A stretch of 63,778 bases of DNA from Thauera linaloolentis 47Lol = DSM 12138 (GTDB taxonomy: Bacteria; Pseudomonadota; Gammaproteobacteria; Burkholderiales; Rhodocyclaceae): positions 1 through 63,778 of the forward strand of contig NZ_AMXE01000012.1 of the NCBI RefSeq assembly GCF_000310205.1. The letters are read 5' to 3'. Shown here piece after piece: positions 1 through 63,778 of the stretch. How positions within the stretch are numbered: the stretch's first letter is position 1; the number at the start of each line of letters is the position of its first letter. Made by a program: the position numbers and the translations under genes. The notes under the pieces were generated by a model, which saw nothing but the letters and a program-made list of their open reading frames with translations, searched no databases and had not been told where the DNA came from.

Positions 1-350
1 CGCGCGGCCGCCACCGCATCCGTGCCCGCATCGGCGCCGGCGCGCCCGCCGGAGCGGTGTTCCGCGGCCGCCGTCCGACCGGGGAGTGCTGGACGCCGGC
101 GTTCGCCGCGGCGCATCCGGGGCGAGACTGGATCCTGAGCCGCATCCTGTGGCTGTGTGGCGAAGAAGTGGGCCACAACCGCCTCGGCAACGTCGATTCG
201 ATGCGGCGTTACATCTACATCCACGGCACCGGCGACGACCAGCCGATGGGCGTGCCCTTGTCGCATGGCTGCGTGCGCATGCGCAGCCGCGACATCATCG
301 AGCTGTTCGAACTGGTGCCGGCCGGTACGCGCGTGGATATCCACGAATGA
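1..350 (+). CDS. L,D-transpeptidase (YkuD domain), 3' part only
   Basis: This is the C-terminal part of a periplasmic YkuD-type L,D-transpeptidase, which cross-links or modifies peptidoglycan stem peptides. The frame is open from base 3 and the start lies outside the window. The catalytic signature is intact: a conserved His in YIYIHGT, then SHGCVRM with the nucleophilic Cys. The C-terminus ends soon after (VPAGTRVDIHE), as usual for the family. The stop TGA overlaps the ATG of the next gene (ATGA), so the two are probably translationally coupled. Family assignment is firm; the substrate (3-3 cross-link or lipoprotein anchoring) cannot be told from this fragment. Confidence 0.9.
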   Translation, partial: RGRHRIRARIGAGAPAGAVFRGRRPTGECWTPAFAAAHPGRDWILSRILWLCGEEVGHNRLGNVDSMRRYIYIHGTGDDQPMGVPLSHGCVRMRSRDIIELFELVPAGTRVDIHE

Positions 351-826
351 AGGACGGAAGCTGCGCCGGCGCGGGCCTTGATCCCCGTATCGAAATCGCC
401 GACTGGCAGGCCGCGCAGGCGCGTGTGATGCCGCTGCGGATGCGGGTGTTCGTCGTCGAGCAGGGTGTGCCGGCCGACATCGAACTGGACGAGTTCGACC
501 CATGCAGCCGCCATGCGATCGCCACCGATGCGGACGGCGAGGTGATCGCGACCGGCCGCCTGCTGCCGGATGGCCATATCGGGCGAATGGCGGTGGATGC
601 CGGTTGGCGGGGGCGGGGGGTCGGAGGGGCCGTGCTCGAAGCGCTGGCGGCGGAGGCTGCGGCGCACGGCATGCCGAAGGTGATGCTGAACGCCCAGTTG
701 CGGGCGCTTGGCTTCTACCGCCGGCACGGCTTCGCAGAATACGGCGAGGCCTTCATGGAAGCCGGCATTCCGCATCGGGCGATGCAGCGTGCCGCCGCGC
801 ATCGGGCAGGCGTGGCCGATGAGTGA
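347..826 (+). CDS. GNAT family N-acetyltransferase
   Basis: A 159-residue single-domain GNAT acetyltransferase using acetyl-CoA. The N-terminal block VVEQGVPADIELDEFD resembles the ElaA/YjcF-type subgroup, and the acetyl-CoA motif A is visible as GRMAVDAGWRGRGVGGAVL. The C-terminal LGFYRRHGF block is also typical. The ATG overlaps the stop of the upstream L,D-transpeptidase, and its own stop overlaps the ATG of the next gene, so all three look like one transcription unit. The substrate is unknown. A longer reading frame upstream (from 86) only shadows the transpeptidase. Confidence 0.85.
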   Translation: MKDGSCAGAGLDPRIEIADWQAAQARVMPLRMRVFVVEQGVPADIELDEFDPCSRHAIATDADGEVIATGRLLPDGHIGRMAVDAGWRGRGVGGAVLEALAAEAAAHGMPKVMLNAQLRALGFYRRHGFAEYGEAFMEAGIPHRAMQRAAAHRAGVADE

Positions 827-1592
827 ACGGCCCGGCAACGACCGCCCCTTCGTCGCCGAGCTCGGCGACCTGCGCTCGCTGCAGTTCGATGGCCTGACGG
901 TGCAGAGCGTGATGTCGGTGAGCCGGCCCGATACGCTGGCGCTGGACTACACGCGGGCGATGATGGGTTTTCTGCTGTTCAACCCGCAGCCGCGCCATAT
1001 CGTCATGATCGGCTTGGGTGGCGGTTCGCTGGCCAAGTACTGCCTGCGCAGCCTGCCCGATGCGCGCTTTACCGCGGTCGAGATCAATCCCGAGGTGATC
1101 GCGCTGCGCGAGCGCTTCGGCATTCCCCCGGATGGCGAGCGCTTCCAGGTGGTGTGCGCCGATGGCGCCGACTACGTGCGCGACGGCGGCGAACCCGACG
1201 TGCTGCTGGTGGACGGGTTCAACGCCGCGGGCCTGCCGGAACGCCTGGGCAGCGCGGATTTCTATGCCGACTGCCGCCGCCTGCTGGCGCCGGGCGGCGT
1301 GTTGGCGATCAACCACTGGACCGGGGACGGCCGCTATGCCCTCCATGCGGCGCGGCTGCGCGAGGCCTTCGATGGCCGCGTGCTGACGATTCCGGCGGAA
1401 GACGGTGACAACCGCATCAGTTTCGCGGTATCCGGTCCGTCCTTTCCGCCCTCGCGCGGACAGATACTGGGGCGCAGCGTAGCCCTGGCGGGCCTGCATT
1501 GCTTCGACATCGCCGATATCGCGCGGCGTGTGCTGGCACGGCTCGACCGCATCATGGGCAGGCGGGCGGGCAGCGCGCGGGCGGGCGACTAG
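819..1592 (+). CDS. Spermidine synthase-like (aminopropyltransferase fold) protein
   Basis: A 257-residue protein with the Rossmann methyltransferase/aminopropyltransferase fold. The cofactor motif is seen as HIVMIGLGGGSLAKYC, followed by the acidic VEINPEV end of strand 2 and VLLVDGFN. The short N-terminal beta domain (LQFDGLTVQSVMSVSRPDTLALDYTR) is typical of the spermine/spermidine synthase-like group. Whether it really makes polyamines is doubtful: such stand-alone homologues are often annotated only as transferases. ATG 819 overlaps the GNAT stop. Its TAG stop shares CTAG (1589-1592) with the stop of the convergent NRDE gene. Confidence 0.75.
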   Translation: MSERPGNDRPFVAELGDLRSLQFDGLTVQSVMSVSRPDTLALDYTRAMMGFLLFNPQPRHIVMIGLGGGSLAKYCLRSLPDARFTAVEINPEVIALRERFGIPPDGERFQVVCADGADYVRDGGEPDVLLVDGFNAAGLPERLGSADFYADCRRLLAPGGVLAINHWTGDGRYALHAARLREAFDGRVLTIPAEDGDNRISFAVSGPSFPPSRGQILGRSVALAGLHCFDIADIARRVLARLDRIMGRRAGSARAGD

Positions 1593-2413
1593 GCAGGCCG
1601 CCTGTCCGGCATGCCTGCCTCCGGTGCAGGGCTGGAAGGGCGCGCGGGCGGTGGCTGCGCGGCGAAGCGGTGGGTGACGTCGCCGTGGGGTTCGCCGCGT
1701 TCATCCCAGGTCCATTCGCGCAGGCGGGTGTTGCCCTCGCGGTCGACCGTGAGCAGGCTCGAACAGCGCGTGCCATAGCCCGGCGCGCGGATGAAGGGGG
1801 ATGACAGCCAGCGTTCCCACTCGACGCTGACGCCGGTGTCGGGCAGGTGGAGGTCCGGCGCGGGCGTGTCGTCGCGCAGCAAGGCGAGCGCGGCATCGTC
1901 GTCGGGCAGGTTCGGGAGCAGCGCCGCCAGGCGCTCGCGCGCCTTCAGCAGCTTGGGCCAGGGCGTGTCGAGCAGGTGGTTCGACAGGCCATAGATGCCC
2001 GCTTCCAGCATCCTGACCGCGCCGGTGGTGCTCTCCAGCACGCCGAGGCTGCGGCCGTCGCCCACGAGCAGGTTGAACGCCGCGTAGGCCGCGCTGCCGG
2101 TGGCGAGATGCTTCAGTGTCGTTTCGGCATCGTCGCCGGCTTCGAGCGCGTTCCGGACCAGGGCGCCGCGCGAGGGGGCGCCTTCGATGTGGCGGCTGGG
2201 ATCGCGGTAATTGGTCAGCGCGGCGAAGCGGCCGCCGCGGCTCAGGCCCATCCACGTGCCGCCGGCTTCCAGGTCGCGCCCGGCGAGCAGTTCGGGGGCG
2301 TCGGTCCACCAGTGCGCGGGCACCGCCGGGCGGGCGAGGTATTCGTCGCGGTTGGCGGCGACGACCAGCGGATAGTCGGGGTGGCGCTGCCACGCGAAGA
2401 CGATCAGGCACAT
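1589..2413 (-). CDS. NRDE family protein (TANGO2-like)
   Basis: A 274-residue protein of the NRDE/TANGO2 family. It starts with the family hallmark MCLIVFAW, has the NRDE tetrad in VVAANRDEYLARP, and then GTWMGLSRGGRFAALTNYR. The fold belongs to the N-terminal nucleophile group; eukaryotic TANGO2 has been linked to haem or lipid trafficking, but the bacterial function is unsettled. It is the last gene of a minus-strand run after ygfZ and a DUF4936 gene, five bases downstream of the latter. The start was chosen at ATG 2413 because Met-Cys at the N-terminus is conserved; a longer upstream frame is spurious. Confidence 0.85.
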   Translation of the reverse strand: MCLIVFAWQRHPDYPLVVAANRDEYLARPAVPAHWWTDAPELLAGRDLEAGGTWMGLSRGGRFAALTNYRDPSRHIEGAPSRGALVRNALEAGDDAETTLKHLATGSAAYAAFNLLVGDGRSLGVLESTTGAVRMLEAGIYGLSNHLLDTPWPKLLKARERLAALLPNLPDDDAALALLRDDTPAPDLHLPDTGVSVEWERWLSSPFIRAPGYGTRCSSLLTVDREGNTRLREWTWDERGEPHGDVTHRFAAQPPPARPSSPAPEAGMPDRRPA

Positions 2414-2417
2414 GGGC

Positions 2418-2759
2418 TCAGGGGTTCTCGGTAAAGCATTCGACGTGGCGCATGCCGTCCGCCGCCAGCAGGTCGGCCAGGCGATGGGCGAGGGTGGCGG
2501 CTTCCAGTGCGCGCCTGAAGACCTCGGGATCGGCGATGTCTTCGTACACTTCCATCCAGGTGGCCGCATCGTCGGCCCGCCGCATCAGGCGTCCGCGGAT
2601 GCCGGTGCGCTGCGCGAGCTCTGCCTGCATCGCGCGAACCCGCGTGCGCGCAGCCGCGGCATCGGCATCGGGACGCAGCCGGTAGTACAGGTAGAGATGC
2701 ACGGCTGCCGCGGGGGCGCTGGAGCAAGAGAGGCCGGGGCCGGAGGTAGCCGTGTTCAT
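2418..2759 (-). CDS. DUF4936 family protein
   Basis: A small protein of about 113 residues. The core VHLYLYYRL, then ATWMEVYEDIADPEVFRRAL and HVECF, matches the DUF4936 family, which is confined largely to Betaproteobacteria and often sits beside ygfZ. The fold is probably a ferredoxin-like dimeric alpha/beta barrel; no function is known. ATG 2759 is used here, but GTG 2702 (directly before the conserved HLYLYY) is an equally reasonable start. It lies between ygfZ and the NRDE gene on the same strand, consistent with co-transcription. Confidence 0.75.
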   Translation of the reverse strand: MNTATSGPGLSCSSAPAAAVHLYLYYRLRPDADAAAARTRVRAMQAELAQRTGIRGRLMRRADDAATWMEVYEDIADPEVFRRALEAATLAHRLADLLAADGMRHVECFTENP

Positions 2760-2796
2760 CGTGGAAGCGCTCGGGGCGGACCGCTGCGGGGGCGGC

Positions 2797-3831
2797 TCAG
2801 CCGAGCCCGTAGGGCAGATCGCGCAGCGCGAGGCGCGGGCCGTCGACGCTGCCGAGGTGGATCTCGCCCGCCTCGGCGCTGCTGTTCTGCAGCACGGCGA
2901 GTGCTTCGAAGCCGCCGTCGGCGGTCGGCGCGGCATTGACGATCTTGCCGGCGGACTGCTCGCCGAAGGCCGGCGCATAGAGGTCGGCGCCCGCAGGCGG
3001 CAAGGCCGCGTCCGGCGATGCGGCGACGCGGTACATGCGCTTCTTCAGCTTGCCGAGATACTGCGAGCGGGCGACGATTTCCTGGCCGGGATAACAGCCT
3101 TTCTTGAAGCTCACGCCGCCGATCAGCTCGTAGTTGAGCATCTGCGCGACGAACTCCTCCTGCGTCGGCTGCGTGACGAGGGGGATACCGGCGCGGATCA
3201 TCGCCAGCTGCCAGGCGCCGGTGCCGGCCTTGATGGCGCCGGCCGCCTGCAGGGCGTCGAACAGTGCCGGAGCCGCGTCGGCGGCGGCCGCGACGACGAA
3301 GTTGCGTTCGTCGAGGCGGATGCAGCGCGGGGCATCGCCGCCGCCGGCCTGCTTCATCGGCGCGCCAGGCACCGGGAGGCCGGCCTCGGCGAGAACGGCG
3401 GCGGCATCGGCGCCGCCGATGCCGAGCAGGACGAGGTCTTCGCTGGCGTTGGCCAGTTTCACCTTGCTGCGCAGCACGTACATCGAGAATTTCTTGAGGA
3501 AGGCCGGCAGGATGTCGGCCGACAGCGCCAGCGCGTGGCCATTGGCTTCCGGCCAGATCAGGAAGCTGGCGATCATGCGGCCCTTGGCCGAATTGAAGCT
3601 GTTCCACGCGGCGCCGTCGGCTGCCAGGTTCTGCACGTCGTTGGAGACGAGGTTGTGGATGAAGGCGGCGGAGTCGGGACCGACCGAGCGCACCGTGCCC
3701 AGGTGCAGCAGCGGCACGACGACGGTCGAGTCGGTCGCGGCACGGGCTTCGTCGGCGGAAGCAGCGAAATGGATGCCATTGTCGGTCAGGGTGGCGCCCT
3801 GCCGGGCGAGGAAGTCGGTCCAGGCGGTCAT
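2797..3831 (-). CDS. ygfZ: tRNA-modifying / Fe-S cluster assembly protein YgfZ
   Basis: A 344-residue folate-binding YgfZ/GcvT-like protein that supports maturation or repair of some Fe-S enzymes such as the tRNA methylthiotransferase MiaB. The diagnostic motif KGCYPGQEIVAR is present, with its essential Cys at about residue 246. N-terminal segments such as LHLGTVRSVGPDSAAFIHN match the GcvT-like domain. Length fits the family (about 325 residues in E. coli). The start ATG 3831 is preceded by the intergenic region shared with the divergent mltG gene. It leads a minus-strand operon with the DUF4936 and NRDE genes. Confidence 0.92.
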   Translation of the reverse strand: MTAWTDFLARQGATLTDNGIHFAASADEARAATDSTVVVPLLHLGTVRSVGPDSAAFIHNLVSNDVQNLAADGAAWNSFNSAKGRMIASFLIWPEANGHALALSADILPAFLKKFSMYVLRSKVKLANASEDLVLLGIGGADAAAVLAEAGLPVPGAPMKQAGGGDAPRCIRLDERNFVVAAAADAAPALFDALQAAGAIKAGTGAWQLAMIRAGIPLVTQPTQEEFVAQMLNYELIGGVSFKKGCYPGQEIVARSQYLGKLKKRMYRVAASPDAALPPAGADLYAPAFGEQSAGKIVNAAPTADGGFEALAVLQNSSAEAGEIHLGSVDGPRLALRDLPYGLG

Positions 3832-3982
3832 GTGATTTATATGCGTTCTGATGGGGCTGTGGTCGGGGTCGGTCGCCGCGCGCGGGCTGCGGCAAGGGGC
3901 GGCCCGACGGTGCGATGCAGTATTATAGGCGCCCGCCAAACGGCGGTCGCCCCTGCGCCCGCCATGGTCTTGCCGATCGACG

Positions 3983-4999
3983 ATGAAACGTTTCCTGCTC
4001 CGCTCCGTCCTGCTGCTCCTGATGCTTGCCTTCGCCGCCGCGGGGGCGGGCTGGTGGTTCGCGCACCGGCCTCTCGCGCTGAAGGGCGAGGTGGTGGATT
4101 TCACCGTGCAGCGCGGGCTGGGCATGCGCCAGGCCGCCAGCGTCATCGCCCAGGCCGGCGTCGACGTGGATCCGGCATGGCTGAGCTGGCTCGCCCGCAT
4201 CGGCGGCCGCGCCCACACGATCAAGGCCGGCAGCTACGAGGTTCATGCCGGCATCACCCCGTGGCAACTCGTGCTCAAGCTCTCGGATGGCGACGTGTCG
4301 CAGGCCGACGTGCTGCTGGTGGAAGGCTGGACGTTCGGCCAGGTACGCAAGGCGCTGGAGGGCCATTCCGAACTGGAGGCCGACACGGCGGGCCTGAGCG
4401 ATGCCGAAGTGCTCGCCCGCATCGGCGCCGCGGAACCGCATCCGGAGGGTTTGTTCTTCCCGGACACCTATCTCTTCGACAAGCGCTCGAGCGCGTCCGG
4501 CGTGCTGCGCCGCGCCTACCACGCGATGCAGCAGCGCCTGGACAAGGCCTGGGCCGCGCGCGATCCGGCCCTGCCGCTCAAGTCTCCCTACGAGGCGCTC
4601 GTGCTCGCCTCGATCATCGAGAAGGAAACCGGCCGTGCCGAGGATCGTGCCCTGGTCGCCTCGGTGTTCGCCAACCGCCTGCGCATCGGCATGCCGCTGC
4701 AGACCGATCCGACGGTGATCTACGGCCTCGGCGCGGATTTCGACGGCCGCCTGAGGCGCAAGCACCTCGAAACCGATCATCCCTGGAACACCTACACGCG
4801 TGGCGGCCTGCCGCCGACGCCGATCGCCATGCCCGGCCCTGATGCCTTGCAGGCGGCGGTGCGTCCGCAGCAGAGCGAATTCCTCTACTTCGTCGCGCGT
4901 GGCGATGGCAGCAGCCAGTTCTCGCGCACGCTGGCCGAACACAATCAGGCGGTGAACCGTTTCATCCGCAACGGCGGCAAACCCGGGAGCAAGCCTTGA
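3983..4999 (+). CDS. mltG: Endolytic murein transglycosylase MltG
   Basis: A 338-residue YceG-like lytic transglycosylase that cleaves nascent glycan strands and is thought to set chain length by terminating polymerisation. There is one N-terminal membrane anchor (residues about 5-25, very Leu/Ala rich) and then a periplasmic LysM-like segment. The catalytic YceG domain has the signature [10 protein letters not shown] with the catalytic Glu, and later [11 protein letters not shown] and [13 protein letters not shown]. Start ATG 3983 gives a good anchor. It opens a tight operon: its stop overlaps the TTG start of tmk, the same order (yceG-tmk-holB) seen in many proteobacteria. Confidence 0.95.
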
Positions 5000-5649
5000 A
5001 CGAGAACGTCCTGAACCGTGGCGAACATCCGCCGTGCGGGCGCTTCATCACCTTCGAGGGCATCGATGGCGCGGGCAAGAGCAGCCAGATCGCCGCCGTC
5101 GCCGCCTTGCTGCGCGCGCGCGGCATCGAGGTCGAGCAGTCGCGCGAGCCGGGCGGAACCCCGCTCGGCGAAAGCCTGCGCGAACTGCTGCTGCATCAGC
5201 CGATGCACCTCGAGACCGAGGCCATGCTGATGTTCGCCGCGCGCCGCGAACACCTGGCGGCCCGCATCGAGCCGGCGCTGGCGGCGGGGCGCTGGGTGGT
5301 GTGCGACCGCTTCTCAGATGCCACCTTCGCCTACCAGGTCGGCGGGCGGGGTCTGGCGCGCGACAAGTTCGAGGCGCTCGAAGCCTGGGTCCATCCGCGG
5401 CTGCAGCCCGACCTGACCTTGCTGTTCGATCTGCCGCCGGAGACCGCCGCCGCGCGTGTCGCTTCGGCCGGTGCCGACCCCGACCGCTTCGAGCGCGAGC
5501 GGCGCGATTTTTTCGTGCGCGTGCGCGAGGCCTATCTCGAACGTGCGCGCCTGGCGCCACAGCGCATTCGCGTGGTCGATGCCGATCGCGCGCCGGAGGC
5601 GATCCGCGCCGACATCGAGCGCGTCGTGCGCGAGACGCTGTTGCCATGA
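4996..5649 (+). CDS. tmk: Thymidylate kinase (dTMP kinase)
   Basis: A 217-residue dTMP kinase converting dTMP to dTDP. The P-loop is [12 protein letters not shown] (about residues 20-31), the substrate-binding DR motif is [18 protein letters not shown], and the LID region is ERERRDFF. The only start covering the N-terminus without a large overlap is TTG 4996, inside TTGA where the last bases form the stop of mltG. A rare start coupled to upstream translation is likely. The stop overlaps the ATG of holB, so mltG, tmk and holB are linked by successive overlaps. Confidence 0.93.
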
Positions 5650-6710
5650 TCCATCCGTGGATGCAGCCGGCCTGGACCCGCCTCGTCGAACTCGGCGAGC
5701 GCCTGCCGCATGCCTTGCTGTTCGTCGGCCCGCCCGGCTTGGGCAAGCGCGAACTGGCCGAGGCGCTGGCTGCGCGGCTGCTGTGCGACGCGCCCGCTGC
5801 CGACGGCCATGCCTGCGGCGGTTGCGAGCCCTGCCAATGGCGGCTGGCGGGCAACCATCCTGATCTGCACCGCGTGGTGCCAGCGGCCGACGCCGCTGCC
5901 GACGGCGCCGAAGGCGAGGGCGCGGATGCGAAGGAAGCGGGGGCGAAGGAGGGCAAGGCCAAGTCCGAGCAGATCCTCATCGAGCAGATCCGTGAACTGC
6001 AGTCGGCGCTGAGCGTCACCGGGCACCACAGCGCGCGGCGCGTGGTGGTGCTCGATCCCGCCGAGGCGATGAACGTGTTCACCGCCAATGCGCTGCTGAA
6101 GATGCTGGAAGAGCCGCCCGCCGGTTGTGTCTTCCTTCTGGTGTCGTCCGCGCCTCGCCGCCTGCTGCCGACGATTCGCAGCCGCTGTCAGCAGTGGCCT
6201 TTCTCGCGGCCGGGCGCGGCGGCGCTGGCGCAGTGGCAGGCGGGAGCGAGCCCCTCGATGCAGGCCTTGCTGGCGATCGGAGGCGGCATGCCGCTGGCGG
6301 CCGAGCGCATGGCGCAGCGTGGCGGGGGGGCGTTGCTCGAGCGCTTCGTGCGCGATATCTCCGGCCTGCAGGCGGCCGATGCGCTGCGCGTCGCCGGGCA
6401 GTGGGACGTGTGGCTGAAATCGAAGGAGGCGCTGGGGGCCGGTTTCGGCCTGCCCGAACTCGCCGACTGGATGCAGCGTTGGGTGAGCGATCTGGCCACC
6501 GTGCGCCTGGGCGGGGCGGTGCGTTTCTTTCCGGCCCAGGAAGGCGTGCTGTCCGCCCTCGCCAGCCGTGCGAGCATTGCTGCAGTGGGGGGCTGCTACA
6601 ATGAAATCACGCAAATTCGCAAGGTTTCCCGCCACCCGCTGAATCTGCGCCTGGTTCTCGAAGACATGCTGCTGCGCTATGCCCGCGCCATCTCCGGAGC
6701 ACGAGGATGA
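5646..6710 (+). CDS. holB: DNA polymerase III subunit delta prime
   Basis: A 354-residue clamp-loader subunit. The AAA+ domain has a Walker A-like [10 protein letters not shown] that lacks the Ser/Thr after Lys, as expected for the non-catalytic delta prime. The zinc module Cys47-Cys57-Cys60-Cys63 keeps the 9-3-3 spacing of E. coli. Then come [19 protein letters not shown] and [15 protein letters not shown], typical sensor and arginine-contact segments. Between the zinc module and [11 protein letters not shown] there is an extra Ala/Gly/Glu/Lys-rich stretch (about residues 80-107). ATG 5646 overlaps the tmk stop; its own stop overlaps the pilZ start. Confidence 0.93.
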
Positions 6711-7072
6711 CCCACCACGCCAAACCGCAGACGGCGCGCCCCGGCGTGTTGTCGCTGAACATCAATTCCAAGTCGGCGCTGTATGCGGCCTACATGCCGT
6801 TCCTGAACAACGGCGGCTTGTTCGTGCCCACACCCAAGAACTACAACCTGGGCGACGAAGTCTTCATGCTGCTGCAATTGATGGACGACCCGACGCGCCA
6901 TCCGGTGGCGGGCCGCGTGGCCTGGATCACGCCGCACGGTGCGCAAGGCGGCAAGACGCAGGGCGTTGGCGTGCAGTTTTCGGATGACGAGGCCGGCAAG
7001 GTGCTGCGCGGCCGCATCGAGCAGATCCTCGCCGGCCACCTCGGCTCCAGCCGGCCGACCCATACGGTCTGA
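6707..7072 (+). CDS. pilZ: PilZ domain protein, type IV pilus type
   Basis: A 121-residue single PilZ-domain protein. It matches the PilZ protein of type IV pilus biogenesis: LSLNINSKSALYAAYMPFLNNGGLFVPT, then LGDEVFMLLQLMDDP and VAGRVAWITP, with QGVGVQF near the end. This subgroup lacks the RxxxR and DxSxxG c-di-GMP-binding motifs and works through protein contacts (in Xanthomonas with PilB and FimX). It sits between holB and tatD with an ATGA overlap, a conserved order. It is relevant to the pilin cluster about 13 kb downstream. Confidence 0.9.
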   Translation: MTHHAKPQTARPGVLSLNINSKSALYAAYMPFLNNGGLFVPTPKNYNLGDEVFMLLQLMDDPTRHPVAGRVAWITPHGAQGGKTQGVGVQFSDDEAGKVLRGRIEQILAGHLGSSRPTHTV

Positions 7073-7101
7073 ACCCCTCTTTCAATTTCGCGGTTTTTCC
7101 G

Positions 7102-7878
7102 ATGTTCGTCGATTCCCACTGCCATCTCGATTTTCCCGATCTCGCCGCGCGCGAGGACGAAGTGCTTGCCAACATGGCGGCCAACGGCGTCGGCACGGCC
7201 CTGTGCATCAGCGTCAAGCTCGAAGATTTTCCGCGCGTGCGCGCGCTGGCCGAACGGCATCCACAACTGTGGGCTTCGGTGGGCGTGCACCCGGACTATG
7301 CCGAATGCGACGAGCCCGACATCGCGCGCCTGGTCGCGCTGGCCGATCATCCGAAGGTGGTCGCCATCGGCGAGACCGGCCTGGACTACTACTGGCAGAA
7401 GGACGCGCCGGAATGGCAGCGCGAGCGCTTCCGCACCCATATCCGTGCCGCGCGCGAGGCCGGCAAGCCGCTGGTCATCCATACCCGCAGTGCGGCCGAC
7501 GACACGCTGCGCCTGATGCGCGACGAAAGGGCGGGCGAGGCGGGCGGTGTGATGCACTGCTTCACCGAAAGCTGGGACGTGGCCGATGCAGCGCTGGAGC
7601 AGGGCTTCTACATTTCCTTTTCGGGCATCGTCACCTTCCGCAACGCGAAGGATCTGAAGGAAGTCGCCAAGCGCGTGCCGCTCGACCGTCTGCTGATCGA
7701 AACCGACTCGCCCTATCTCGCGCCCGTGCCGCATCGCGGCAAGACCAACGAACCCGGCTGGGTCGTGCATGTGGCCGAGGAAATCGCCCGCCTGCGCGAA
7801 GAGCCGCTGACCCGCATCGAGCAGGCCTGTACCGACAACTTCTTCCGACTCTTTCGCCATGCACAAAAACCCGTCTGA
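7102..7878 (+). CDS. tatD: TatD family metal-dependent DNase/hydrolase
   Basis: A 258-residue amidohydrolase-fold TatD family nuclease. The metal ligands are visible in order: FVDSHCHLDF, GETGLDYYW, VIHTRSA, MHCFTES and IETDSPYLAPVP. Family members have 3'-5' DNase activity in DNA repair or fragmentation. It follows pilZ by about 30 bases without a strong Shine-Dalgarno. Its 3' end overlaps the downstream ankyrin gene by 20 bases. E. coli has three paralogues (TatD, YcfH, YjjV); its place next to holB suggests the YcfH type. Confidence 0.92.
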   Translation: MFVDSHCHLDFPDLAAREDEVLANMAANGVGTALCISVKLEDFPRVRALAERHPQLWASVGVHPDYAECDEPDIARLVALADHPKVVAIGETGLDYYWQKDAPEWQRERFRTHIRAAREAGKPLVIHTRSAADDTLRLMRDERAGEAGGVMHCFTESWDVADAALEQGFYISFSGIVTFRNAKDLKEVAKRVPLDRLLIETDSPYLAPVPHRGKTNEPGWVVHVAEEIARLREEPLTRIEQACTDNFFRLFRHAQKPV

Positions 7879-8623
7879 ACACGACTTGCGCCAAGCGCCT
7901 TTGAATGAAAAAAGCCCGGTTTCCCTGCGGGGCTCTCGCTGCACTGCCCGAAGCCTGCTCGCCGCAGCCGTGATCGCCGTCTGCAGTCTTGGCGTGAATA
8001 CGGCCCTGGCCGGCACTTTCGATGATGCGCGCAATGCCGCCACGTTGGGCGATGCGAAAGGGCTCTCGAGCCTGATCGATGGCGGCATCGGGCCGGACAG
8101 CGCCGATGCCAACGGCAACACGCTGCTGATCCTCGCCGCGCGCGAAGGCCAGGCCGCCGTGATCGAGGTCTTGCTGAAGCGCGGCGCGGCGGTCGATTAC
8201 CGCAACCCCGCCGGCGATTCGGCCCTGATGCTGGCCGTGCTGGGCGGCCATGACGAGGCCGCACGTGCGCTGCTCGCGGGGGGGGCGAAAGTGAATCACG
8301 AAGGCTGGGCGCCGCTGCACTACGCCGCATTCGAGGGCCGCGATGCGCTGCTCGACGCGCTGCTTGGCGCTGGTGCGGACGTCAATGCCAGGGCGCCGAA
8401 TCTGGCCACGCCCTTGATGCTCGCCGCGCGCAACGGCCATGCCGGCATGGTGCGCCGCTTGCTGGCGATACCGGGAACCGATCTGAACGCCCTGAACGAT
8501 GCCGGGCTGTCGGCCGATGCCTGGGCGCGGCAGAACCGCAATACCGACATCGCCGCGCTGATCGAGGCCGAACGCAAGCGCCGCGGCCTGCCGGCCCCGG
8601 CGCTGCGGATCACGATCGAGTAG
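7859..8623 (+). CDS. Ankyrin repeat protein, secreted or periplasmic
   Basis: A 254-residue protein with an N-terminal basic and hydrophobic segment (ARSLLAAAVIAVCSLGVNTALAG, about residues 30-52) that looks like a signal peptide. About five to six ankyrin repeats follow, for example NGNTLLILAAREGQAAVIEVLL, SALMLAVLGGHDEAARALL and TPLMLAARNGHAGMVRRLL. Ankyrin repeats bind proteins; no enzyme domain is present. The first 20 bases overlap tatD, and the cytoplasmic stretch before the signal is long (about 28 residues), so translation might begin further in. A G8 run lies at 8278-8285. The partner is unknown. Confidence 0.8.
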   Translation: MHKNPSEHDLRQAPLNEKSPVSLRGSRCTARSLLAAAVIAVCSLGVNTALAGTFDDARNAATLGDAKGLSSLIDGGIGPDSADANGNTLLILAAREGQAAVIEVLLKRGAAVDYRNPAGDSALMLAVLGGHDEAARALLAGGAKVNHEGWAPLHYAAFEGRDALLDALLGAGADVNARAPNLATPLMLAARNGHAGMVRRLLAIPGTDLNALNDAGLSADAWARQNRNTDIAALIEAERKRRGLPAPALRITIE

Positions 8624-8657
8624 CGTCGAATGGCGCCGCTGTGGGAATGGCGCCGCT

Positions 8658-10130
8658 TCAGTCTTCCAGCGCGCGCACCTTCACCGTGCGCCCCTTGAGC
8701 CTGCCGGCCGACAGGCGGCGCACGGCGTGCGGGGCGATGGCACGCGCCACGGCGACGTAGGTGATCTGGTCGGTGACGGTGATCCTGCCGACCTGCTCGC
8801 GGGTGAAGCCGGCTTCGCCAGTCAGCGCGCCGAGCACGTCGCCGGGGCGGATCTTGTCCTTGCGCCCGCCCAGGATCATCAGCGTGCTCATCGGCGCCCG
8901 CAGCGGCGGAGCGTCGCCGGCCGCGCCGCCGTCCCGCAGATCGGCGCCATCCTGCCAGGCGGGCTCGAAGCCGACGGCCTGCGCGATTGCCGCCACGCGG
9001 CGGCGGTCGGCATTGCTGCACAGGCTGAGGGCGAGCCCTTCGGCCTCGCCGCGGCCGGTGCGGCCGATGCGATGGACGTAGATATCCGGGTCGGGGGTGA
9101 CATCGACGTTGATGACGGCCTCGAGCTGCGCGATGTCCAGCCCGCGCGCGGCGACATCCGTCGCCACCAGCACCGTGCAGCTCTGGTTGGCGAAGCGGAT
9201 CAGTACCTGGTCGCGTTCGCGCTGCTCCATGTCGCCGTGCAATGCGAGCGCGTCGACGCCCTCCGCGCGCAGCAGCTCGACCAGCGCACGGCACTGCTGG
9301 CGGGTGTTGCAGAAGGCCAGGGCGCTGGCCGGCCGATAGCGGCGCAGCAGCGTGACCACGGCCTGCAGGCGCGCCGGATGTTCGATTTCGTAGAAGAGCT
9401 GGCGGATCTTGCCGGCGGCGTGCCGTTCGGCGAGCCTGACCTCGGTGGGCGCATGCAGGAAGCGCTGCGCGAGCGAGGCAATGCCATCAGGGAAGGTGGC
9501 GGAGAACAGCAGCGTCTGCCGCTGCCGCGGGCAGTGGCTGGCGATCCAGGCGATGTCGTCGTGGAAGCCCATGTCCAGCATGCGGTCGGCCTCGTCGAGC
9601 ACCAGCGTGTCCAGGGCTTCCAGGGCCAGGCTCTCGCGCTGCAGGTGGTCCATGATGCGGCCGGGTGTTCCCACCACCACGTGCGCGCCGTGGGCGAGGC
9701 TTTCGCGCTGCGGCCGCATCGGCGTGCCGCCGCACAGCGCCAGCACCTTGATGTTGTCGGCGAAGCGCGCCAGGCGGCGGATTTCCTGTGTGACCTGGTC
9801 GGCCAGCTCTCGTGTCGGGCACAGCACCAGGGCCTGCACCGCGAGCCGGCGCGGATCGAGTCGGCACAGCAGCGGCAGGGCGAAGGCGGCGGTCTTGCCG
9901 CTGCCAGTCCTGGCCTGGGCGATTAAATCCCGCCCTTGCAGCGCGGGCGGTAGTGCGGCGTCTTGGATCGGCGTCATCGCCAGGTAGCCGAGCTGCCGGA
10001 GGTTGTCGAGCATGCCCGGCGGCAGCGGAAGCCCGCTGAAATCGCGGGGCGTCCCGACGGTCGAAGGGGAGGGGGATTCGGCGCTGTCGCCGCTTGGGGG
10101 GATAATGTCGTCCATGCGCAATTCTGACAT
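8658..10130 (-). CDS. dbpA: ATP-dependent RNA helicase DbpA
   Basis: A 490-residue DEAD-box helicase. Core motifs are in order: [13 protein letters not shown] (motif I), PTRELADQV (Ia), VVGTPGRI (Ib), [13 protein letters not shown] (II), LLFSATFP (III), [14 protein letters not shown] (V) and [15 protein letters not shown] (VI). The C-terminal RNA-binding domain ([23 protein letters not shown] and later [13 protein letters not shown]) identifies DbpA, which binds hairpin 92 of 23S rRNA and acts in 50S assembly. ATG 10130 is used; ATG 10115 is an alternative. It is convergent with the ankyrin gene and divergent from yjdM. Confidence 0.93.
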
Positions 10131-10213
10131 CAGGCCCGGGCGGGCGCACGCCGGCGCGTTTCGTGCCCGGCGACAGGCCCGGGCGTTTTGACCATAACGA
10201 CAAGGAAAACAGC

Positions 10214-10555
10214 ATGAGCAGTCTGCCCAAGTGTCCCGAATGCAGCTCCGAATACACCTACGAGGACGGCATCAACTACGTCTGTCCGGAGTGTGCGCAC
10301 GAGTGGCCGCAAGCGGCCGCCGAAGAGACGGGCGAGGCCGGGAAGGTGTTCAAGGATGCCAATGGCAACGTGTTGCAGGATGGCGACAGCGTCACGGTGA
10401 TCAAGGACCTGAAGGTCAAGGGTTCGTCGCTGGTGGTGAAAGTCGGCACCAAGGTCAAGAACATCCGCCTGATCGACGGCGACCATGACATCGACTGCAA
10501 GATCGATGGCATCGGCGCGATGAAGCTGAAGTCGGAGTTCGTGCGCAAGGCCTGA
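10214..10555 (+). CDS. yjdM: Zinc ribbon domain-containing alkylphosphonate utilization-type protein YjdM
   Basis: A 113-residue YjdM (formerly PhnA) family protein. The N-terminal zinc ribbon is [22 protein letters not shown] (two CPEC pairs), and the C-terminal part is a small beta domain ([28 protein letters not shown]...VRKA). Despite the old name, the protein is not needed for phosphonate use and its role is unknown. An in-frame start at 10163 would add 17 residues not seen in the family, so ATG 10214 with the upstream AAGGAAAA was chosen. It is convergent with the mscS-like gene; a 22-base palindrome lies between them. Confidence 0.88.
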
Positions 10556-10565
10556 CTTCGGCCTT

Positions 10566-10587
10566 CGCCGCGCCGGCCGGCGCGGCG
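10566..10587. terminator. Perfect 22-base GC palindrome between convergent genes
   Basis: CGCCGCGCCGG followed directly by CCGGCGCGGCG, with 11-base perfect arms and no spacer, sits between the ends of yjdM and the convergent mscS-like gene. It could act as a stem-loop ending both transcripts, but it lacks a T-run, so a Rho-assisted or RNA-stabilising role is as likely. Position and symmetry are seen directly; function is inferred. Confidence 0.4.
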
Positions 10588-10589
10588 GC

Positions 10590-11147
10590 TCAAGCCCGCG
10601 GCATGTTGCGCCAGCGCCGGGTCGCGCGCTGGAAAAACAGGCTGTTGGGCACCTGCAGCACCGTGTCGCTGCCGTCGGGCAGGCGCTCCTGCAAGGTGGT
10701 GTAGATCAGGTTGATGTCGGTCACCTGTCCTTTCAGCCCCGGTTTTTCGCCGTTTTCGAGCAACTCGACATGGTCGTGGAGGCGGAATGGCCGGGTGGTG
10801 AAGATCAGCATCGCGCAAAAGATGTTGGACAGCACGCTCCAGGCGGCGAAGAAGGCCACGGCCGCCACCGCGGCAAAGCCGGTGAAGGCGGTCCACAGCA
10901 CCGTGCCCGACACGCCGAAACGGTCCAGGATCGTCAGTAGCGCGCCGGCGTAGATCACGAAGGCATTGATGCGGCGTACGCCGATGACGAGTTCGGCCGG
11001 CAGGTTGTAGCGCTCGCCCAGGCGGCGCACGATGCGGCGCACCGCCATGTTCAGCAGCCAGGCGGCGAGCAGGATCAGCATCACCTGGAGGCCGAGGGTG
11101 ATGAATTCGAGCCAGGGCTGTGCCCATTCGGGAAGCAGTTGTTTCAT
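10590..11147 (-). CDS. Short MscS-family mechanosensitive channel
   Basis: A 185-residue small-conductance mechanosensitive channel homologue. There are predicted membrane segments at about residues 15-36, 58-78 and 82-112. The last is the Gly/Ala-rich pore helix (TGFAAVAAVAFFAAWSVLSN). The middle beta domain follows (RLHDHVELLENGEKPGLKGQVTDINLIYTTL ending in QVPNSLFFQ). The protein stops soon after, so the cytoplasmic vestibule's C-terminal alpha/beta domain of E. coli MscS (286 residues) is missing. Function as an osmotic release valve is inferred from the family. Confidence 0.82.
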   Translation of the reverse strand: MKQLLPEWAQPWLEFITLGLQVMLILLAAWLLNMAVRRIVRRLGERYNLPAELVIGVRRINAFVIYAGALLTILDRFGVSGTVLWTAFTGFAAVAAVAFFAAWSVLSNIFCAMLIFTTRPFRLHDHVELLENGEKPGLKGQVTDINLIYTTLQERLPDGSDTVLQVPNSLFFQRATRRWRNMPRA

Positions 11148-11257
11148 TGGCGGCCGGAGTGTGTCGTCGGGTGGCGTGGTCGGAGACGGCAAGTTTAGCC
11201 CGGGTCTTCGCCCCGGCGCAGGTGGTGGATGCCGATGGAGGCGGGCGAGGGCCGCCT

Positions 11258-12064
11258 TCAGGCGCCGGCGATCCAGCCTTCCAGCGGATCGACCCGCGCC
11301 GGCAGGCCGTAGCGGGGACCCCCCGCCCGTGCGCAGGCGGCGGCCTGCATCAGTGCCAGCACGGCATCGAGGCGGTCTCCGCTGGCGTCTTCGATCAAGC
11401 CGGCGCGTGACGCGGCGTCGGCCCGCAGCCGGAGCCCGCCGGGCAGGCGCCCCTCGCATAGCGCGTCGACGATGCCTGCCCGGGCACTTTGGCGCTCGGC
11501 GGTATGCTTGCGCTTGTCGTCGCTCTTGTAAGGGGCGCGCGTGAGGTGGCGCGCAAGCAGGCCGGGATAGGCCTCCACCGCGATCCGCATGGGGTCTCCG
11601 CCATGCAGCCCGGGCAGGGTCACGCCTGCGGCGAGCAGGCGCGGCGCGCCTTCCAGGAACATCAGCCCGACCGGCGGATTCACCAGCTTCAGCGGGCTGT
11701 GAGAACGTGCCGGCAGGTCGGTGGCGCGATGCGCGTAGCGCTGGCCGACGGGGCGGGTTTCGCGATAGGCGTCGAGTGCGCTGCGGAATCCGGCCTTGCC
11801 CAGGCCCGTGCAGTGCCGGACCAGTTCGGGCCAGCCTTGCGGCCAGCCGAGGTCGATGACCGCTTCGCGCGGCAGTCCGAATGGCAGGTCGAAGGCGCCG
11901 AGCCAGGGGCCGGGGCGCGCGAGCAGGGATTCGAAGGTCGGCCAGTCCGCCATTGTCTCCATGCCGGCGAGTTCGATGGCATGGCGTGCGAGATGTCCGA
12001 ATGCAGCCGTGATCGGCTTGGCCCGGCGCGGGGCGGAGGTGAAGTCGACGCCGATCAATTGCAT
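11258..12064 (-). CDS. DUF429 domain-containing protein
   Basis: A 268-residue protein of the DUF429 family, which has an RNase H-like fold predicted to act on nucleic acid or nucleotides. It opens MQLIGVDFTSAPRRAKPI with the first acidic residue of that fold, followed by FDLPFGLPREAVIDLGWPQ, VEAYPGLLAR and, near the end, ASGDRLDAVLALMQAAAC with a conserved Asp. No biochemical function is established. ATG 12064 was chosen because the family begins directly at this beta strand. It lies between the mscS-like gene and murJ on the same strand, with gaps of about 110 and 75 bases. Confidence 0.8.
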   Translation of the reverse strand: MQLIGVDFTSAPRRAKPITAAFGHLARHAIELAGMETMADWPTFESLLARPGPWLGAFDLPFGLPREAVIDLGWPQGWPELVRHCTGLGKAGFRSALDAYRETRPVGQRYAHRATDLPARSHSPLKLVNPPVGLMFLEGAPRLLAAGVTLPGLHGGDPMRIAVEAYPGLLARHLTRAPYKSDDKRKHTAERQSARAGIVDALCEGRLPGGLRLRADAASRAGLIEDASGDRLDAVLALMQAAACARAGGPRYGLPARVDPLEGWIAGA

Positions 12065-12138
12065 GTTCGTCGTTTCCGATGGCCTTTCGGGGCGGCAGCG
12101 CGGAGCGGCCGGCGTGGCAGAGTTTCGGCGCGCGGCCC

Positions 12139-13674
12139 TCAGGCGCCGCGGCGGCGGAAGTCGCGCAGACGGAAGCCGAGCGCGAGCAGCGTGGCGAAGT
12201 AGGCGAGCGCGCCGGCGCCGACCACGGCGGCAAGGCGCAGGCCGCGCTCCAGCCCGCCGATTTCGACCCACAGCGCGTCAGGTCCTGCACCGAACCACAG
12301 TACGGCGCCCATGACCGCCAGCGCGGCCAGCAGTTTCAGCGTGAATGCGGCCCAGCCCGCCTGCGGCATGTAGACCGCACGCTTGCGCAGGCCGCGGTAG
12401 AGCAGGGCGGCGTTGAGGCAGGAGGCGAGGCCGATCGACAGGGCGAGTCCGGCGTGGCGCAGCGGCACGATGAACGCCAGGTTCATGAGCTGCGTGGCGA
12501 GCAGCGTGAAGAGGGCGATCTTGACCGGTGTGCGGATGTCCTGGCGGGCATAGAAGGCCGGGGCCAGCACCTTGACCAGAATCAGGCCGGTCAGCCCGAC
12601 GCTGTAGGCGACCAGCGCGCTGCGCGTCTGCATCACGTCGCCGGCGCCGAAGGCACCGTAGTTGAACAGCGTCGCCACCAGCGGCACGGCCAGCAGCGCC
12701 AGGCCCAGCGCGGCGGGCAGCGTCAGCAGCAGCGTCAGGCGCAGGCCCCAGTCGAGCAGGGACGAGAATTCGCCTGCGTTGTCGTCGGCATGCAGCTTGG
12801 ACAGGCTGGGCAGCAGGATCGTCCCCAGCGCCACGCCCAGCAGGCCGGCGGGGAATTCCATCAGGCGGTCGGCGTAGTACAGCCACGACACGCTGCCGCT
12901 TTCGAGGAAGGAGGCGAAGATGGTGTTGATCAGCAGCGAGATCTGGCTGACGGAAACGCCGAGGATGGCCGGCGCCATCAGCTTCATGATGCGGCGCACG
13001 CCCGGGTCGGACAGGTCGAGATCGAAGCGCGGAAGCATGCCGATCTTCCACAGCGGGCGGACCTGCAGCGCCAGTTGCAGCAAGCCGCCGATGAACACCG
13101 CCCAGGCCAGCGCCAGTACCGGCGGATCGAAGTATGGCACGGCGAACAACGCCATGCCGATGAAGGCGAGATTGAGCAGCACCGGCGTGAAGGCGGGTAT
13201 CGCGAAGCGGCTCCAGGTATTGAGCACGCCGCCCGCGAGCGCGACCAGCGACATGAAGAAGATGTAGGGGAAGGTGATGCGGGTGAGTTCGACCGTCAGT
13301 TCGAACTTGCCGGGGTCGCCGGAAAAGCCCGGCGCCGAAACGTAGATGATCAGCGGAGCGGCCAGCGCCCCCAGTGCGGCGACGAGCGCGACGATCAGAC
13401 CGAGCAGGGTGGAGACGCGGCTGACCAGCGTATGTGTCGCCTCGGGGCCTTGCCGGTTCTTGTATTCGGCGAGAATGGGGACGAAGGCCTGCGAAAAGGC
13501 GCCTTCGGCGAACATGCGCCGCAACAGGTTGGGCAGGCGGAAGGCGACGAAGAAGGCGTCGGTGGCCATGCCGGCGCCGAAGGCGCGGGCGATGACGAGA
13601 TCGCGCACGAAGCCGAGGATGCGGGATAGCAGCGTCATGCCGCTGACGGTGGCGAGAGCGCGCAGCAGATTCAT
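12139..13674 (-). CDS. murJ: Lipid II flippase MurJ
   Basis: A 511-residue MATE-like (MOP superfamily) membrane protein that moves lipid II across the inner membrane for peptidoglycan synthesis. It starts [35 protein letters not shown], a very characteristic MurJ N-terminus, and has 14 predicted helices. Conserved pieces include [25 protein letters not shown] and [13 protein letters not shown] 13674 matches the conserved start; the longer frame reaching 13755 is unlikely. It is divergent from rpsT, an arrangement common in Betaproteobacteria. Confidence 0.95.
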
Positions 13675-13816
13675 GTATCTAAGCCGGAAGGTTGGAGCGG
13701 AGTCGACGCGCGCAGGCGGGGCGGGCCGGAATGCCGCAGAAGGCAAGCCATGCATGATAGCCGGGCTGCTGCCACTACCGTAAGCCGGGCCGCGATCGGC
13801 GATCTACGAAACATGC

Positions 13817-13845
13817 TTGCGTTCTGTTGTATTGCCGGATAGAAT
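13817..13845 (+). promoter_or_regulatory. Sigma-70 promoter for rpsT
   Basis: A -35 hexamer TTGCGT at 13817-13822 and a -10 hexamer TAGAAT at 13840-13845 are separated by exactly 17 bases. The start codon of rpsT is 40 bases downstream. Hexamer quality and spacing are good for a ribosomal protein gene. Confidence 0.65.
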
Positions 13846-13885
13846 CGCGGACTTTCCAGAACCATTCATCAACGGAATCACATTT

Positions 13886-14152
13886 ATGGCCAACTCGGCA
13901 CAAGCTCGCAAGCGCGCCCGCCAGGCAGTCAAGTCTCGCGCCCACAACGCCAGCCTTCGTTCCCGCCTGCGTACCGCGATCAAGGCCGTGCGCAAGGCCA
14001 TCGTGGGTGGCGACAAGGCGGCGGCTCAGTCGGTCTTTCGCACCTCGATGAGCACCATCGACAGCATCGCCGACAAGAAGATCATCCACAAGAACAAGGC
14101 CGCTCGTCACAAGAGCCGTCTGTCCGCCGCCGTCAAGGCGATGGCTGCTTGA
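13886..14152 (+). CDS. rpsT: 30S ribosomal protein S20
   Basis: An 88-residue S20 with the family start [13 protein letters not shown], basic helices, and ending [18 protein letters not shown]. It binds 16S rRNA early in 30S assembly. The start was set at ATG 13886 by homology; upstream in-frame codons from 13817 cover its promoter. It is monocistronic: a promoter lies directly upstream and a strong hairpin terminator 40 bases after the stop. It is divergent from murJ. Confidence 0.97.
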
Positions 14153-14191
14153 TTCGGGCATGATCCTAGCTGCGGCCACGGCCGTGGAGCG

Positions 14192-14222
14192 CAAAAAAAG
14201 CGACCTGCGGGTCGCTTTTTTG
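14192..14222. terminator. Bidirectional intrinsic terminator between rpsT and DUF3579 gene
   Basis: Arms AGCGACC (14199-14205) and GGTCGCT (14210-14216) with a 4-base loop are flanked by an A-run on the left and a T-run on the right. This suits rpsT on the plus strand and the convergent DUF3579 gene on the minus strand. Confidence 0.88.
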
Positions 14223-14252
14223 TTGCAGGTAGCGTTCTGAAACGGGCTGCCT

Positions 14253-14543
14253 TCAAAGCGGCGCATCTCCGATCCAGTCGATCTGCAGATCGTTGTCCTT
14301 GGCAAAGTTGACCATGAACTTGTACGCCATCGGTTCTATGTCGTAGAGGCGCGCATCGATGAGCACCGTCTTGTCGCCCTTCAGCGTGCAGCCCGGGCGG
14401 ACGTAAGGCGAATACATCATGCGGTGGTCCGCGCCGAAGGCGGACATGACGCCACAGAGCCGATCGGCCCAGTCGCTCGGGCGGAATTTCTTCCCGTCAT
14501 TGGTAACACCGACGATGATGAAATTTTCGATCTTCTGAGTCAT
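14253..14543 (-). CDS. DUF3579 domain-containing protein
   Basis: A 96-residue soluble protein (MTQKIENFIIVGVTNDGKKFRPSDWADRLCGVMSAFG...) matching the DUF3579 family, restricted mainly to Betaproteobacteria. The conserved FRPSDWADRL and the C-terminal IEPMAYKFMVNFAKDNDLQ are present. No function is known. The frame stays open on this strand far upstream (to about 17627), but that extension is antisense to argD, argF and argG and is not coding; ATG 14543 is the family start. It is divergent from argD, in which orientation it is commonly found. Confidence 0.88.
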   Translation of the reverse strand: MTQKIENFIIVGVTNDGKKFRPSDWADRLCGVMSAFGADHRMMYSPYVRPGCTLKGDKTVLIDARLYDIEPMAYKFMVNFAKDNDLQIDWIGDAPL

Positions 14544-14774
14544 GTTTGCGCCCTGGCCGCAGAGGTGGTGCGCCCGGCGCGCCGTCCTGCGGGCGGCGCC
14601 CAAAGCGCGGCGCATTCTAGCAGAAAACATCTTTATCGACGGGGCTGCGTGGCGCGGGCCCCGGTCCGCGCTCCTGTACAGGGCTGGCAGTTTTGGCTTA
14701 AGATTCCTGTTCATTTCTGCACGGCGGCACCTGCCGCCGTGCGCGTTTTCAGCTTCGTTCCGATCGAGGTCCCC

Positions 14775-15950
14775 ATGTCCCATGTCATGAATACCTATGC
14801 CAGGCTGCCTGTCGCCTTCACGCACGGGGAAGGCGTCTGGATGTATGACGAGACTGGCAAACGCTATCTCGATGCCTTGTCGGGCATCGCGGTCAATACG
14901 CTGGGCCACAATCATCCGCGGCTGGTCAAGGCCATTGCCGAGCAGGCCGGCAGGCTGATCCACACCTCCAATCTGTACCGCATTCCGCTGCAGGAGCAGT
15001 TGTCCGACCGTATCGCCGAGACTGCAGGCATGGACGAGGTGTTCTTCTGCAACTCGGGCTGCGAGGCCAACGAGGCGGCGATCAAGCTGGCGCGCATGTA
15101 CGGCCACAAGAAGGGGGTGGAGCTGCCTCACGTCATCGTCATGGAAAGCGCTTTCCACGGCCGCACCATGGCGACCCTGTCGGCGACCGGAAACCGCAAG
15201 GCGCAGGCTGGCTTCGAGCCGCTGGTGCAGGGTTTTCTCCGTGTGCCGTACAAGGACATCGGGGCCATTCGCAAGATCGCCGAGCACGACCACAGCGTGG
15301 TCGCCGTGATGCTGGAGATGATCCAGGGCGAAGGCGGCGTCAACGTCGCGGACGAGGCGTTCCAGCGCGAACTGCGCGCCCTCTGTGACGAGAAGGGTTG
15401 GCTGATGATCTGCGACGAAGTCCAGTGCGGCATGGGGCGCACGGGCAAATGGTACGGCTGGCAGCATGCCGGTACCCGGCCCGACGTGATGACGCTGGCC
15501 AAGGGGCTGGCGTCGGGCGTGCCGATCGGTGCCTGCGTGACGTCCGGGCTGGCAAAGGGGCTCTTCGGCCCGGGCAACCATGGCTCGACTTTCGGCGGCA
15601 ATCCGCTGGCCTGCGCTGCGGGCATCGCCACGTTCGATACCATCGTCGATGACGGGCTGATGGACAACGCCGTCGCCATCGGCGAGCAGATCCGCAAGGG
15701 GCTGGCCGAGGCGCTGAAGGATGTCACGGGTGTGGTCGATATCCGCGGCCGGGGCCTGATGATCGGCGTCGAACTCGACCGCCCCTGCGGCGCGCTGATG
15801 GCGCGCGCGGCCGGGCAGGGCCTGCTGCTCAGCGTCACCGCGGAGCGCGTCGTGCGCCTGTTGCCGGCACTGACTTTCTCTGCCGAAGAGGCGAAGACCC
15901 TGGTGTCGATGCTGGCGCCGATGATTCGCGATTTCCTCGCGAACGGCTGA
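14775..15950 (+). CDS. argD: Acetylornithine aminotransferase
   Basis: A 391-residue class III PLP-dependent aminotransferase (N-acetylornithine to N-acetylglutamate semialdehyde, fourth step of arginine synthesis). Visible are VNTLGHNHPRLVKAI, FFCNSGCEANEAAIKLAR, ESAFHGRTMATLSATGN, ICDEVQCGMGRTGKWYGWQ with the PLP-contacting Asp, and TLAKGLASGVPIGA with the Schiff-base Lys, then HGSTFGGNPLACAA. ATG 14775 follows the GAGGT-like ribosome site. argF begins 10 bases after its stop, so the two form an operon. The same enzyme often also serves lysine synthesis (DapC). Confidence 0.95.
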   Translation: MSHVMNTYARLPVAFTHGEGVWMYDETGKRYLDALSGIAVNTLGHNHPRLVKAIAEQAGRLIHTSNLYRIPLQEQLSDRIAETAGMDEVFFCNSGCEANEAAIKLARMYGHKKGVELPHVIVMESAFHGRTMATLSATGNRKAQAGFEPLVQGFLRVPYKDIGAIRKIAEHDHSVVAVMLEMIQGEGGVNVADEAFQRELRALCDEKGWLMICDEVQCGMGRTGKWYGWQHAGTRPDVMTLAKGLASGVPIGACVTSGLAKGLFGPGNHGSTFGGNPLACAAGIATFDTIVDDGLMDNAVAIGEQIRKGLAEALKDVTGVVDIRGRGLMIGVELDRPCGALMARAAGQGLLLSVTAERVVRLLPALTFSAEEAKTLVSMLAPMIRDFLANG

Positions 15951-15959
15951 GGATTGCCT

Positions 15960-16886
15960 ATGACCTCGATCAAGCACTATCTGCAGTTCAAGGATTTCAC
16001 CCGCGAGGAATACGACTACCTCTTCGAACGCTCGAAGTGGATCAAGGACAAGTTCAAGCGCTACGAGCCCTATCATCCGCTGTTCGACCGCACGCTGGTG
16101 ATGATCTTCGAGAAAGCGAGCACGCGTACCCGCCTGTCCTTCGAGGCCGGCGCGCAGCAGCTCGGCGGCTCGGCCATCTACCTCAACACGCGCGACTCGC
16201 AGCTCGGCCGCGGCGAGCCGGTGGAGGATGCCGCGCAGGTGATTTCGCGCATGAGCGATCTGGTGATGATCCGCACCTTCGAACAGGAAATGGTCGAGCG
16301 CTTCGCCGCCAATTCGCGCGTGCCGGTCATCAACGGGCTGACCAACGAATACCATCCCTGCCAGATCCTGGCGGACATCTTCACTTTCATCGAGCATCGC
16401 GGCCCGATCCAGGGCAGGACTGTCGCCTGGGTCGGGGACAGCAACAACATGTGCAACACCTGGCTGCAGGCCGCCGAGGTGCTGGGGTTCAACGTCCACG
16501 TATCGACGCCGCCGGGCTATGAAGTCGAACCCGAAAGAGCGGGGCTGTACGGCACCGACAATTTCGAGCAGTTCGCCGACCCGATGGATGCCTGCCGCGG
16601 CGCGGACCTGGTCACGACCGACGTGTGGACGTCGATGGGCTTCGAAGCCGAGAACGAAGCGCGCATGAAGGATTTCGCCGACTGGTGCGTGGACGCCGAA
16701 ATGATGTCGGTGGCGGACAAAAATGCCGTCTTCATGCACTGCCTGCCGGCCCATCGCGGCGAGGAAGTCACCGCCGAAGTCATCGACGGCCCGCAGTCGG
16801 TCGTCTGGGACGAAGCGGAAAATCGCCTGCACGCGCAAAAGGCGTTGATGGAATACCTGGTACTTGGCCGCGTCGAAGCACGATGA
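15960..16886 (+). CDS. argF: Ornithine carbamoyltransferase
   Basis: A 308-residue anabolic OTCase making citrulline from ornithine and carbamoyl phosphate. It has the carbamoyl-phosphate loop FEKASTRTRLSFEAG, DVWTSMGFE and the ornithine-binding MHCLPAHRGEEVTAEV. ATG 15960 is preferred to TTG 15954. The last 66 bases, encoding [21 protein letters not shown] plus stop, are repeated in diverged form just downstream (16907-16972). Confidence 0.96.
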   Translation: MTSIKHYLQFKDFTREEYDYLFERSKWIKDKFKRYEPYHPLFDRTLVMIFEKASTRTRLSFEAGAQQLGGSAIYLNTRDSQLGRGEPVEDAAQVISRMSDLVMIRTFEQEMVERFAANSRVPVINGLTNEYHPCQILADIFTFIEHRGPIQGRTVAWVGDSNNMCNTWLQAAEVLGFNVHVSTPPGYEVEPERAGLYGTDNFEQFADPMDACRGADLVTTDVWTSMGFEAENEARMKDFADWCVDAEMMSVADKNAVFMHCLPAHRGEEVTAEVIDGPQSVVWDEAENRLHAQKALMEYLVLGRVEAR

Positions 16887-16972
16887 CCAGATTTCGGCGC
16901 AGCCAAAATCGCCTGCATGCGCAAAAGGCGTTGATGGAATATCGGGTACTCGGCCGCGTCGAGGCCAGGTAG
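16883..16972 (+). pseudogene. Remnant copy of the argF 3' end
   Basis: Immediately after argF lies a second, imperfect copy of its last 22 codons (16907-16972; first copy 16821-16886, offset 86 bases). It reads [21 protein letters not shown] and ends in TAG. A 29-codon frame opening with ATG 16883, overlapping the argF stop, runs into it. Of eight differing codons, all but one (Leu to Arg) are synonymous, counting TGA/TAG as equal. This suggests two argF alleles diverged under selection and were later brought together, for example by replacement of argF by recombination. It is unlikely to encode a working protein. Confidence 0.8.
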
Positions 16973-17039
16973 GCGGAACGAACAACGAGGCTCGCACGGG
17001 CGTGCGTGCCGGCAATACAGCAGGAAACAGGAAAACAGC

Positions 17040-18269
17040 ATGAGCGACGTCAAGAGAGTAGTGCTCGCCTATTCGGGCGGGCTGGACACTTCGGTCATCC
17101 TGAAGTGGCTGCAGGACACCTACCAGTGCGAAGTGGTCACCTTCACCGCCGACCTCGGCCAGGGCGAGGAGCTGGAACCGGCGCGCACCAAGGCGCTCCA
17201 GTTCGGCATCAAGCCCGAGAACATCTTCATCGACGACCTGCGCGAAGAATTCGTGCGCGATTTCGTCTTCCCGATGTTCCGCGCCAATACCGTCTACGAG
17301 GGTGAGTACCTGCTGGGCACGTCGATTGCCCGTCCGCTGATCGCCAAGCGCCAGATCGAGATCGCCCGCGCCACCGGTGCCGACGCGGTGTCGCATGGCG
17401 CCACCGGCAAGGGCAACGATCAGGTCCGCTTCGAGCTGGGCTACTATGCGCTGATGCCGGGCGTGAAAGTCATCGCGCCGTGGCGGGAATGGGATCTGCT
17501 GTCGCGCGAGAAACTGCTTGCCTACGCCGAGAAGAATGGCATCCCCATCGAGATGAAGCACAAGCAGGGCGGCTCGCCGTATTCGATGGACGCCAACCTG
17601 CTGCACATCTCCTATGAAGGCCGCCACCTCGAAGACCCGGCGGCCGAGGCCGAAGAGTCGATGTGGCGCTGGACGGTGTCGCCCGAAGCCGCGCCGGACG
17701 CCGCCGAGTACCTCGACCTAGAGTTCGAGAAGGGCGACCTGGTCGCCATCAACGGCACCCGCATGAAGGCGCACGAACTGCTGGCCAAGCTCAATGAACT
17801 GGGCGGCAAGCATGGCATCGGCCGCCTCGACCTGGTGGAAAACCGCTATGTTGGCATGAAAAGCCGCGGTTGCTACGAAACCCCGGGCGGCACGATCCTG
17901 CTGCGCGCCCACCGTGCCATCGAATCGATCACGCTCGACCGCGAAGTCGCCCACCTCAAGGACGACCTGATGCCGCGCTACGCGAGCACGATCTACAACG
18001 GCTATTGGTGGAGCCCCGAGCGCCAGGCCATGCAGGCGCTGATCGACCAGACCCAGCAGACGGTCAATGGCTGGGTGCGCGTCAAGCTGTACAAGGGCAA
18101 CGTCATCGTCACCGGCCGCGATTCGAAGACCGATTCGCTGTTCGACCCGACGATCGCCACCTTCGAGGACGACCAGGGCGCCTACAACCAGAAGGATGCG
18201 CACGGCTTCATCCGCCTCAACGCGCTGCGCATGCGCATCGCCGCGAACGCCAAGGCCAGGCGGGGTTGA
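17040..18269 (+). CDS. argG: Argininosuccinate synthase
   Basis: A 409-residue type I ASS that joins citrulline and aspartate using ATP. The PP-loop is [15 protein letters not shown] at the N-terminus; other blocks are [28 protein letters not shown] and [16 protein letters not shown] 17040 follows an AGGAAACAGGAAAA purine stretch. It lies 153 bases after argF, with the argF remnant in the gap. Together argD, argF and argG give the later arginine pathway except argH. Confidence 0.97.
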
Positions 18270-18317
18270 TACGGGCCCGCGCCCGATCGTTGTGACAAGC
18301 TAGCTGGGAACCCGGTG

Positions 18318-18545
18318 ATGAACGACGTGCTGATCTTCGGCCTGACCATGGCCGAGTTCGAGGATATTTCACTCAAGGTCTGCCTCGGGGCGTTGATCCT
18401 GTACATGATGTTCATCATCTGGAACCTGGGCAAGGAATCGAAGGCCGGCAAGTACGGCATGATGTGGATGTTCATCGGCCTGGGCGTGGGCTTCGTCGGC
18501 TTCGTCGCCAAGGGCGTGATCCAGAAACTGCTCGGCATCGAGTAA
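18318..18545 (+). CDS. DUF2788 family small membrane protein
   Basis: A 75-residue protein with two hydrophobic segments (about residues 20-38 and 48-68) and a conserved [24 protein letters not shown] linker, matching the DUF2788 family of proteobacterial membrane proteins. No function is known. ATG 18318 is preferred to GTG 18315. It sits 48 bases after argG and 13 bases before ppnP on the same strand. Confidence 0.85.
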
Positions 18546-18558
18546 GGAATTCATCTTC

Positions 18559-18882
18559 ATGGGCATTACCGAAAAGATCGACGGCGTTGCCGTCACCACC
18601 AAGGCCAACGTCTATTTCGACGGCAAGTGCGTCAGCCACGGCATCCAGTTCGCCGACGGCACGAAGAAGTCCGTCGGCGTCATCCTTCCGGCTTCGCTCA
18701 CTTTCAATACCGGTGCGCCGGAAATCATGGAAGGCGTCGCCGGCCGTTGCCGCGTCCGCCTGAACGGCGCCGAAGAATGGAAGACCTATGCCGCGGGCGA
18801 GTCCTTCGACGTGCCGGGCAACTCGAGCTTCGACATCGAGGTGACGGGCGAGCCCTACCATTACATTTGCCATTTTGGCTGA
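18559..18882 (+). CDS. ppnP: Pyrimidine/purine nucleoside phosphorylase PpnP
   Basis: A 107-residue cupin-fold protein of the PpnP (YaiE/DUF1255) family, which phosphorolyses a broad range of nucleosides. Characteristic segments are [42 protein letters not shown] and [14 protein letters not shown] ending YHYICHFG. Length matches the family (about 94 in E. coli). It is probably co-transcribed with the DUF2788 gene and yajQ, which follows after 33 bases with a strong GGAGAAGGAAAG ribosome site. Confidence 0.92.
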
Positions 18883-18915
18883 ACCCGCGGCCGATCACGT
18901 AGGAGAAGGAAAGCC

Positions 18916-19401
18916 ATGCCGTCTTTCGATATCATGTCCGAAGTCGACCAGCCCTCGCTGCGCAATGCCGTCGAGCAGGCCAACCGCAAGGTCGATGGCC
19001 GGCACGATTTCAAGGGCACCAGCGCCAGGATCGAGCATGCCGACAAGCTGCTCACGCTCTACGGCGACAGCGATTTCCAGCTCGACCAGATCAAGACCAT
19101 CCTGTTGCCCGAGATGACGAAGAAGAACGTCGATGTGCGCTGCCTCGATCATGGCGACGTGCAGAAGATCTCGGGCAACAAGGTCAAGCAGGAAGTGAAG
19201 GTCCGCGTCGGCGTCGACCAGGAACTGGCGAAGAAGCTCGTCAAGCTGCTGAAGGACAGCAAGCTCAAGGTGCAGGCCGCGATCCAGGGCGATGCCGTGC
19301 GGGTGTCCGGCGCCAAGCGCGACGTGCTGCAGGAGGCGATCGCGCTGGTCAAGAAGCAGATCACGGATTTCCCGCTGCAGTACGGCAATTTCCGCGACTG
19401 A
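18916..19401 (+). CDS. yajQ: YajQ family nucleotide-binding protein
   Basis: A 161-residue YajQ/DUF520 protein with two ferredoxin-like domains. It starts [33 protein letters not shown] and ends [11 protein letters not shown], both diagnostic. Family members bind nucleotides or tRNA; some (in Xanthomonas and Pseudomonas) bind c-di-GMP and affect virulence gene expression. The window has both c-di-GMP enzymes and pilus genes, so that role is possible here but not shown. Confidence 0.93.
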
Positions 19402-19450
19402 GGGACATTCTGCGCGCGGCTTTCGGTCGTGCGGTATTGGATATCCTCAA

Positions 19451-19470
19451 GCGGCCGCATTTGCGGCCGT
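19451..19470 (+). terminator. Hairpin downstream of yajQ
   Basis: CGGCCGCA (19452-19459) and TGCGGCCG (19462-19469) form a tight stem with a 2-base loop, about 50 bases after yajQ. It is followed by TTATC rather than a full T-run, so it is only a weak terminator candidate between yajQ and the YjfB-like gene. Confidence 0.35.
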
Positions 19471-19534
19471 TATCACATGCAGGGTGCCGTAGTGGTCGGG
19501 CTGCGGCTCGATAACCGATTTGGAGCACATCACC

Positions 19535-19738
19535 ATGGACATCTCTTCCATCGCCGCCGCGGCCAGCGTCAATGCCGCCGCAAAAGTCCAGACCGAGGCC
19601 TCGGTCAGGGTGCTGAAGATGGCATTGGACATGCAGGGCGATAGCGTGCTGCAGCTTCTCGAGGCTTTGCCTGTGCCTGCGCAGCAAGCTCCCGTCGTAG
19701 GCAGCGCGGCGGGTGGGGTGGTGGATACCTGGGCCTGA
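19535..19738 (+). CDS. YjfB-like putative motility protein
   Basis: A 67-residue protein (MDISSIAAAASVNAAAKVQTEASVRVLKMALDMQGDSVLQLLEAL...VDTWA). The pattern of a short MDI(S)SIA start, an Ala/Gln helix, KMALD, and a C-terminal Gly-rich tail matches the YjfB family, annotated as putative motility proteins and found in bacteria with flagella. No biochemical role is known. In-frame start 19520 is possible, but ATG 19535 gives the conserved N-terminus. It stands alone, with a terminator after it. Confidence 0.7.
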   Translation: MDISSIAAAASVNAAAKVQTEASVRVLKMALDMQGDSVLQLLEALPVPAQQAPVVGSAAGGVVDTWA

Positions 19739-19822
19739 GGCTACTGTGGGCATGATGCCAGTGACTCATTCGAGTCTCCTTGCCGCTGATCGACCTCAGC
19801 GCTGCAAGATGAGTTCTGAATC

Positions 19823-19863
19823 AAGGGCCGGACTTTGCCATTGCACTGTCCGGCCTTTATCTT
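19823..19863 (+). terminator. Intrinsic terminator after the YjfB-like gene
   Basis: GGCCGGAC (19826-19833) pairs with GTCCGGCC (19848-19855) across a 14-base loop, followed by TTTATCTTT. It separates the YjfB-like gene from the pilin cluster. Confidence 0.75.
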
Positions 19864-19880
19864 TCCGGAGAGGGTGTCAT

Positions 19881-19940
19881 ATGCCACTGATCCCGGTTTC
19901 TGCCCCGTTCGTCTTCCAGGCCGGGCGGATAGGGGCGTAA
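19881..19940 (+). other. Possible 19-codon leader frame upstream of pilE
   Basis: An ATG at 19881, with GGAGAGGG starting about 14 bases upstream, opens a frame for MPLIPVSAPFVFQAGRIGA and ends in TAA at 19938-19940, 36 bases before pilE. It contains no regulatory amino-acid run, so a leader peptide function is only a possibility. Apart from this and the terminator, nothing convincing was seen in the 238-base gap; no sigma-54 promoter was found. Confidence 0.2.
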
Positions 19941-19976
19941 GGGAATATTGTAAGGTCAAGTAGAAGGGACAGCATC

Positions 19977-20429
19977 ATGGGAAAGAGCCAAGGCTTTACG
20001 CTGATAGAGTTGATGATCGTGATTGCCATCATCGGAATGCTGGCAGCGGTGGCGATACCGCAGTACAGCACTTACGTCCTCAAGGGCAAGCTTGCCGAGC
20101 CACGTGCCAACCTGTCGGAAATGCGCGTGCGCATGGAGCGCTATTTTCAGGATAACCGGCGTTATAACGCCGTGGTTGGTGTATGCGGAGTCGCCCCAGC
20201 CAGGCTTGCCGAAATCGGTGATCAGCGCTTTTTCGACTACGCCTGCAATCCGGGCAACGACGCATGGTCGCAAACCTACACCATAACCGCCACGGGCAGA
20301 GCCAGCGAGGGAACCGGAGGCTTCGTGTTCAGCATCGACCAGAACAACAGGAAGCGCACTACTGCTGTTCCTTCCGGTTGGACAGCAAATGCAGACTGCT
20401 GGGTCACCGGATCGGGGGGGGGATGCTGA
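19977..20429 (+). CDS. pilE: Type IV pilin, PilE-type
   Basis: A 150-residue type IV pilin with a very short leader MGKSQG cut before Phe7, then [24 protein letters not shown] with Glu at mature position 5. Four cysteines (70, 90, 141, 150) could form two disulfides; the last pair would close a C-terminal loop. It is either the minor pilin PilE of the priming complex or a major subunit; its place at the head of the fimT-pilVWX-pilY1 cluster favours the PilE minor pilin. The final codons run through a G9 tract (20414-20422) that overlaps the start of fimT. Confidence 0.88.
20414..20422 (+). repeat. G9 homopolymer at the pilE/fimT junction
   Basis: Nine consecutive G residues lie in the last codons of pilE (…SGGGC) and touch the ATG of fimT at 20423. 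One added G would put pilE in frame with fimT; one lost G would extend PilE in a third frame ending at 20616. Either change removes Cys150. Confidence 0.9.
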
Positions 20430-20983
20430 ACCCAAGCCGCGACGCCAGAGGTGTCACTCTCATCGAGTTGATGATCGGGATCGCGATTCTCTCTGTGCTG
20501 CTGGGTATTGCCGTGCCGAATTTCCGCACCTGGATACAGAACGGCAAGATCCGCACGGCAGCGGGGTCGATCCAAAATGGCCTGCAGATCGCGCGTGTCG
20601 AAGCGATCCAGCGTAATCGTCCGGTTCAGTTCGACTTGCGTGATGCGGGGGCGGGGGGCGCCTGGGCTGTGTGCATCCAGCCCGATCCGGCCGGTGCCTG
20701 CCCGAATCCTGACGATGCGAACACGATCCAGAGCCGCAGCGGCGCAGAGGGTTCGTCTGCTGCCGTGACGGTCGAGATCGAAGAGGGCGCTGTGCCTGTG
20801 GTATTCAACGCTGCAGGCCGGGTGCGAGAACCGGCAGGAAACATCGAATTCTTGGTCGATACTTCCGCGCTCGATGCAGGAGAAAGCCGGGAATTGCGCA
20901 TTGTTGTGACTTCAAGCGGAAGCATCCGGGTTTGCGAAGCAAGCTTTCCGGCGGGTTCGCCCGATTTACGGGCTTGCCCATGA
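20423..20983 (+). CDS. fimT: Type IV pilus minor pilin FimT/GspH family
   Basis: A 186-residue pseudopilin of the GspH/FimT family, a minor pilin of the priming complex; FimT homologues can bind DNA during natural transformation. The prepilin site is [26 protein letters not shown], followed by the GspH block [23 protein letters not shown] and a C-terminal beta-rich part. ATG 20423 overlaps the end of pilE by seven bases, which suggests coupling. FimU is an alternative name for the same position in Pseudomonas. Confidence 0.85.
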
Positions 20984-20994
20984 AGGAGCGGAGT

Positions 20995-21438
20995 ATGGCA
21001 TGTGCTGATTCTCACGGCCGGGCGCCACGCAAGCTACAGGACGGAATGGCGCTTCTCGAAGCTCTGATTTCCCTGCTGATTTTCTCGATTGCGGTCCTTG
21101 GCCTGATCGGTATTCAGGCCAACATGGTCACGAATACGACAGAGGCACAGTTCCGCAGTACGGCTACATATATTGCGCAGCAGAAGATCGGTAGAGTCTG
21201 GGCCAATCCGTCCGGAATCGTAAGAGCGGATCTGGTCGAAGCAGAAACGTCGCAGGAAGTAGACCAGAGCCTTCTTCCCTCAGGATATTCGACGGTGTCA
21301 TCTCCTGAGCTCGGTATGCTGCGGGTGACCGTCACCTGGGGGGTGAGCCAGGAGGAGCATGATGACCAGGTTGCTGGCGATAGCCCGCGATTCAACAATG
21401 TGACGATCGATGCTCGTGTCATCGAATGGGATGAGTGA
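20995..21438 (+). CDS. pilV: Type IV pilus minor pilin PilV
   Basis: A 147-residue minor pilin. The prepilin site is DG|MALLEALISLLIFSIAVLGLIGIQ with Glu at +5, and the following TEAQFRSTATYIAQQKIGRVWANP is typical of PilV. ATG 20995 is chosen because AAGGAG (20983-20988) lies six bases upstream; the earlier ATG 20980, overlapping the fimT stop, has no ribosome site. PilV is part of the minor pilin complex that nucleates pili with PilW, PilX and PilY1. Confidence 0.85.
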   Translation: MACADSHGRAPRKLQDGMALLEALISLLIFSIAVLGLIGIQANMVTNTTEAQFRSTATYIAQQKIGRVWANPSGIVRADLVEAETSQEVDQSLLPSGYSTVSSPELGMLRVTVTWGVSQEEHDDQVAGDSPRFNNVTIDARVIEWDE

Positions 21439-21440
21439 TC

Positions 21441-22538
21441 ATGAATCGTCCGGTGCAGAAAAAAAGCCGTTTCGACCGGGGTTTCACGTTGGTGGAAATC
21501 ATGGTCGGCATGGTCGTGGGGTTGCTGGCTTTGCTGGTTGTCATGCAGGTGTTCGGCAGCTTCGAGGGGCAGAAGCGCATTACCACGGGGACCGCTGATA
21601 CCCAAACGAATGGAGCGCTGGCGCTCCAGGGAGTGCTGAGGGAAACACAATTGGCAGGCTACGGGTTCGCACTTTTTCACCGGGGCGCCAATTTGCTCAA
21701 TTGCACGACTTCGCTCAACGGCAGCACGGTGGCCGGTGGGTTCAGCACGGTGCCGGTTGTGATCGCAAATGGTGATGGGGCTGCAAGCGATGCGATAACG
21801 GTACGCTATGGAAGATCGATGTCCGGTGGCATAGCCACGCAAGTCACCCGGCGCGATGGTGATGTACTGTCGGTCAATAGCAATCTCGGTTGCCGGGTGG
21901 GTGATACCTTGATTATGTCGAATGGCGGCGACACTTGCTATCTGCTTACAGTCGAGGATTTGCCTGTTCCTGCAATCAACACCACGGAGATTACTCTCGA
22001 TGCGGACGGCTACAGCGATCTCGATCCGCAGCCTCCTTCCGGTAGCTTGCCTACGCCTGGTGATTCACCGTGGCTTGCGTCATGTCTTGGCGAATATCGT
22101 GAAGTGACATTTTCTGTCGCAGATGATCGCCTTCTGCGTAATGGTCAAGAGATTGCTTCCGGCATCGTCGGTCTGCAAGCCCAGTATGGAATTTCGGATT
22201 CGGCGGGGGATTCTGCAATCCAACAGTGGGTGGATGCGACTGGAGATTGGGCGAGCCTGGGTAACACCGATCGGCGCAAGCGGATCAAGGCTGTACGGGT
22301 GGCTATCGTTGCGCGGAGTCCGTTACGTGATCCAGATCCGGTTTCACAAGCCTGCAACCAGGCAATCGATCCACCTACCGGGGTGTGCGCATGGAAGGAT
22401 GAAAGCGTGGGCGGCTTTGATTCTCCTGCTCCGGTCATCGATCTTTCCTCGGCCGATGACTGGGATCACTACCGCTATCGCGTTTTCGAGACGATCATTC
22501 CCTTGCGGAACGTGGTCTGGGCAAAAGGGGCGATGTGA
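21441..22538 (+). CDS. pilW: Type IV pilus assembly protein PilW
   Basis: A 365-residue large minor pilin. The prepilin site is DRG|FTLVEIMVGMVVGLLALLVVMQVF with Glu at +5; downstream are ALQGVLRETQLAGYGF and near the C-terminus IKAVRVAIVARSPLRDP and HYRYRVFETIIPLRNVVW, all standard PilW features. ATG 21441 is preferred to GTG 21435. Codon use is visibly more AT-rich than in the flanking housekeeping genes. Confidence 0.9.
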   Translation: MNRPVQKKSRFDRGFTLVEIMVGMVVGLLALLVVMQVFGSFEGQKRITTGTADTQTNGALALQGVLRETQLAGYGFALFHRGANLLNCTTSLNGSTVAGGFSTVPVVIANGDGAASDAITVRYGRSMSGGIATQVTRRDGDVLSVNSNLGCRVGDTLIMSNGGDTCYLLTVEDLPVPAINTTEITLDADGYSDLDPQPPSGSLPTPGDSPWLASCLGEYREVTFSVADDRLLRNGQEIASGIVGLQAQYGISDSAGDSAIQQWVDATGDWASLGNTDRRKRIKAVRVAIVARSPLRDPDPVSQACNQAIDPPTGVCAWKDESVGGFDSPAPVIDLSSADDWDHYRYRVFETIIPLRNVVWAKGAM

Positions 22539-23158
22539 TGCCGAAGAGAACACTGGATTCGGCTCGGCCAATCATTCTTACTAGGGCAAGACGGCAGCGA
22601 GGCGTCGTCTTGCTGATCACCCTGATTGCGCTCGTCACGTTGGCGCTTGCGGCTTTGGCGCTGGTGCGTTCGGTCGATACTAACATTATCGTCGCAGGTA
22701 ACGTCTCCCTGAAGCAGGCTGCAACCCTGACCGCTGACAACGGTGTGGAGACTGCGGTTGGATGGATGAACTCCGTGGCTGCAAACAGCTTGGAAAGCGA
22801 TGCAACGGAAAATGCCTACTATGCGACCTCGGACGGCTTCGATCCATTGGCTGATCAGAGTTGGCGCGGAGGAGGCGTGACGACCCGGTTTGCCGAGGGA
22901 GGGGGCATCACTGCGGGGGTGGATTCGTCAGGCAATCGCATCCGTTACGTCATTCAGCGCATGTGTTCCGAGGTGGGGGTGCCGACAGAGGATCTTTGCC
23001 TGCTCATCGAAGGCATTGCCGAAGGGCATGACCAAGGAGTTAGCACCGGCAGGTCCGACATCGGCAATGATGGGCTTGCAAGCCCGGTTTATCGCATCAC
23101 GGCGAGAGTCGATGGTCCGCGTAATACCGTCAGCTACGTTCAAGCGTTTGTTTATTGA
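22538..23158 (+). CDS. pilX: Type IV pilus assembly protein PilX
   Basis: A 206-residue minor pilin. The N-terminal hydrophobic stretch is QRG|VVLLITLIALVTLALAALALVRSVDTN, followed by IVAGNVSLKQAATLTADNGVE, typical of PilX. Position +5 after the cleavage site is Ile, not Glu, which fits a tip pseudopilin like GspK that does not need to pair with an upstream subunit. ATG 22538 overlaps the pilW stop; GTG 22535 is an alternative. The C-terminus ends SYVQAFVY, common in PilX. Confidence 0.87.
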   Translation: MPKRTLDSARPIILTRARRQRGVVLLITLIALVTLALAALALVRSVDTNIIVAGNVSLKQAATLTADNGVETAVGWMNSVAANSLESDATENAYYATSDGFDPLADQSWRGGGVTTRFAEGGGITAGVDSSGNRIRYVIQRMCSEVGVPTEDLCLLIEGIAEGHDQGVSTGRSDIGNDGLASPVYRITARVDGPRNTVSYVQAFVY

Positions 23159-23167
23159 GAGCAAATC

Positions 23168-26100
23168 ATGAAAATCATGGCGCGGCGCGCGTTCTCGCTC
23201 TTGGCCGGACTTGGAGTCGTTTTCGCTTCCACTCTGTTTGCATCCACGATGGTGAGGGCGGATGTCATTGATCTGGCCAGGAAGCCGCTTACGAATGCAG
23301 CAATGACCGAAGTGCGACCCAATCTCATGTTCATCCTCGATGATTCGGGCAGTATGGACTGGGGCTATATGCCGGATTCGGTTACAGCAGGCAATTATTG
23401 CAAGGGTACGGGAGCAACAGGGACGTCATTCAGATGCTGCCGTAACGCTACGAATGCGACGACTACTGATTGTGCAGCCCCTTCCGAGAATTATCGTGGG
23501 ATGCCGCCTTACCATTCGTCGGATTTTAACAAGATCTACTACGACCCGGCTCTGACTTATCTGCCGCCGATCGATTATGACGGAGTGGAGCGTACAAGTT
23601 ATACAGGTATGAACCTGGTGCCGGTCGACGGGTATGGTATTCAATCGTCTGCGAAGGTGAACCTGCTCGATGGCTTTCCTGATGTCGAGTGGTGCACGGA
23701 TTCGTATTACACGGATTGCCTGCGCAATGGTGATTATCTGCTTCCTGGTGTCGTCGACGGTAAGTCCTACACCACCCAGAGAGCTACAACGTCAGGCGGT
23801 ACGCAGGTTTTCGCGGTTGGACGAGTGGGAGTACCGGGGACAGAGGTCCGTGAGGCAGGTCCCTATTACTATGTCATGGTTTCTGGTGAATACTGTACCG
23901 ACACTGGACAGACCGCTTGTCTGGCCGCCACAGGGCCTACGGCGACTCACCCGGTGCAGGCGAAACTTCGCTGGTGCAGCGATGCGGCCCGGACGAATTG
24001 CCGGGCGACAGAAGGGGTGGGATATATTTATCCGCGTTATCCGACTATCATCACGAGTTCAGAGGTCTTTGGGCGCTCGAGCAGGACTGGTACTTTCAGT
24101 GCAGGCAGTGTTATCAGAAGTAATGGGACTGGGGTTAATAGTGCTTGCGATGGAAAGACGAATATCGTGACCGTCAGTAGTATCAGGGTTGGCGATGTGG
24201 AGCTGCTGTCCGAAGAGTTTCGGTACTGCAATGCAAGCAACACCGCCAGTACGCGTAATGGAGGGCTTGCTGATGCAGTCGTTGAGCGGATATCCAATGG
24301 CTTCAGCGCTGAGCGTACGGGTACTGCAGGCATCAGAATTACGGCTCCGGACGGCTCCTACAATGGGCAAACTCTCAGTCGCACGATTGTCGGTGGAAGC
24401 CTGGGGTCCGCATCGTTCTCCGGTGGGGTAATCGCAGTGCCGCAGGGCGTTGTTCCTGGCTCTCTCACGCGTATCGACATTGTCCCGGGAGGAGTCTACG
24501 GCAATATTGTCGTCGATGGTACGACGGTGGTGGACCGTAGCCTGCGGACGGATTGCGCTGCTGCGCCGAATTGTACATATGAAGAAGAACTGAACAATTT
24601 CGCGAATTGGTTTGCTTGGTATCACACGCGCATGCAGGCAATGAAAACCTCTGTTAGTCGTGCATTCTCCACTGTCGATGATACCTATCGTGTAGGTTTT
24701 CGTTCATTGCATAACAATAATAGCGTTAACCTAAAGATCGATAATTTTCTAGGAGGTGCCGGTGCCCATAAGAGCGACTGGTACGGTCGGTTGTTCAAGG
24801 CAAACCCCAATGGCGGTACTCCTTTGCGTAAGGTGCTGGCCGACGTTGGGCGGATCTATGCGGGTAAAGGGGGGACAGGTGCAGGGGCTGATCCTGTTCA
24901 GTACTCGTGCCAGCAAAACTTCTCGCTGTTGACTTCGGATGGCTATTGGAACGGCGCAGCGGGGGGGGATGTCAATGGAAATAACCTCACAAACCAGGAT
25001 GGGTCTGGGACGCAGAGACCTTACTATGAAGGTCCGATAGCCAGTTCGGATAGCTTGGCGGATGTGGCCAAATATTATTACGAAACGGATCTGCGTACGT
25101 CTGAGTTAGGAAACTGCTCAGGGGCTGGAAACGAGGATGTTTGCAGGAACAACGTTTTCGCCAGTGGCGAGGATAACAACGCAAAGCAACACATGACCAC
25201 CTTCACGCTTGGTATGGGGGTGGACGGGGAGTTGCGCTATCAGAGCGATTACAAGACTGCGACTTCCGGGGATTACTGGAACATCCTGAACGGACTCGGC
25301 ACGCCCCAGGCCAATTGGCCGGAGCCGAAGAGTGACAGGCCAAGTGCGGTCGATGATCTGTGGCATGCTGCAGTCAACGGAAGAGGTACGTATTTTAGTG
25401 CCGGAAATCCCGCGGAGCTCGCTAATGGCTTGCGCAGTGCATTGACTGAAATCAGGGTCAAGGTGGGTGCGGGGGCGGCCGCGGCGACGAGTGCATTGTC
25501 CCCTGTGGCGGGTGACAACTTTGCATACGTTGCCAGTTATACGACCGAGAAATGGACCGGTAACCTAGAAGCACGCGCGATCAATCTAGCGACGGGAGAA
25601 GTCGAACTGGAACCGCTCCACTGCGTGGAGAGCGTACTGTCCGAATTCGGCTCCTGCACGGGTACGATGGCAAGCAAGGTTGGTGCAGACAATGATACGC
25701 GGACCATCTATACGAGCAGTAGCGATGGCTTGGTGAGTTTTACCTATGGCAACCTGACGTCGGTTCAGCAGGCTTACTTTAATGCGTCGACATTGAGCCA
25801 ATGGGGCAGTCTGACCACGGCGCAGCGCGAGCAGGCTACTGGAGCCAACCTCGTCAATTATCTGAGGGGGCAACATGGCTTCGAGATGCGTAGCAGCAAT
25901 GCAGTGGAGCGGCAGGTCTTCCGGCTACGTGAAGCGACGCTCGGTGATCTCGTCGAGTCCACGCCTATCTACGTCCAGAAACCAAATTTCAATTACACCG
26001 ACCCCGGTTTCGCTGCGTTCAAGGCGGCGAGTGAATCGCGTGGTGCCACGATCTACGTGGGCTCGAACGATGGGATGCTGCACGCCTTTAATGCAGAAAA

Positions 26101-27367
26101 TCTCAGTGAGCGCTGGGCTTTCGTGCCGAGTATGGTCATTCCGCATATGTGGCTCTTGGCTGACCATAATTATAATGTCCTGCATCGTTATTACGTAAAT
26201 GGCGCGCCAACTGTGTGGGACATCTGTACGAGTAATTGCACGAATGCGGCGGCTGCTGTCTGGAAATCCGTTCTGATCGGTGGCCTCAATGGCGGTGGCC
26301 GCGGCTATTATGCCCTGGATGTCACCAATCCAGCTTCGCCAGCGCTACTGTGGGAGTTCACTACCGAGGACGACAATGATATTGGCTATAGCTTTGGCGA
26401 GCCGGTGGTAACCAAACTTGCTGACGGGCAATGGGTTGTGGCATTGACTTCCGGCTATAACAACACCGAAGGTTCGAATGCAGGGGAAGGCTTTCTGTAT
26501 GTGCTGGATGCCTGGACGGGGGCTGTAGTGCGCAAGATCGGCACAGGGACGGGGAGTGCATCTACGCCTAGTGGCCTGGCGCGCATCGCGGTGTGGGCGG
26601 ATGATCAGAATCGTAACAACACGGCCGGTTATGTCTACGGTGGCGATCTGCTGGGTAACGTATGGCGCTTCGACCTGAATACGGGAGAAGAGACTGGTGT
26701 CAATCCGTTCAAGTTCGCAAGGCTTTATTCGGACGAGGCAGGCACCGAGCCTCAGCCCATCACTACACGGCCGACATTGGGCAAGGCCAATGGCAAGAGA
26801 ATTGTCTTTATCGGTACCGGCAAGTATCTCGAGGTAGCCGATCTGAGCGATGACCAAGTGCAAACGCTATACGGGATCAGGGATGATGATGAAGCCGCTA
26901 CACTGGATAATCCCCGTAATTCGCTCGTGCAGCAGGTTCTGTCCGAAACTGTTGATGCGACACGCACGGGTACCAATAATCCGGTGCCGTCTGGTAGCCG
27001 GGGATGGTACGTCGATTTGCCGGATAGCGGTGAACGCCAGAATGTGCCATCCCAGCTCGTGCGCGGGGTGCTCATCGTGCCGACGACGGTTCCGAGCGCA
27101 ACGGCGTGCGAGCCCGGGGGCTATAGCTGGTTGAGTTTCATCAACTACCGAACTGGGGCTCAGCTTCCAGCACTGGGATGGGTGTCCACTCGTTTCAGCG
27201 CCCCGATCGTTGGTATAAACGTCGTTTATATCGATGGCGAACCTGTCGTTTCCGTGGTGAAGGGCGATAACCCGACGCCAGAGCGGGCTCCCCAGCCGAC
27301 CTGGGAGAGCAATGACGAGGGATTTCAAGGCAGACGTGCTGTATGGCGAGAGGTGATAGAGGAATGA
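23168..27367 (+). CDS. pilY1: PilY1-like pilus tip adhesin / assembly factor
   Basis: A 1399-residue PilY1/PilC-family protein, exported (signal peptide about residues 1-31, cut after VRA) and placed at the pilus tip, where it supports assembly, adhesion and surface sensing. A von Willebrand A-like region begins at once, with the MIDAS motif DDSGS (Asp58, Ser60, Ser62). The C-terminal beta-propeller has GSNDGMLHAFNAENLSERWAF, GLNGGGRGYYALDV and FTTEDDNDIGYSFGEP. A G8 tract (24961-24968) sits mid-gene. Base composition is lower in GC than the neighbours. The stop overlaps the start of the retropepsin gene. Confidence 0.93.
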   Translation: MKIMARRAFSLLAGLGVVFASTLFASTMVRADVIDLARKPLTNAAMTEVRPNLMFILDDSGSMDWGYMPDSVTAGNYCKGTGATGTSFRCCRNATNATTTDCAAPSENYRGMPPYHSSDFNKIYYDPALTYLPPIDYDGVERTSYTGMNLVPVDGYGIQSSAKVNLLDGFPDVEWCTDSYYTDCLRNGDYLLPGVVDGKSYTTQRATTSGGTQVFAVGRVGVPGTEVREAGPYYYVMVSGEYCTDTGQTACLAATGPTATHPVQAKLRWCSDAARTNCRATEGVGYIYPRYPTIITSSEVFGRSSRTGTFSAGSVIRSNGTGVNSACDGKTNIVTVSSIRVGDVELLSEEFRYCNASNTASTRNGGLADAVVERISNGFSAERTGTAGIRITAPDGSYNGQTLSRTIVGGSLGSASFSGGVIAVPQGVVPGSLTRIDIVPGGVYGNIVVDGTTVVDRSLRTDCAAAPNCTYEEELNNFANWFAWYHTRMQAMKTSVSRAFSTVDDTYRVGFRSLHNNNSVNLKIDNFLGGAGAHKSDWYGRLFKANPNGGTPLRKVLADVGRIYAGKGGTGAGADPVQYSCQQNFSLLTSDGYWNGAAGGDVNGNNLTNQDGSGTQRPYYEGPIASSDSLADVAKYYYETDLRTSELGNCSGAGNEDVCRNNVFASGEDNNAKQHMTTFTLGMGVDGELRYQSDYKTATSGDYWNILNGLGTPQANWPEPKSDRPSAVDDLWHAAVNGRGTYFSAGNPAELANGLRSALTEIRVKVGAGAAAATSALSPVAGDNFAYVASYTTEKWTGNLEARAINLATGEVELEPLHCVESVLSEFGSCTGTMASKVGADNDTRTIYTSSSDGLVSFTYGNLTSVQQAYFNASTLSQWGSLTTAQREQATGANLVNYLRGQHGFEMRSSNAVERQVFRLREATLGDLVESTPIYVQKPNFNYTDPGFAAFKAASESRGATIYVGSNDGMLHAFNAENLSERWAFVPSMVIPHMWLLADHNYNVLHRYYVNGAPTVWDICTSNCTNAAAAVWKSVLIGGLNGGGRGYYALDVTNPASPALLWEFTTEDDNDIGYSFGEPVVTKLADGQWVVALTSGYNNTEGSNAGEGFLYVLDAWTGAVVRKIGTGTGSASTPSGLARIAVWADDQNRNNTAGYVYGGDLLGNVWRFDLNTGEETGVNPFKFARLYSDEAGTEPQPITTRPTLGKANGKRIVFIGTGKYLEVADLSDDQVQTLYGIRDDDEAATLDNPRNSLVQQVLSETVDATRTGTNNPVPSGSRGWYVDLPDSGERQNVPSQLVRGVLIVPTTVPSATACEPGGYSWLSFINYRTGAQLPALGWVSTRFSAPIVGINVVYIDGEPVVSVVKGDNPTPERAPQPTWESNDEGFQGRRAVWREVIEE

Positions 27368-28029
27368 GTGTTCCTCCACCTCGCTTTCTGGGGCAGGCAG
27401 CAGTTGTGTTTGCATTCTGCTGGTCATCCGGCGCAGGCTGTGCCGAGGCTGACAATGTGGGGCTATCCGGCGTATTCGGCAACCGGGCCGTGATCGTCTC
27501 CGGTGACGATCGCCTGCACACCTTGAGGGTGGGCCAGACGACGCCCGACGGGATTCGGCTCGTTTCCGTCGATGCTGATTCGGCCGTGGTGGACATCGAT
27601 GGCGTGCGCCAGACGCTGCGGCTTGGCGAGCGAGTGGTCAGTGCCGAATCCGCCAGTGCGGGCGCCAGCGTGATCATCGAGGGTGATGGCCAGGGCCATT
27701 TCGTCGTGCAGGGCAGCGTGAATGGCGCGGCGATGCGTTTTTTGGTCGATACGGGGGCGACGGCGGTGTCGATGGGGGCTGCCGACGCCCGGCGCGCAGG
27801 GATCGACTATCGCCAGGGGCGGCGGGCGCAGAGCCAGACTGCCAACGGTGTGGCGCCGATCTGGATCGTCAAGCTGAATTCGGTGCGTATCGGCGGGATT
27901 GAACTATCCGACGTCGACGCCGCCATCCACGAGGGGGATATGCCGATCGTCCTTCTCGGCATGAGTTTTCTGAACCGGATGCGGATGAGCCGCGAGGGAA
28001 GCCGCCTGATTCTGGAGCGGCGTTATTGA
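27364..28029 (+). CDS. Retropepsin-like aspartic protease (TIGR02281 family)
   Basis: A 221-residue protein with an N-terminal signal or anchor segment (about residues 10-28) and a C-terminal clan AA single-domain aspartic protease. The active-site motif is FLVDTGATAVSM (Asp129-Thr-Gly), followed by QTANGVAPIWIVKLNSVRIGGIEL and VLLGMSFLNRM. These act as dimers. The middle segment (about residues 35-95) is an SH3-like region resembling PilP/GspC-type modules (GNRAVIVSGDDRLHTLRVGQTTPDGIRLVSVD). ATG 27364 overlaps the pilY1 stop, so it is translated with the pilus cluster. The substrate is unknown. Confidence 0.85.
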   Translation: MSVPPPRFLGQAAVVFAFCWSSGAGCAEADNVGLSGVFGNRAVIVSGDDRLHTLRVGQTTPDGIRLVSVDADSAVVDIDGVRQTLRLGERVVSAESASAGASVIIEGDGQGHFVVQGSVNGAAMRFLVDTGATAVSMGAADARRAGIDYRQGRRAQSQTANGVAPIWIVKLNSVRIGGIELSDVDAAIHEGDMPIVLLGMSFLNRMRMSREGSRLILERRY

Positions 28030-28072
28030 TCGGGATGAGTGGAATGAAGCAGTGTAATCGGGGAGGCGGGTG

Positions 28073-28705
28073 ATGCCGGGATCAGCTTCTGGAACTCTGG
28101 ACTCCTTGCGTTCGATCCTGCAGCAGGAGCACCGCTACGCGGGTACAGGCGATTGGCCCGAAATGGTGGGTGATCGACGGCATCGTCCGGCGGCCGTGCT
28201 GGTTCCGTTGGTCGTCGGGGAACGACACCCCCCCACGCTTCTCCTGACCCGCCGCACCGACCACCTTCACCACCATCCAGGTCAGATCAGTTTTCCGGGC
28301 GGCCGTGTCGAAGCGCAGGATTCCACGCCTGTCGAAACCGCGCTGCGCGAAACCGAGGAGGAAATCGGTCTGGACCGCAGCCACGTCGAGTTGCTCGGCG
28401 CCTTGCCCGATTACTACACGGGCACGGGGTTTCGAGTGACGCCGGTGGTGGGGTTCGTGCGTCCGCCGTTCGATCTGCATCTCGATGCCTTCGAGGTTGC
28501 CGAGGCTTTCGAGGTACCGCTGGCGCATTTTCTCGACCCCGCCAACCATCAGCGCCACAGCCTGATGCACGAGGGGCATGAGCGGCATTTCCACGCGATG
28601 CCCTACAAGGACTATTACATCTGGGGGGCGACGGCGGGGATCATCATGTCGCTGTACCGCCTGCTTCACGAACAGCGGCGCCAGGGGGCGATGCCCTTTG
28701 AGTGA
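28073..28705 (+). CDS. CoA pyrophosphatase, Nudix family
   Basis: A 210-residue Nudix hydrolase predicted to cleave CoA to phosphopantetheine and 3',5'-ADP. The Nudix box is complete (GGRVEAQD…ALRETEEEIGL), and the CoA-specific upstream motif LLTRRTDHLHHHPGQISFPGG is present. Length and motifs match the YeaB/NudL group. ATG 28073 is preferred to GTG 28070. It follows the retropepsin gene by 43 bases; no functional link is evident. Confidence 0.9.
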   Translation: MPGSASGTLDSLRSILQQEHRYAGTGDWPEMVGDRRHRPAAVLVPLVVGERHPPTLLLTRRTDHLHHHPGQISFPGGRVEAQDSTPVETALRETEEEIGLDRSHVELLGALPDYYTGTGFRVTPVVGFVRPPFDLHLDAFEVAEAFEVPLAHFLDPANHQRHSLMHEGHERHFHAMPYKDYYIWGATAGIIMSLYRLLHEQRRQGAMPFE

Positions 28706-28800
28706 GGGCTGTAGCAGTGCTGTCAGGCCTTTGTGGTATCTTGCCTGCAAGCTGCTTGCTTTCGTTTCATCGTCCGTTCCACGTCCTGTAGCGTTCCGGC

Positions 28801-29727
28801 ATGACTCTTTTCTCCCTGATCATCGCGCTGCTCATCGAGCAGGTCCGTCCGCTTCCCGTCGATCGTCTGGTGCTGGCGCCCTTGAGGGCTTTGTCACGCA
28901 GTCTGCTCCAGCGCTTCAACGATGGGCAGGCCAGGCACGGACGCCTGGCCTGGGGACTGGTGGTGCTGCTGGGTTCCGTGCTGACGGCGCTGGCGCATTA
29001 CCTGTTGTGGGAACTGCACCCGGTGTTCGCCTTTGCGTTCAATGTGGCGGTGCTGTACCTGACAATGGGATTCCGGCAGGAAAGCCATTTCTTCTCCGAC
29101 ATCCACCTGGCCTTGCGCATGGGCGAGATCGATCGCGCGCGTACCTTGCTCGGGGAGTGGCGTGGTGGTCAATATGGCGAGGCGAGTTCCAGCGAGGTCG
29201 CCCGGCTTGCCATCGAGCAGGCACTGGTGGCGGCGCATCGCAATGTATTCGGCGTGGCGTTCTGGTTCGTGATCCTGCCAGGGCCGAGCGGCGCCGTGAT
29301 GTATCGGCTGGCGCGCTTCTTCGCCGATGACTGGCGGCGCGGCCCGGAGGCGGATCTCGGCGATTTCGGCCGCTTTGCGCAACGCGCGTTCGAACTGATC
29401 GACTGGCTGCCGGCGAGGCTGACTGCGGCTTCGTTCTCGGTCGCCGGCGATTTCGAGGATGCGATTTACTGCTGGCGTACCCAGGCCGTGCTGTGGCCTG
29501 ACAAGTCGTCGGCTATACTGATTGCAAGTGGCGGCGGCGCACTGGGCGTCAGGCTCGGCATGCCGGTCCATGAGTCCGGCGGAATCATCGACCGGCCCGA
29601 AATGGGGCAGGGCGACGAGGCGGATGCCGACCACATGCAAAGTACGGTAGGCCTGGTTTGGCGGGCGCTGCTGGTGTGTTTGTTCCTGCTTGCCCTGGTT
29701 GGCCTGGCCGGCTGGGTGAGTGGGTGA
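28801..29727 (+). CDS. CobD/CbiB-like membrane protein
   Basis: A 308-residue membrane protein of the CobD/CbiB-AmpE superfamily. Hydrophobic segments are at about residues 1-16, 50-72, 75-92, 150-170 and 285-305. The blocks MGFRQESHFFSDIHLALRMGEIDRARTLLGEWRG and AFWFVILPGPSGAVMYRLARFF fit the CobD/CbiB family of Betaproteobacteria, which are annotated by fold only. No cobalamin gene is near, so a role as adenosylcobinamide-phosphate synthase is doubtful. It is closer to the AmpE-like regulatory membrane proteins. Confidence 0.78.
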   Translation: MTLFSLIIALLIEQVRPLPVDRLVLAPLRALSRSLLQRFNDGQARHGRLAWGLVVLLGSVLTALAHYLLWELHPVFAFAFNVAVLYLTMGFRQESHFFSDIHLALRMGEIDRARTLLGEWRGGQYGEASSSEVARLAIEQALVAAHRNVFGVAFWFVILPGPSGAVMYRLARFFADDWRRGPEADLGDFGRFAQRAFELIDWLPARLTAASFSVAGDFEDAIYCWRTQAVLWPDKSSAILIASGGGALGVRLGMPVHESGGIIDRPEMGQGDEADADHMQSTVGLVWRALLVCLFLLALVGLAGWVSG

Positions 29728-29755
29728 ATCGTTCGGTTTCTAGGAGGGAGTTTGC

Positions 29756-30937
29756 ATGGCAAATCGTGAAGTCGTTGTTCTGAGCGCTGTTCGTTCCGCT
29801 GTCGGCGGTTTTGGCGGCTCGTTAAAGGACATGGAGCCGTCCGACCTCGGCGCAGTGGTGATCAAGGAAGCGATCGCGCGTGCCGGAGTCGATCCGCAGG
29901 CCGTTTCTTTCGCCTCCGTCGGCCACGTCATCCCGACCGATTCCCGCTACGCCTACGTTTCGCGCGTTGCCACGATCAATGCCGGCATGTCGATGGATTC
30001 CGTCGCCTTCCAGGTGAGCCGCCTATGTGGCTCGGCGCAGCAGGCGATCGTCAGTTCGGCCCAGGCGATCATGCTGGGCGACGCCGACTATGCGATCGGT
30101 GGCGGTGTCGAAGTGATGTCGCGTGGTGCATACCTGCTGCCGGCGCTGCGCAGCGGCGCGCGCATGGGCGACACCAAGGCGATCGATTCCATGGTTTCCG
30201 TGCTGACCGACCCCTTCGGTGTCGGCCACATGGGGATCACCGCCGAAAACCTGTGTACCAAGCACGGCATCACCCGCGAAGAGCAGGATGCCTTCGCGCT
30301 GGAGTCGCAGAAGCGTGCTGCCGCGGCCATCGCCGATGGCCGTTTCAAGAGCCAGATCGTCCCGATCACCTTCGAAACCCGTAAGGGTACCGTGGTGTTC
30401 GACACCGACGAGCATCCGCGCATGGCCACGCTCGAAGCGCTGGCGAAGATGAAGCCGGCCTTCAAGAAGGACGGTTCCGTCACTGCCGGCAACGCGTCCG
30501 GCATCAATGATGCCGCCGCGTTCCTGCTGCTGGCCGATGCTGCCAAGGCTGCTTCCGCCGGGCACAAGCCGATCGCGCGCCTGGTGTCGTACGCCATCGC
30601 CGGCGTGCCGAACGATGTGATGGGCGAGGGCCCGATTCCCGCGACCAAGCTCGCGCTGCAGCGCGCAGGCCTGAAGCTGGACCAGATCGACGTGATCGAG
30701 TCCAACGAAGCCTTCGCGGCGCAGTCGATCACGGTCAATCGCGGTCTGGGGCTGGATCCTGCCAAGGTGAACCCGAACGGTGGTGCCATTGCCCTGGGCC
30801 ACCCGGTGGGTGCGACCGGTTCGGTGATCATCACCAAGCTGCTGCACGAGCTCATCCGCACCAATGGCCGCTACGGTGTGGCGACGATGTGCATCGGCGG
30901 CGGGCAGGGCATCACCACGGTGTGGGAGCGCGTGTAA
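29756..30937 (+). CDS. Acetyl-CoA acyltransferase / beta-ketothiolase (BktB-like)
   Basis: A 393-residue thiolase that condenses two acyl-CoA units or cleaves 3-ketoacyl-CoA. The nucleophilic Cys91 lies in SRLCGSAQQAI, the catalytic His349 in GHPVGATG and the second Cys379 in MCIGGGQG. Overall it resembles the BktB-type thiolase of polyhydroxyalkanoate-producing Betaproteobacteria (for example TAENL, FDTDEHPRMATLE, NPNGGAIALGHP). The active-site loop reads CGSAQQA where BktB and most thiolases have CGSGLQA. It is a single gene with a strong terminator. Confidence 0.92.
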   Translation: MANREVVVLSAVRSAVGGFGGSLKDMEPSDLGAVVIKEAIARAGVDPQAVSFASVGHVIPTDSRYAYVSRVATINAGMSMDSVAFQVSRLCGSAQQAIVSSAQAIMLGDADYAIGGGVEVMSRGAYLLPALRSGARMGDTKAIDSMVSVLTDPFGVGHMGITAENLCTKHGITREEQDAFALESQKRAAAAIADGRFKSQIVPITFETRKGTVVFDTDEHPRMATLEALAKMKPAFKKDGSVTAGNASGINDAAAFLLLADAAKAASAGHKPIARLVSYAIAGVPNDVMGEGPIPATKLALQRAGLKLDQIDVIESNEAFAAQSITVNRGLGLDPAKVNPNGGAIALGHPVGATGSVIITKLLHELIRTNGRYGVATMCIGGGQGITTVWERV

Positions 30938-30958
30938 GCGCAGTCTCCGCCGGTTTCG

Positions 30959-30993
30959 AAACCCGCGCCAGCCTTACGGCTGCGCGGGTTTTT
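30959..30993 (+). terminator. Intrinsic terminator after thiolase gene
   Basis: AAACCCGCGC (30959-30968) pairs with GCGCGGGTTT (30982-30991), with an inner CAGCC/GGCTG extension and a T-run to 30993. Confidence 0.9.
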
Positions 30994-31045
30994 GCTTTTG
31001 GCGGCGAGTGCCGCCGAGAGGGGGTGGAGAGTTTGTCGGCGCTGC

Positions 31046-31447
31046 TTACTGAGCGTCTTTTTTCAGGTCGATCGAGGCAGAGTTGATGCAGTAGCGCAAG
31101 CCGGTAGGCTGCGGGCCATCCTCGAAGACATGCCCGAGATGGGCTCCGCACTGGCTGCACAGTACTTCGGTGCGCACCATGTAGTGGCTGCGATCGATTT
31201 CGGTGGCGAGGTTGTCCGGTTCGGCAGCGGTCCAGAAACTGGGCCAGCCGCAGCCGGCATCGAACTTGTGCTCGGAGCGGAACAGCGGCGCGCCACAGCA
31301 TATGCAGCTGTAGGCGCCCTTGTCCCACGCGTCCCAGTATTGCCCGGTGAAGGCGCGCTCGGTGCCCTTGCGGCGAGTGACCTGATACTGTGCCTCGCTG
31401 AGCTGCGCGCGCCATTCGGCATCGGTCTTCTCGATCTTGCGGCTCAT
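31046..31447 (-). CDS. msrB: Peptide-methionine (R)-S-oxide reductase
   Basis: A 133-residue MsrB reducing methionine-R-sulfoxide. The catalytic Cys120 is in [11 protein letters not shown]; zinc ligands are Cys48/Cys51 (CICC) and Cys97/Cys100 (CSQC). The [11 protein letters not shown] block supplies Cys66, a possible extra redox Cys. There is no signal peptide, so it is cytoplasmic. It lies 39 bases after the DUF2863 gene on the same strand, probably one transcript, and is convergent with the thiolase gene. Confidence 0.95.
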
Positions 31448-31486
31448 GATCGTGTCTCTTCCGTAGGTTGCGTCTCTTTGTCGTGT

Positions 31487-32656
31487 CTAGTGCAGATGGC
31501 GCGGCATCTGTTCCATCTGTTCCTGCGGCATTTCGGCATGCACCGTCTCGCCCTCGGGCGAGGGATACATCGGCGCGCCGCAGTCGTCGCAGTATTCGAG
31601 TGGAAACTGGTGGTCGAGGTGGACGATGTCGTTGAGGCCGGATTCGCGCAGCACGGCTTCGATCTGCGCGGCGGAGTCGGTACTGTCGTCCTCGGCACCG
31701 AGCAGGGGCCACACCACGCCATGTACGACCTGGTCGCTGTTGCGTACCGTGAAGCCGACGCGGTACTCCTCGAGGTTCCGGTCCCAGAACGGGGCGATCA
31801 CGGCGCGCAGATTGGCTGCAGGGGTTTCGAGCGCGGTGCCGAGGTAGGCGACCGACGCGCGCACGGAGTAGGGGCGGCTGTCCTTGTCGGCGGAACGGCT
31901 GGCAGCGAAGTAGGGTTCGGGCAGGACCAGATCGACCGCACAGCCAGGCAGCAGCGGCGCCAGGCAGGCTCCGCCCTGTACGCGCCATTGTTCACGTGCC
32001 GCGTCGCGGCTACCGTCCTTTTCCTGCCAGCGGAAGATCGCTTCGCCGCGCGGCACTGCGACTGCGGCCAGCAGGTAACGGGTATCGGACAGGAATTGCG
32101 CGGTTTCCGGCATGCCTTCGGTATCGATGCGAAGGTCGAGATTGTCCACGGCCGCGGTACCCAGCATCTTGGCGAATTCTGCCGTGGCACAGTAGCCCTG
32201 CGGCAGGTGATCCGGGCTGAAGAGGAAATCGGCGAGGGCCAGCCGGGCGCCCGTCGCAAGGACATGCGCCTGGAGATGGACGCGCAGGTTGGCCAGCACG
32301 GCCGATGGAACGACCGATGCTGGAATGCGGTAGCGAGACCAAGCGAGGATGGGGGCTGCGATGAGTACCACATCGTGCTCGGCAAACGCGCCGGCGGCAC
32401 ATTCTGCGCGCGATTCGATGAAGTCCGCGAGTTCGTCGTAGGCGCGCGGCTCGGCGCTGTAGAGGTGGTCCAGCGCAGCGTTGAGCGCTTCTTCTTCGTT
32501 GTCGGCAAGCTGCTCGTCGAGGGTGTGGCCCAGTTGCCGTTCCCAGTAGCAGTCCTCGATCCGGCTGCTCGATTCCGCAAGGCCGTTTGCCAGCCAGACC
32601 AGTTGTTCGGCGATGCGTCCGAGGCCGCCGCGGCGCTTGAGGCGCGTTCTTTTCAT
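31487..32656 (-). CDS. DUF2863 family protein
   Basis: A 389-residue protein that starts MKRTRLKRRGGLGRIAEQLVWLANGLAESSSRIEDCYWE and matches the DUF2863 family, found in Betaproteobacteria. The C-terminus carries a CDDCGAPMYPSPEGE segment, a possible half zinc site, followed by a Met/His-rich tail EMPQEQMEQMPRHLH. No enzyme motif was recognised and the function is unknown. It is upstream of msrB on the same strand; a TAGAAT -10-like element lies about 65 bases before the start codon. Confidence 0.8.
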   Translation of the reverse strand: MKRTRLKRRGGLGRIAEQLVWLANGLAESSSRIEDCYWERQLGHTLDEQLADNEEEALNAALDHLYSAEPRAYDELADFIESRAECAAGAFAEHDVVLIAAPILAWSRYRIPASVVPSAVLANLRVHLQAHVLATGARLALADFLFSPDHLPQGYCATAEFAKMLGTAAVDNLDLRIDTEGMPETAQFLSDTRYLLAAVAVPRGEAIFRWQEKDGSRDAAREQWRVQGGACLAPLLPGCAVDLVLPEPYFAASRSADKDSRPYSVRASVAYLGTALETPAANLRAVIAPFWDRNLEEYRVGFTVRNSDQVVHGVVWPLLGAEDDSTDSAAQIEAVLRESGLNDIVHLDHQFPLEYCDDCGAPMYPSPEGETVHAEMPQEQMEQMPRHLH

Positions 32657-32755
32657 TGTGTCGTCCTGTTGCTCTGTTCGGTGTCGCCCGCCGGAAGCAG
32701 CGGGCGCAAGAGCCGTATTCTAACCGAATACGCGGGTCCGCTCGGCGGCGGACGT

Positions 32756-33589
32756 TCAGAAGCCGGGACGATCCACACGTACGGTCTGCAGGATGGTGGC
32801 GGAGATTTCCTCTATCGACTTGGTCGTGGAGTCGAGCCAGCGGATGTTCTCGCGGCGCATCAGCTTCTGCGCGGCATCGATCTCGTAGCGGCAGTTCTCG
32901 AGCGAGGCGTAGCGGCTGTTGGGCCGGCGTTCCTGGCGGATCTGCGACAGGCGCTCGGCGGCGATGGTGAGGCCGAAGAGCTTGCGGCGGTACTTGTGCA
33001 GTTCGCCGGGGAGTTTGTTGCGCTCGAAATCCTCCGGGATCAGCGGATAGTTCGCCGCCTTCACACCGAACTGCATCGCCAGGTAGAGGCTCGTCGGGGT
33101 CTTGCCCGAGCGCGAGACGCCGACCAGGACGACGTCGGCCTCTTCCAGTTCGCCGTTGTTCGATACGCCGTCGTCGTGCGCCATGGCGAAGTTGATCGCC
33201 TCGATGCGGTGCTTGTAGTTGAGGCTGTCGGCGATGCCGTGGAAGCGCCCGACGGCGTGTGTCGAGCGCTGGCCGAGTTCGGTTTCGAGCGGGCCGATGA
33301 AGCGTTCGAACAGATCGAGGAACAGGGCGTCGGCCTTGTGCAGCGCAGCAACCGTGTCTTCGCTGACGAGCGTGCTGAACACGATCGGCCGTACGCCATC
33401 GTTTGCCGCGGCCTCGCGGATCTGGGTGGCACAGTCGATCGCCTTGTCGATGTCGTCGACGAAGGGCGCGCGAACCTGCTTGAACCGTCCTTCGGGAAAC
33501 TGCGCAAGCAGGCTGTGGCCAAGGGTTTCGGCGGTAATGCCGGTGCCATCGGAAACGAAGAAGACGGTGCGGGTTGGTACTTCACTCAT
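32756..33589 (-). CDS. ppsR: Phosphoenolpyruvate synthase regulatory protein (PSRP)
   Basis: A 277-residue bifunctional kinase/pyrophosphorylase (DUF299) that inactivates PEP synthase by ADP-dependent phosphorylation of a Thr and reactivates it with phosphate. Motifs: [25 protein letters not shown] at the N-terminus, the P-loop [15 protein letters not shown], and [12 protein letters not shown] 33589 matches the family start. It is divergent from its target ppsA, with 129 bases between the starts, the usual arrangement. Confidence 0.95.
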
Positions 33590-33670
33590 GATGGATACCT
33601 GTGTTCGCCTGCCATGGGGCGGGGGTGGGTATTGGGGCAAACCCTGTCGTGCGGCAGAGCACAATAAAAC

Positions 33671-33698
33671 GTTAAAATCCTATTTTGCTTTCTATATC
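33671..33698. promoter_or_regulatory. AT-rich promoter-like region between ppsR and ppsA
   Basis: GTTAAA (33671-33676) and TATATC (33693-33698), 16 bases apart, lie in the only AT-rich stretch of the ppsR/ppsA divergent gap, just 21 bases before the ppsA start. The hexamers are imperfect, so this is a candidate only. Confidence 0.3.
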
Positions 33699-33718
33699 CC
33701 TTTTGCGGAAGGCCACCC

Positions 33719-36085
<2,367 letters not shown>

Positions 36086-36102
36086 TTCAGGTTTCGCCTG
36101 CG

Positions 36103-36144
36103 GCAAGAAGGGGGTTCCGTCCATGGGCGGAACCCCCTTCTTGC
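36103..36144 (+). terminator. Long perfect hairpin after ppsA
   Basis: A 17-base arm GCAAGAAGGGGGTTCCG (36103-36119) pairs perfectly with CGGAACCCCCTTCTTGC (36128-36144) around an 8-base loop. There is no clean T-run after it, so it may work as an RNA-stabilising stem or a Rho-assisted terminator. Confidence 0.7.
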
Positions 36145-36276
36145 GTCTGCGCCGAGCGTGCCCCTGATCCGTACCATCTGCCTGCAAGTGCGATATAGCC
36201 GTGCTTTCCCGGATGCGGCAAAGTGAAAGACATGCTCTAGAATGGAGTTTCCTTACAAACACCGAAGGGGCATGCA

Positions 36277-37173
36277 ATGAAGAAACATCTGCTCGCGATC
36301 GCCGTTACGGCACTGACCGCCGGTACGGTCATGGCGCAGGCCAATGACACCCTGGCGAAGATCAAGTCTTCAGGCAGCATCACCCTGGGTGTGCGTGAAT
36401 CCTCGGGTCTGGCCTATACCCTGGGCAATGGCAAGTATGTGGGCTTCCACACCGAGATGGCGGAGAACATCGTTCAGGATCTGCAGAAGGACGTGGGCCT
36501 GTCAAAGCTGAACGTCAAATACCAGCCCGTCACTTCGCAGAACCGCATCCCGCTGGTGGTCAATGGCACGGTCGATCTCGAATGCGGCTCCACCACCAAT
36601 GACCTGAACCGCCAGAAGGAGGTCGATTTCGCCAGCACCACCTATGTCGAGCAGGTGCGCATCGCGGTGAGGGCGGACTCCGACATCAGCGATGTCAAGG
36701 ATCTGGACGGCAAGACCGTGGCGACCACCACCGGTACCACCTCGGTCCAGTTGCTGCGCCAGAACAAGCGCGCGTCGGGCATCAAGTTCAAGGACATCAA
36801 TGGCAAGGATCACGCCGACAGCTTCCTGCTGCTCGAAACCGGCCGTGCCGATGCCTTCGTGATGGATGCCTCGATTCTGGCCGCCAACATTTCCAAGTCG
36901 AAGAACCCGAGCGGCTTCAAGATCGTCGGCGAGCCACTGTCGACCGAACCCATCGCCTGCATGCTGCGCAAGAACGATCCGGCTTTCCTGAAAGCGGTTA
37001 ACGATTCGATCGCTCGCCAGGTAAAGGATGGCACGCTCGAGAAATTGTGGGACAAGTGGTTCCTGCAGCCGATCCCGCCGACCAACACCGCCGTGGGGCT
37101 ACCGCTGTCCGACGCCACCCGCGAGGCCTGGAACAACCCCAACAACAAGCCCAAGGAAGCCTACAACGAGTAA
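36277..37173 (+). CDS. gltI: Glutamate/aspartate ABC transporter substrate-binding protein
   Basis: A 298-residue periplasmic solute-binding protein of the polar amino-acid type. The signal peptide is MKKHLLAIAVTALTAGTVMA (cleaved before Gln/Ala at about residue 21). LTGI-type features include ITLGVRESSGLAYTLGNGKYVGFHTEM, VDLECGSTTNDLNRQKEVDFA and VATTTGTTSVQLL, matching the GltI type for glutamate and aspartate. ATG 36277 follows GGGGCATGCA. It is first of gltIJKL, separated from gltJ by a hairpin that may raise its relative expression. Confidence 0.93.
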   Translation: MKKHLLAIAVTALTAGTVMAQANDTLAKIKSSGSITLGVRESSGLAYTLGNGKYVGFHTEMAENIVQDLQKDVGLSKLNVKYQPVTSQNRIPLVVNGTVDLECGSTTNDLNRQKEVDFASTTYVEQVRIAVRADSDISDVKDLDGKTVATTTGTTSVQLLRQNKRASGIKFKDINGKDHADSFLLLETGRADAFVMDASILAANISKSKNPSGFKIVGEPLSTEPIACMLRKNDPAFLKAVNDSIARQVKDGTLEKLWDKWFLQPIPPTNTAVGLPLSDATREAWNNPNNKPKEAYNE

Positions 37174-37190
37174 GCTTCGACCCTGAAAAC

Positions 37191-37229
37191 ACCCTTTCCC
37201 GCTCGGAAATCCGGCCGGAAAGGGTTTTT
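37191..37229 (+). terminator. Hairpin with T-run between gltI and gltJ
   Basis: ACCCTTTCC (37191-37199) pairs with GGAAAGGGT (37217-37225), and a T5 run follows (37225-37229). As it lies inside the operon, it is probably a partial terminator or mRNA 3' stabiliser favouring the binding protein. Confidence 0.75.
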
Positions 37230-37285
37230 CGATGGATGGCTGCACGCGCTGCGGGCAGCCGTTTCCGTACCTGAAAGGAAATCCT

Positions 37286-38041
37286 ATGGCTTGGGATTGG
37301 CAGATGTTTTGCGAAGACACCCTGGACCGCACGGTCCGCGAGGGCTGTTTTGGCAAGGACGGGGACATCACCTACCTCGACTGGATGCTGTCGGCATGGG
37401 GGTGGACGGTCTCCGTCTCCTTGCTGGCGCTGCTGCTGGCGCTGGTAGCAGGGGTGGTGATCGGCACGATACGCACTTTGCCGGACAGCAAATGGACGGT
37501 ACGTTTCGGCAACGCCTGGGTGGAGGTTTTCCGCAACATTCCGCTGCTGGTGCAGATCTTCCTCTGGTATCACGTCGTCCCGGCCATCTTCCCTGCCATG
37601 AAGTCCATGTCGGGTTTCGTGCTGGTGGTGCTGGCGCTGGGCTTCTTCACGTCGGCGCGGATCGCCGAGCAGGTGCGTTCGGGCATCCAGGCGCTGCCGC
37701 GCGGCCAGCGCCATGCGGGAATGGCCGTGGGCTTCACCACGTGGCAGACCTACCGCTATGTACTGCTGCCCAACGCCTTCCGCATCATCATTCCGCCGCT
37801 GACCAGCGAGACGATGAACATCTTCAAGAATTCGTCCGTGGCCTTCGCCGTGTCGGTGACCGAGCTGACCATGTTCGCCATGCAGGCGCAGGAAGAAACC
37901 GGCCGCGGCGTCGAGGTGTACCTGGCGGTGACCGGGCTGTACATCGTGTCGGCGTTCACGATCAACCGCATCATGACCTTCGTCGAGAAACGCGTGCGAG
38001 TGCCGGGCCTTGCGGCTCCCGGCGCAGCGGGAGGGCATTGA
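37286..38041 (+). CDS. gltJ: Glutamate/aspartate ABC transporter permease GltJ
   Basis: A 251-residue inner-membrane permease of the His/Glu/Gln type with five predicted helices. The coupling EAA loop is seen as EQVRSGIQALPRGQRHAGMAVGFTTWQTYRYVLLPNAFRIIIPP. The N-terminal block MAWDWQMFCEDTLDR matches GltJ. ATG 37286 with AAAGGAA upstream is chosen over in-frame 37232, which would lie in the terminator region. gltK begins three bases after its stop. Confidence 0.92.
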   Translation: MAWDWQMFCEDTLDRTVREGCFGKDGDITYLDWMLSAWGWTVSVSLLALLLALVAGVVIGTIRTLPDSKWTVRFGNAWVEVFRNIPLLVQIFLWYHVVPAIFPAMKSMSGFVLVVLALGFFTSARIAEQVRSGIQALPRGQRHAGMAVGFTTWQTYRYVLLPNAFRIIIPPLTSETMNIFKNSSVAFAVSVTELTMFAMQAQEETGRGVEVYLAVTGLYIVSAFTINRIMTFVEKRVRVPGLAAPGAAGGH

Positions 38042-38043
38042 AC

Positions 38044-38715
38044 ATGAACCTCTCGTTCGATTTCTCTTTCTACAGCTGGGATCTGGTCTCCAACTTCATT
38101 CTGAAGGGCTTGTATTTCAGCGTGATGTTGACCCTGGTGGCGACGCTGGGCGGCATCTTCTTCGGCACCTTGCTGGCGATGATGCGGCTGTCCGGCCGCA
38201 AGTGGCTGATCGTGCCGGCCACGATCTACGTGGACGGCATGCGCAGCATTCCGCTGGTGATGGTGATCCTGTGGTTTTTCCTGCTGGTGCCGCTGCTCAT
38301 CGGCGCGCCGATCGGCGCCGAAGCCTCGGCCACCGTCACCTTCATTGCCTTCGAGGCGGCGTATTTCTCCGAGATCATGCGTGCCGGCATCCAGTCCATC
38401 CCGCGCGGGCAGGTGTTCGCGGGGCAGGCGCTGGGCATGACCTACGGCCAGAACATGCGCCTGATCGTGTTGCCGCAGGCTTTCCGCAATATGCTGCCCG
38501 TACTGCTGACGCAGACCATCATCCTGTTCCAGGATACTTCGCTGGTCTACGCCATCGGTGCCTACGACATGCTCAAGGGCTTCGAAGTGGCGGGCAAGAA
38601 CTACGGTCGTCCGATCGAGGCCTTCATCGCTGCCGCCGTCGTCTACTTCGTGATCTGCTACAGCCTGTCGTGGCTGGTGAAGCGGCTGCACAAGAAGATC
38701 GCCATCATTCATTGA
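38044..38715 (+). CDS. gltK: Glutamate/aspartate ABC transporter permease GltK
   Basis: A 223-residue permease forming the heterodimeric channel with GltJ. It has VDGMRSIPLVMVILWFFLLVPLLIG and the EAA loop EIMRAGIQSIPRGQVFAGQALGMTYGQNMRLIVLPQAF. Length equals E. coli GltK (224). It lies directly after gltJ and 54 bases before gltL, all on one strand. Confidence 0.92.
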   Translation: MNLSFDFSFYSWDLVSNFILKGLYFSVMLTLVATLGGIFFGTLLAMMRLSGRKWLIVPATIYVDGMRSIPLVMVILWFFLLVPLLIGAPIGAEASATVTFIAFEAAYFSEIMRAGIQSIPRGQVFAGQALGMTYGQNMRLIVLPQAFRNMLPVLLTQTIILFQDTSLVYAIGAYDMLKGFEVAGKNYGRPIEAFIAAAVVYFVICYSLSWLVKRLHKKIAIIH

Positions 38716-38769
38716 CGGACGAAACAACAAGCTATCGCGTCGATTGCGAAGCTGCGTGAGGATTTATTC

Positions 38770-39507
38770 ATGATCGAACTCAAGAGCGTCTCCAAGTGGT
38801 ATGGCAGCTTCCAGGTACTCGACGATTGTTCCACCCGCATCGAAAAGGGCGAGGTCGTCGTGGTGTGCGGGCCGTCGGGTTCGGGGAAGTCCACGCTGAT
38901 CAAGACGATCAACGCACTGGAGCCCGTCCAGAAGGGCGAGATCTGGGTCAATGGCACGCCGGTGCATGACCCCAAGACCGATCTGCCCAAGCTGCGCAGT
39001 CATGTGGGCATGGTATTCCAGCACTTCGAGCTCTTTCCCCACCTGACGGTCACCCAGAACCTGACCATCGCCCAGGTGAAAGTGCTGCGGCGCAGCCTGG
39101 ACGAAGCTAGGAAGCGCGGCCTGAAGATGCTGGAGCGCGTGGGTCTGATGGCGCACAAGGACAAGTTTCCGGGGCAACTCTCGGGCGGCCAGCAGCAGCG
39201 CGTAGCCATTGCCCGCGCGCTGTCGATGGATCCCATCGTGATGCTGTTCGACGAGCCCACTTCAGCGCTGGACCCCGAGATGGTGGGCGAAGTGCTGGAC
39301 GTGATGGTCAGCCTGGCCAATGAAGGCATGACGATGATGTGTGTGACGCACGAAATGGGCTTTGCCCGGAAAGTGGCCAGCCGTGTGATCTTCATGGACG
39401 TGGGCGGGAAGATCCTGGAAGACTGCACGAAGGAGGATTTCTTCGGAAACCCCGACGCGCGCCAGCCGCGAACCAAGGACTTCCTCGGCAAGATATTGCA
39501 GCATTGA
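38770..39507 (+). CDS. gltL: Glutamate/aspartate ABC transporter ATPase GltL
   Basis: A 245-residue ABC ATPase of the polar amino-acid class. It has Walker [10 protein letters not shown] (about residues 34-42), Q-loop [13 protein letters not shown], signature [15 protein letters not shown], Walker [15 protein letters not shown] and the switch His in [10 protein letters not shown]. It energises the GltJK channel. The last gene of the operon, it is followed by a near-perfect terminator. Confidence 0.95.
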
Positions 39508-39532
39508 CGTTTGCAGGCCTTTGCCCGGCTCG

Positions 39533-39559
39533 AAAAAGCACCCCGCGGGGTGCTTTTTT
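39533..39559 (+). terminator. Intrinsic terminator of the gltIJKL operon
   Basis: AAAAAGCACCCC and GGGGTGCTTTTT flank a GC centre (39533-39558) to form a nearly perfect palindrome ending in a T6 run. Confidence 0.9.
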
Positions 39560-39627
39560 ATCGCCGGAATTTTCGCACCGGGCCTGGGCGTTTATGATGC
39601 TGCAGCCATACGTACGAAAACCAGTTC

Positions 39628-42447
39628 ATGTCCATTCCCCAGATTCCGTGGCTTCCTTCTGCCTCACCCGCGGCGGCACCCGCTGTCTTCGAGCGCGGCG
39701 GCGACTTTGCCGCCTGCGCCGACCCATCGGAACGCAAGCGTATCGAGATCGCGCTGGATGCGCTCGCGAGGCGCTATGCCCAGTTGTCCGGCGTCGCGTT
39801 CTACCAGGCGGTGTGCCGTCATCTGGTCGAGACGCTGGATCTGGGCTCGGTGTTCGTCGGTGCGCTGTCCACAGGGGGCGACAGGATCGACGTCCAGGCG
39901 GGCTGGAGCAGGAGTGGAGCGCTCGCGCCCTGGTCATATGCCCTGGAGGGAACCCCGTGCGCGGAGGTCATTCAGGGCGGTCCGCGGCTGTACCCCACGG
40001 GGGGCGCGGACACCTTCTCCCCTCACAAGGCGCTGCGTGACAGGCAGATCGAGGCCTATTGCGGAACACCGCTGCTCGACAAGCATGGCAGGGCCATCGG
40101 CTTGATCGTGGCCTTGAGTTCAGGCCCGCTGATCGATGCGCACGACGTCAATACGCTGCTGGACGTGTTCGACGACCGGGTCAGCGCCGAGATGCAGCGC
40201 GAGGCCGCCGAAGCCGCGCTGAATCGCCGCATCGCGGTCGAGGGGCTGATTGCGCGCTTGTCGACCGAACTCATTCTCGTCGCCCCTGATGCCCTGGACA
40301 GCGCGCTCGACCGTGCGCTCCGGCTGGTCGGGGAGTTTGCCGGCGTCGAGCGCGCCTCCGTCTGCCAGATGGCGCGCAATAGCGGGCAGGTCGACAACAC
40401 CCACGAGTGGTGCGCTGCAGGCATCCCGCCGCAGCGCCTGGTGCTCCAAGGCATCCGCTTCGACGACGACTTCATGGCCAGCCGCCTCATCCGCACCCAC
40501 TCGCTGGCCGTGATGGATGACGTCCGGGCCTTGCCGGCCGACGAGTGGCCTGAGCGCGAATGGCTCTGCGAAGCCGGCTTCCGTTCCATCCTGATGGCGC
40601 CGATGGTCTCCGACACGCGCCTGATCGGTTTCGTGAGCCTGAGCATGACGACGGCCCCGCGGCGCTGGAGCGACGAGGACCGCATCCTGGTGCGGCTCGT
40701 CAGCAACGCTGTCAGCAGCCTGCTAGAACGCAAGCGCGCCGAGGATGGGCGCAGGCTGGCTGCGAGCGTGTTCACCAACGCGAACGAGGCGATCATGATC
40801 ACCGACCCCCAGGGGGCGATCATCGACGTCAACGCCGCTTTCACCCGCATCACCGGCTATCCGCGCGACGAGGTGCTCGGCCGCACCCCGCACTTGCTGT
40901 CGTCCGGCCATCATGACAAGCACTTCTATGCCGAACTGTGGCGCGCATTGTCCGAAGACGGACAGTGGCAGGGCGAGATCTGGAACCGAAGGCGCAACGG
41001 CGACGACTACGTCGAATGGCTGACGATCAGCGCGCTGCGCGACGAGCACGGCGAGATCAGCCACTATCTGGCGCTGTTCTCCGACATCAGCGCACAGAAG
41101 GCGCACCAGTCCCAGCTCGAATACATCGCCCATTTCGACGCCCTGACCGGCTTGCCCAATCGCGTGCTGCTGCATGACCGGCTCGAGCGCGCAATGGCGC
41201 AGGCGAGACGAAGCGGAAGGCTGGTGGTGGCCGCCTATATCGATCTGGACGGTTTCAAGGCGGTCAATGATCGGCACGGCCACCAGATGGGCGACCAGTT
41301 GCTTGCGGAACTGGCAATGCGCATGCGCACGACGCTGCGCGAAGGCGACAGCGTGTCGCGCCTGGGCGGCGACGAGTTCTTCGCGGTACTCGTCGAGCTT
41401 CCCGATCCGACCGCCTGCCTGCAGCTCGTGCAGCGCCTGCTGGGCGTGCTGGCGCAGCGCGTCCCGCTCGGCGGCGTGGAACTGCAGGTTTCGGCGAGCA
41501 TCGGGCTCGCCTTCTATCCGCAGGGCGAGGAGGTCGACGCGGACCAGTTGCTGAGGCAGGCCGATCTGGCCATGTACCAGGCCAAGCTGACGGGCAAGAA
41601 CCGCTTCCACGTGTTCGACGCCGTGCAGGACCGCAGCGTGCGGGGCCAGCACCAGACATTGGTGCGAATAGAGCAAGGCCTTGAACGGGGCGAGTTCGTG
41701 CTGCACTACCAGCCCAAGGTCAATATGCGCAGCGGCCAACTGATCGGCGCCGAAGCACTGATCCGCTGGCAGCATCCGGAAGAGGGACTGGTCGGGCCGG
41801 CGGCCTTCCTGCCCGTCATCGAGAACCATCCATTGGCGATACGGCTGGGGGAATGGGTCATCGGCAGCGCGCTGGCGCAGGTAGCTGCGTGGCAGGGCGA
41901 GGGGCTGCGGGTGCCGGTGAGCGTCAACATCGGAGCACATCACCTGCAGGTGGCGGATTTCATGCCCCGCCTCTGCCGCCTGCTCGCCGCGCGCCCGGAG
42001 GTGCCGCCAGCCATGCTCGAGCTCGAAGTGCTGGAAAGCAGCGCGCTCGAAAGCCTGCAGCAGGCGTCGCGCGTCATCGAGGCATGCGCCGAGATCGGCG
42101 TGTCGTTCGCGCTCGACGACTTCGGAACGGGTTATTCGTCGCTCGCCTATCTGAAGCGTCTGCCTGCCGCATGCCTGAAGATCGACCAGATGTTCGTGCG
42201 CGACATGCTCCACGACTCCGAGGATCGCGCCATCCTGCAGGCCATCATCGGTCTGGCGAGCGCTTTTCGGCGCAAGGTGATCGCCGAGGGCGTGGAAACC
42301 ATCGAGCAGGGCGCGCTGCTGCTCGAACTGGGCTGTGAGACGGCGCAGGGTTTCTACATTTCACGTCCGCTGCCGGCAGCCGATCTCCCGGGCTGGGCGG
42401 CCGGCTGGCTGCCGCCGGAGGACTGGCGCAGCGTGCCCCGCGCCTGA
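39628..42447 (+). CDS. GAF-GAF-PAS-GGDEF-EAL cyclic-di-GMP signalling protein
   Basis: A 939-residue cytoplasmic protein with no membrane segment. Domains in order: GAF-like (about residues 40-190), second GAF (about 215-370), PAS (about 375-490; ANEAIMITDPQGAIIDVNAAFTRITGY), GGDEF and EAL. The cyclase motif GGDEF is intact at 580-584, and FDALTGLPNR opens the domain. The EAL motif is intact at 709-711 (AEALIRW), with DDFGTGYSSLAYLKRLP and AEGVET present, so both activities are possible. The net direction (synthesis or breakdown) cannot be read from sequence. It stands alone between gltL and fumarase. Confidence 0.93.
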   Translation: MSIPQIPWLPSASPAAAPAVFERGGDFAACADPSERKRIEIALDALARRYAQLSGVAFYQAVCRHLVETLDLGSVFVGALSTGGDRIDVQAGWSRSGALAPWSYALEGTPCAEVIQGGPRLYPTGGADTFSPHKALRDRQIEAYCGTPLLDKHGRAIGLIVALSSGPLIDAHDVNTLLDVFDDRVSAEMQREAAEAALNRRIAVEGLIARLSTELILVAPDALDSALDRALRLVGEFAGVERASVCQMARNSGQVDNTHEWCAAGIPPQRLVLQGIRFDDDFMASRLIRTHSLAVMDDVRALPADEWPEREWLCEAGFRSILMAPMVSDTRLIGFVSLSMTTAPRRWSDEDRILVRLVSNAVSSLLERKRAEDGRRLAASVFTNANEAIMITDPQGAIIDVNAAFTRITGYPRDEVLGRTPHLLSSGHHDKHFYAELWRALSEDGQWQGEIWNRRRNGDDYVEWLTISALRDEHGEISHYLALFSDISAQKAHQSQLEYIAHFDALTGLPNRVLLHDRLERAMAQARRSGRLVVAAYIDLDGFKAVNDRHGHQMGDQLLAELAMRMRTTLREGDSVSRLGGDEFFAVLVELPDPTACLQLVQRLLGVLAQRVPLGGVELQVSASIGLAFYPQGEEVDADQLLRQADLAMYQAKLTGKNRFHVFDAVQDRSVRGQHQTLVRIEQGLERGEFVLHYQPKVNMRSGQLIGAEALIRWQHPEEGLVGPAAFLPVIENHPLAIRLGEWVIGSALAQVAAWQGEGLRVPVSVNIGAHHLQVADFMPRLCRLLAARPEVPPAMLELEVLESSALESLQQASRVIEACAEIGVSFALDDFGTGYSSLAYLKRLPAACLKIDQMFVRDMLHDSEDRAILQAIIGLASAFRRKVIAEGVETIEQGALLLELGCETAQGFYISRPLPAADLPGWAAGWLPPEDWRSVPRA

Positions 42448-42466
42448 GCGCGCCGCGCCGCTGGCG

Positions 42467-42493
42467 AACCCGGCCATGGGGATGGCCGGGTTT
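42467..42493. terminator. Hairpin between convergent diguanylate cyclase and fumarase genes
   Basis: AACCCGGCCAT (42467-42477) pairs with ATGGCCGGGTT (42482-42492) around GGGG. A short T3 follows on the plus strand; the position between two convergent stops suggests it serves both. Confidence 0.65.
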
Positions 42494-42511
42494 CGTTGCA
42501 TGGCGGGGGTG

Positions 42512-44044
42512 TCAGGCAACTGCGACCGGGATCTTGCCGATCTTCGCCTGCCATTCCTTCGGGCCGGTGTTGTGCACACTTGTGCCGTTGGCGTCCACGG
42601 CGACGGTCACGGGCATGTCCTGCACCGTGAATTCGTAGATCGCTTCCATGCCCAGATCGGCGAAGCCGACGATCTTCGCTTCCTTGATCGCTTTCGACAC
42701 CAGATAGGCCGAGCCGCCGACCGCCATCAGGTAAGCCGATTTGTTGTCCTTGATCGCGTCGATCGCGACCGGGCCGCGCTCGGACTTGCCGATCATCGAG
42801 ATCAGGCCGGTCTTTTCCAGCATCATGCGGGTGAACTTGTCCATGCGGGTGGCGGTGGTGGGGCCGGCCGGGCCGACGACTTCATCGCGCACCGGGTCGA
42901 CCGGGCCGACGTAGTAGATGACGCGGTTGGTGAAATCCACCGGCAGCTTTTCGCCTTTCTCGAGCATGTCGGCAATGCGCTTGTGCGCGGCGTCGCGGCC
43001 GGTGAGCATCTTGCCGTTGAGCAGCAGGATCTGGCCCGGCTTCCACGACGCCACTTCTTCCTTGGTCAGCGTGTCGAGGTCGACGCGGGTGGCGACGTTG
43101 GTGTCCGCCTTCCAGGTGACTTGCGGCCAGTCTTCCAGCCTTGGCGTTTCCAGCGTCGCCGGGCCGGAGCCGTCGAGGTGGAAATGGACGTGGCGCGTCG
43201 CTGCACAGTTGGGGATCATCGCGACCGGCAGCGAGGCGGCGTGGGTCGGGTAGTCCATGATCTTGACGTCGAGCACGGTGGTGAGGCCGCCCAGTCCCTG
43301 GGCGCCGATGCCCAGTGCGTTGACCTTGTCCATCAGTTCGAGGCGCAGTTCTTCGACGCGCGTGAGCGCGGCGCCGGAAGCGGCCTTCTCGCGCAGTTCG
43401 TGGATGTTCACGGGCTCCATCAGCGATTCCTTGGCCAGCAGCATTGCCTTTTCCGGCGTGCCGCCGATGCCGATGCCGAGGATGCCCGGCGGACACCAGC
43501 CGGCGCCCATGGTCGGCACGGTCTTGAGCACCCAGTCGACGATCGAGTCGGACGGATTGAGCATGACCATCTTCGACTTGTTCTCCGAGCCGCCGCCCTT
43601 GGCCGCACAGATGATCTCGACATGGTCGCCGGGCACGATCTCGTAATGCACCACCGCGGGGGTGTTGTCCTTGCTGTTCCGGCGCTTGCCGGCCGGGTCG
43701 AGCAGCACCGAGGCGCGCAGCTTGTTGTCCGGGTTGTTGTAGGCGCGGCGCACGCCTTCGTTCACCATCTCCTGGACGCTCAGTTTCGCGTCCCACTGCA
43801 CGTTCATGCCCACCTTGAGGAATACGACCGCGATGCCGGTGTCCTGGCAGATGGGGCGATGGCCCTCGGCGCACATGCGGGAATTGGTCAGGATCTGGGC
43901 GATGGCGTCCTTCGCCGCCGGGCTCTCCTCGCGCTCGTAGGCTTTGCCAAGCGCCTGGATGTAGTCGAGCGGGTGGTAGTAGCTGATGTACTGGAACGCA
44001 TCCGCAATCGACTGAATGAGGTCTTCTTCGCGAATAATCGTCAT
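42512..44044 (-). CDS. fumA: Class I (Fe-S) fumarate hydratase
   Basis: A 510-residue class I fumarase interconverting fumarate and malate with an oxygen-sensitive 4Fe-4S cluster. Cluster and active-site blocks: RPICQDTGIAVVF, GAGWCPPGILGIGIGGTPEKAM, and PNCAATRHVHFHLDGSGP. The C-terminal swivel domain has AGPTTATRMDKFTRMML, AVDANGTSVHNTGP. Length agrees with FumA/FumB (about 548) and the shorter betaproteobacterial forms. ATG 44044 was chosen over a frame starting at 44068. It is divergent from acs, with 272 bases between the starts. Confidence 0.93.
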   Translation of the reverse strand: MTIIREEDLIQSIADAFQYISYYHPLDYIQALGKAYEREESPAAKDAIAQILTNSRMCAEGHRPICQDTGIAVVFLKVGMNVQWDAKLSVQEMVNEGVRRAYNNPDNKLRASVLLDPAGKRRNSKDNTPAVVHYEIVPGDHVEIICAAKGGGSENKSKMVMLNPSDSIVDWVLKTVPTMGAGWCPPGILGIGIGGTPEKAMLLAKESLMEPVNIHELREKAASGAALTRVEELRLELMDKVNALGIGAQGLGGLTTVLDVKIMDYPTHAASLPVAMIPNCAATRHVHFHLDGSGPATLETPRLEDWPQVTWKADTNVATRVDLDTLTKEEVASWKPGQILLLNGKMLTGRDAAHKRIADMLEKGEKLPVDFTNRVIYYVGPVDPVRDEVVGPAGPTTATRMDKFTRMMLEKTGLISMIGKSERGPVAIDAIKDNKSAYLMAVGGSAYLVSKAIKEAKIVGFADLGMEAIYEFTVQDMPVTVAVDANGTSVHNTGPKEWQAKIGKIPVAVA

Positions 44045-44158
44045 GGCGCTTGGTCTCCGGGATGACATAGGGGCAGAATGCCGAGGTTCGATCGGGATTC
44101 GATCAAGCGGCGGATTTTAGCATCGCGTATCGGCCGCGTCCTCGAAGGGGGACGGGCG

Positions 44159-44179
44159 CCTGTGTAAGTCCTGTGTAAG
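44159..44179. promoter_or_regulatory. Tandem CCTGTGTAAG repeats upstream of acs
   Basis: The decamer CCTGTGTAAG occurs twice, at 44159-44168 and 44170-44179, with a period of 11 bases (one helical turn), in the gap between the divergent fumarase and acs genes. An AT-rich stretch TACATATTCTTAAAT follows directly. Such phasing is typical of tandem regulator sites; the regulator is unknown. Confidence 0.45.
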
Positions 44180-44316
44180 ATACATATTCTTAAATGCACT
44201 GCATTCGGCTGCAGCCGGGCGATTGACTGTCGCAACCATTTCAAGGCCGGAACCAACCGGTCGACGACCCGCAAAGGGTCAGCTTCAACCATTTGATCAG
44301 TTGAGGAGAGGTGAGC

Positions 44317-46281
<1,965 letters not shown>

Positions 46282-46289
46282 TCCGTCCA

Positions 46290-46352
46290 GGCCGGGCCGC
46301 AAGGGCCCGGCCGCAACGAACGACAGGGAAAGACCCGGCCACGAAGCCGGGC
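46290..46352 (+). terminator. Stem-loops after acs
   Basis: GGCCGGGCC (46290-46298) pairs with GGCCCGGCC (46304-46312). A second weaker stem CCCGGC/GCCGGG lies at about 46334-46352. Neither has a T-run, so read-through into the kinase operon is possible. The rest of the 269-base gap holds no recognisable gene. Confidence 0.4.
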
Positions 46353-46550
46353 GGGGGAGAGGAGGCGAGCGTGTGTAGAACGCCGCCACCTGTACGTGCG
46401 ATGCGCCTAACCTGCCTGCAAGAGCGGGGGGCGCATTCGTTTTCTGCTGGCGGACCGCCCCGGGCAGGCAGTGCCTTTCCGGGTAGTTGGCGCGGCCGCA
46501 GTGCGGCAAGCGTGGGTTTTTTGCCGGAGAGCAGACATCATGGGGGGATC

Positions 46551-46751
46551 ATGATGCGCAAGGGACTCGCAGGGCAGCGTCTGGTCGCGGTGTTCATCGC
46601 AGGCGTCCTGCTGCTCAATTTTCCATTGCTGTCGCTGTTTGACCGGCCATTGTCGCTGTTCGGACTGCCACTGCTGCACGTGTATCTGTTCGCGGTCTGG
46701 GGCGGGCTGATCGCCGCCGTGGGCTGGATCGTCGAGCGCGGGGCGCGCTGA
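46551..46751 (+). CDS. Small membrane protein preceding symporter-kinase
   Basis: A 66-residue protein with two hydrophobic segments (about residues 12-28 and 36-58): a GQRLVAVFIAGVLLLNFPLLSLFDRP hairpin and then PLLHVYLFAVWGGLIAAVGWIVER. Small two-helix proteins of this kind (DUF3311-like) often precede sodium:solute symporters and may be accessory subunits. ATG 46551 or 46554 could be used. The kinase gene starts 11 bases after its stop. Confidence 0.72.
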   Translation: MMRKGLAGQRLVAVFIAGVLLLNFPLLSLFDRPLSLFGLPLLHVYLFAVWGGLIAAVGWIVERGAR

Positions 46752-46761
46752 GGGCAGGCGG

Positions 46762-49503
<2,742 letters not shown>

Positions 49504-49534
49504 CATAGAATGGCGCAGGAGGGAGGAGAAACGC

Positions 49535-49903
49535 ATGGCCAAGAAGATCCTGATTGCAGACGATGAACAAAATATCGTCATATCCCTGGAATTCCTCATG
49601 AAGCGGGAGGGCTTCGAGGTAGTGGTGGCAAACGATGGCGAGGAGGCGGCGAGGCGCATCCGCAGCGACTGTCCGGACCTGGTCCTGCTCGACGTGATGA
49701 TGCCCAAGAAGAGCGGCTTCGAGGTTTGCCAGGAGATCAAGGCCGATCCGGCCATGGCCGCGGTCCGCATCCTGATGCTGACGGCCAAGGGGCGCGACAC
49801 CGAGGTGGCGAAGGGCCTGGCCCTGGGGGCGGACGCCTACATGACGAAGCCGTTCTCGACCAAGGAACTGGTGGAGAAGGTGCGCGGTCTGCTGGGGGCC
49901 TGA
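49535..49903 (+). CDS. Single-domain response regulator
   Basis: A 122-residue CheY-like receiver with no output domain. The acidic pocket is DDE (residues 9-11), phospho-acceptor Asp53 in LVLLDVMMP, Thr/Ala in MLTAKG and Lys105 in YMTKPFS; every key residue is intact. It follows the symporter-kinase by 31 bases and precedes the exonuclease fusion by 3. It is thus the likely kinase partner, but differs from CrbR, which carries a LuxR-type DNA-binding domain. It must act through protein contact or feed a phosphorelay. Confidence 0.9.
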   Translation: MAKKILIADDEQNIVISLEFLMKREGFEVVVANDGEEAARRIRSDCPDLVLLDVMMPKKSGFEVCQEIKADPAMAAVRILMLTAKGRDTEVAKGLALGADAYMTKPFSTKELVEKVRGLLGA

Positions 49904-49906
49904 GCG

Positions 49907-52111
49907 ATGTCCGCGCGCTCGAGATTCGCCCTGGCGGTCATCGTCCTGGGCCTGCTGATGACGGGCCCCTTCATCCTCACCGCCCTCATCGTCTGGTTCG
50001 AGACCCGCGACGAAGGCCGGCAGCAGCTGATGGATGTCCTGGTGCCCCATCTCGGGGTCGGCACGATGCTGACCGCGGTGGGCTTCGCGGCCGGTGTCGG
50101 CGTGTTGCGCATCCTGTTCCGCCAGTATGTGCAGGGCCTGCTGCGCATGGCTGAGAACCTGCGCCTGATGCTCGGCGCCAACCGCGGCTTCCGCGTCCAG
50201 CCCGAGGGCCCGCCCGAAGTCCGCATGCTGGCGAGCGCGGCGAACGAGCTGGCGAGTCAGCGCGACGAGATCTTCGGCGACGTCGAGGCCCAGATCGCGC
50301 GGGCCAAGGATTCCGTCGAACAGGAGAAGAACCGCCTCGCCGCGCTGATGTCCGAGCTGACCCAGAGCGTCGTGGTGTGCAACCTCGATGGCCGCATCCT
50401 GCTCTACAACAACCGCGCGCGCCTGCAGTTCCGCGCCCTGTCGGACGCGCCCGGCGTGGCCGGCGGCGGAGAGCTGATCGGCCTCGGGCGTTCGATCTAT
50501 GCCGTGTTCGAGCGCAACCTGATCGCCCACGCGCTGGAAACCATCCAGCAGCGCCTCAGGCGCGGCGTCGCCCAGCCGCAGGCCAACTTCGTCACCACCA
50601 CGCGTGCCGGGCAACTGCTGCGCGTGCAGATGGCGCCGGTGCTGTCGGTGGCGAAGCCGCAGGGCGGAGCGGACGCGGACAGCGCCAAGGCCGCAGGCGA
50701 GGCCGAGCGCACGCAGACCGGCTTTATCCTGATGCTCGACAACATCACGCGCAACTTCGAGGCCGAGTCGCGCCGCGACCAGATGCTGCACAAGCTCACC
50801 GAGGGCAACCGCGCTGCGCTGGCGAACGTGCGTGCGGCGGCGGAAATGCTCGAGTACGGCGACCTGCCCGACGACATGCGCGACCGCTTCCGCAGCGTCA
50901 TCCGCGACGAGGTGCAGGGCATGAGCCAGCGCCTGAACGAGACCGCCGACGCCTTCGCCGATTCGCTGAAATCGCGCTGGCCGCTCGAGGAAATGCTGGG
51001 GGCGGACCTCGTCGCGGCGGTGCAGCGCCGCATCGAGCAGCGCATCGAGCTGCGCACCAAGCTCGAGGAAATCGACGAGAACCTGTGGGTGAAGGTCGAC
51101 AGCTTCTCGCTGATCCAGGCCCTGACCTACCTGGCGAGCCGCCTGTCCGACGAGTTCGAGGTGCGCGAGGTGCGCTTCCGCCTCACCGCTGCTGGGCGCC
51201 TCGTACACCTCGACCTGATCTGGTCCGGCCAGGCGATGAGCACCGAGACAGTGATGAGCTGGGAGCTCGAACCGATGAAGATCGAGGACGAGAGCAGCCC
51301 GCTGACGGTGCGCGACGTCATCGACCGCCACGACGGCGAGATGTGGCTGGAGCGCGAGAAGGTGCGCCACCGCGCCTTCTTCCGTGTCCTGCTGCCGGCC
51401 GCGATGCCGCAGGACCAGGCCGACGCCGAACTCTTCCTGCGCGGCGAGAGCCGGCCCGAATACTATGATTTCGACCTCTTCGCCTGGTCGGAAAGGTCGC
51501 TCGAGATCGAGGACCGTCCGCTCACCGAACTGGCGTTCACGGTATTCGACACCGAAACGACCGGGCTCAACCCTTCGCAGGGCGACGAGATCATCCAGAT
51601 CGGCGCGACCCGCATCCTCAACGGCAAGCTGCTGCGCAACGAGTCCTTCGAGCAGTTGATCGACCCGCGCCGGCCGCTGGCGCCGGAGTCGGCCGAAATC
51701 CACGGCATCACCGCAGAGATGCTGAAGGGCCAGCCGACGATCGATTCCGTGCTGCCGGCCTTCCATGCGTTTGCCGCGGATACCGTGCTGATCGCCCACA
51801 ACGCCGCTTTCGACATGCGCTTCCTGCAGCTCAAGGAGGCGGCCACGGGCTTGCGTTTCGACCAGCCGGTCATCGACACCTTGCTGCTGTCGGCGGTCGT
51901 GCACCCGAACCAGGAATCGCACCGCCTGGAGGCGATCGCCGAGCGACTCGGCTTGACCATCGTCGGCCGGCACACCGCGCTCGGCGACGCGATCGTGACC
52001 GCGGAGGTGTTCCTCAAGCTCGTCCCGCTGCTGGCGGAGAAAGGCATCCGCACGCTGCGCGAAGCGCGTGAGGCCGCCGAGAAGACCTATTACGCACGGA
52101 TCAAGTATTGA
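49907..52111 (+). CDS. Membrane sensor-like protein fused to DEDDh 3'-5' exonuclease
   Basis: A 734-residue fusion. The N-terminus has two membrane helices (about residues 8-30 and 47-68), then a HAMP-like segment, a coiled coil, a PAS-like domain (about 140-290; NRLAALMSELTQSVVVCNLDGRILLYNNRARLQF), and a degenerate kinase-like core (about 290-510). That core lacks a clear H-box His and the N and G boxes of an ATPase. The C-terminal domain is a complete DnaQ/PolC-type exonuclease: Asp548/Glu550 in FDTETTGL, Asp636 in AHNAAFDMRF, His689 and Asp694 in RHTALGDA. It lies between the receiver and the symporter in the acetate operon. Its function is unknown. Confidence 0.88.
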   Translation: MSARSRFALAVIVLGLLMTGPFILTALIVWFETRDEGRQQLMDVLVPHLGVGTMLTAVGFAAGVGVLRILFRQYVQGLLRMAENLRLMLGANRGFRVQPEGPPEVRMLASAANELASQRDEIFGDVEAQIARAKDSVEQEKNRLAALMSELTQSVVVCNLDGRILLYNNRARLQFRALSDAPGVAGGGELIGLGRSIYAVFERNLIAHALETIQQRLRRGVAQPQANFVTTTRAGQLLRVQMAPVLSVAKPQGGADADSAKAAGEAERTQTGFILMLDNITRNFEAESRRDQMLHKLTEGNRAALANVRAAAEMLEYGDLPDDMRDRFRSVIRDEVQGMSQRLNETADAFADSLKSRWPLEEMLGADLVAAVQRRIEQRIELRTKLEEIDENLWVKVDSFSLIQALTYLASRLSDEFEVREVRFRLTAAGRLVHLDLIWSGQAMSTETVMSWELEPMKIEDESSPLTVRDVIDRHDGEMWLEREKVRHRAFFRVLLPAAMPQDQADAELFLRGESRPEYYDFDLFAWSERSLEIEDRPLTELAFTVFDTETTGLNPSQGDEIIQIGATRILNGKLLRNESFEQLIDPRRPLAPESAEIHGITAEMLKGQPTIDSVLPAFHAFAADTVLIAHNAAFDMRFLQLKEAATGLRFDQPVIDTLLLSAVVHPNQESHRLEAIAERLGLTIVGRHTALGDAIVTAEVFLKLVPLLAEKGIRTLREAREAAEKTYYARIKY

Positions 52112-52151
52112 TGCATCGCACGCCAGCCGGCGCCTCCGGGCAGGATAGACC

Positions 52152-54197
52152 GTGAGCGCCCAATCAGCCTTCGCGAGCCGGCTCAAGCGTTATTACGCCT
52201 GGTATACGGGCATCTTCATGCTGTTCGTCGCGGGGCTCGCCGTCGGTGAGTACTTCGGCCTGTCCCAGCACATGATCGGCCACGTCTTCCTGTTCGCGAC
52301 CATCGCGATCTACGCCGGCATCGGCGTCATGAGCCGCACCTCGAACGTGTCCGAGTACTACGTCGCCGGGCGCCGCGTCCCGGCGCTGTTCAACGGCATG
52401 GCGACCGCGGCCGACTGGATGAGCGCCGCATCCTTCATCGGCCTCGCCGGGACGCTGTATTTCTCCGGCTTCGAGGGCCTGGCCTTCGTCGCCGGATGGA
52501 CCGGCGGCTTCGTCCTGGTGGCGTTGCTGATCGCGCCCTACCTGCGCAAGTTCGGCCAATACACCATCCCGGACTTTCTCGGTGCGCGCTACCAGGGCAA
52601 CGTCGCGCGCGTGGTCGGGCTGGTCGCGACCATCCTCGCTAGCTTCGTCTATCTGGTCGCGCAGATCTACGGCGTCGGGCTCGTCACCAGCCGCTTCATC
52701 AGCATCGAGTTCGAGATCGGCCTGTTCATCGGCCTGGCCGGCATCCTGCTGTGCTCCTTCCTGGGCGGCATGCGCGCCGTGACCTGGACCCAGGTCGCGC
52801 AGTACGTGATCCTGGTCATCGCCTATCTGGTGCCGGTCGTGATCCTGTCGTACAAGCTCACCGACATCCCGATCCCGCAGGCGGTGTACGGCGCCGTGCT
52901 GCAGCAGATCAGCGAGCGGGAACAGCAACTGTTCGATGCGCCCGAGGAGGTCGAGGTGCGCGAGCTGTACCGCCTGCGGGCGGAGGGCTACGCGGCCAGG
53001 ATCGAGAGCCTGCCCGAGTCGCTCGATCTCGAGCGGCGCGCCATGATCGAGCGGCTCAACGCGCTGCGCCTGGGGGATGCGCCGGCGCGCGAGATCGCCT
53101 CGTCCGAGCGCGCGCTGCGCGATCTGCCCCGCACGCCCGCGGAGGCGAAGGTCCAGTGGGAAAAGGCCCGCCTCGAGGCGCTCGAACGGTCGCGGCCGCC
53201 GCCGCGCCATGCCGAGGCGCATCCGGGGCGCACGCCCGAGGAATCCAACATCGCGCGCAACAACTTCCTGGCGCTGATGTTCGTGCTGATGCTGGGTACC
53301 GCCGGGCTGCCCCATATCCTGATGCGCTACTACACCACGCCGGGCGTGGCCGACGCACGCAAGTCGGTGCTGTGGTCGATGTTCTTCATCTTCCTGCTCT
53401 ACGTCACGGCGCCGGCCTACGCGGTGTTCGCCAAGTGGGAGGTCTACCATAACGTGGTGGGGTCCAGCCTCGACATCCTGCCCGACTGGGTGGCGTCATG
53501 GGGCAAGGTCGGGCTGGTGAAGATCGAGGACCTGAACGCCGACGGCATCCTGCAGCTCGCCGAACTGCGCCTGAACACCGACGTGATCGTGCTCGCCACG
53601 CCCGAGATCGCCGGCCTGCCTTATGTCGTCTCGGGCCTGGTGGCCGCGGGCGGGCTGGCGGCGGCATTGTCCACCGCCGACGGGCTGCTGCTGACGATCT
53701 CCAATGCGCTGTCGCACGATCTTTATTACAAGGTCATCAAGCCCACGGCCTCGGCGCACCGCCGCCTGGTGATCTCCAAGTCGCAACTGCTGGTGGTGGC
53801 GGTGGTGGCGGCCTGGGTCGCGTCGCTGCGCCCGGACAACATCCTGTTCACGGTCGGGCTGGCGTTCTCGATCGGGGCCTCTGCGCTGTTTCCGGCGCTG
53901 GTGCTCGGCATCTTCTGGAAGCGGGCCAACCGTCCGGGCGCGGTGGCCGGCATGCTCGTCGGGCTGTCGGTCACGGTCTTCTACATGGTGCGCACGCACA
54001 GTTTCTTCGGCGGCTCGATGCAGCATGCCTGGTTCGACATCAGCCCCATTTCGGCCGGCGTGTTCGGCGTGCCGCTCGGTTTTTTCACGATCGTCGCCGT
54101 GAGCCTGCTCACCCGCCCGCCGCCGCAGCAGATCCAGGATCTCGTCGACTACGTGCGCTATCCGCAACTGCCGTCGGATCTGCCGCGCAGCGACTGA
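52152..54197 (+). CDS. ActP-like sodium:solute symporter (VC_2705 subfamily)
   Basis: A 681-residue SSS-family cation symporter with about 13 helices, probably for acetate or another short carboxylate. Features are TSNVSEYYVAGRRVPALFNGMATAADWMSAASF, GQYTIPDFLGARY and SGLVAAGGLAAALSTADGLLLTISNALSHDLYYK. A hydrophilic, partly charged insert of about 135 residues (about 234-369) sits between two helices, a mark of the VC_2705-type subfamily that is larger than ActP (549 residues). The start is GTG 52152. It ends the acetate module; clpB follows with its own promoter. Confidence 0.9.
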   Translation: MSAQSAFASRLKRYYAWYTGIFMLFVAGLAVGEYFGLSQHMIGHVFLFATIAIYAGIGVMSRTSNVSEYYVAGRRVPALFNGMATAADWMSAASFIGLAGTLYFSGFEGLAFVAGWTGGFVLVALLIAPYLRKFGQYTIPDFLGARYQGNVARVVGLVATILASFVYLVAQIYGVGLVTSRFISIEFEIGLFIGLAGILLCSFLGGMRAVTWTQVAQYVILVIAYLVPVVILSYKLTDIPIPQAVYGAVLQQISEREQQLFDAPEEVEVRELYRLRAEGYAARIESLPESLDLERRAMIERLNALRLGDAPAREIASSERALRDLPRTPAEAKVQWEKARLEALERSRPPPRHAEAHPGRTPEESNIARNNFLALMFVLMLGTAGLPHILMRYYTTPGVADARKSVLWSMFFIFLLYVTAPAYAVFAKWEVYHNVVGSSLDILPDWVASWGKVGLVKIEDLNADGILQLAELRLNTDVIVLATPEIAGLPYVVSGLVAAGGLAAALSTADGLLLTISNALSHDLYYKVIKPTASAHRRLVISKSQLLVVAVVAAWVASLRPDNILFTVGLAFSIGASALFPALVLGIFWKRANRPGAVAGMLVGLSVTVFYMVRTHSFFGGSMQHAWFDISPISAGVFGVPLGFFTIVAVSLLTRPPPQQIQDLVDYVRYPQLPSDLPRSD

Positions 54198-54219
54198 GGG
54201 GGCGGGCGGCGGCGCCCCT

Positions 54220-54247
54220 CTTGAAGCGTGAGCAATGCACCCCACAT
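54220..54247 (+). promoter_or_regulatory. Sigma-32 heat-shock promoter of clpB
   Basis: The -35 CTTGAAG (54220-54226) and -10 CCCCACAT (54240-54247), 13 bases apart, closely match the RpoH consensus (CTTGAAA, 11-16 bases, CCCCATNT). The start codon of clpB is 36 bases downstream. Confidence 0.85.
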
Positions 54248-54282
54248 AGGGTTCAGTTCAACGAATCCCGAGGATGCCCTCC

Positions 54283-56862
<2,580 letters not shown>

Positions 56863-56903
56863 TGCCGGCGGCAGAATGCGATAAACTGTCGCGCTGACAG
56901 GCG

Positions 56904-56942
56904 AACCCGGCAGGGGCGGATACGCCCCTGCCGGGTTTTCTT
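56904..56942 (+). terminator. Intrinsic terminator of clpB
   Basis: A 15-base perfect stem, AACCCGGCAGGGGCG (56904-56918) with CGCCCCTGCCGGGTT (56923-56937), has a GATA loop and a TTTT tail. Confidence 0.92.
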
Positions 56943-56980
56943 TGTCGCCCCATTCCCAAAGGCTTCCCACGGAAATCGAG

Positions 56981-58876
56981 ATGTTCGAGGCTGTTCGCAA
57001 CAACAAGCGCATTGCGCAAATCATTCTGGCCGTCCTCATCGTGCCGTTCGCATTCTTTGGCATGGACGCCTACTTCAGCGATGCGCCCGGCGGCGGAGAT
57101 GTCGCGGTCGTGGCGGGCACGCCGATCGGGGCGCTCGAATTCGACCAGGCGCTGCGCGACCAGCAGGACCGCCTGCGCGCGGCGGCCGGCGGCGAAGTCG
57201 ACCGCGCCTTGCTCGAGTCCGAGGCCCTGCGCCGTTCCGTGCTGGACAACGTCATCAATCGCCGTGTGCTGGCGCTGTACGCAGCGGAAAACCATTTCAG
57301 CGTCACCCCCCAGGAACTGCAGGAAACCATCGCCGCCGTGCCTTCCTTCCAGGAAGACGGCCGTTTCTCGCTGCAGCGCTACGAGACGCTGTTGCGTGCC
57401 CAGGGCATGACGCCGGCGATGTTCGAATCGCGTCTGGCGCAGGACGTGCGCATCCAGCAGCTTTCGCTGGCCGTGGGCGACGCCGGTTTCGCTCCGCTTT
57501 CCTCGGCACGCCGCTTCCTGTCGGCGCAGCTCGAGGAGCGCACCGTGCGCGAACTGCGCCTGTCGGCCGCGCGCCTGGCGGCGGAGCTGAACGTCGGCGA
57601 CGACGAGATCGGCGCCTGGTACACCGCCAATGCCGCGCGCTTCCAGCGCCCCGCGCGCCTGCAGGCCGAATACGTGGTGTTCGACCGTGAAGCCGTGGAA
57701 CAGCAGATCAGTGTCGGCGACGACGAGATCAAGGCCTTCTACGATGGCAACCCCGACCGTTTCGGCGTGGCCGAAGAGCGCCAGGCGCGCCACATCCTGC
57801 TCGAACTCGCGGCCGATGCCGGGGCAGCGGAAGTCGAGCGCGTGACGAGCGAAGCGCGGGCGATCGCCGAGCAGCTGCGCAAGGAGCCGTCGGCCTTCGC
57901 CGCGCTGGCCAGGGAAAAGTCGCAGGACACCGGTTCCGCCTCGCGCGGCGGAGACCTGGGCTTCTTCGGGCGTGGTGCGATGGTCGCCGCCTTCGAGGAC
58001 GCGGCCTTCTCGCAGCAGAAGGACGAGATCGGCGACCCCGTGCGCAGCGATTTCGGCGTCCACATCATCCAGGTCACCGCCATCAAGCCGGCGTCGAAGC
58101 GTCCGTTCGACGAAGTCCGCGACGATATCGCGGTCGAACTGCGCAGCCAGGCGGCGAGCCGGCGCTTTGCCGAACAGGCGGAACAGTTCGCCAACATGGT
58201 CTACGAGCAGCCGGACAGCCTGGCCGCCGTTGCCGAGGCCCTCAAGCTCGACGTGCGCAGCACGGACTGGATTTCGCATGATGGCGGCAGCGTCGGCGCC
58301 TACAACAACGAACGCCTGCTCGACGCCTTGTTCGCCGACGACGCGGTGGCGAATTCGCGCAATACCGAGGCGATCGAAGTGGCGCCGAACACCCTGGTCG
58401 CCGCCCGGGTCAAGGCCTTCGAACCCGCCGTCCAGCAGCCGCTCGACGCGGTCCGCGACCAGGTCGTCGCCGAGCTGCGCCGCGAGGCCGGATCGAAGCG
58501 CGCCCAGGAGCAGGGCAGCGCAATGCTGGCCGCGCTTGGCAAAGGCGAGGCGGTCGAAGCCGGGTTCGGCGAACAGCGCAAGCTGCAGCGTGCCGCGCCG
58601 GGGCTGCCCGGCATGGCGATGCAGGCCGTGTTCTCGGCCCCTTCGGCCAGCCTGCCGGCTCATGTCGGCCTCGGCCTGCCGGACGGCGATTACGTCATCT
58701 ACCGGATCGAGGCGGTCGATCGTCCGCAGATCGCCGACGACGACCCGAGGGTCAAGGGCGTGGCCGAGCAGTACGGGCAATTGCTCGCCGAACGCGATTT
58801 TGCCGCCTTCATCGCCGAACTGCGCAAGCGCTACGAGGTCGAGGTCAAGCTGGCGCCGCTGCAGGCCCAGCAGTGA
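56981..58876 (+). CDS. ppiD: Periplasmic folding chaperone PpiD-like (SurA_N and parvulin domains)
   Basis: A 631-residue membrane-anchored chaperone. It starts [32 protein letters not shown], the classic PpiD cytoplasmic tail and single helix (residues about 12-32). The SurA_N-like domain follows (about 40-200), then the parvulin domain (about 255-365; [12 protein letters not shown]…[11 protein letters not shown]…[21 protein letters not shown]…[12 protein letters not shown]) and a second C-terminal chaperone part. PpiD associates with SecYEG and helps emerging outer-membrane and periplasmic proteins. ATG 56981 is chosen by homology over an upstream frame from 56942. Confidence 0.93.
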
Positions 58877-58920
58877 GCTTCGGCGGAGGCCCACCAGGGC
58901 CTTCCGCCCGGTGACCAGCC

Positions 58921-58968
58921 GAAAAGGCCTGGCTCCTGCATCGCATGGAGGCCGGGCCTTTTCGTTTG
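58921..58968 (+). terminator. Hairpin terminator after ppiD
   Basis: GAAAAGGCCTGGCTCC (58921-58936) pairs with GGAGGCCGGGCCTTTTC (58947-58963), with one bulge and a G-T pair, and a short T-rich tail. Confidence 0.75.
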
Positions 58969-59000
58969 CCACGGGTGTGATCGCCGCGTTGGATGTCGTC

Positions 59001-59025
59001 TAGAATGCAAACGATTATTGTTACT
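59001..59025 (+). promoter_or_regulatory. Candidate Fur box overlapping a -10 element, upstream of fecI-like gene
   Basis: GCAAACGATTATTGTTACT (59007-59025) agrees with the 19-base Fur consensus at 11 positions and abuts a -10-like TAGAAT (59001-59006). It is the most AT-rich piece of the 223-base gap and lies about 75 bases before the sigma factor gene, as expected for iron repression of a FecI-type regulator. No good -35 hexamer is visible. Confidence 0.5.
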
Positions 59026-59099
59026 GGGCTCGCTCGTTCCGACATGGAAAGGGCCGGTCCGCACATTCGCCACACGTCCGCCTCGCCGATTTTCCGCTC

Positions 59100-59669
59100 A
59101 TGCCAGAACACCCCTCTCGGAAGCAGCAGCTCGAAACCCTTTATCTCGACCACCATCGCTGGCTGCTGGCCTGGCTGCGGCGCAGGCTGGGCGACGGGCA
59201 GGGCGCCGCGGACCTCATGCACGACACCTTCGTCAAGGTCATGGGCAAACCCGGCAGACTGGACGAAATCCGCGAACCCAGGGCCTGGCTCACCACCATT
59301 TCGCGCTGCCTGCTGATCGACCACCTGCGCCGCAGCGAACTGGAGCGTGCCTATGCCGAGTCGGTCGCGCAATTGCCCGGCGACGAGGCGCCTAGCCCCG
59401 AAGCCCAGGTCATGATGATGTCGGTCCTGCTGCGCATCGACGCACTGCTGGCCGAACTGCCGCCCAGAGTGCGCGCCGCTTTCCTGCTGTCGCGCCTCGA
59501 AGGGCTGCCGTATGCGGAGATTGCGTGCCGTCTCGGCGTTTCCCTGCCGTCGGTGGAAAAATACATGGCCATCGCGATCCGCCACTGCTACCAGATGCGG
59601 TTGAAGCTGACGCACGAAGAACTGCTGCCCGCCGCGCCGGCGTCGCTGCAAGGCGGCCCCGCGCTATGA
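59100..59669 (+). CDS. FecI-type ECF RNA polymerase sigma factor
   Basis: A 189-residue extracytoplasmic-function sigma factor of the iron-uptake group. Region 2 is seen in LYLDHHRWLLAWLRRRLGDGQGAADLMHDTFVKVM and EPRAWLTTISRCLLIDHLRR; region 4 in LPPRVRAAFLLSRLEGLPYAEIACRLGVSLPSVEKYMAIAIRHC. It should transcribe the TonB receptor gene when the receptor signals through FecR. ATG 59100 was chosen by domain start. Its stop overlaps the fecR start. Confidence 0.92.
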   Translation: MPEHPSRKQQLETLYLDHHRWLLAWLRRRLGDGQGAADLMHDTFVKVMGKPGRLDEIREPRAWLTTISRCLLIDHLRRSELERAYAESVAQLPGDEAPSPEAQVMMMSVLLRIDALLAELPPRVRAAFLLSRLEGLPYAEIACRLGVSLPSVEKYMAIAIRHCYQMRLKLTHEELLPAAPASLQGGPAL

Positions 59670-60691
59670 GCACCCCGTCCCGCCCGGCCATGGCTTCCAC
59701 CGGGGAGCTGCCGCCAGCCGTGCTGGATGCCGCCATCGGCTGGCTGGTGAAGCTCCAGTCCGGCACTGCCGATGCCGCGTTGCACGCCGCCTGCCAGCGA
59801 TGGCGTGCTGCCGATCCCGTGCACGAGCAGGCGTGGCGGCAGCTCCAGTGGGCGGAAGAGGACTTCCGTCTGCTGCCGGCGGGCAGCGCCGCGCTGGCCT
59901 GCGATACGCTGATTCAGGCCGAGCAGTTGCGCAGCGGCCGCCAGGGCCGCCGGCGCGCCCTCAAGACGCTGGTGCTGGGCGGTAGCGTGCTGGGACTGGG
60001 TTGGCAGCTCGGCAGGCAGCGCGACCTGCTGCCCCCTCTGACGGCGGACTTCCGCAGCGCCACCGGCGAACGGCGGCAATGGACGCTGGAAGACGGCACA
60101 CGGCTGACCCTCAATACCCGCAGTGCGGTGGATCTGCGTTTTTCCGCGCACGAACGCCTGCTGGTGCTGCTGCGGGGAGAGATCCATATCGACAGCGGCA
60201 GCGATGCGGCTTACGGCGGCACGCGCCCGCTGCGCGTGCGCAGCGCGCAAGGGCTGTTCCAGGTCCTGGGTACGCGCTTCCACCTGCGCCAGGAAGAAGC
60301 CGCCACCTTGCTGAGCGTGTCCGAAGGCGCGGTGGCTCTGCCCGAGGTATCGGGCAGAGCCACCACGGCGCAGCAGGCTGCCCGCGCCGGCGAAGTCTGG
60401 CGCATCACGGCCGGGAAAGCGCATGCCGTGCGGGATGCCGCCTTCGACCCCGCCGCCTGGACCGACGGCGTGCTGGTCGCCAGGCAGATGCGCCTGGCCG
60501 ACGCTGTCGCCGAAATCGGCCGTTACCGCAGCGGCTGGCTGCGCTGCGATCCGGCGGTGGCCGACTGGCGCATCTCAGGCGTCTTCCAGTTGGGTGATAC
60601 CGACCTCGCACTGGCCGCCCTCGGCGAAGCCCTGCCGCTGCGCATCCGGCACTACAGCCGCTACTGGGTGATGGTGGAAGGGGCGCGCTGA
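59666..60691 (+). CDS. FecR-family anti-sigma / sigma regulator
   Basis: A 341-residue FecR homologue. The N-terminal cytoplasmic anti-sigma part has AIGWLVKLQSGTADAALHAACQRWRAADPVHEQAWRQLQ. A single membrane segment lies at about residues 98-114 (LKTLVLGGSVLGLGWQLG), preceded by an Arg-rich RQGRRR. The periplasmic FecR domain follows with RQWTLEDGTRLTLNTRSAVDL, LLVLLRGEIHID and VLGTRFHLRQEE. It relays the signal from the STN domain of the receptor to the sigma factor. ATG 59666 overlaps the sigma gene's stop. Confidence 0.92.
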   Translation: MSTPSRPAMASTGELPPAVLDAAIGWLVKLQSGTADAALHAACQRWRAADPVHEQAWRQLQWAEEDFRLLPAGSAALACDTLIQAEQLRSGRQGRRRALKTLVLGGSVLGLGWQLGRQRDLLPPLTADFRSATGERRQWTLEDGTRLTLNTRSAVDLRFSAHERLLVLLRGEIHIDSGSDAAYGGTRPLRVRSAQGLFQVLGTRFHLRQEEAATLLSVSEGAVALPEVSGRATTAQQAARAGEVWRITAGKAHAVRDAAFDPAAWTDGVLVARQMRLADAVAEIGRYRSGWLRCDPAVADWRISGVFQLGDTDLALAALGEALPLRIRHYSRYWVMVEGAR

Positions 60692-60740
60692 GCGGGCCGT
60701 CGGCGGGGACGGGCCCGTCCATTCGCGGTATCCGAAAAAA

Positions 60741-60757
60741 TAATCGCGTCTCGATTA
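60741..60757. promoter_or_regulatory. Inverted repeat TAATCG-N5-CGATTA before TonB receptor gene
   Basis: TAATCG (60741-60746) and CGATTA (60752-60757) are perfect half-sites five bases apart, preceded by an A6 run, in the 131-base gap between fecR and the receptor gene. It could be an operator or part of the sigma-specific promoter. Confidence 0.3.
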
Positions 60758-60822
60758 CGGGTTTTGCGCGCCTCGTTCGGCATAGGTGATGTCGTTCAAC
60801 ATCATCCGAGGAAAAGCCGATC

Positions 60823-63333
60823 ATGACGCATCTCCCGCGCTCCATCCGAACCCACGCCAAGCAGGTCCACCCGCGGCGCAAGCCGCTGGCGGTGCCGCTG
60901 AACATCGCCTTCGCCGGCAGTCTCGCCCTTGCCGTGCCCTTGCTGTACACGCCCCCTGCCCGGGCCCAGGCCGTCGAACAGCGGCAATACGAGGTCCCCG
61001 CCGGCACGCTGGAGGATGCCCTCAACAGCTTCTCCCGCCAGGCCGGCATCACGCTGAGCTTCGACCCGGCGCTGACGCGGGGCCTGCGCACCGCCGGCTT
61101 GAGCGGCCGCCACGGCCTGCAGGACGGTCTCGACGCGCTGACGGCGGGGAAGGGCATACGTGCCGTGCAGGGTGGGCGCGGCAACTGGACGCTGATCCAG
61201 ATGCCGCGCCCGGCGGGAGGCGAGGCGACGCTGGCGGCGGTGGCGGTGACCGCCGCCGGGCTGAACGACGGCACGACGGAGGGTTCCGGCAGCTACACCA
61301 CGCACAGCATGCAGACCGCCACCAAGCTGCCCTTGTCCATCCGCGAAACGCCGCAGGCGGTCACCGTGGTCACCCGCCAGCAGATGGACGACCAGAAGGT
61401 GGAAATCCTTGAAAACGTGCTGGCGGCCACCCCCGGCATTTCCATGACCAAGGACGGCCCCCACCGGGTGGCCTTCTATTCGCGCGGCTTCACCGTCGAC
61501 AGCCTGATGACCGACGGCCTGCCCAGCGAGCTTTCCCACTACATCAGCCGCGAGATGAACGCCACGCCCGACATGGCCATCTACGACCGGGTGGAGATCG
61601 TGCGCGGCGCCACCGGCATGATGCAAGGGGCGGGCAATCCCTCGGCCGCCATCAACATGGTGCGCAAGCGTCCGACCGCCACGCCGCAGCTTTCCGTCAC
61701 CGCCAGTGCCGGCAGCTGGGACAGCTACCGAGCCGAGGTCGACGCCGCGAACGCGCTCAACGAGGCCGGCACCCTGCGCGGCCGGGTCGTGGCGGCCTAC
61801 CAGCACAAGAACAGCTTCCAGGAAGTGGCCGACACCGAGCGCTCCGTGCTCTACGCCATCGCTGAAGCCGACCTCGGCGAACAAACCTTGCTGACCGCTG
61901 GCTTCTCGCACCAGAACGCCAACCACACCAGCAGTTGGGGCGGGCTGCCGGTCGCCATGGACGGGAGCAGTCCGGGCCTGTCGCGCTCCACCTACCTGGG
62001 CAATGACTGGGATTACTGGGACCAGGACAACACCACGCTGTTCACCCAGTTTGAACATCGCTTCGGCAACGACTGGAAACTGCACTTGTCGGCCAGCCAC
62101 ACCTGGTCCGATCTGGACATGCTGGGTTCGCAACTGGAACGGACCTACTGGGTGGATGCCCGCCAGTTCGGCCAGTACGTCGGCCAGTACGAATACACCG
62201 ACAGGCAAAGCAGCTATGACGCCTTCGCCTCCGGCCCCTTCCGGCTTCTCGGACGCAGCCACGAACTGGTGGTCGGCGCCAGCCTGCGCGACCTCGATTT
62301 CGACGGCAAGGGGAACTATCGCAGCGACGAACTCGACATGGACATCCACGACTGGGACCCGGGCAGCGTCGCGCCGCAAGCCATGGACCTGAGCTATTGG
62401 CACCAGGATCGGACCACGCGCCAGAAGGGTTTCTACACCACGGCACGCTTCAACCTTGCGGATACGCTGAAATTCATCGTCGGCGGCCGCTACGATTGGT
62501 TCGACTACGATGCGAAGACTCGCAACGGCACCCGTACGACCCGCTCCCGATACGCCGTCGACCGGCACTTCACCGCCTACGCCGGGGTGATCTACGATCT
62601 GGATGCGCGGCATTCCCTCTACGCCAGCTATACCGACATCTTCAAGCCGCAATCCGAACTGAACGCCTCGGGCAAGACGCTCAAGCCCATCGTCGGCAAG
62701 AACTACGAAATCGGCCTCAAGGGCGAATACTTCGGCGGCGGGCTGAACGCCAGCGTGGCGCTGTTCCGCATCGACCAGGAAAACCGCGCCAAGGCCCTCA
62801 CCCGCGACCAGTGCTCCGATCTGGTGCCGAGTTGCAGCGAAGCGGCCGGTGAAGTCCGCAGCGAAGGGATCGAACTGGAACTCAATGGCCGCCTGACGCC
62901 CGACTGGCAACTGGCGGCCGGCTACACCTTCGCCGAGGCCAAATACCGCAAGGACGCGGACCCGGCCAAGGTCGGCCGGTTGTTCGCCACGGACCTGCCG
63001 CGGCATATGTTCAAGCTATCCACCAGCTATCAGATGGCTGGCGAACTGAATCGCTGGAAAATTGGCGGCGGCGTGGCGTGGCAAAGCGATATCTACAACA
63101 AGGACACCAACTTCTACGATGCCGGCACGCCGTTCCGCATCGAGCAGAAAGCCTACGCGCTGGCGAACCTGTTCGTCGGATACCGTGCCTCGCAAAACCT
63201 CGACCTCCATCTCAATGTCGACAACCTGTTCGACAAGACCTACTGGCGGGCCATCGGGAGCAATACGGCCTATGCGGTCAACCAGTATGGCGAGCCCCGC
63301 AGGCTCACGCTGACGGGGCATTATCGGTTCTGA
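60823..63333 (+). CDS. TonB-dependent siderophore receptor with STN signalling domain
   Basis: An 836-residue outer-membrane receptor of the FpvA/FoxA/FecA transducer type. The signal peptide ends about residue 49 (ARA|QAVEQ). The STN domain covers about 50-125 (YEVPAGTLEDALNSFSRQAGITLSFD). The plug has IRETPQAVTVVTRQQMDDQ, FYSRGFTVDSLMTDGLP and YDRVEIVRGATGMMQGAGNPSAAINMVRKRP. The 22-strand barrel ends with the aromatic LTLTGHYRF. The ligand is probably a ferric siderophore; no biosynthetic genes lie near, so it is likely a xenosiderophore receptor. Sigma factor, FecR and receptor form one signalling set. Confidence 0.95.
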   Translation: MTHLPRSIRTHAKQVHPRRKPLAVPLNIAFAGSLALAVPLLYTPPARAQAVEQRQYEVPAGTLEDALNSFSRQAGITLSFDPALTRGLRTAGLSGRHGLQDGLDALTAGKGIRAVQGGRGNWTLIQMPRPAGGEATLAAVAVTAAGLNDGTTEGSGSYTTHSMQTATKLPLSIRETPQAVTVVTRQQMDDQKVEILENVLAATPGISMTKDGPHRVAFYSRGFTVDSLMTDGLPSELSHYISREMNATPDMAIYDRVEIVRGATGMMQGAGNPSAAINMVRKRPTATPQLSVTASAGSWDSYRAEVDAANALNEAGTLRGRVVAAYQHKNSFQEVADTERSVLYAIAEADLGEQTLLTAGFSHQNANHTSSWGGLPVAMDGSSPGLSRSTYLGNDWDYWDQDNTTLFTQFEHRFGNDWKLHLSASHTWSDLDMLGSQLERTYWVDARQFGQYVGQYEYTDRQSSYDAFASGPFRLLGRSHELVVGASLRDLDFDGKGNYRSDELDMDIHDWDPGSVAPQAMDLSYWHQDRTTRQKGFYTTARFNLADTLKFIVGGRYDWFDYDAKTRNGTRTTRSRYAVDRHFTAYAGVIYDLDARHSLYASYTDIFKPQSELNASGKTLKPIVGKNYEIGLKGEYFGGGLNASVALFRIDQENRAKALTRDQCSDLVPSCSEAAGEVRSEGIELELNGRLTPDWQLAAGYTFAEAKYRKDADPAKVGRLFATDLPRHMFKLSTSYQMAGELNRWKIGGGVAWQSDIYNKDTNFYDAGTPFRIEQKAYALANLFVGYRASQNLDLHLNVDNLFDKTYWRAIGSNTAYAVNQYGEPRRLTLTGHYRF

Positions 63334-63392
63334 GCCCGCGCCGGGGATGCACGGGCCGAACGCCGCCCACGGCGGCGGGGCCGCCGATGCGC

Positions 63393-63778
63393 TCACGGTT
63401 CGGGCCGGCGCCAGATCCAGATCAACGCCGGAATCATCGCCGCCACGGCGGGGATCGTGAGCCAGGCATGCGGCACCGTGCGGATCATCAGCATGGCGCA
63501 CAGCGTCATCGAGATCGCTGCCCAGTACTTGGCGCGGCGGGTGACGCGGCGGCCGTTGTGCCAGTTGTGCAAGGCGGGTCCGAACCAGCGATGGTGGTGC
63601 AGCCAGGCATGCAGGCGCGGCGAGCTGCGGGCCGCCGCCCAGGCCGCGAGCAATACGAATTCGGTGCTCGGCAGGCCCGGCACCAGCACGCCGACCGCGG
63701 CCACGCAGAGGCTGGCCACGGCCAGCAGCAGGAGCAGGGTGCGGGCCAGCGGGCTGCCCGCCAGCCGGGTCGGGGCGG
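63393..63778 (-). CDS. DUF454 (YbaN) family membrane protein, 5' end cut by window
   Basis: The C-terminal 128 residues of a DUF454/YbaN-type inner-membrane protein. The frame is open to the window edge and the true start lies outside. Visible are hydrophobic segments LLLLLAVASLCVAAVGVLVPGLPSTEFVLLAAW (with the family's PGLPSTEF), then LHAWLHHHRWFGPALHNWHNGRRVTRRAKYWA and two terminal helices. Function is unknown. It is convergent with the TonB receptor gene. Confidence 0.87.
   Translation of the reverse strand, partial: APTRLAGSPLARTLLLLLAVASLCVAAVGVLVPGLPSTEFVLLAAWAAARSSPRLHAWLHHHRWFGPALHNWHNGRRVTRRAKYWAAISMTLCAMLMIRTVPHAWLTIPAVAAMIPALIWIWRRPEP

Follow-up and report, generated by a model that had tools for sequence, protein, structure and literature searches.

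Each half of the regulatory system that we propose here has a precedent, and several described systems resemble our locus in part. DivK is a single-domain receiver. In Caulobacter, DivL is described as a histidine kinase whose dead core has been repurposed to recognise a receiver in its phosphorylated form (PMC4211667). The protein analysed here, in which a membrane sensor and a pseudo-histidine kinase are joined to a DEDDh domain, shares with DivL the dead kinase core and the PAS sensor, its kinase residues being lost and the homology of the core kept. It differs from the DivL-DivK pair by the DEDDh domain added in the same chain and by the adjacency of the receiver gene, and docking of the receiver is in our case a prediction.

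Response regulators of the CrbR type carry a DNA-binding domain. The sensor kinase of our locus resembles CrbS, as it has a symporter-like part and lies near acs and a sodium/solute symporter gene, whereas the receiver beside it is devoid of an output domain. Targets of MxtR/ErdR (that is, CrbS/CrbR) in Pseudomonas putida include PP_0354 and PP_0353, which are of the PA3233/PA3232 type; the likeness lies in a CBS-type gene beside an RNase_T-family exonuclease gene and in the link to acetate and pyruvate, and the difference is that no membrane, PAS or pseudo-kinase part is reported for that exonuclease, whose known control is transcriptional.

GlnD and GlnE, known from reversible nucleotidylylation in nitrogen control, modify proteins, and GlnD possesses an HD uridylyl-removing domain. 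The DUF294 nucleotidyltransferases considered below share with them a motif of the pol-beta type, and their C-terminal domains belong to one Pfam clan; in contrast, Pfam scans of five DUF294 proteins and of the one in L200 gave matches to CBS, cNMP, DUF294 and DUF294_C models, with no HD or second nucleotidyltransferase domain among them, and the eraser that we propose has the DEDDh fold. RNase Z removes AMP from proteins (PMC12663964), and as a deAMPylase of SelO substrates it offers an example of a nuclease acting as an eraser of protein nucleotidylylation, although its fold is that of metallo-beta-lactamases and not DEDDh, and its writer is a pseudokinase.

In the open-licence literature we found no description of the fusion as a characterised family, no characterised DUF294 protein and no DUF294-DEDDh writer-eraser pair, which is weak evidence of absence. 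The idea that a CBS-nucleotidyltransferase protein of this sort nucleotidylates a target has already been published: in P. fluorescens, cAMP-binding, CBS and nucleotidyltransferase domains are ascribed to pflu5625, a gene of the MxtR/ErdR regulon, and nucleotidylation was proposed for it (PMC5715377).

Anatomy of the fusion and its locus

The window, by which we mean the whole analysed stretch of 63,778 nucleotides from Thauera linaloolentis 47Lol, contains in this order acs, a sensor kinase, a receiver, the fusion and a symporter of the VC_2705 family:

44311..46281, + strand: acetyl-CoA synthetase (acs), upstream of the kinase; 58% identity over 383 aa to the annotated acs in L039
46762..49503, + strand: sensor histidine kinase, 913 aa, HisKA and HATPase_c intact, N-terminal half with a symporter-like stretch
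49535..49903, + strand: stand-alone receiver, 122 aa, without output domain; D53 and K105 kept in 112/112 aligned receivers
49907..52111, + strand: membrane sensor, pseudo-histidine kinase and DEDDh domain in one fusion protein of 734 aa, from ORF, domain searches and alignments
49919..50122, + strand: two candidate membrane helices seen in the hydropathy plot, at residues about 5-32 and 44-72
50324..50752, + strand: PAS-like region with limits set by eye (residues about 140-282), on average 77% identical to the other 49 rows
50753..50962, + strand: DHp-like helices without the phospho-acceptor His, E299 at 50801-50803; boundaries by eye
50963..51406, + strand: CA-like (ATPase-like) region with limits set by eye, in which Y408 and R412 replace the N-box Asn residues and W439 the G1 Asp
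51452..51481, + strand: conserved junction motif RPEYYDFDLF, residues 516-525
51542..52012, + strand: DEDDh exonuclease domain, residues 546-702, with D548, E550, D636, H689 and D694, from PF00929 and alignments
52152..54197, + strand: VC_2705-family sodium/solute symporter, starting 40 bases past the fusion

A preliminary description of this DNA had placed the fusion ORF at 49907-52111, three bases after the receiver and just before an ActP-like symporter. Coordinates and frame are correct, and so is the gap, as the stop codon of the receiver ends at 49903 and the ATG of the fusion begins at 49907. A symporter does follow, but it belongs to the VC_2705 family (TIGR03648, 781.5 bits vs a cut-off of 320.75) and is not ActP proper (TIGR02711, only 173.9 bits vs 1099.25). 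A frameshift or an assembly artefact is ruled out by the single open frame and by a one-frame copy in the same genus (L058), in which the sensor part is 88% and the exonuclease domain 97% identical. Thauera butanivorans is the closest named relative by sensor part among the matches listed (94%).

The sensor had been described as two membrane helices followed by HAMP and PAS-like regions and a kinase-like core without recognisable H, N or G boxes. Hydropathy agrees with the two helices, and no model confirmed a HAMP region. The PAS-like region holds in part: a Pfam search of the sensor part gave no match for the protein of the window itself, whereas 12 of the 19 aligned fusion members match PAS_4 (E up to 0.1), and a PDB profile search with these 19 members placed the sensor region on the VicK-like kinase 4i5s (E 4.9e-10). 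One PAS_4 match below the cut-off in the window protein falls on the exonuclease domain and was taken as chance.

The kinase-like core without its boxes is borne out by the comparison with the active neighbouring kinases, to which it is homologous (hhalign probability 97.7, E 2.4e-12, 210 columns). We counted the residues at the key columns of this comparison in alignment A3, built from 49 of 78 full-length rows and the window, 50 rows in total; L062, whose match is split, was not used, L067 and L089 were cut, and L043 is absent both from A3 and from A1. The column of the phospho-acceptor His corresponds to E299 (Glu in 49/50 rows, Asp in 1/50), the N-box Asn columns to Y408 (Tyr in 49/50, Phe in 1/50) and R412 (Arg in 50/50), and the G1 Asp column to W439 (Trp in 50/50). 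The DHp/CA homology, to which the match to 4i5s also points, is thus present and the H-box His, N-box Asn and G1 Asp of an active histidine kinase are not, so that a complete ATP-binding kinase, the alternative named beforehand, is ruled out. Since the substituted residues are in turn conserved (49 to 50 of the 50 rows), the core has the look of a pseudo-kinase that is maintained, not one in decay. The neighbouring kinases, on the other side of the comparison, keep all four residues of the H, N-box and G1 columns in 100/100 rows.

The DnaQ-type domain was described earlier with all five catalytic residues, and these are found exactly as numbered. Together with a PF00929 score of 125.8 bits over residues 546-702 (curated cut-off 24), they place the domain in the DEDDh (DnaQ-like) superfamily. 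All five are invariant in 20/20 rows of a hand-picked divergent alignment and in 50/50 rows of a second one, the window being in both, and the domain is apparently intact. Its closest solved structure is the PolC-type exonuclease domain 2p1j (E 3.2e-36). An anti-phage role was considered and rejected, as PADLOC matches (E up to 0.01) were only to a generic DEDDh model and to the candidate PDC-S48; a PADLOC scan of one nucleotidyltransferase gave no match.

In the N-terminal half of the kinase a 77-residue stretch matches the symporter (E 2e-06). The receiver contains Response_reg and one further match below the cut-off, with no DNA-binding output domain among them, and lies within 400 bases of the fusion in 111 of 119 loci, a count that includes the hand-picked L042-L059. 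The preliminary description suggested here a membrane-tethered nuclease that carbon or membrane signals may control, with the receiver as its switch. The fusion of a degenerate kinase, carrying membrane segments, to an apparently intact DEDDh domain is upheld, as is its link through gene order to a phosphorylatable stand-alone receiver and to genes for acetate or other organic acids; from gene order and residue conservation the receiver is a plausible switch.

Distribution of the fusion and its pairing with DUF294 genes

In the family, 103 of the 150 genomes (the own one counted) have a match to the sensor part, which rules out a local chance fusion. A phylum sample of 398 genomes gave 33 rows at E 4.9e-28 or better, again with the own genome; at E 0.001 the tally rises to 125, many of them weak or partial, and the active kinase of the window is itself among them through its DHp-CA region. 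Plasmids carry relatives covering at least 80% of the protein in 17 records listed, of which 15 are from Paracoccus or Cupriavidus (two of them not annotated, either at the match or anywhere) and one from Ciceribacter; there the fusion is named exonuclease, DNA polymerase III subunit epsilon, hypothetical, or nothing, and the gene neighbourhoods of three of the plasmid loci were read.

Gene order, whose lack of conservation had been named beforehand as a refuting outcome, is conserved in the survey of family and distant loci. Among the best 80 named loci of the matches listed, a set biased toward the window's kin, a receiver occurs within 6.5 kb in 76, a kinase in 73, a symporter in 50, and acs and a DUF294 nucleotidyltransferase in 38 each. 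Where at least 6.5 kb were available on both sides (47 loci among the best matches listed), receiver and kinase are present in 47/47, the symporter in 36, acs in 28 and the nucleotidyltransferase in 23. The 24 of these 47 that have no nucleotidyltransferase in the locus are mostly named Thauera, Azoarcus, Aromatoleum, Pseudothauera or Denitromonas (17), with 6 less precisely named and 1 Rhodoferax. Distant genomes supplied 19 loci, of which all have the receiver and 17 the nucleotidyltransferase, although ten of these were picked with a DUF294 neighbour already visible, and among eight whose status was unknown beforehand 6 have one. L042-L059, being hand-picked, several because a DUF294 match was near, were left out of the linkage rates, and they are counted among the 119 receiver loci and among the 80 nucleotidyltransferases checked for motifs; L042 and L107 share one sequence, so duplicates exist in the locus set.

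In a 120-genome phylum sample a DUF294 gene lies within 6 kb of 17 of 18 strong fusion matches, and the eighteenth sits on a contig of 3,023 bases. Short forms also exist (L220, L221; 466-475 aa); they have their DEDDh domain at the C-terminus and keep the company of nucleotidyltransferase, symporter, DUF4212 and acs genes, and the N-terminal part of L221 matches the PAS end of the profile (E 7.8e-7).

Viewed from the other side, the same sample holds 62 strong DUF294 matches (E 1.5e-27 or better, the three of the own genome left out, part of them viewed with a 1.5 kb flank only); weaker ones (E 4.5e-9 and worse) were dropped as presumably GlnD-type. A DEDDh ORF is found within 6 kb in 56 and within 2.5 kb in 55, one of the 56 neighbours, L238, scoring only 29 bits. 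Six have no such neighbour (G242:C76, G246:C82, G183:C71, G210:C1, G247 at 812945 and G266:C118), among which G210:C1 is near a contig end and G266:C118 is a contig of 6,533 bases. As a control, 40 stretches of 12.5 kb were taken in 19 genomes, from long contigs and at round-number, not randomly generated, positions, and the same profile found a DEDDh ORF in 0/40; gene density predicts about 1 to 4 of the 62 with a DEDDh neighbour. The profile is not a neutral detector, because two of its 8 seeds are the same gene and several are DUF294 neighbours.

One genome fuses both enzymes in a 712-codon frame (DEDDh 21-178, two CBS, DUF294 390-531, DUF294_C 570-703) with the catalytic motifs of both, and symporter and DUF4212 genes adjoin it. 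At the genome level a strong DUF294 match is present in 101 of the 103 fusion-bearing family genomes vs 17 of the 47 others (Fisher p 3e-17, kinship ignored); the two fusion-bearing genomes with no strong match are G030 (92% complete) and G093 (52% complete). All five scanned DUF294 proteins have DUF294 and DUF294_C, four with CBS and three of these four also with a cNMP-binding domain, and the pol-beta motif GS/GG...DxD is intact in 80/80 nucleotidyltransferases.

The soluble exonucleases that accompany DUF294 genes are less uniform. Among 27 rows the standard D-E-D-H-D set occurs in 7, Glu stands at the third position in 16, a change that is seen in none of the aligned fusions, and 4 have lost further catalytic residues, two of the 4 being the same own-genome gene. 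These soluble partners may act on other targets than a standard exonuclease does, or some not at all. In a DEDDh tree of 71 rows, 35 soluble nucleotidyltransferase-linked exonucleases form a group, and the other 36 rows are separate. These 36 comprise the fusions, a small number of soluble exonucleases, the protein that joins DEDDh to DUF294, and three generic own-genome DEDDh proteins, which are too few to settle a single vs a repeated recruitment of DEDDh.

The genome of T. linaloolentis itself has three DUF294 genes, on contigs C56, C24 and C80, and none in the fusion locus. The C56 gene adjoins an exonuclease with Glu as the third catalytic residue, the C24 gene adjoins a dead-looking one, and no exonuclease neighbour of the C80 gene was found in the 16 kb read. 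The C24 protein is closest (58-59%) to the long nucleotidyltransferases inside the fusion operons of L051 and L052, in which the soluble exonuclease likewise looks dead. Judging from this similarity, with orthology only presumed, the window's fusion may have kept its nucleotidyltransferase partner in trans. Most safely stated, DUF294 genes are functionally paired with DEDDh genes, and in this family the DEDDh half of the pair has come under two-component control.

A proposed writer-eraser mechanism and competing readings

We propose, with a probability of roughly 0.4, that the fusion is a signal-controlled phosphodiesterase of the DEDDh fold which, within a module for the uptake of organic acids, counteracts a DUF294 nucleotidyltransferase. 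The sequences show the anatomy, the lost kinase residues of the fusion, the intact residues of DEDDh domain, receiver and kinase, the conserved order of genes and the pairing of nucleotidyltransferase with DEDDh; from there we infer phosphotransfer, docking, the direction of control, substrate and chemistry as follows. The symporter-type sensor kinase would phosphorylate the stand-alone receiver, which in this form would dock on the fusion at its dead DHp helices, in the manner of DivK~P on DivL, and so alter the activity of the membrane-anchored DEDDh domain. That domain would take off a nucleotide attached by the nucleotidyltransferase, the likeliest target being a protein at the membrane, e.g. 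the symporter or the small subunit that goes with it. For the window's clade, the gene of the nucleotidyltransferase lies elsewhere in the genome. That DUF294 proteins modify proteins is suggested by their grouping with GlnD/GlnE.

The genetics of P. putida fit this writer-eraser reading without proving it. The genes pp_0354, whose product the authors of the study call a CBS-domain protein, and pp_0353 are described as one operon under MxtR/ErdR, and on pyruvate the pp_0353 mutant was impaired (delayed growth), the pp_0354 mutant was not, and the actP-I mutant was impaired too (PMC9927547). Such a pattern for pp_0353 and pp_0354 would follow if an eraser is lost and the writer kept; pp_0353, it should be said, is a soluble relative and not a fusion, which counts against carrying the comparison over. 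The P. aeruginosa cluster PA3232-PA3235 is reported as up on propionate (PMC9765439), and we found a plasmid-borne stretch of the same type that encodes DUF485, an acetate symporter, a cNMP/CBS protein bearing the motif GS...DQD and, in a gene overlapping that of the cNMP/CBS protein, an exonuclease that has the DEDDh set. As for chemistry, an oligoribonuclease of the DEDD superfamily and the E. coli Pol III epsilon subunit are reported to hydrolyse pNP-TMP (PMC6390093, PMC7694242), a bond that, in our own comparison, resembles a nucleotidyl-tyrosine bond.

Several observations speak against a writer-eraser pair. The DEDDh domain is close to DNA exonucleases such as 2p1j, and an ordinary nucleic-acid substrate is quite possible; in the window's own clade the locus lacks the nucleotidyltransferase, as do 24 of the 47 full-flank loci among the best matches listed, and two fusion-bearing family genomes (G030, G093) gave no strong DUF294 match; altered or dead soluble partners are not what a simple pair predicts; and DUF294 genes occur without a DEDDh neighbour (6/62) and in family genomes that have no fusion (17/47).

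RNA or DNA turnover was the function suggested in the preliminary description. An ordinary 3'-5' exonuclease acting on carbon signals to trim or degrade RNA (or ssDNA), for instance mRNAs for transport and central metabolism, with the nucleotidyltransferase as a separate step or as an enzyme adding to RNA ends, would agree with the full DEDDh set and the high similarity to the exonuclease domains of PolC, DnaQ and DinG, and the authors of the P. putida work speculate on mRNA degradation by pp_0353 (PMC9927547). We hold it somewhat unlikely, as by itself it leaves unexplained both the adjacency and the fusion of DUF294 and DEDDh and the pyruvate contrast between a pp_0353 deletion with a defect and a pp_0354 deletion without; a DUF294 partner outside the window's locus points to an antagonist pair instead of RNA or DNA turnover. 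It is unlikely that the nucleotidyltransferase makes a small nucleotide signal, di- or oligonucleotide, which the DEDDh domain degrades and related forms of which are sensed by CBS and cNMP domains. Nucleotidyltransferases do come with CBS and, in the long forms, with cNMP-binding domains, and the DEDD-superfamily oligoribonuclease is reported to handle substrates of dinucleotide size (PMC6390093), but DUF294_C is grouped with the C-terminal domains of GlnD/GlnE, of the glutamine synthetase system (PMC3710099). Very unlikely, in our opinion, is a DEDDh domain that mainly binds, so that the fusion would be a scaffold tethering the receiver or the nucleotidyltransferase at the membrane, with catalysis secondary: dead-looking exonuclease-like partners beside intact nucleotidyltransferases (L041, L051, L052) might be expected of it, and the invariance of the five catalytic residues in both alignments of the fusion's domain speaks against it.

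To return to the writer-eraser reading, one may tentatively suggest, with rather more doubt than trust, a whole family of reversible nucleotidylylation switches, in which DUF294 proteins would write and DEDDh-fold proteins erase; here the eraser would be placed under phosphorelay control through a dead membrane kinase and a receiver, setting organic-acid uptake. DUF294 proteins and their DEDDh neighbours are spread across the sampled phylum under generic names or as proteins of unknown function, and their regular pairing, together with the natural fusion of the two, turns two unknowns into one testable pair. If our reading is true, the DEDDh fold would join the erasers of protein nucleotidylylation, uptake of acetate and pyruvate would have a post-translational layer next to the CrbS/R switch, and a dead histidine kinase would control an enzyme in its own chain.

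Fusion protein: C-terminal tail and split copies

52025-52108 (+), window: C-terminal tail of the fusion, residues 707-734
8381-10951, L043 (genome G069): split fusion gene, two frames or two matches
1258-3001, L062: split fusion gene, two frames or two matches

According to the 50-row fusion alignment, with the window included, conservation of the tail is on par with that of the catalytic domain, its final 28 residues having a mean identity of 82% vs 79% for the latter, and a conserved Tyr- and Arg-containing stretch closes it. The splits in L043 and L062 may each reflect a frameshift, a pseudogene or an assembly error.

Altered exonuclease-like partners of DUF294 proteins

5560-6366, L041: partner with catalytic residues lost
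11717-12382, L051: the same
4954-5886, L052: the same
9161-9991, L040: soluble partner with Glu at the third catalytic position

In place of the standard D-E-D-H-D set, the L041, L051 and L052 partners possess N-E-N-H-D, DSVRN and DVVRN, respectively, and the nucleotidyltransferase motif beside these proteins is intact. The third catalytic Asp is replaced by Glu in 16 of the 27 soluble partner rows compared (L040 and 15 rows among L140-L163), and both Glu-type partners that were scanned, L040 and L140, passed NCBIfam PRK09146.

DUF294 genes in other settings

6940-8391, L200 (contig C80, own genome): third CBS-DUF294 gene
6406-8961, L239: sensory nucleotidyltransferase version, 852 aa, Cache and PAS domains followed by DUF294
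2404-4993, L241 (Vibrio cyclitrophicus plasmid): DUF294-exonuclease pair

No DEDDh neighbour occurred within the 16 kb read around the L200 gene, which lies close to a cytochrome cd1-type gene, and none was found at the L239 locus. Pectin-type sugar genes surround the L241 pair, and a sodium/solute symporter is encoded at a distance of about 4.7 kb; this setting indicates that the DUF294-exonuclease pairing extends beyond acetate.
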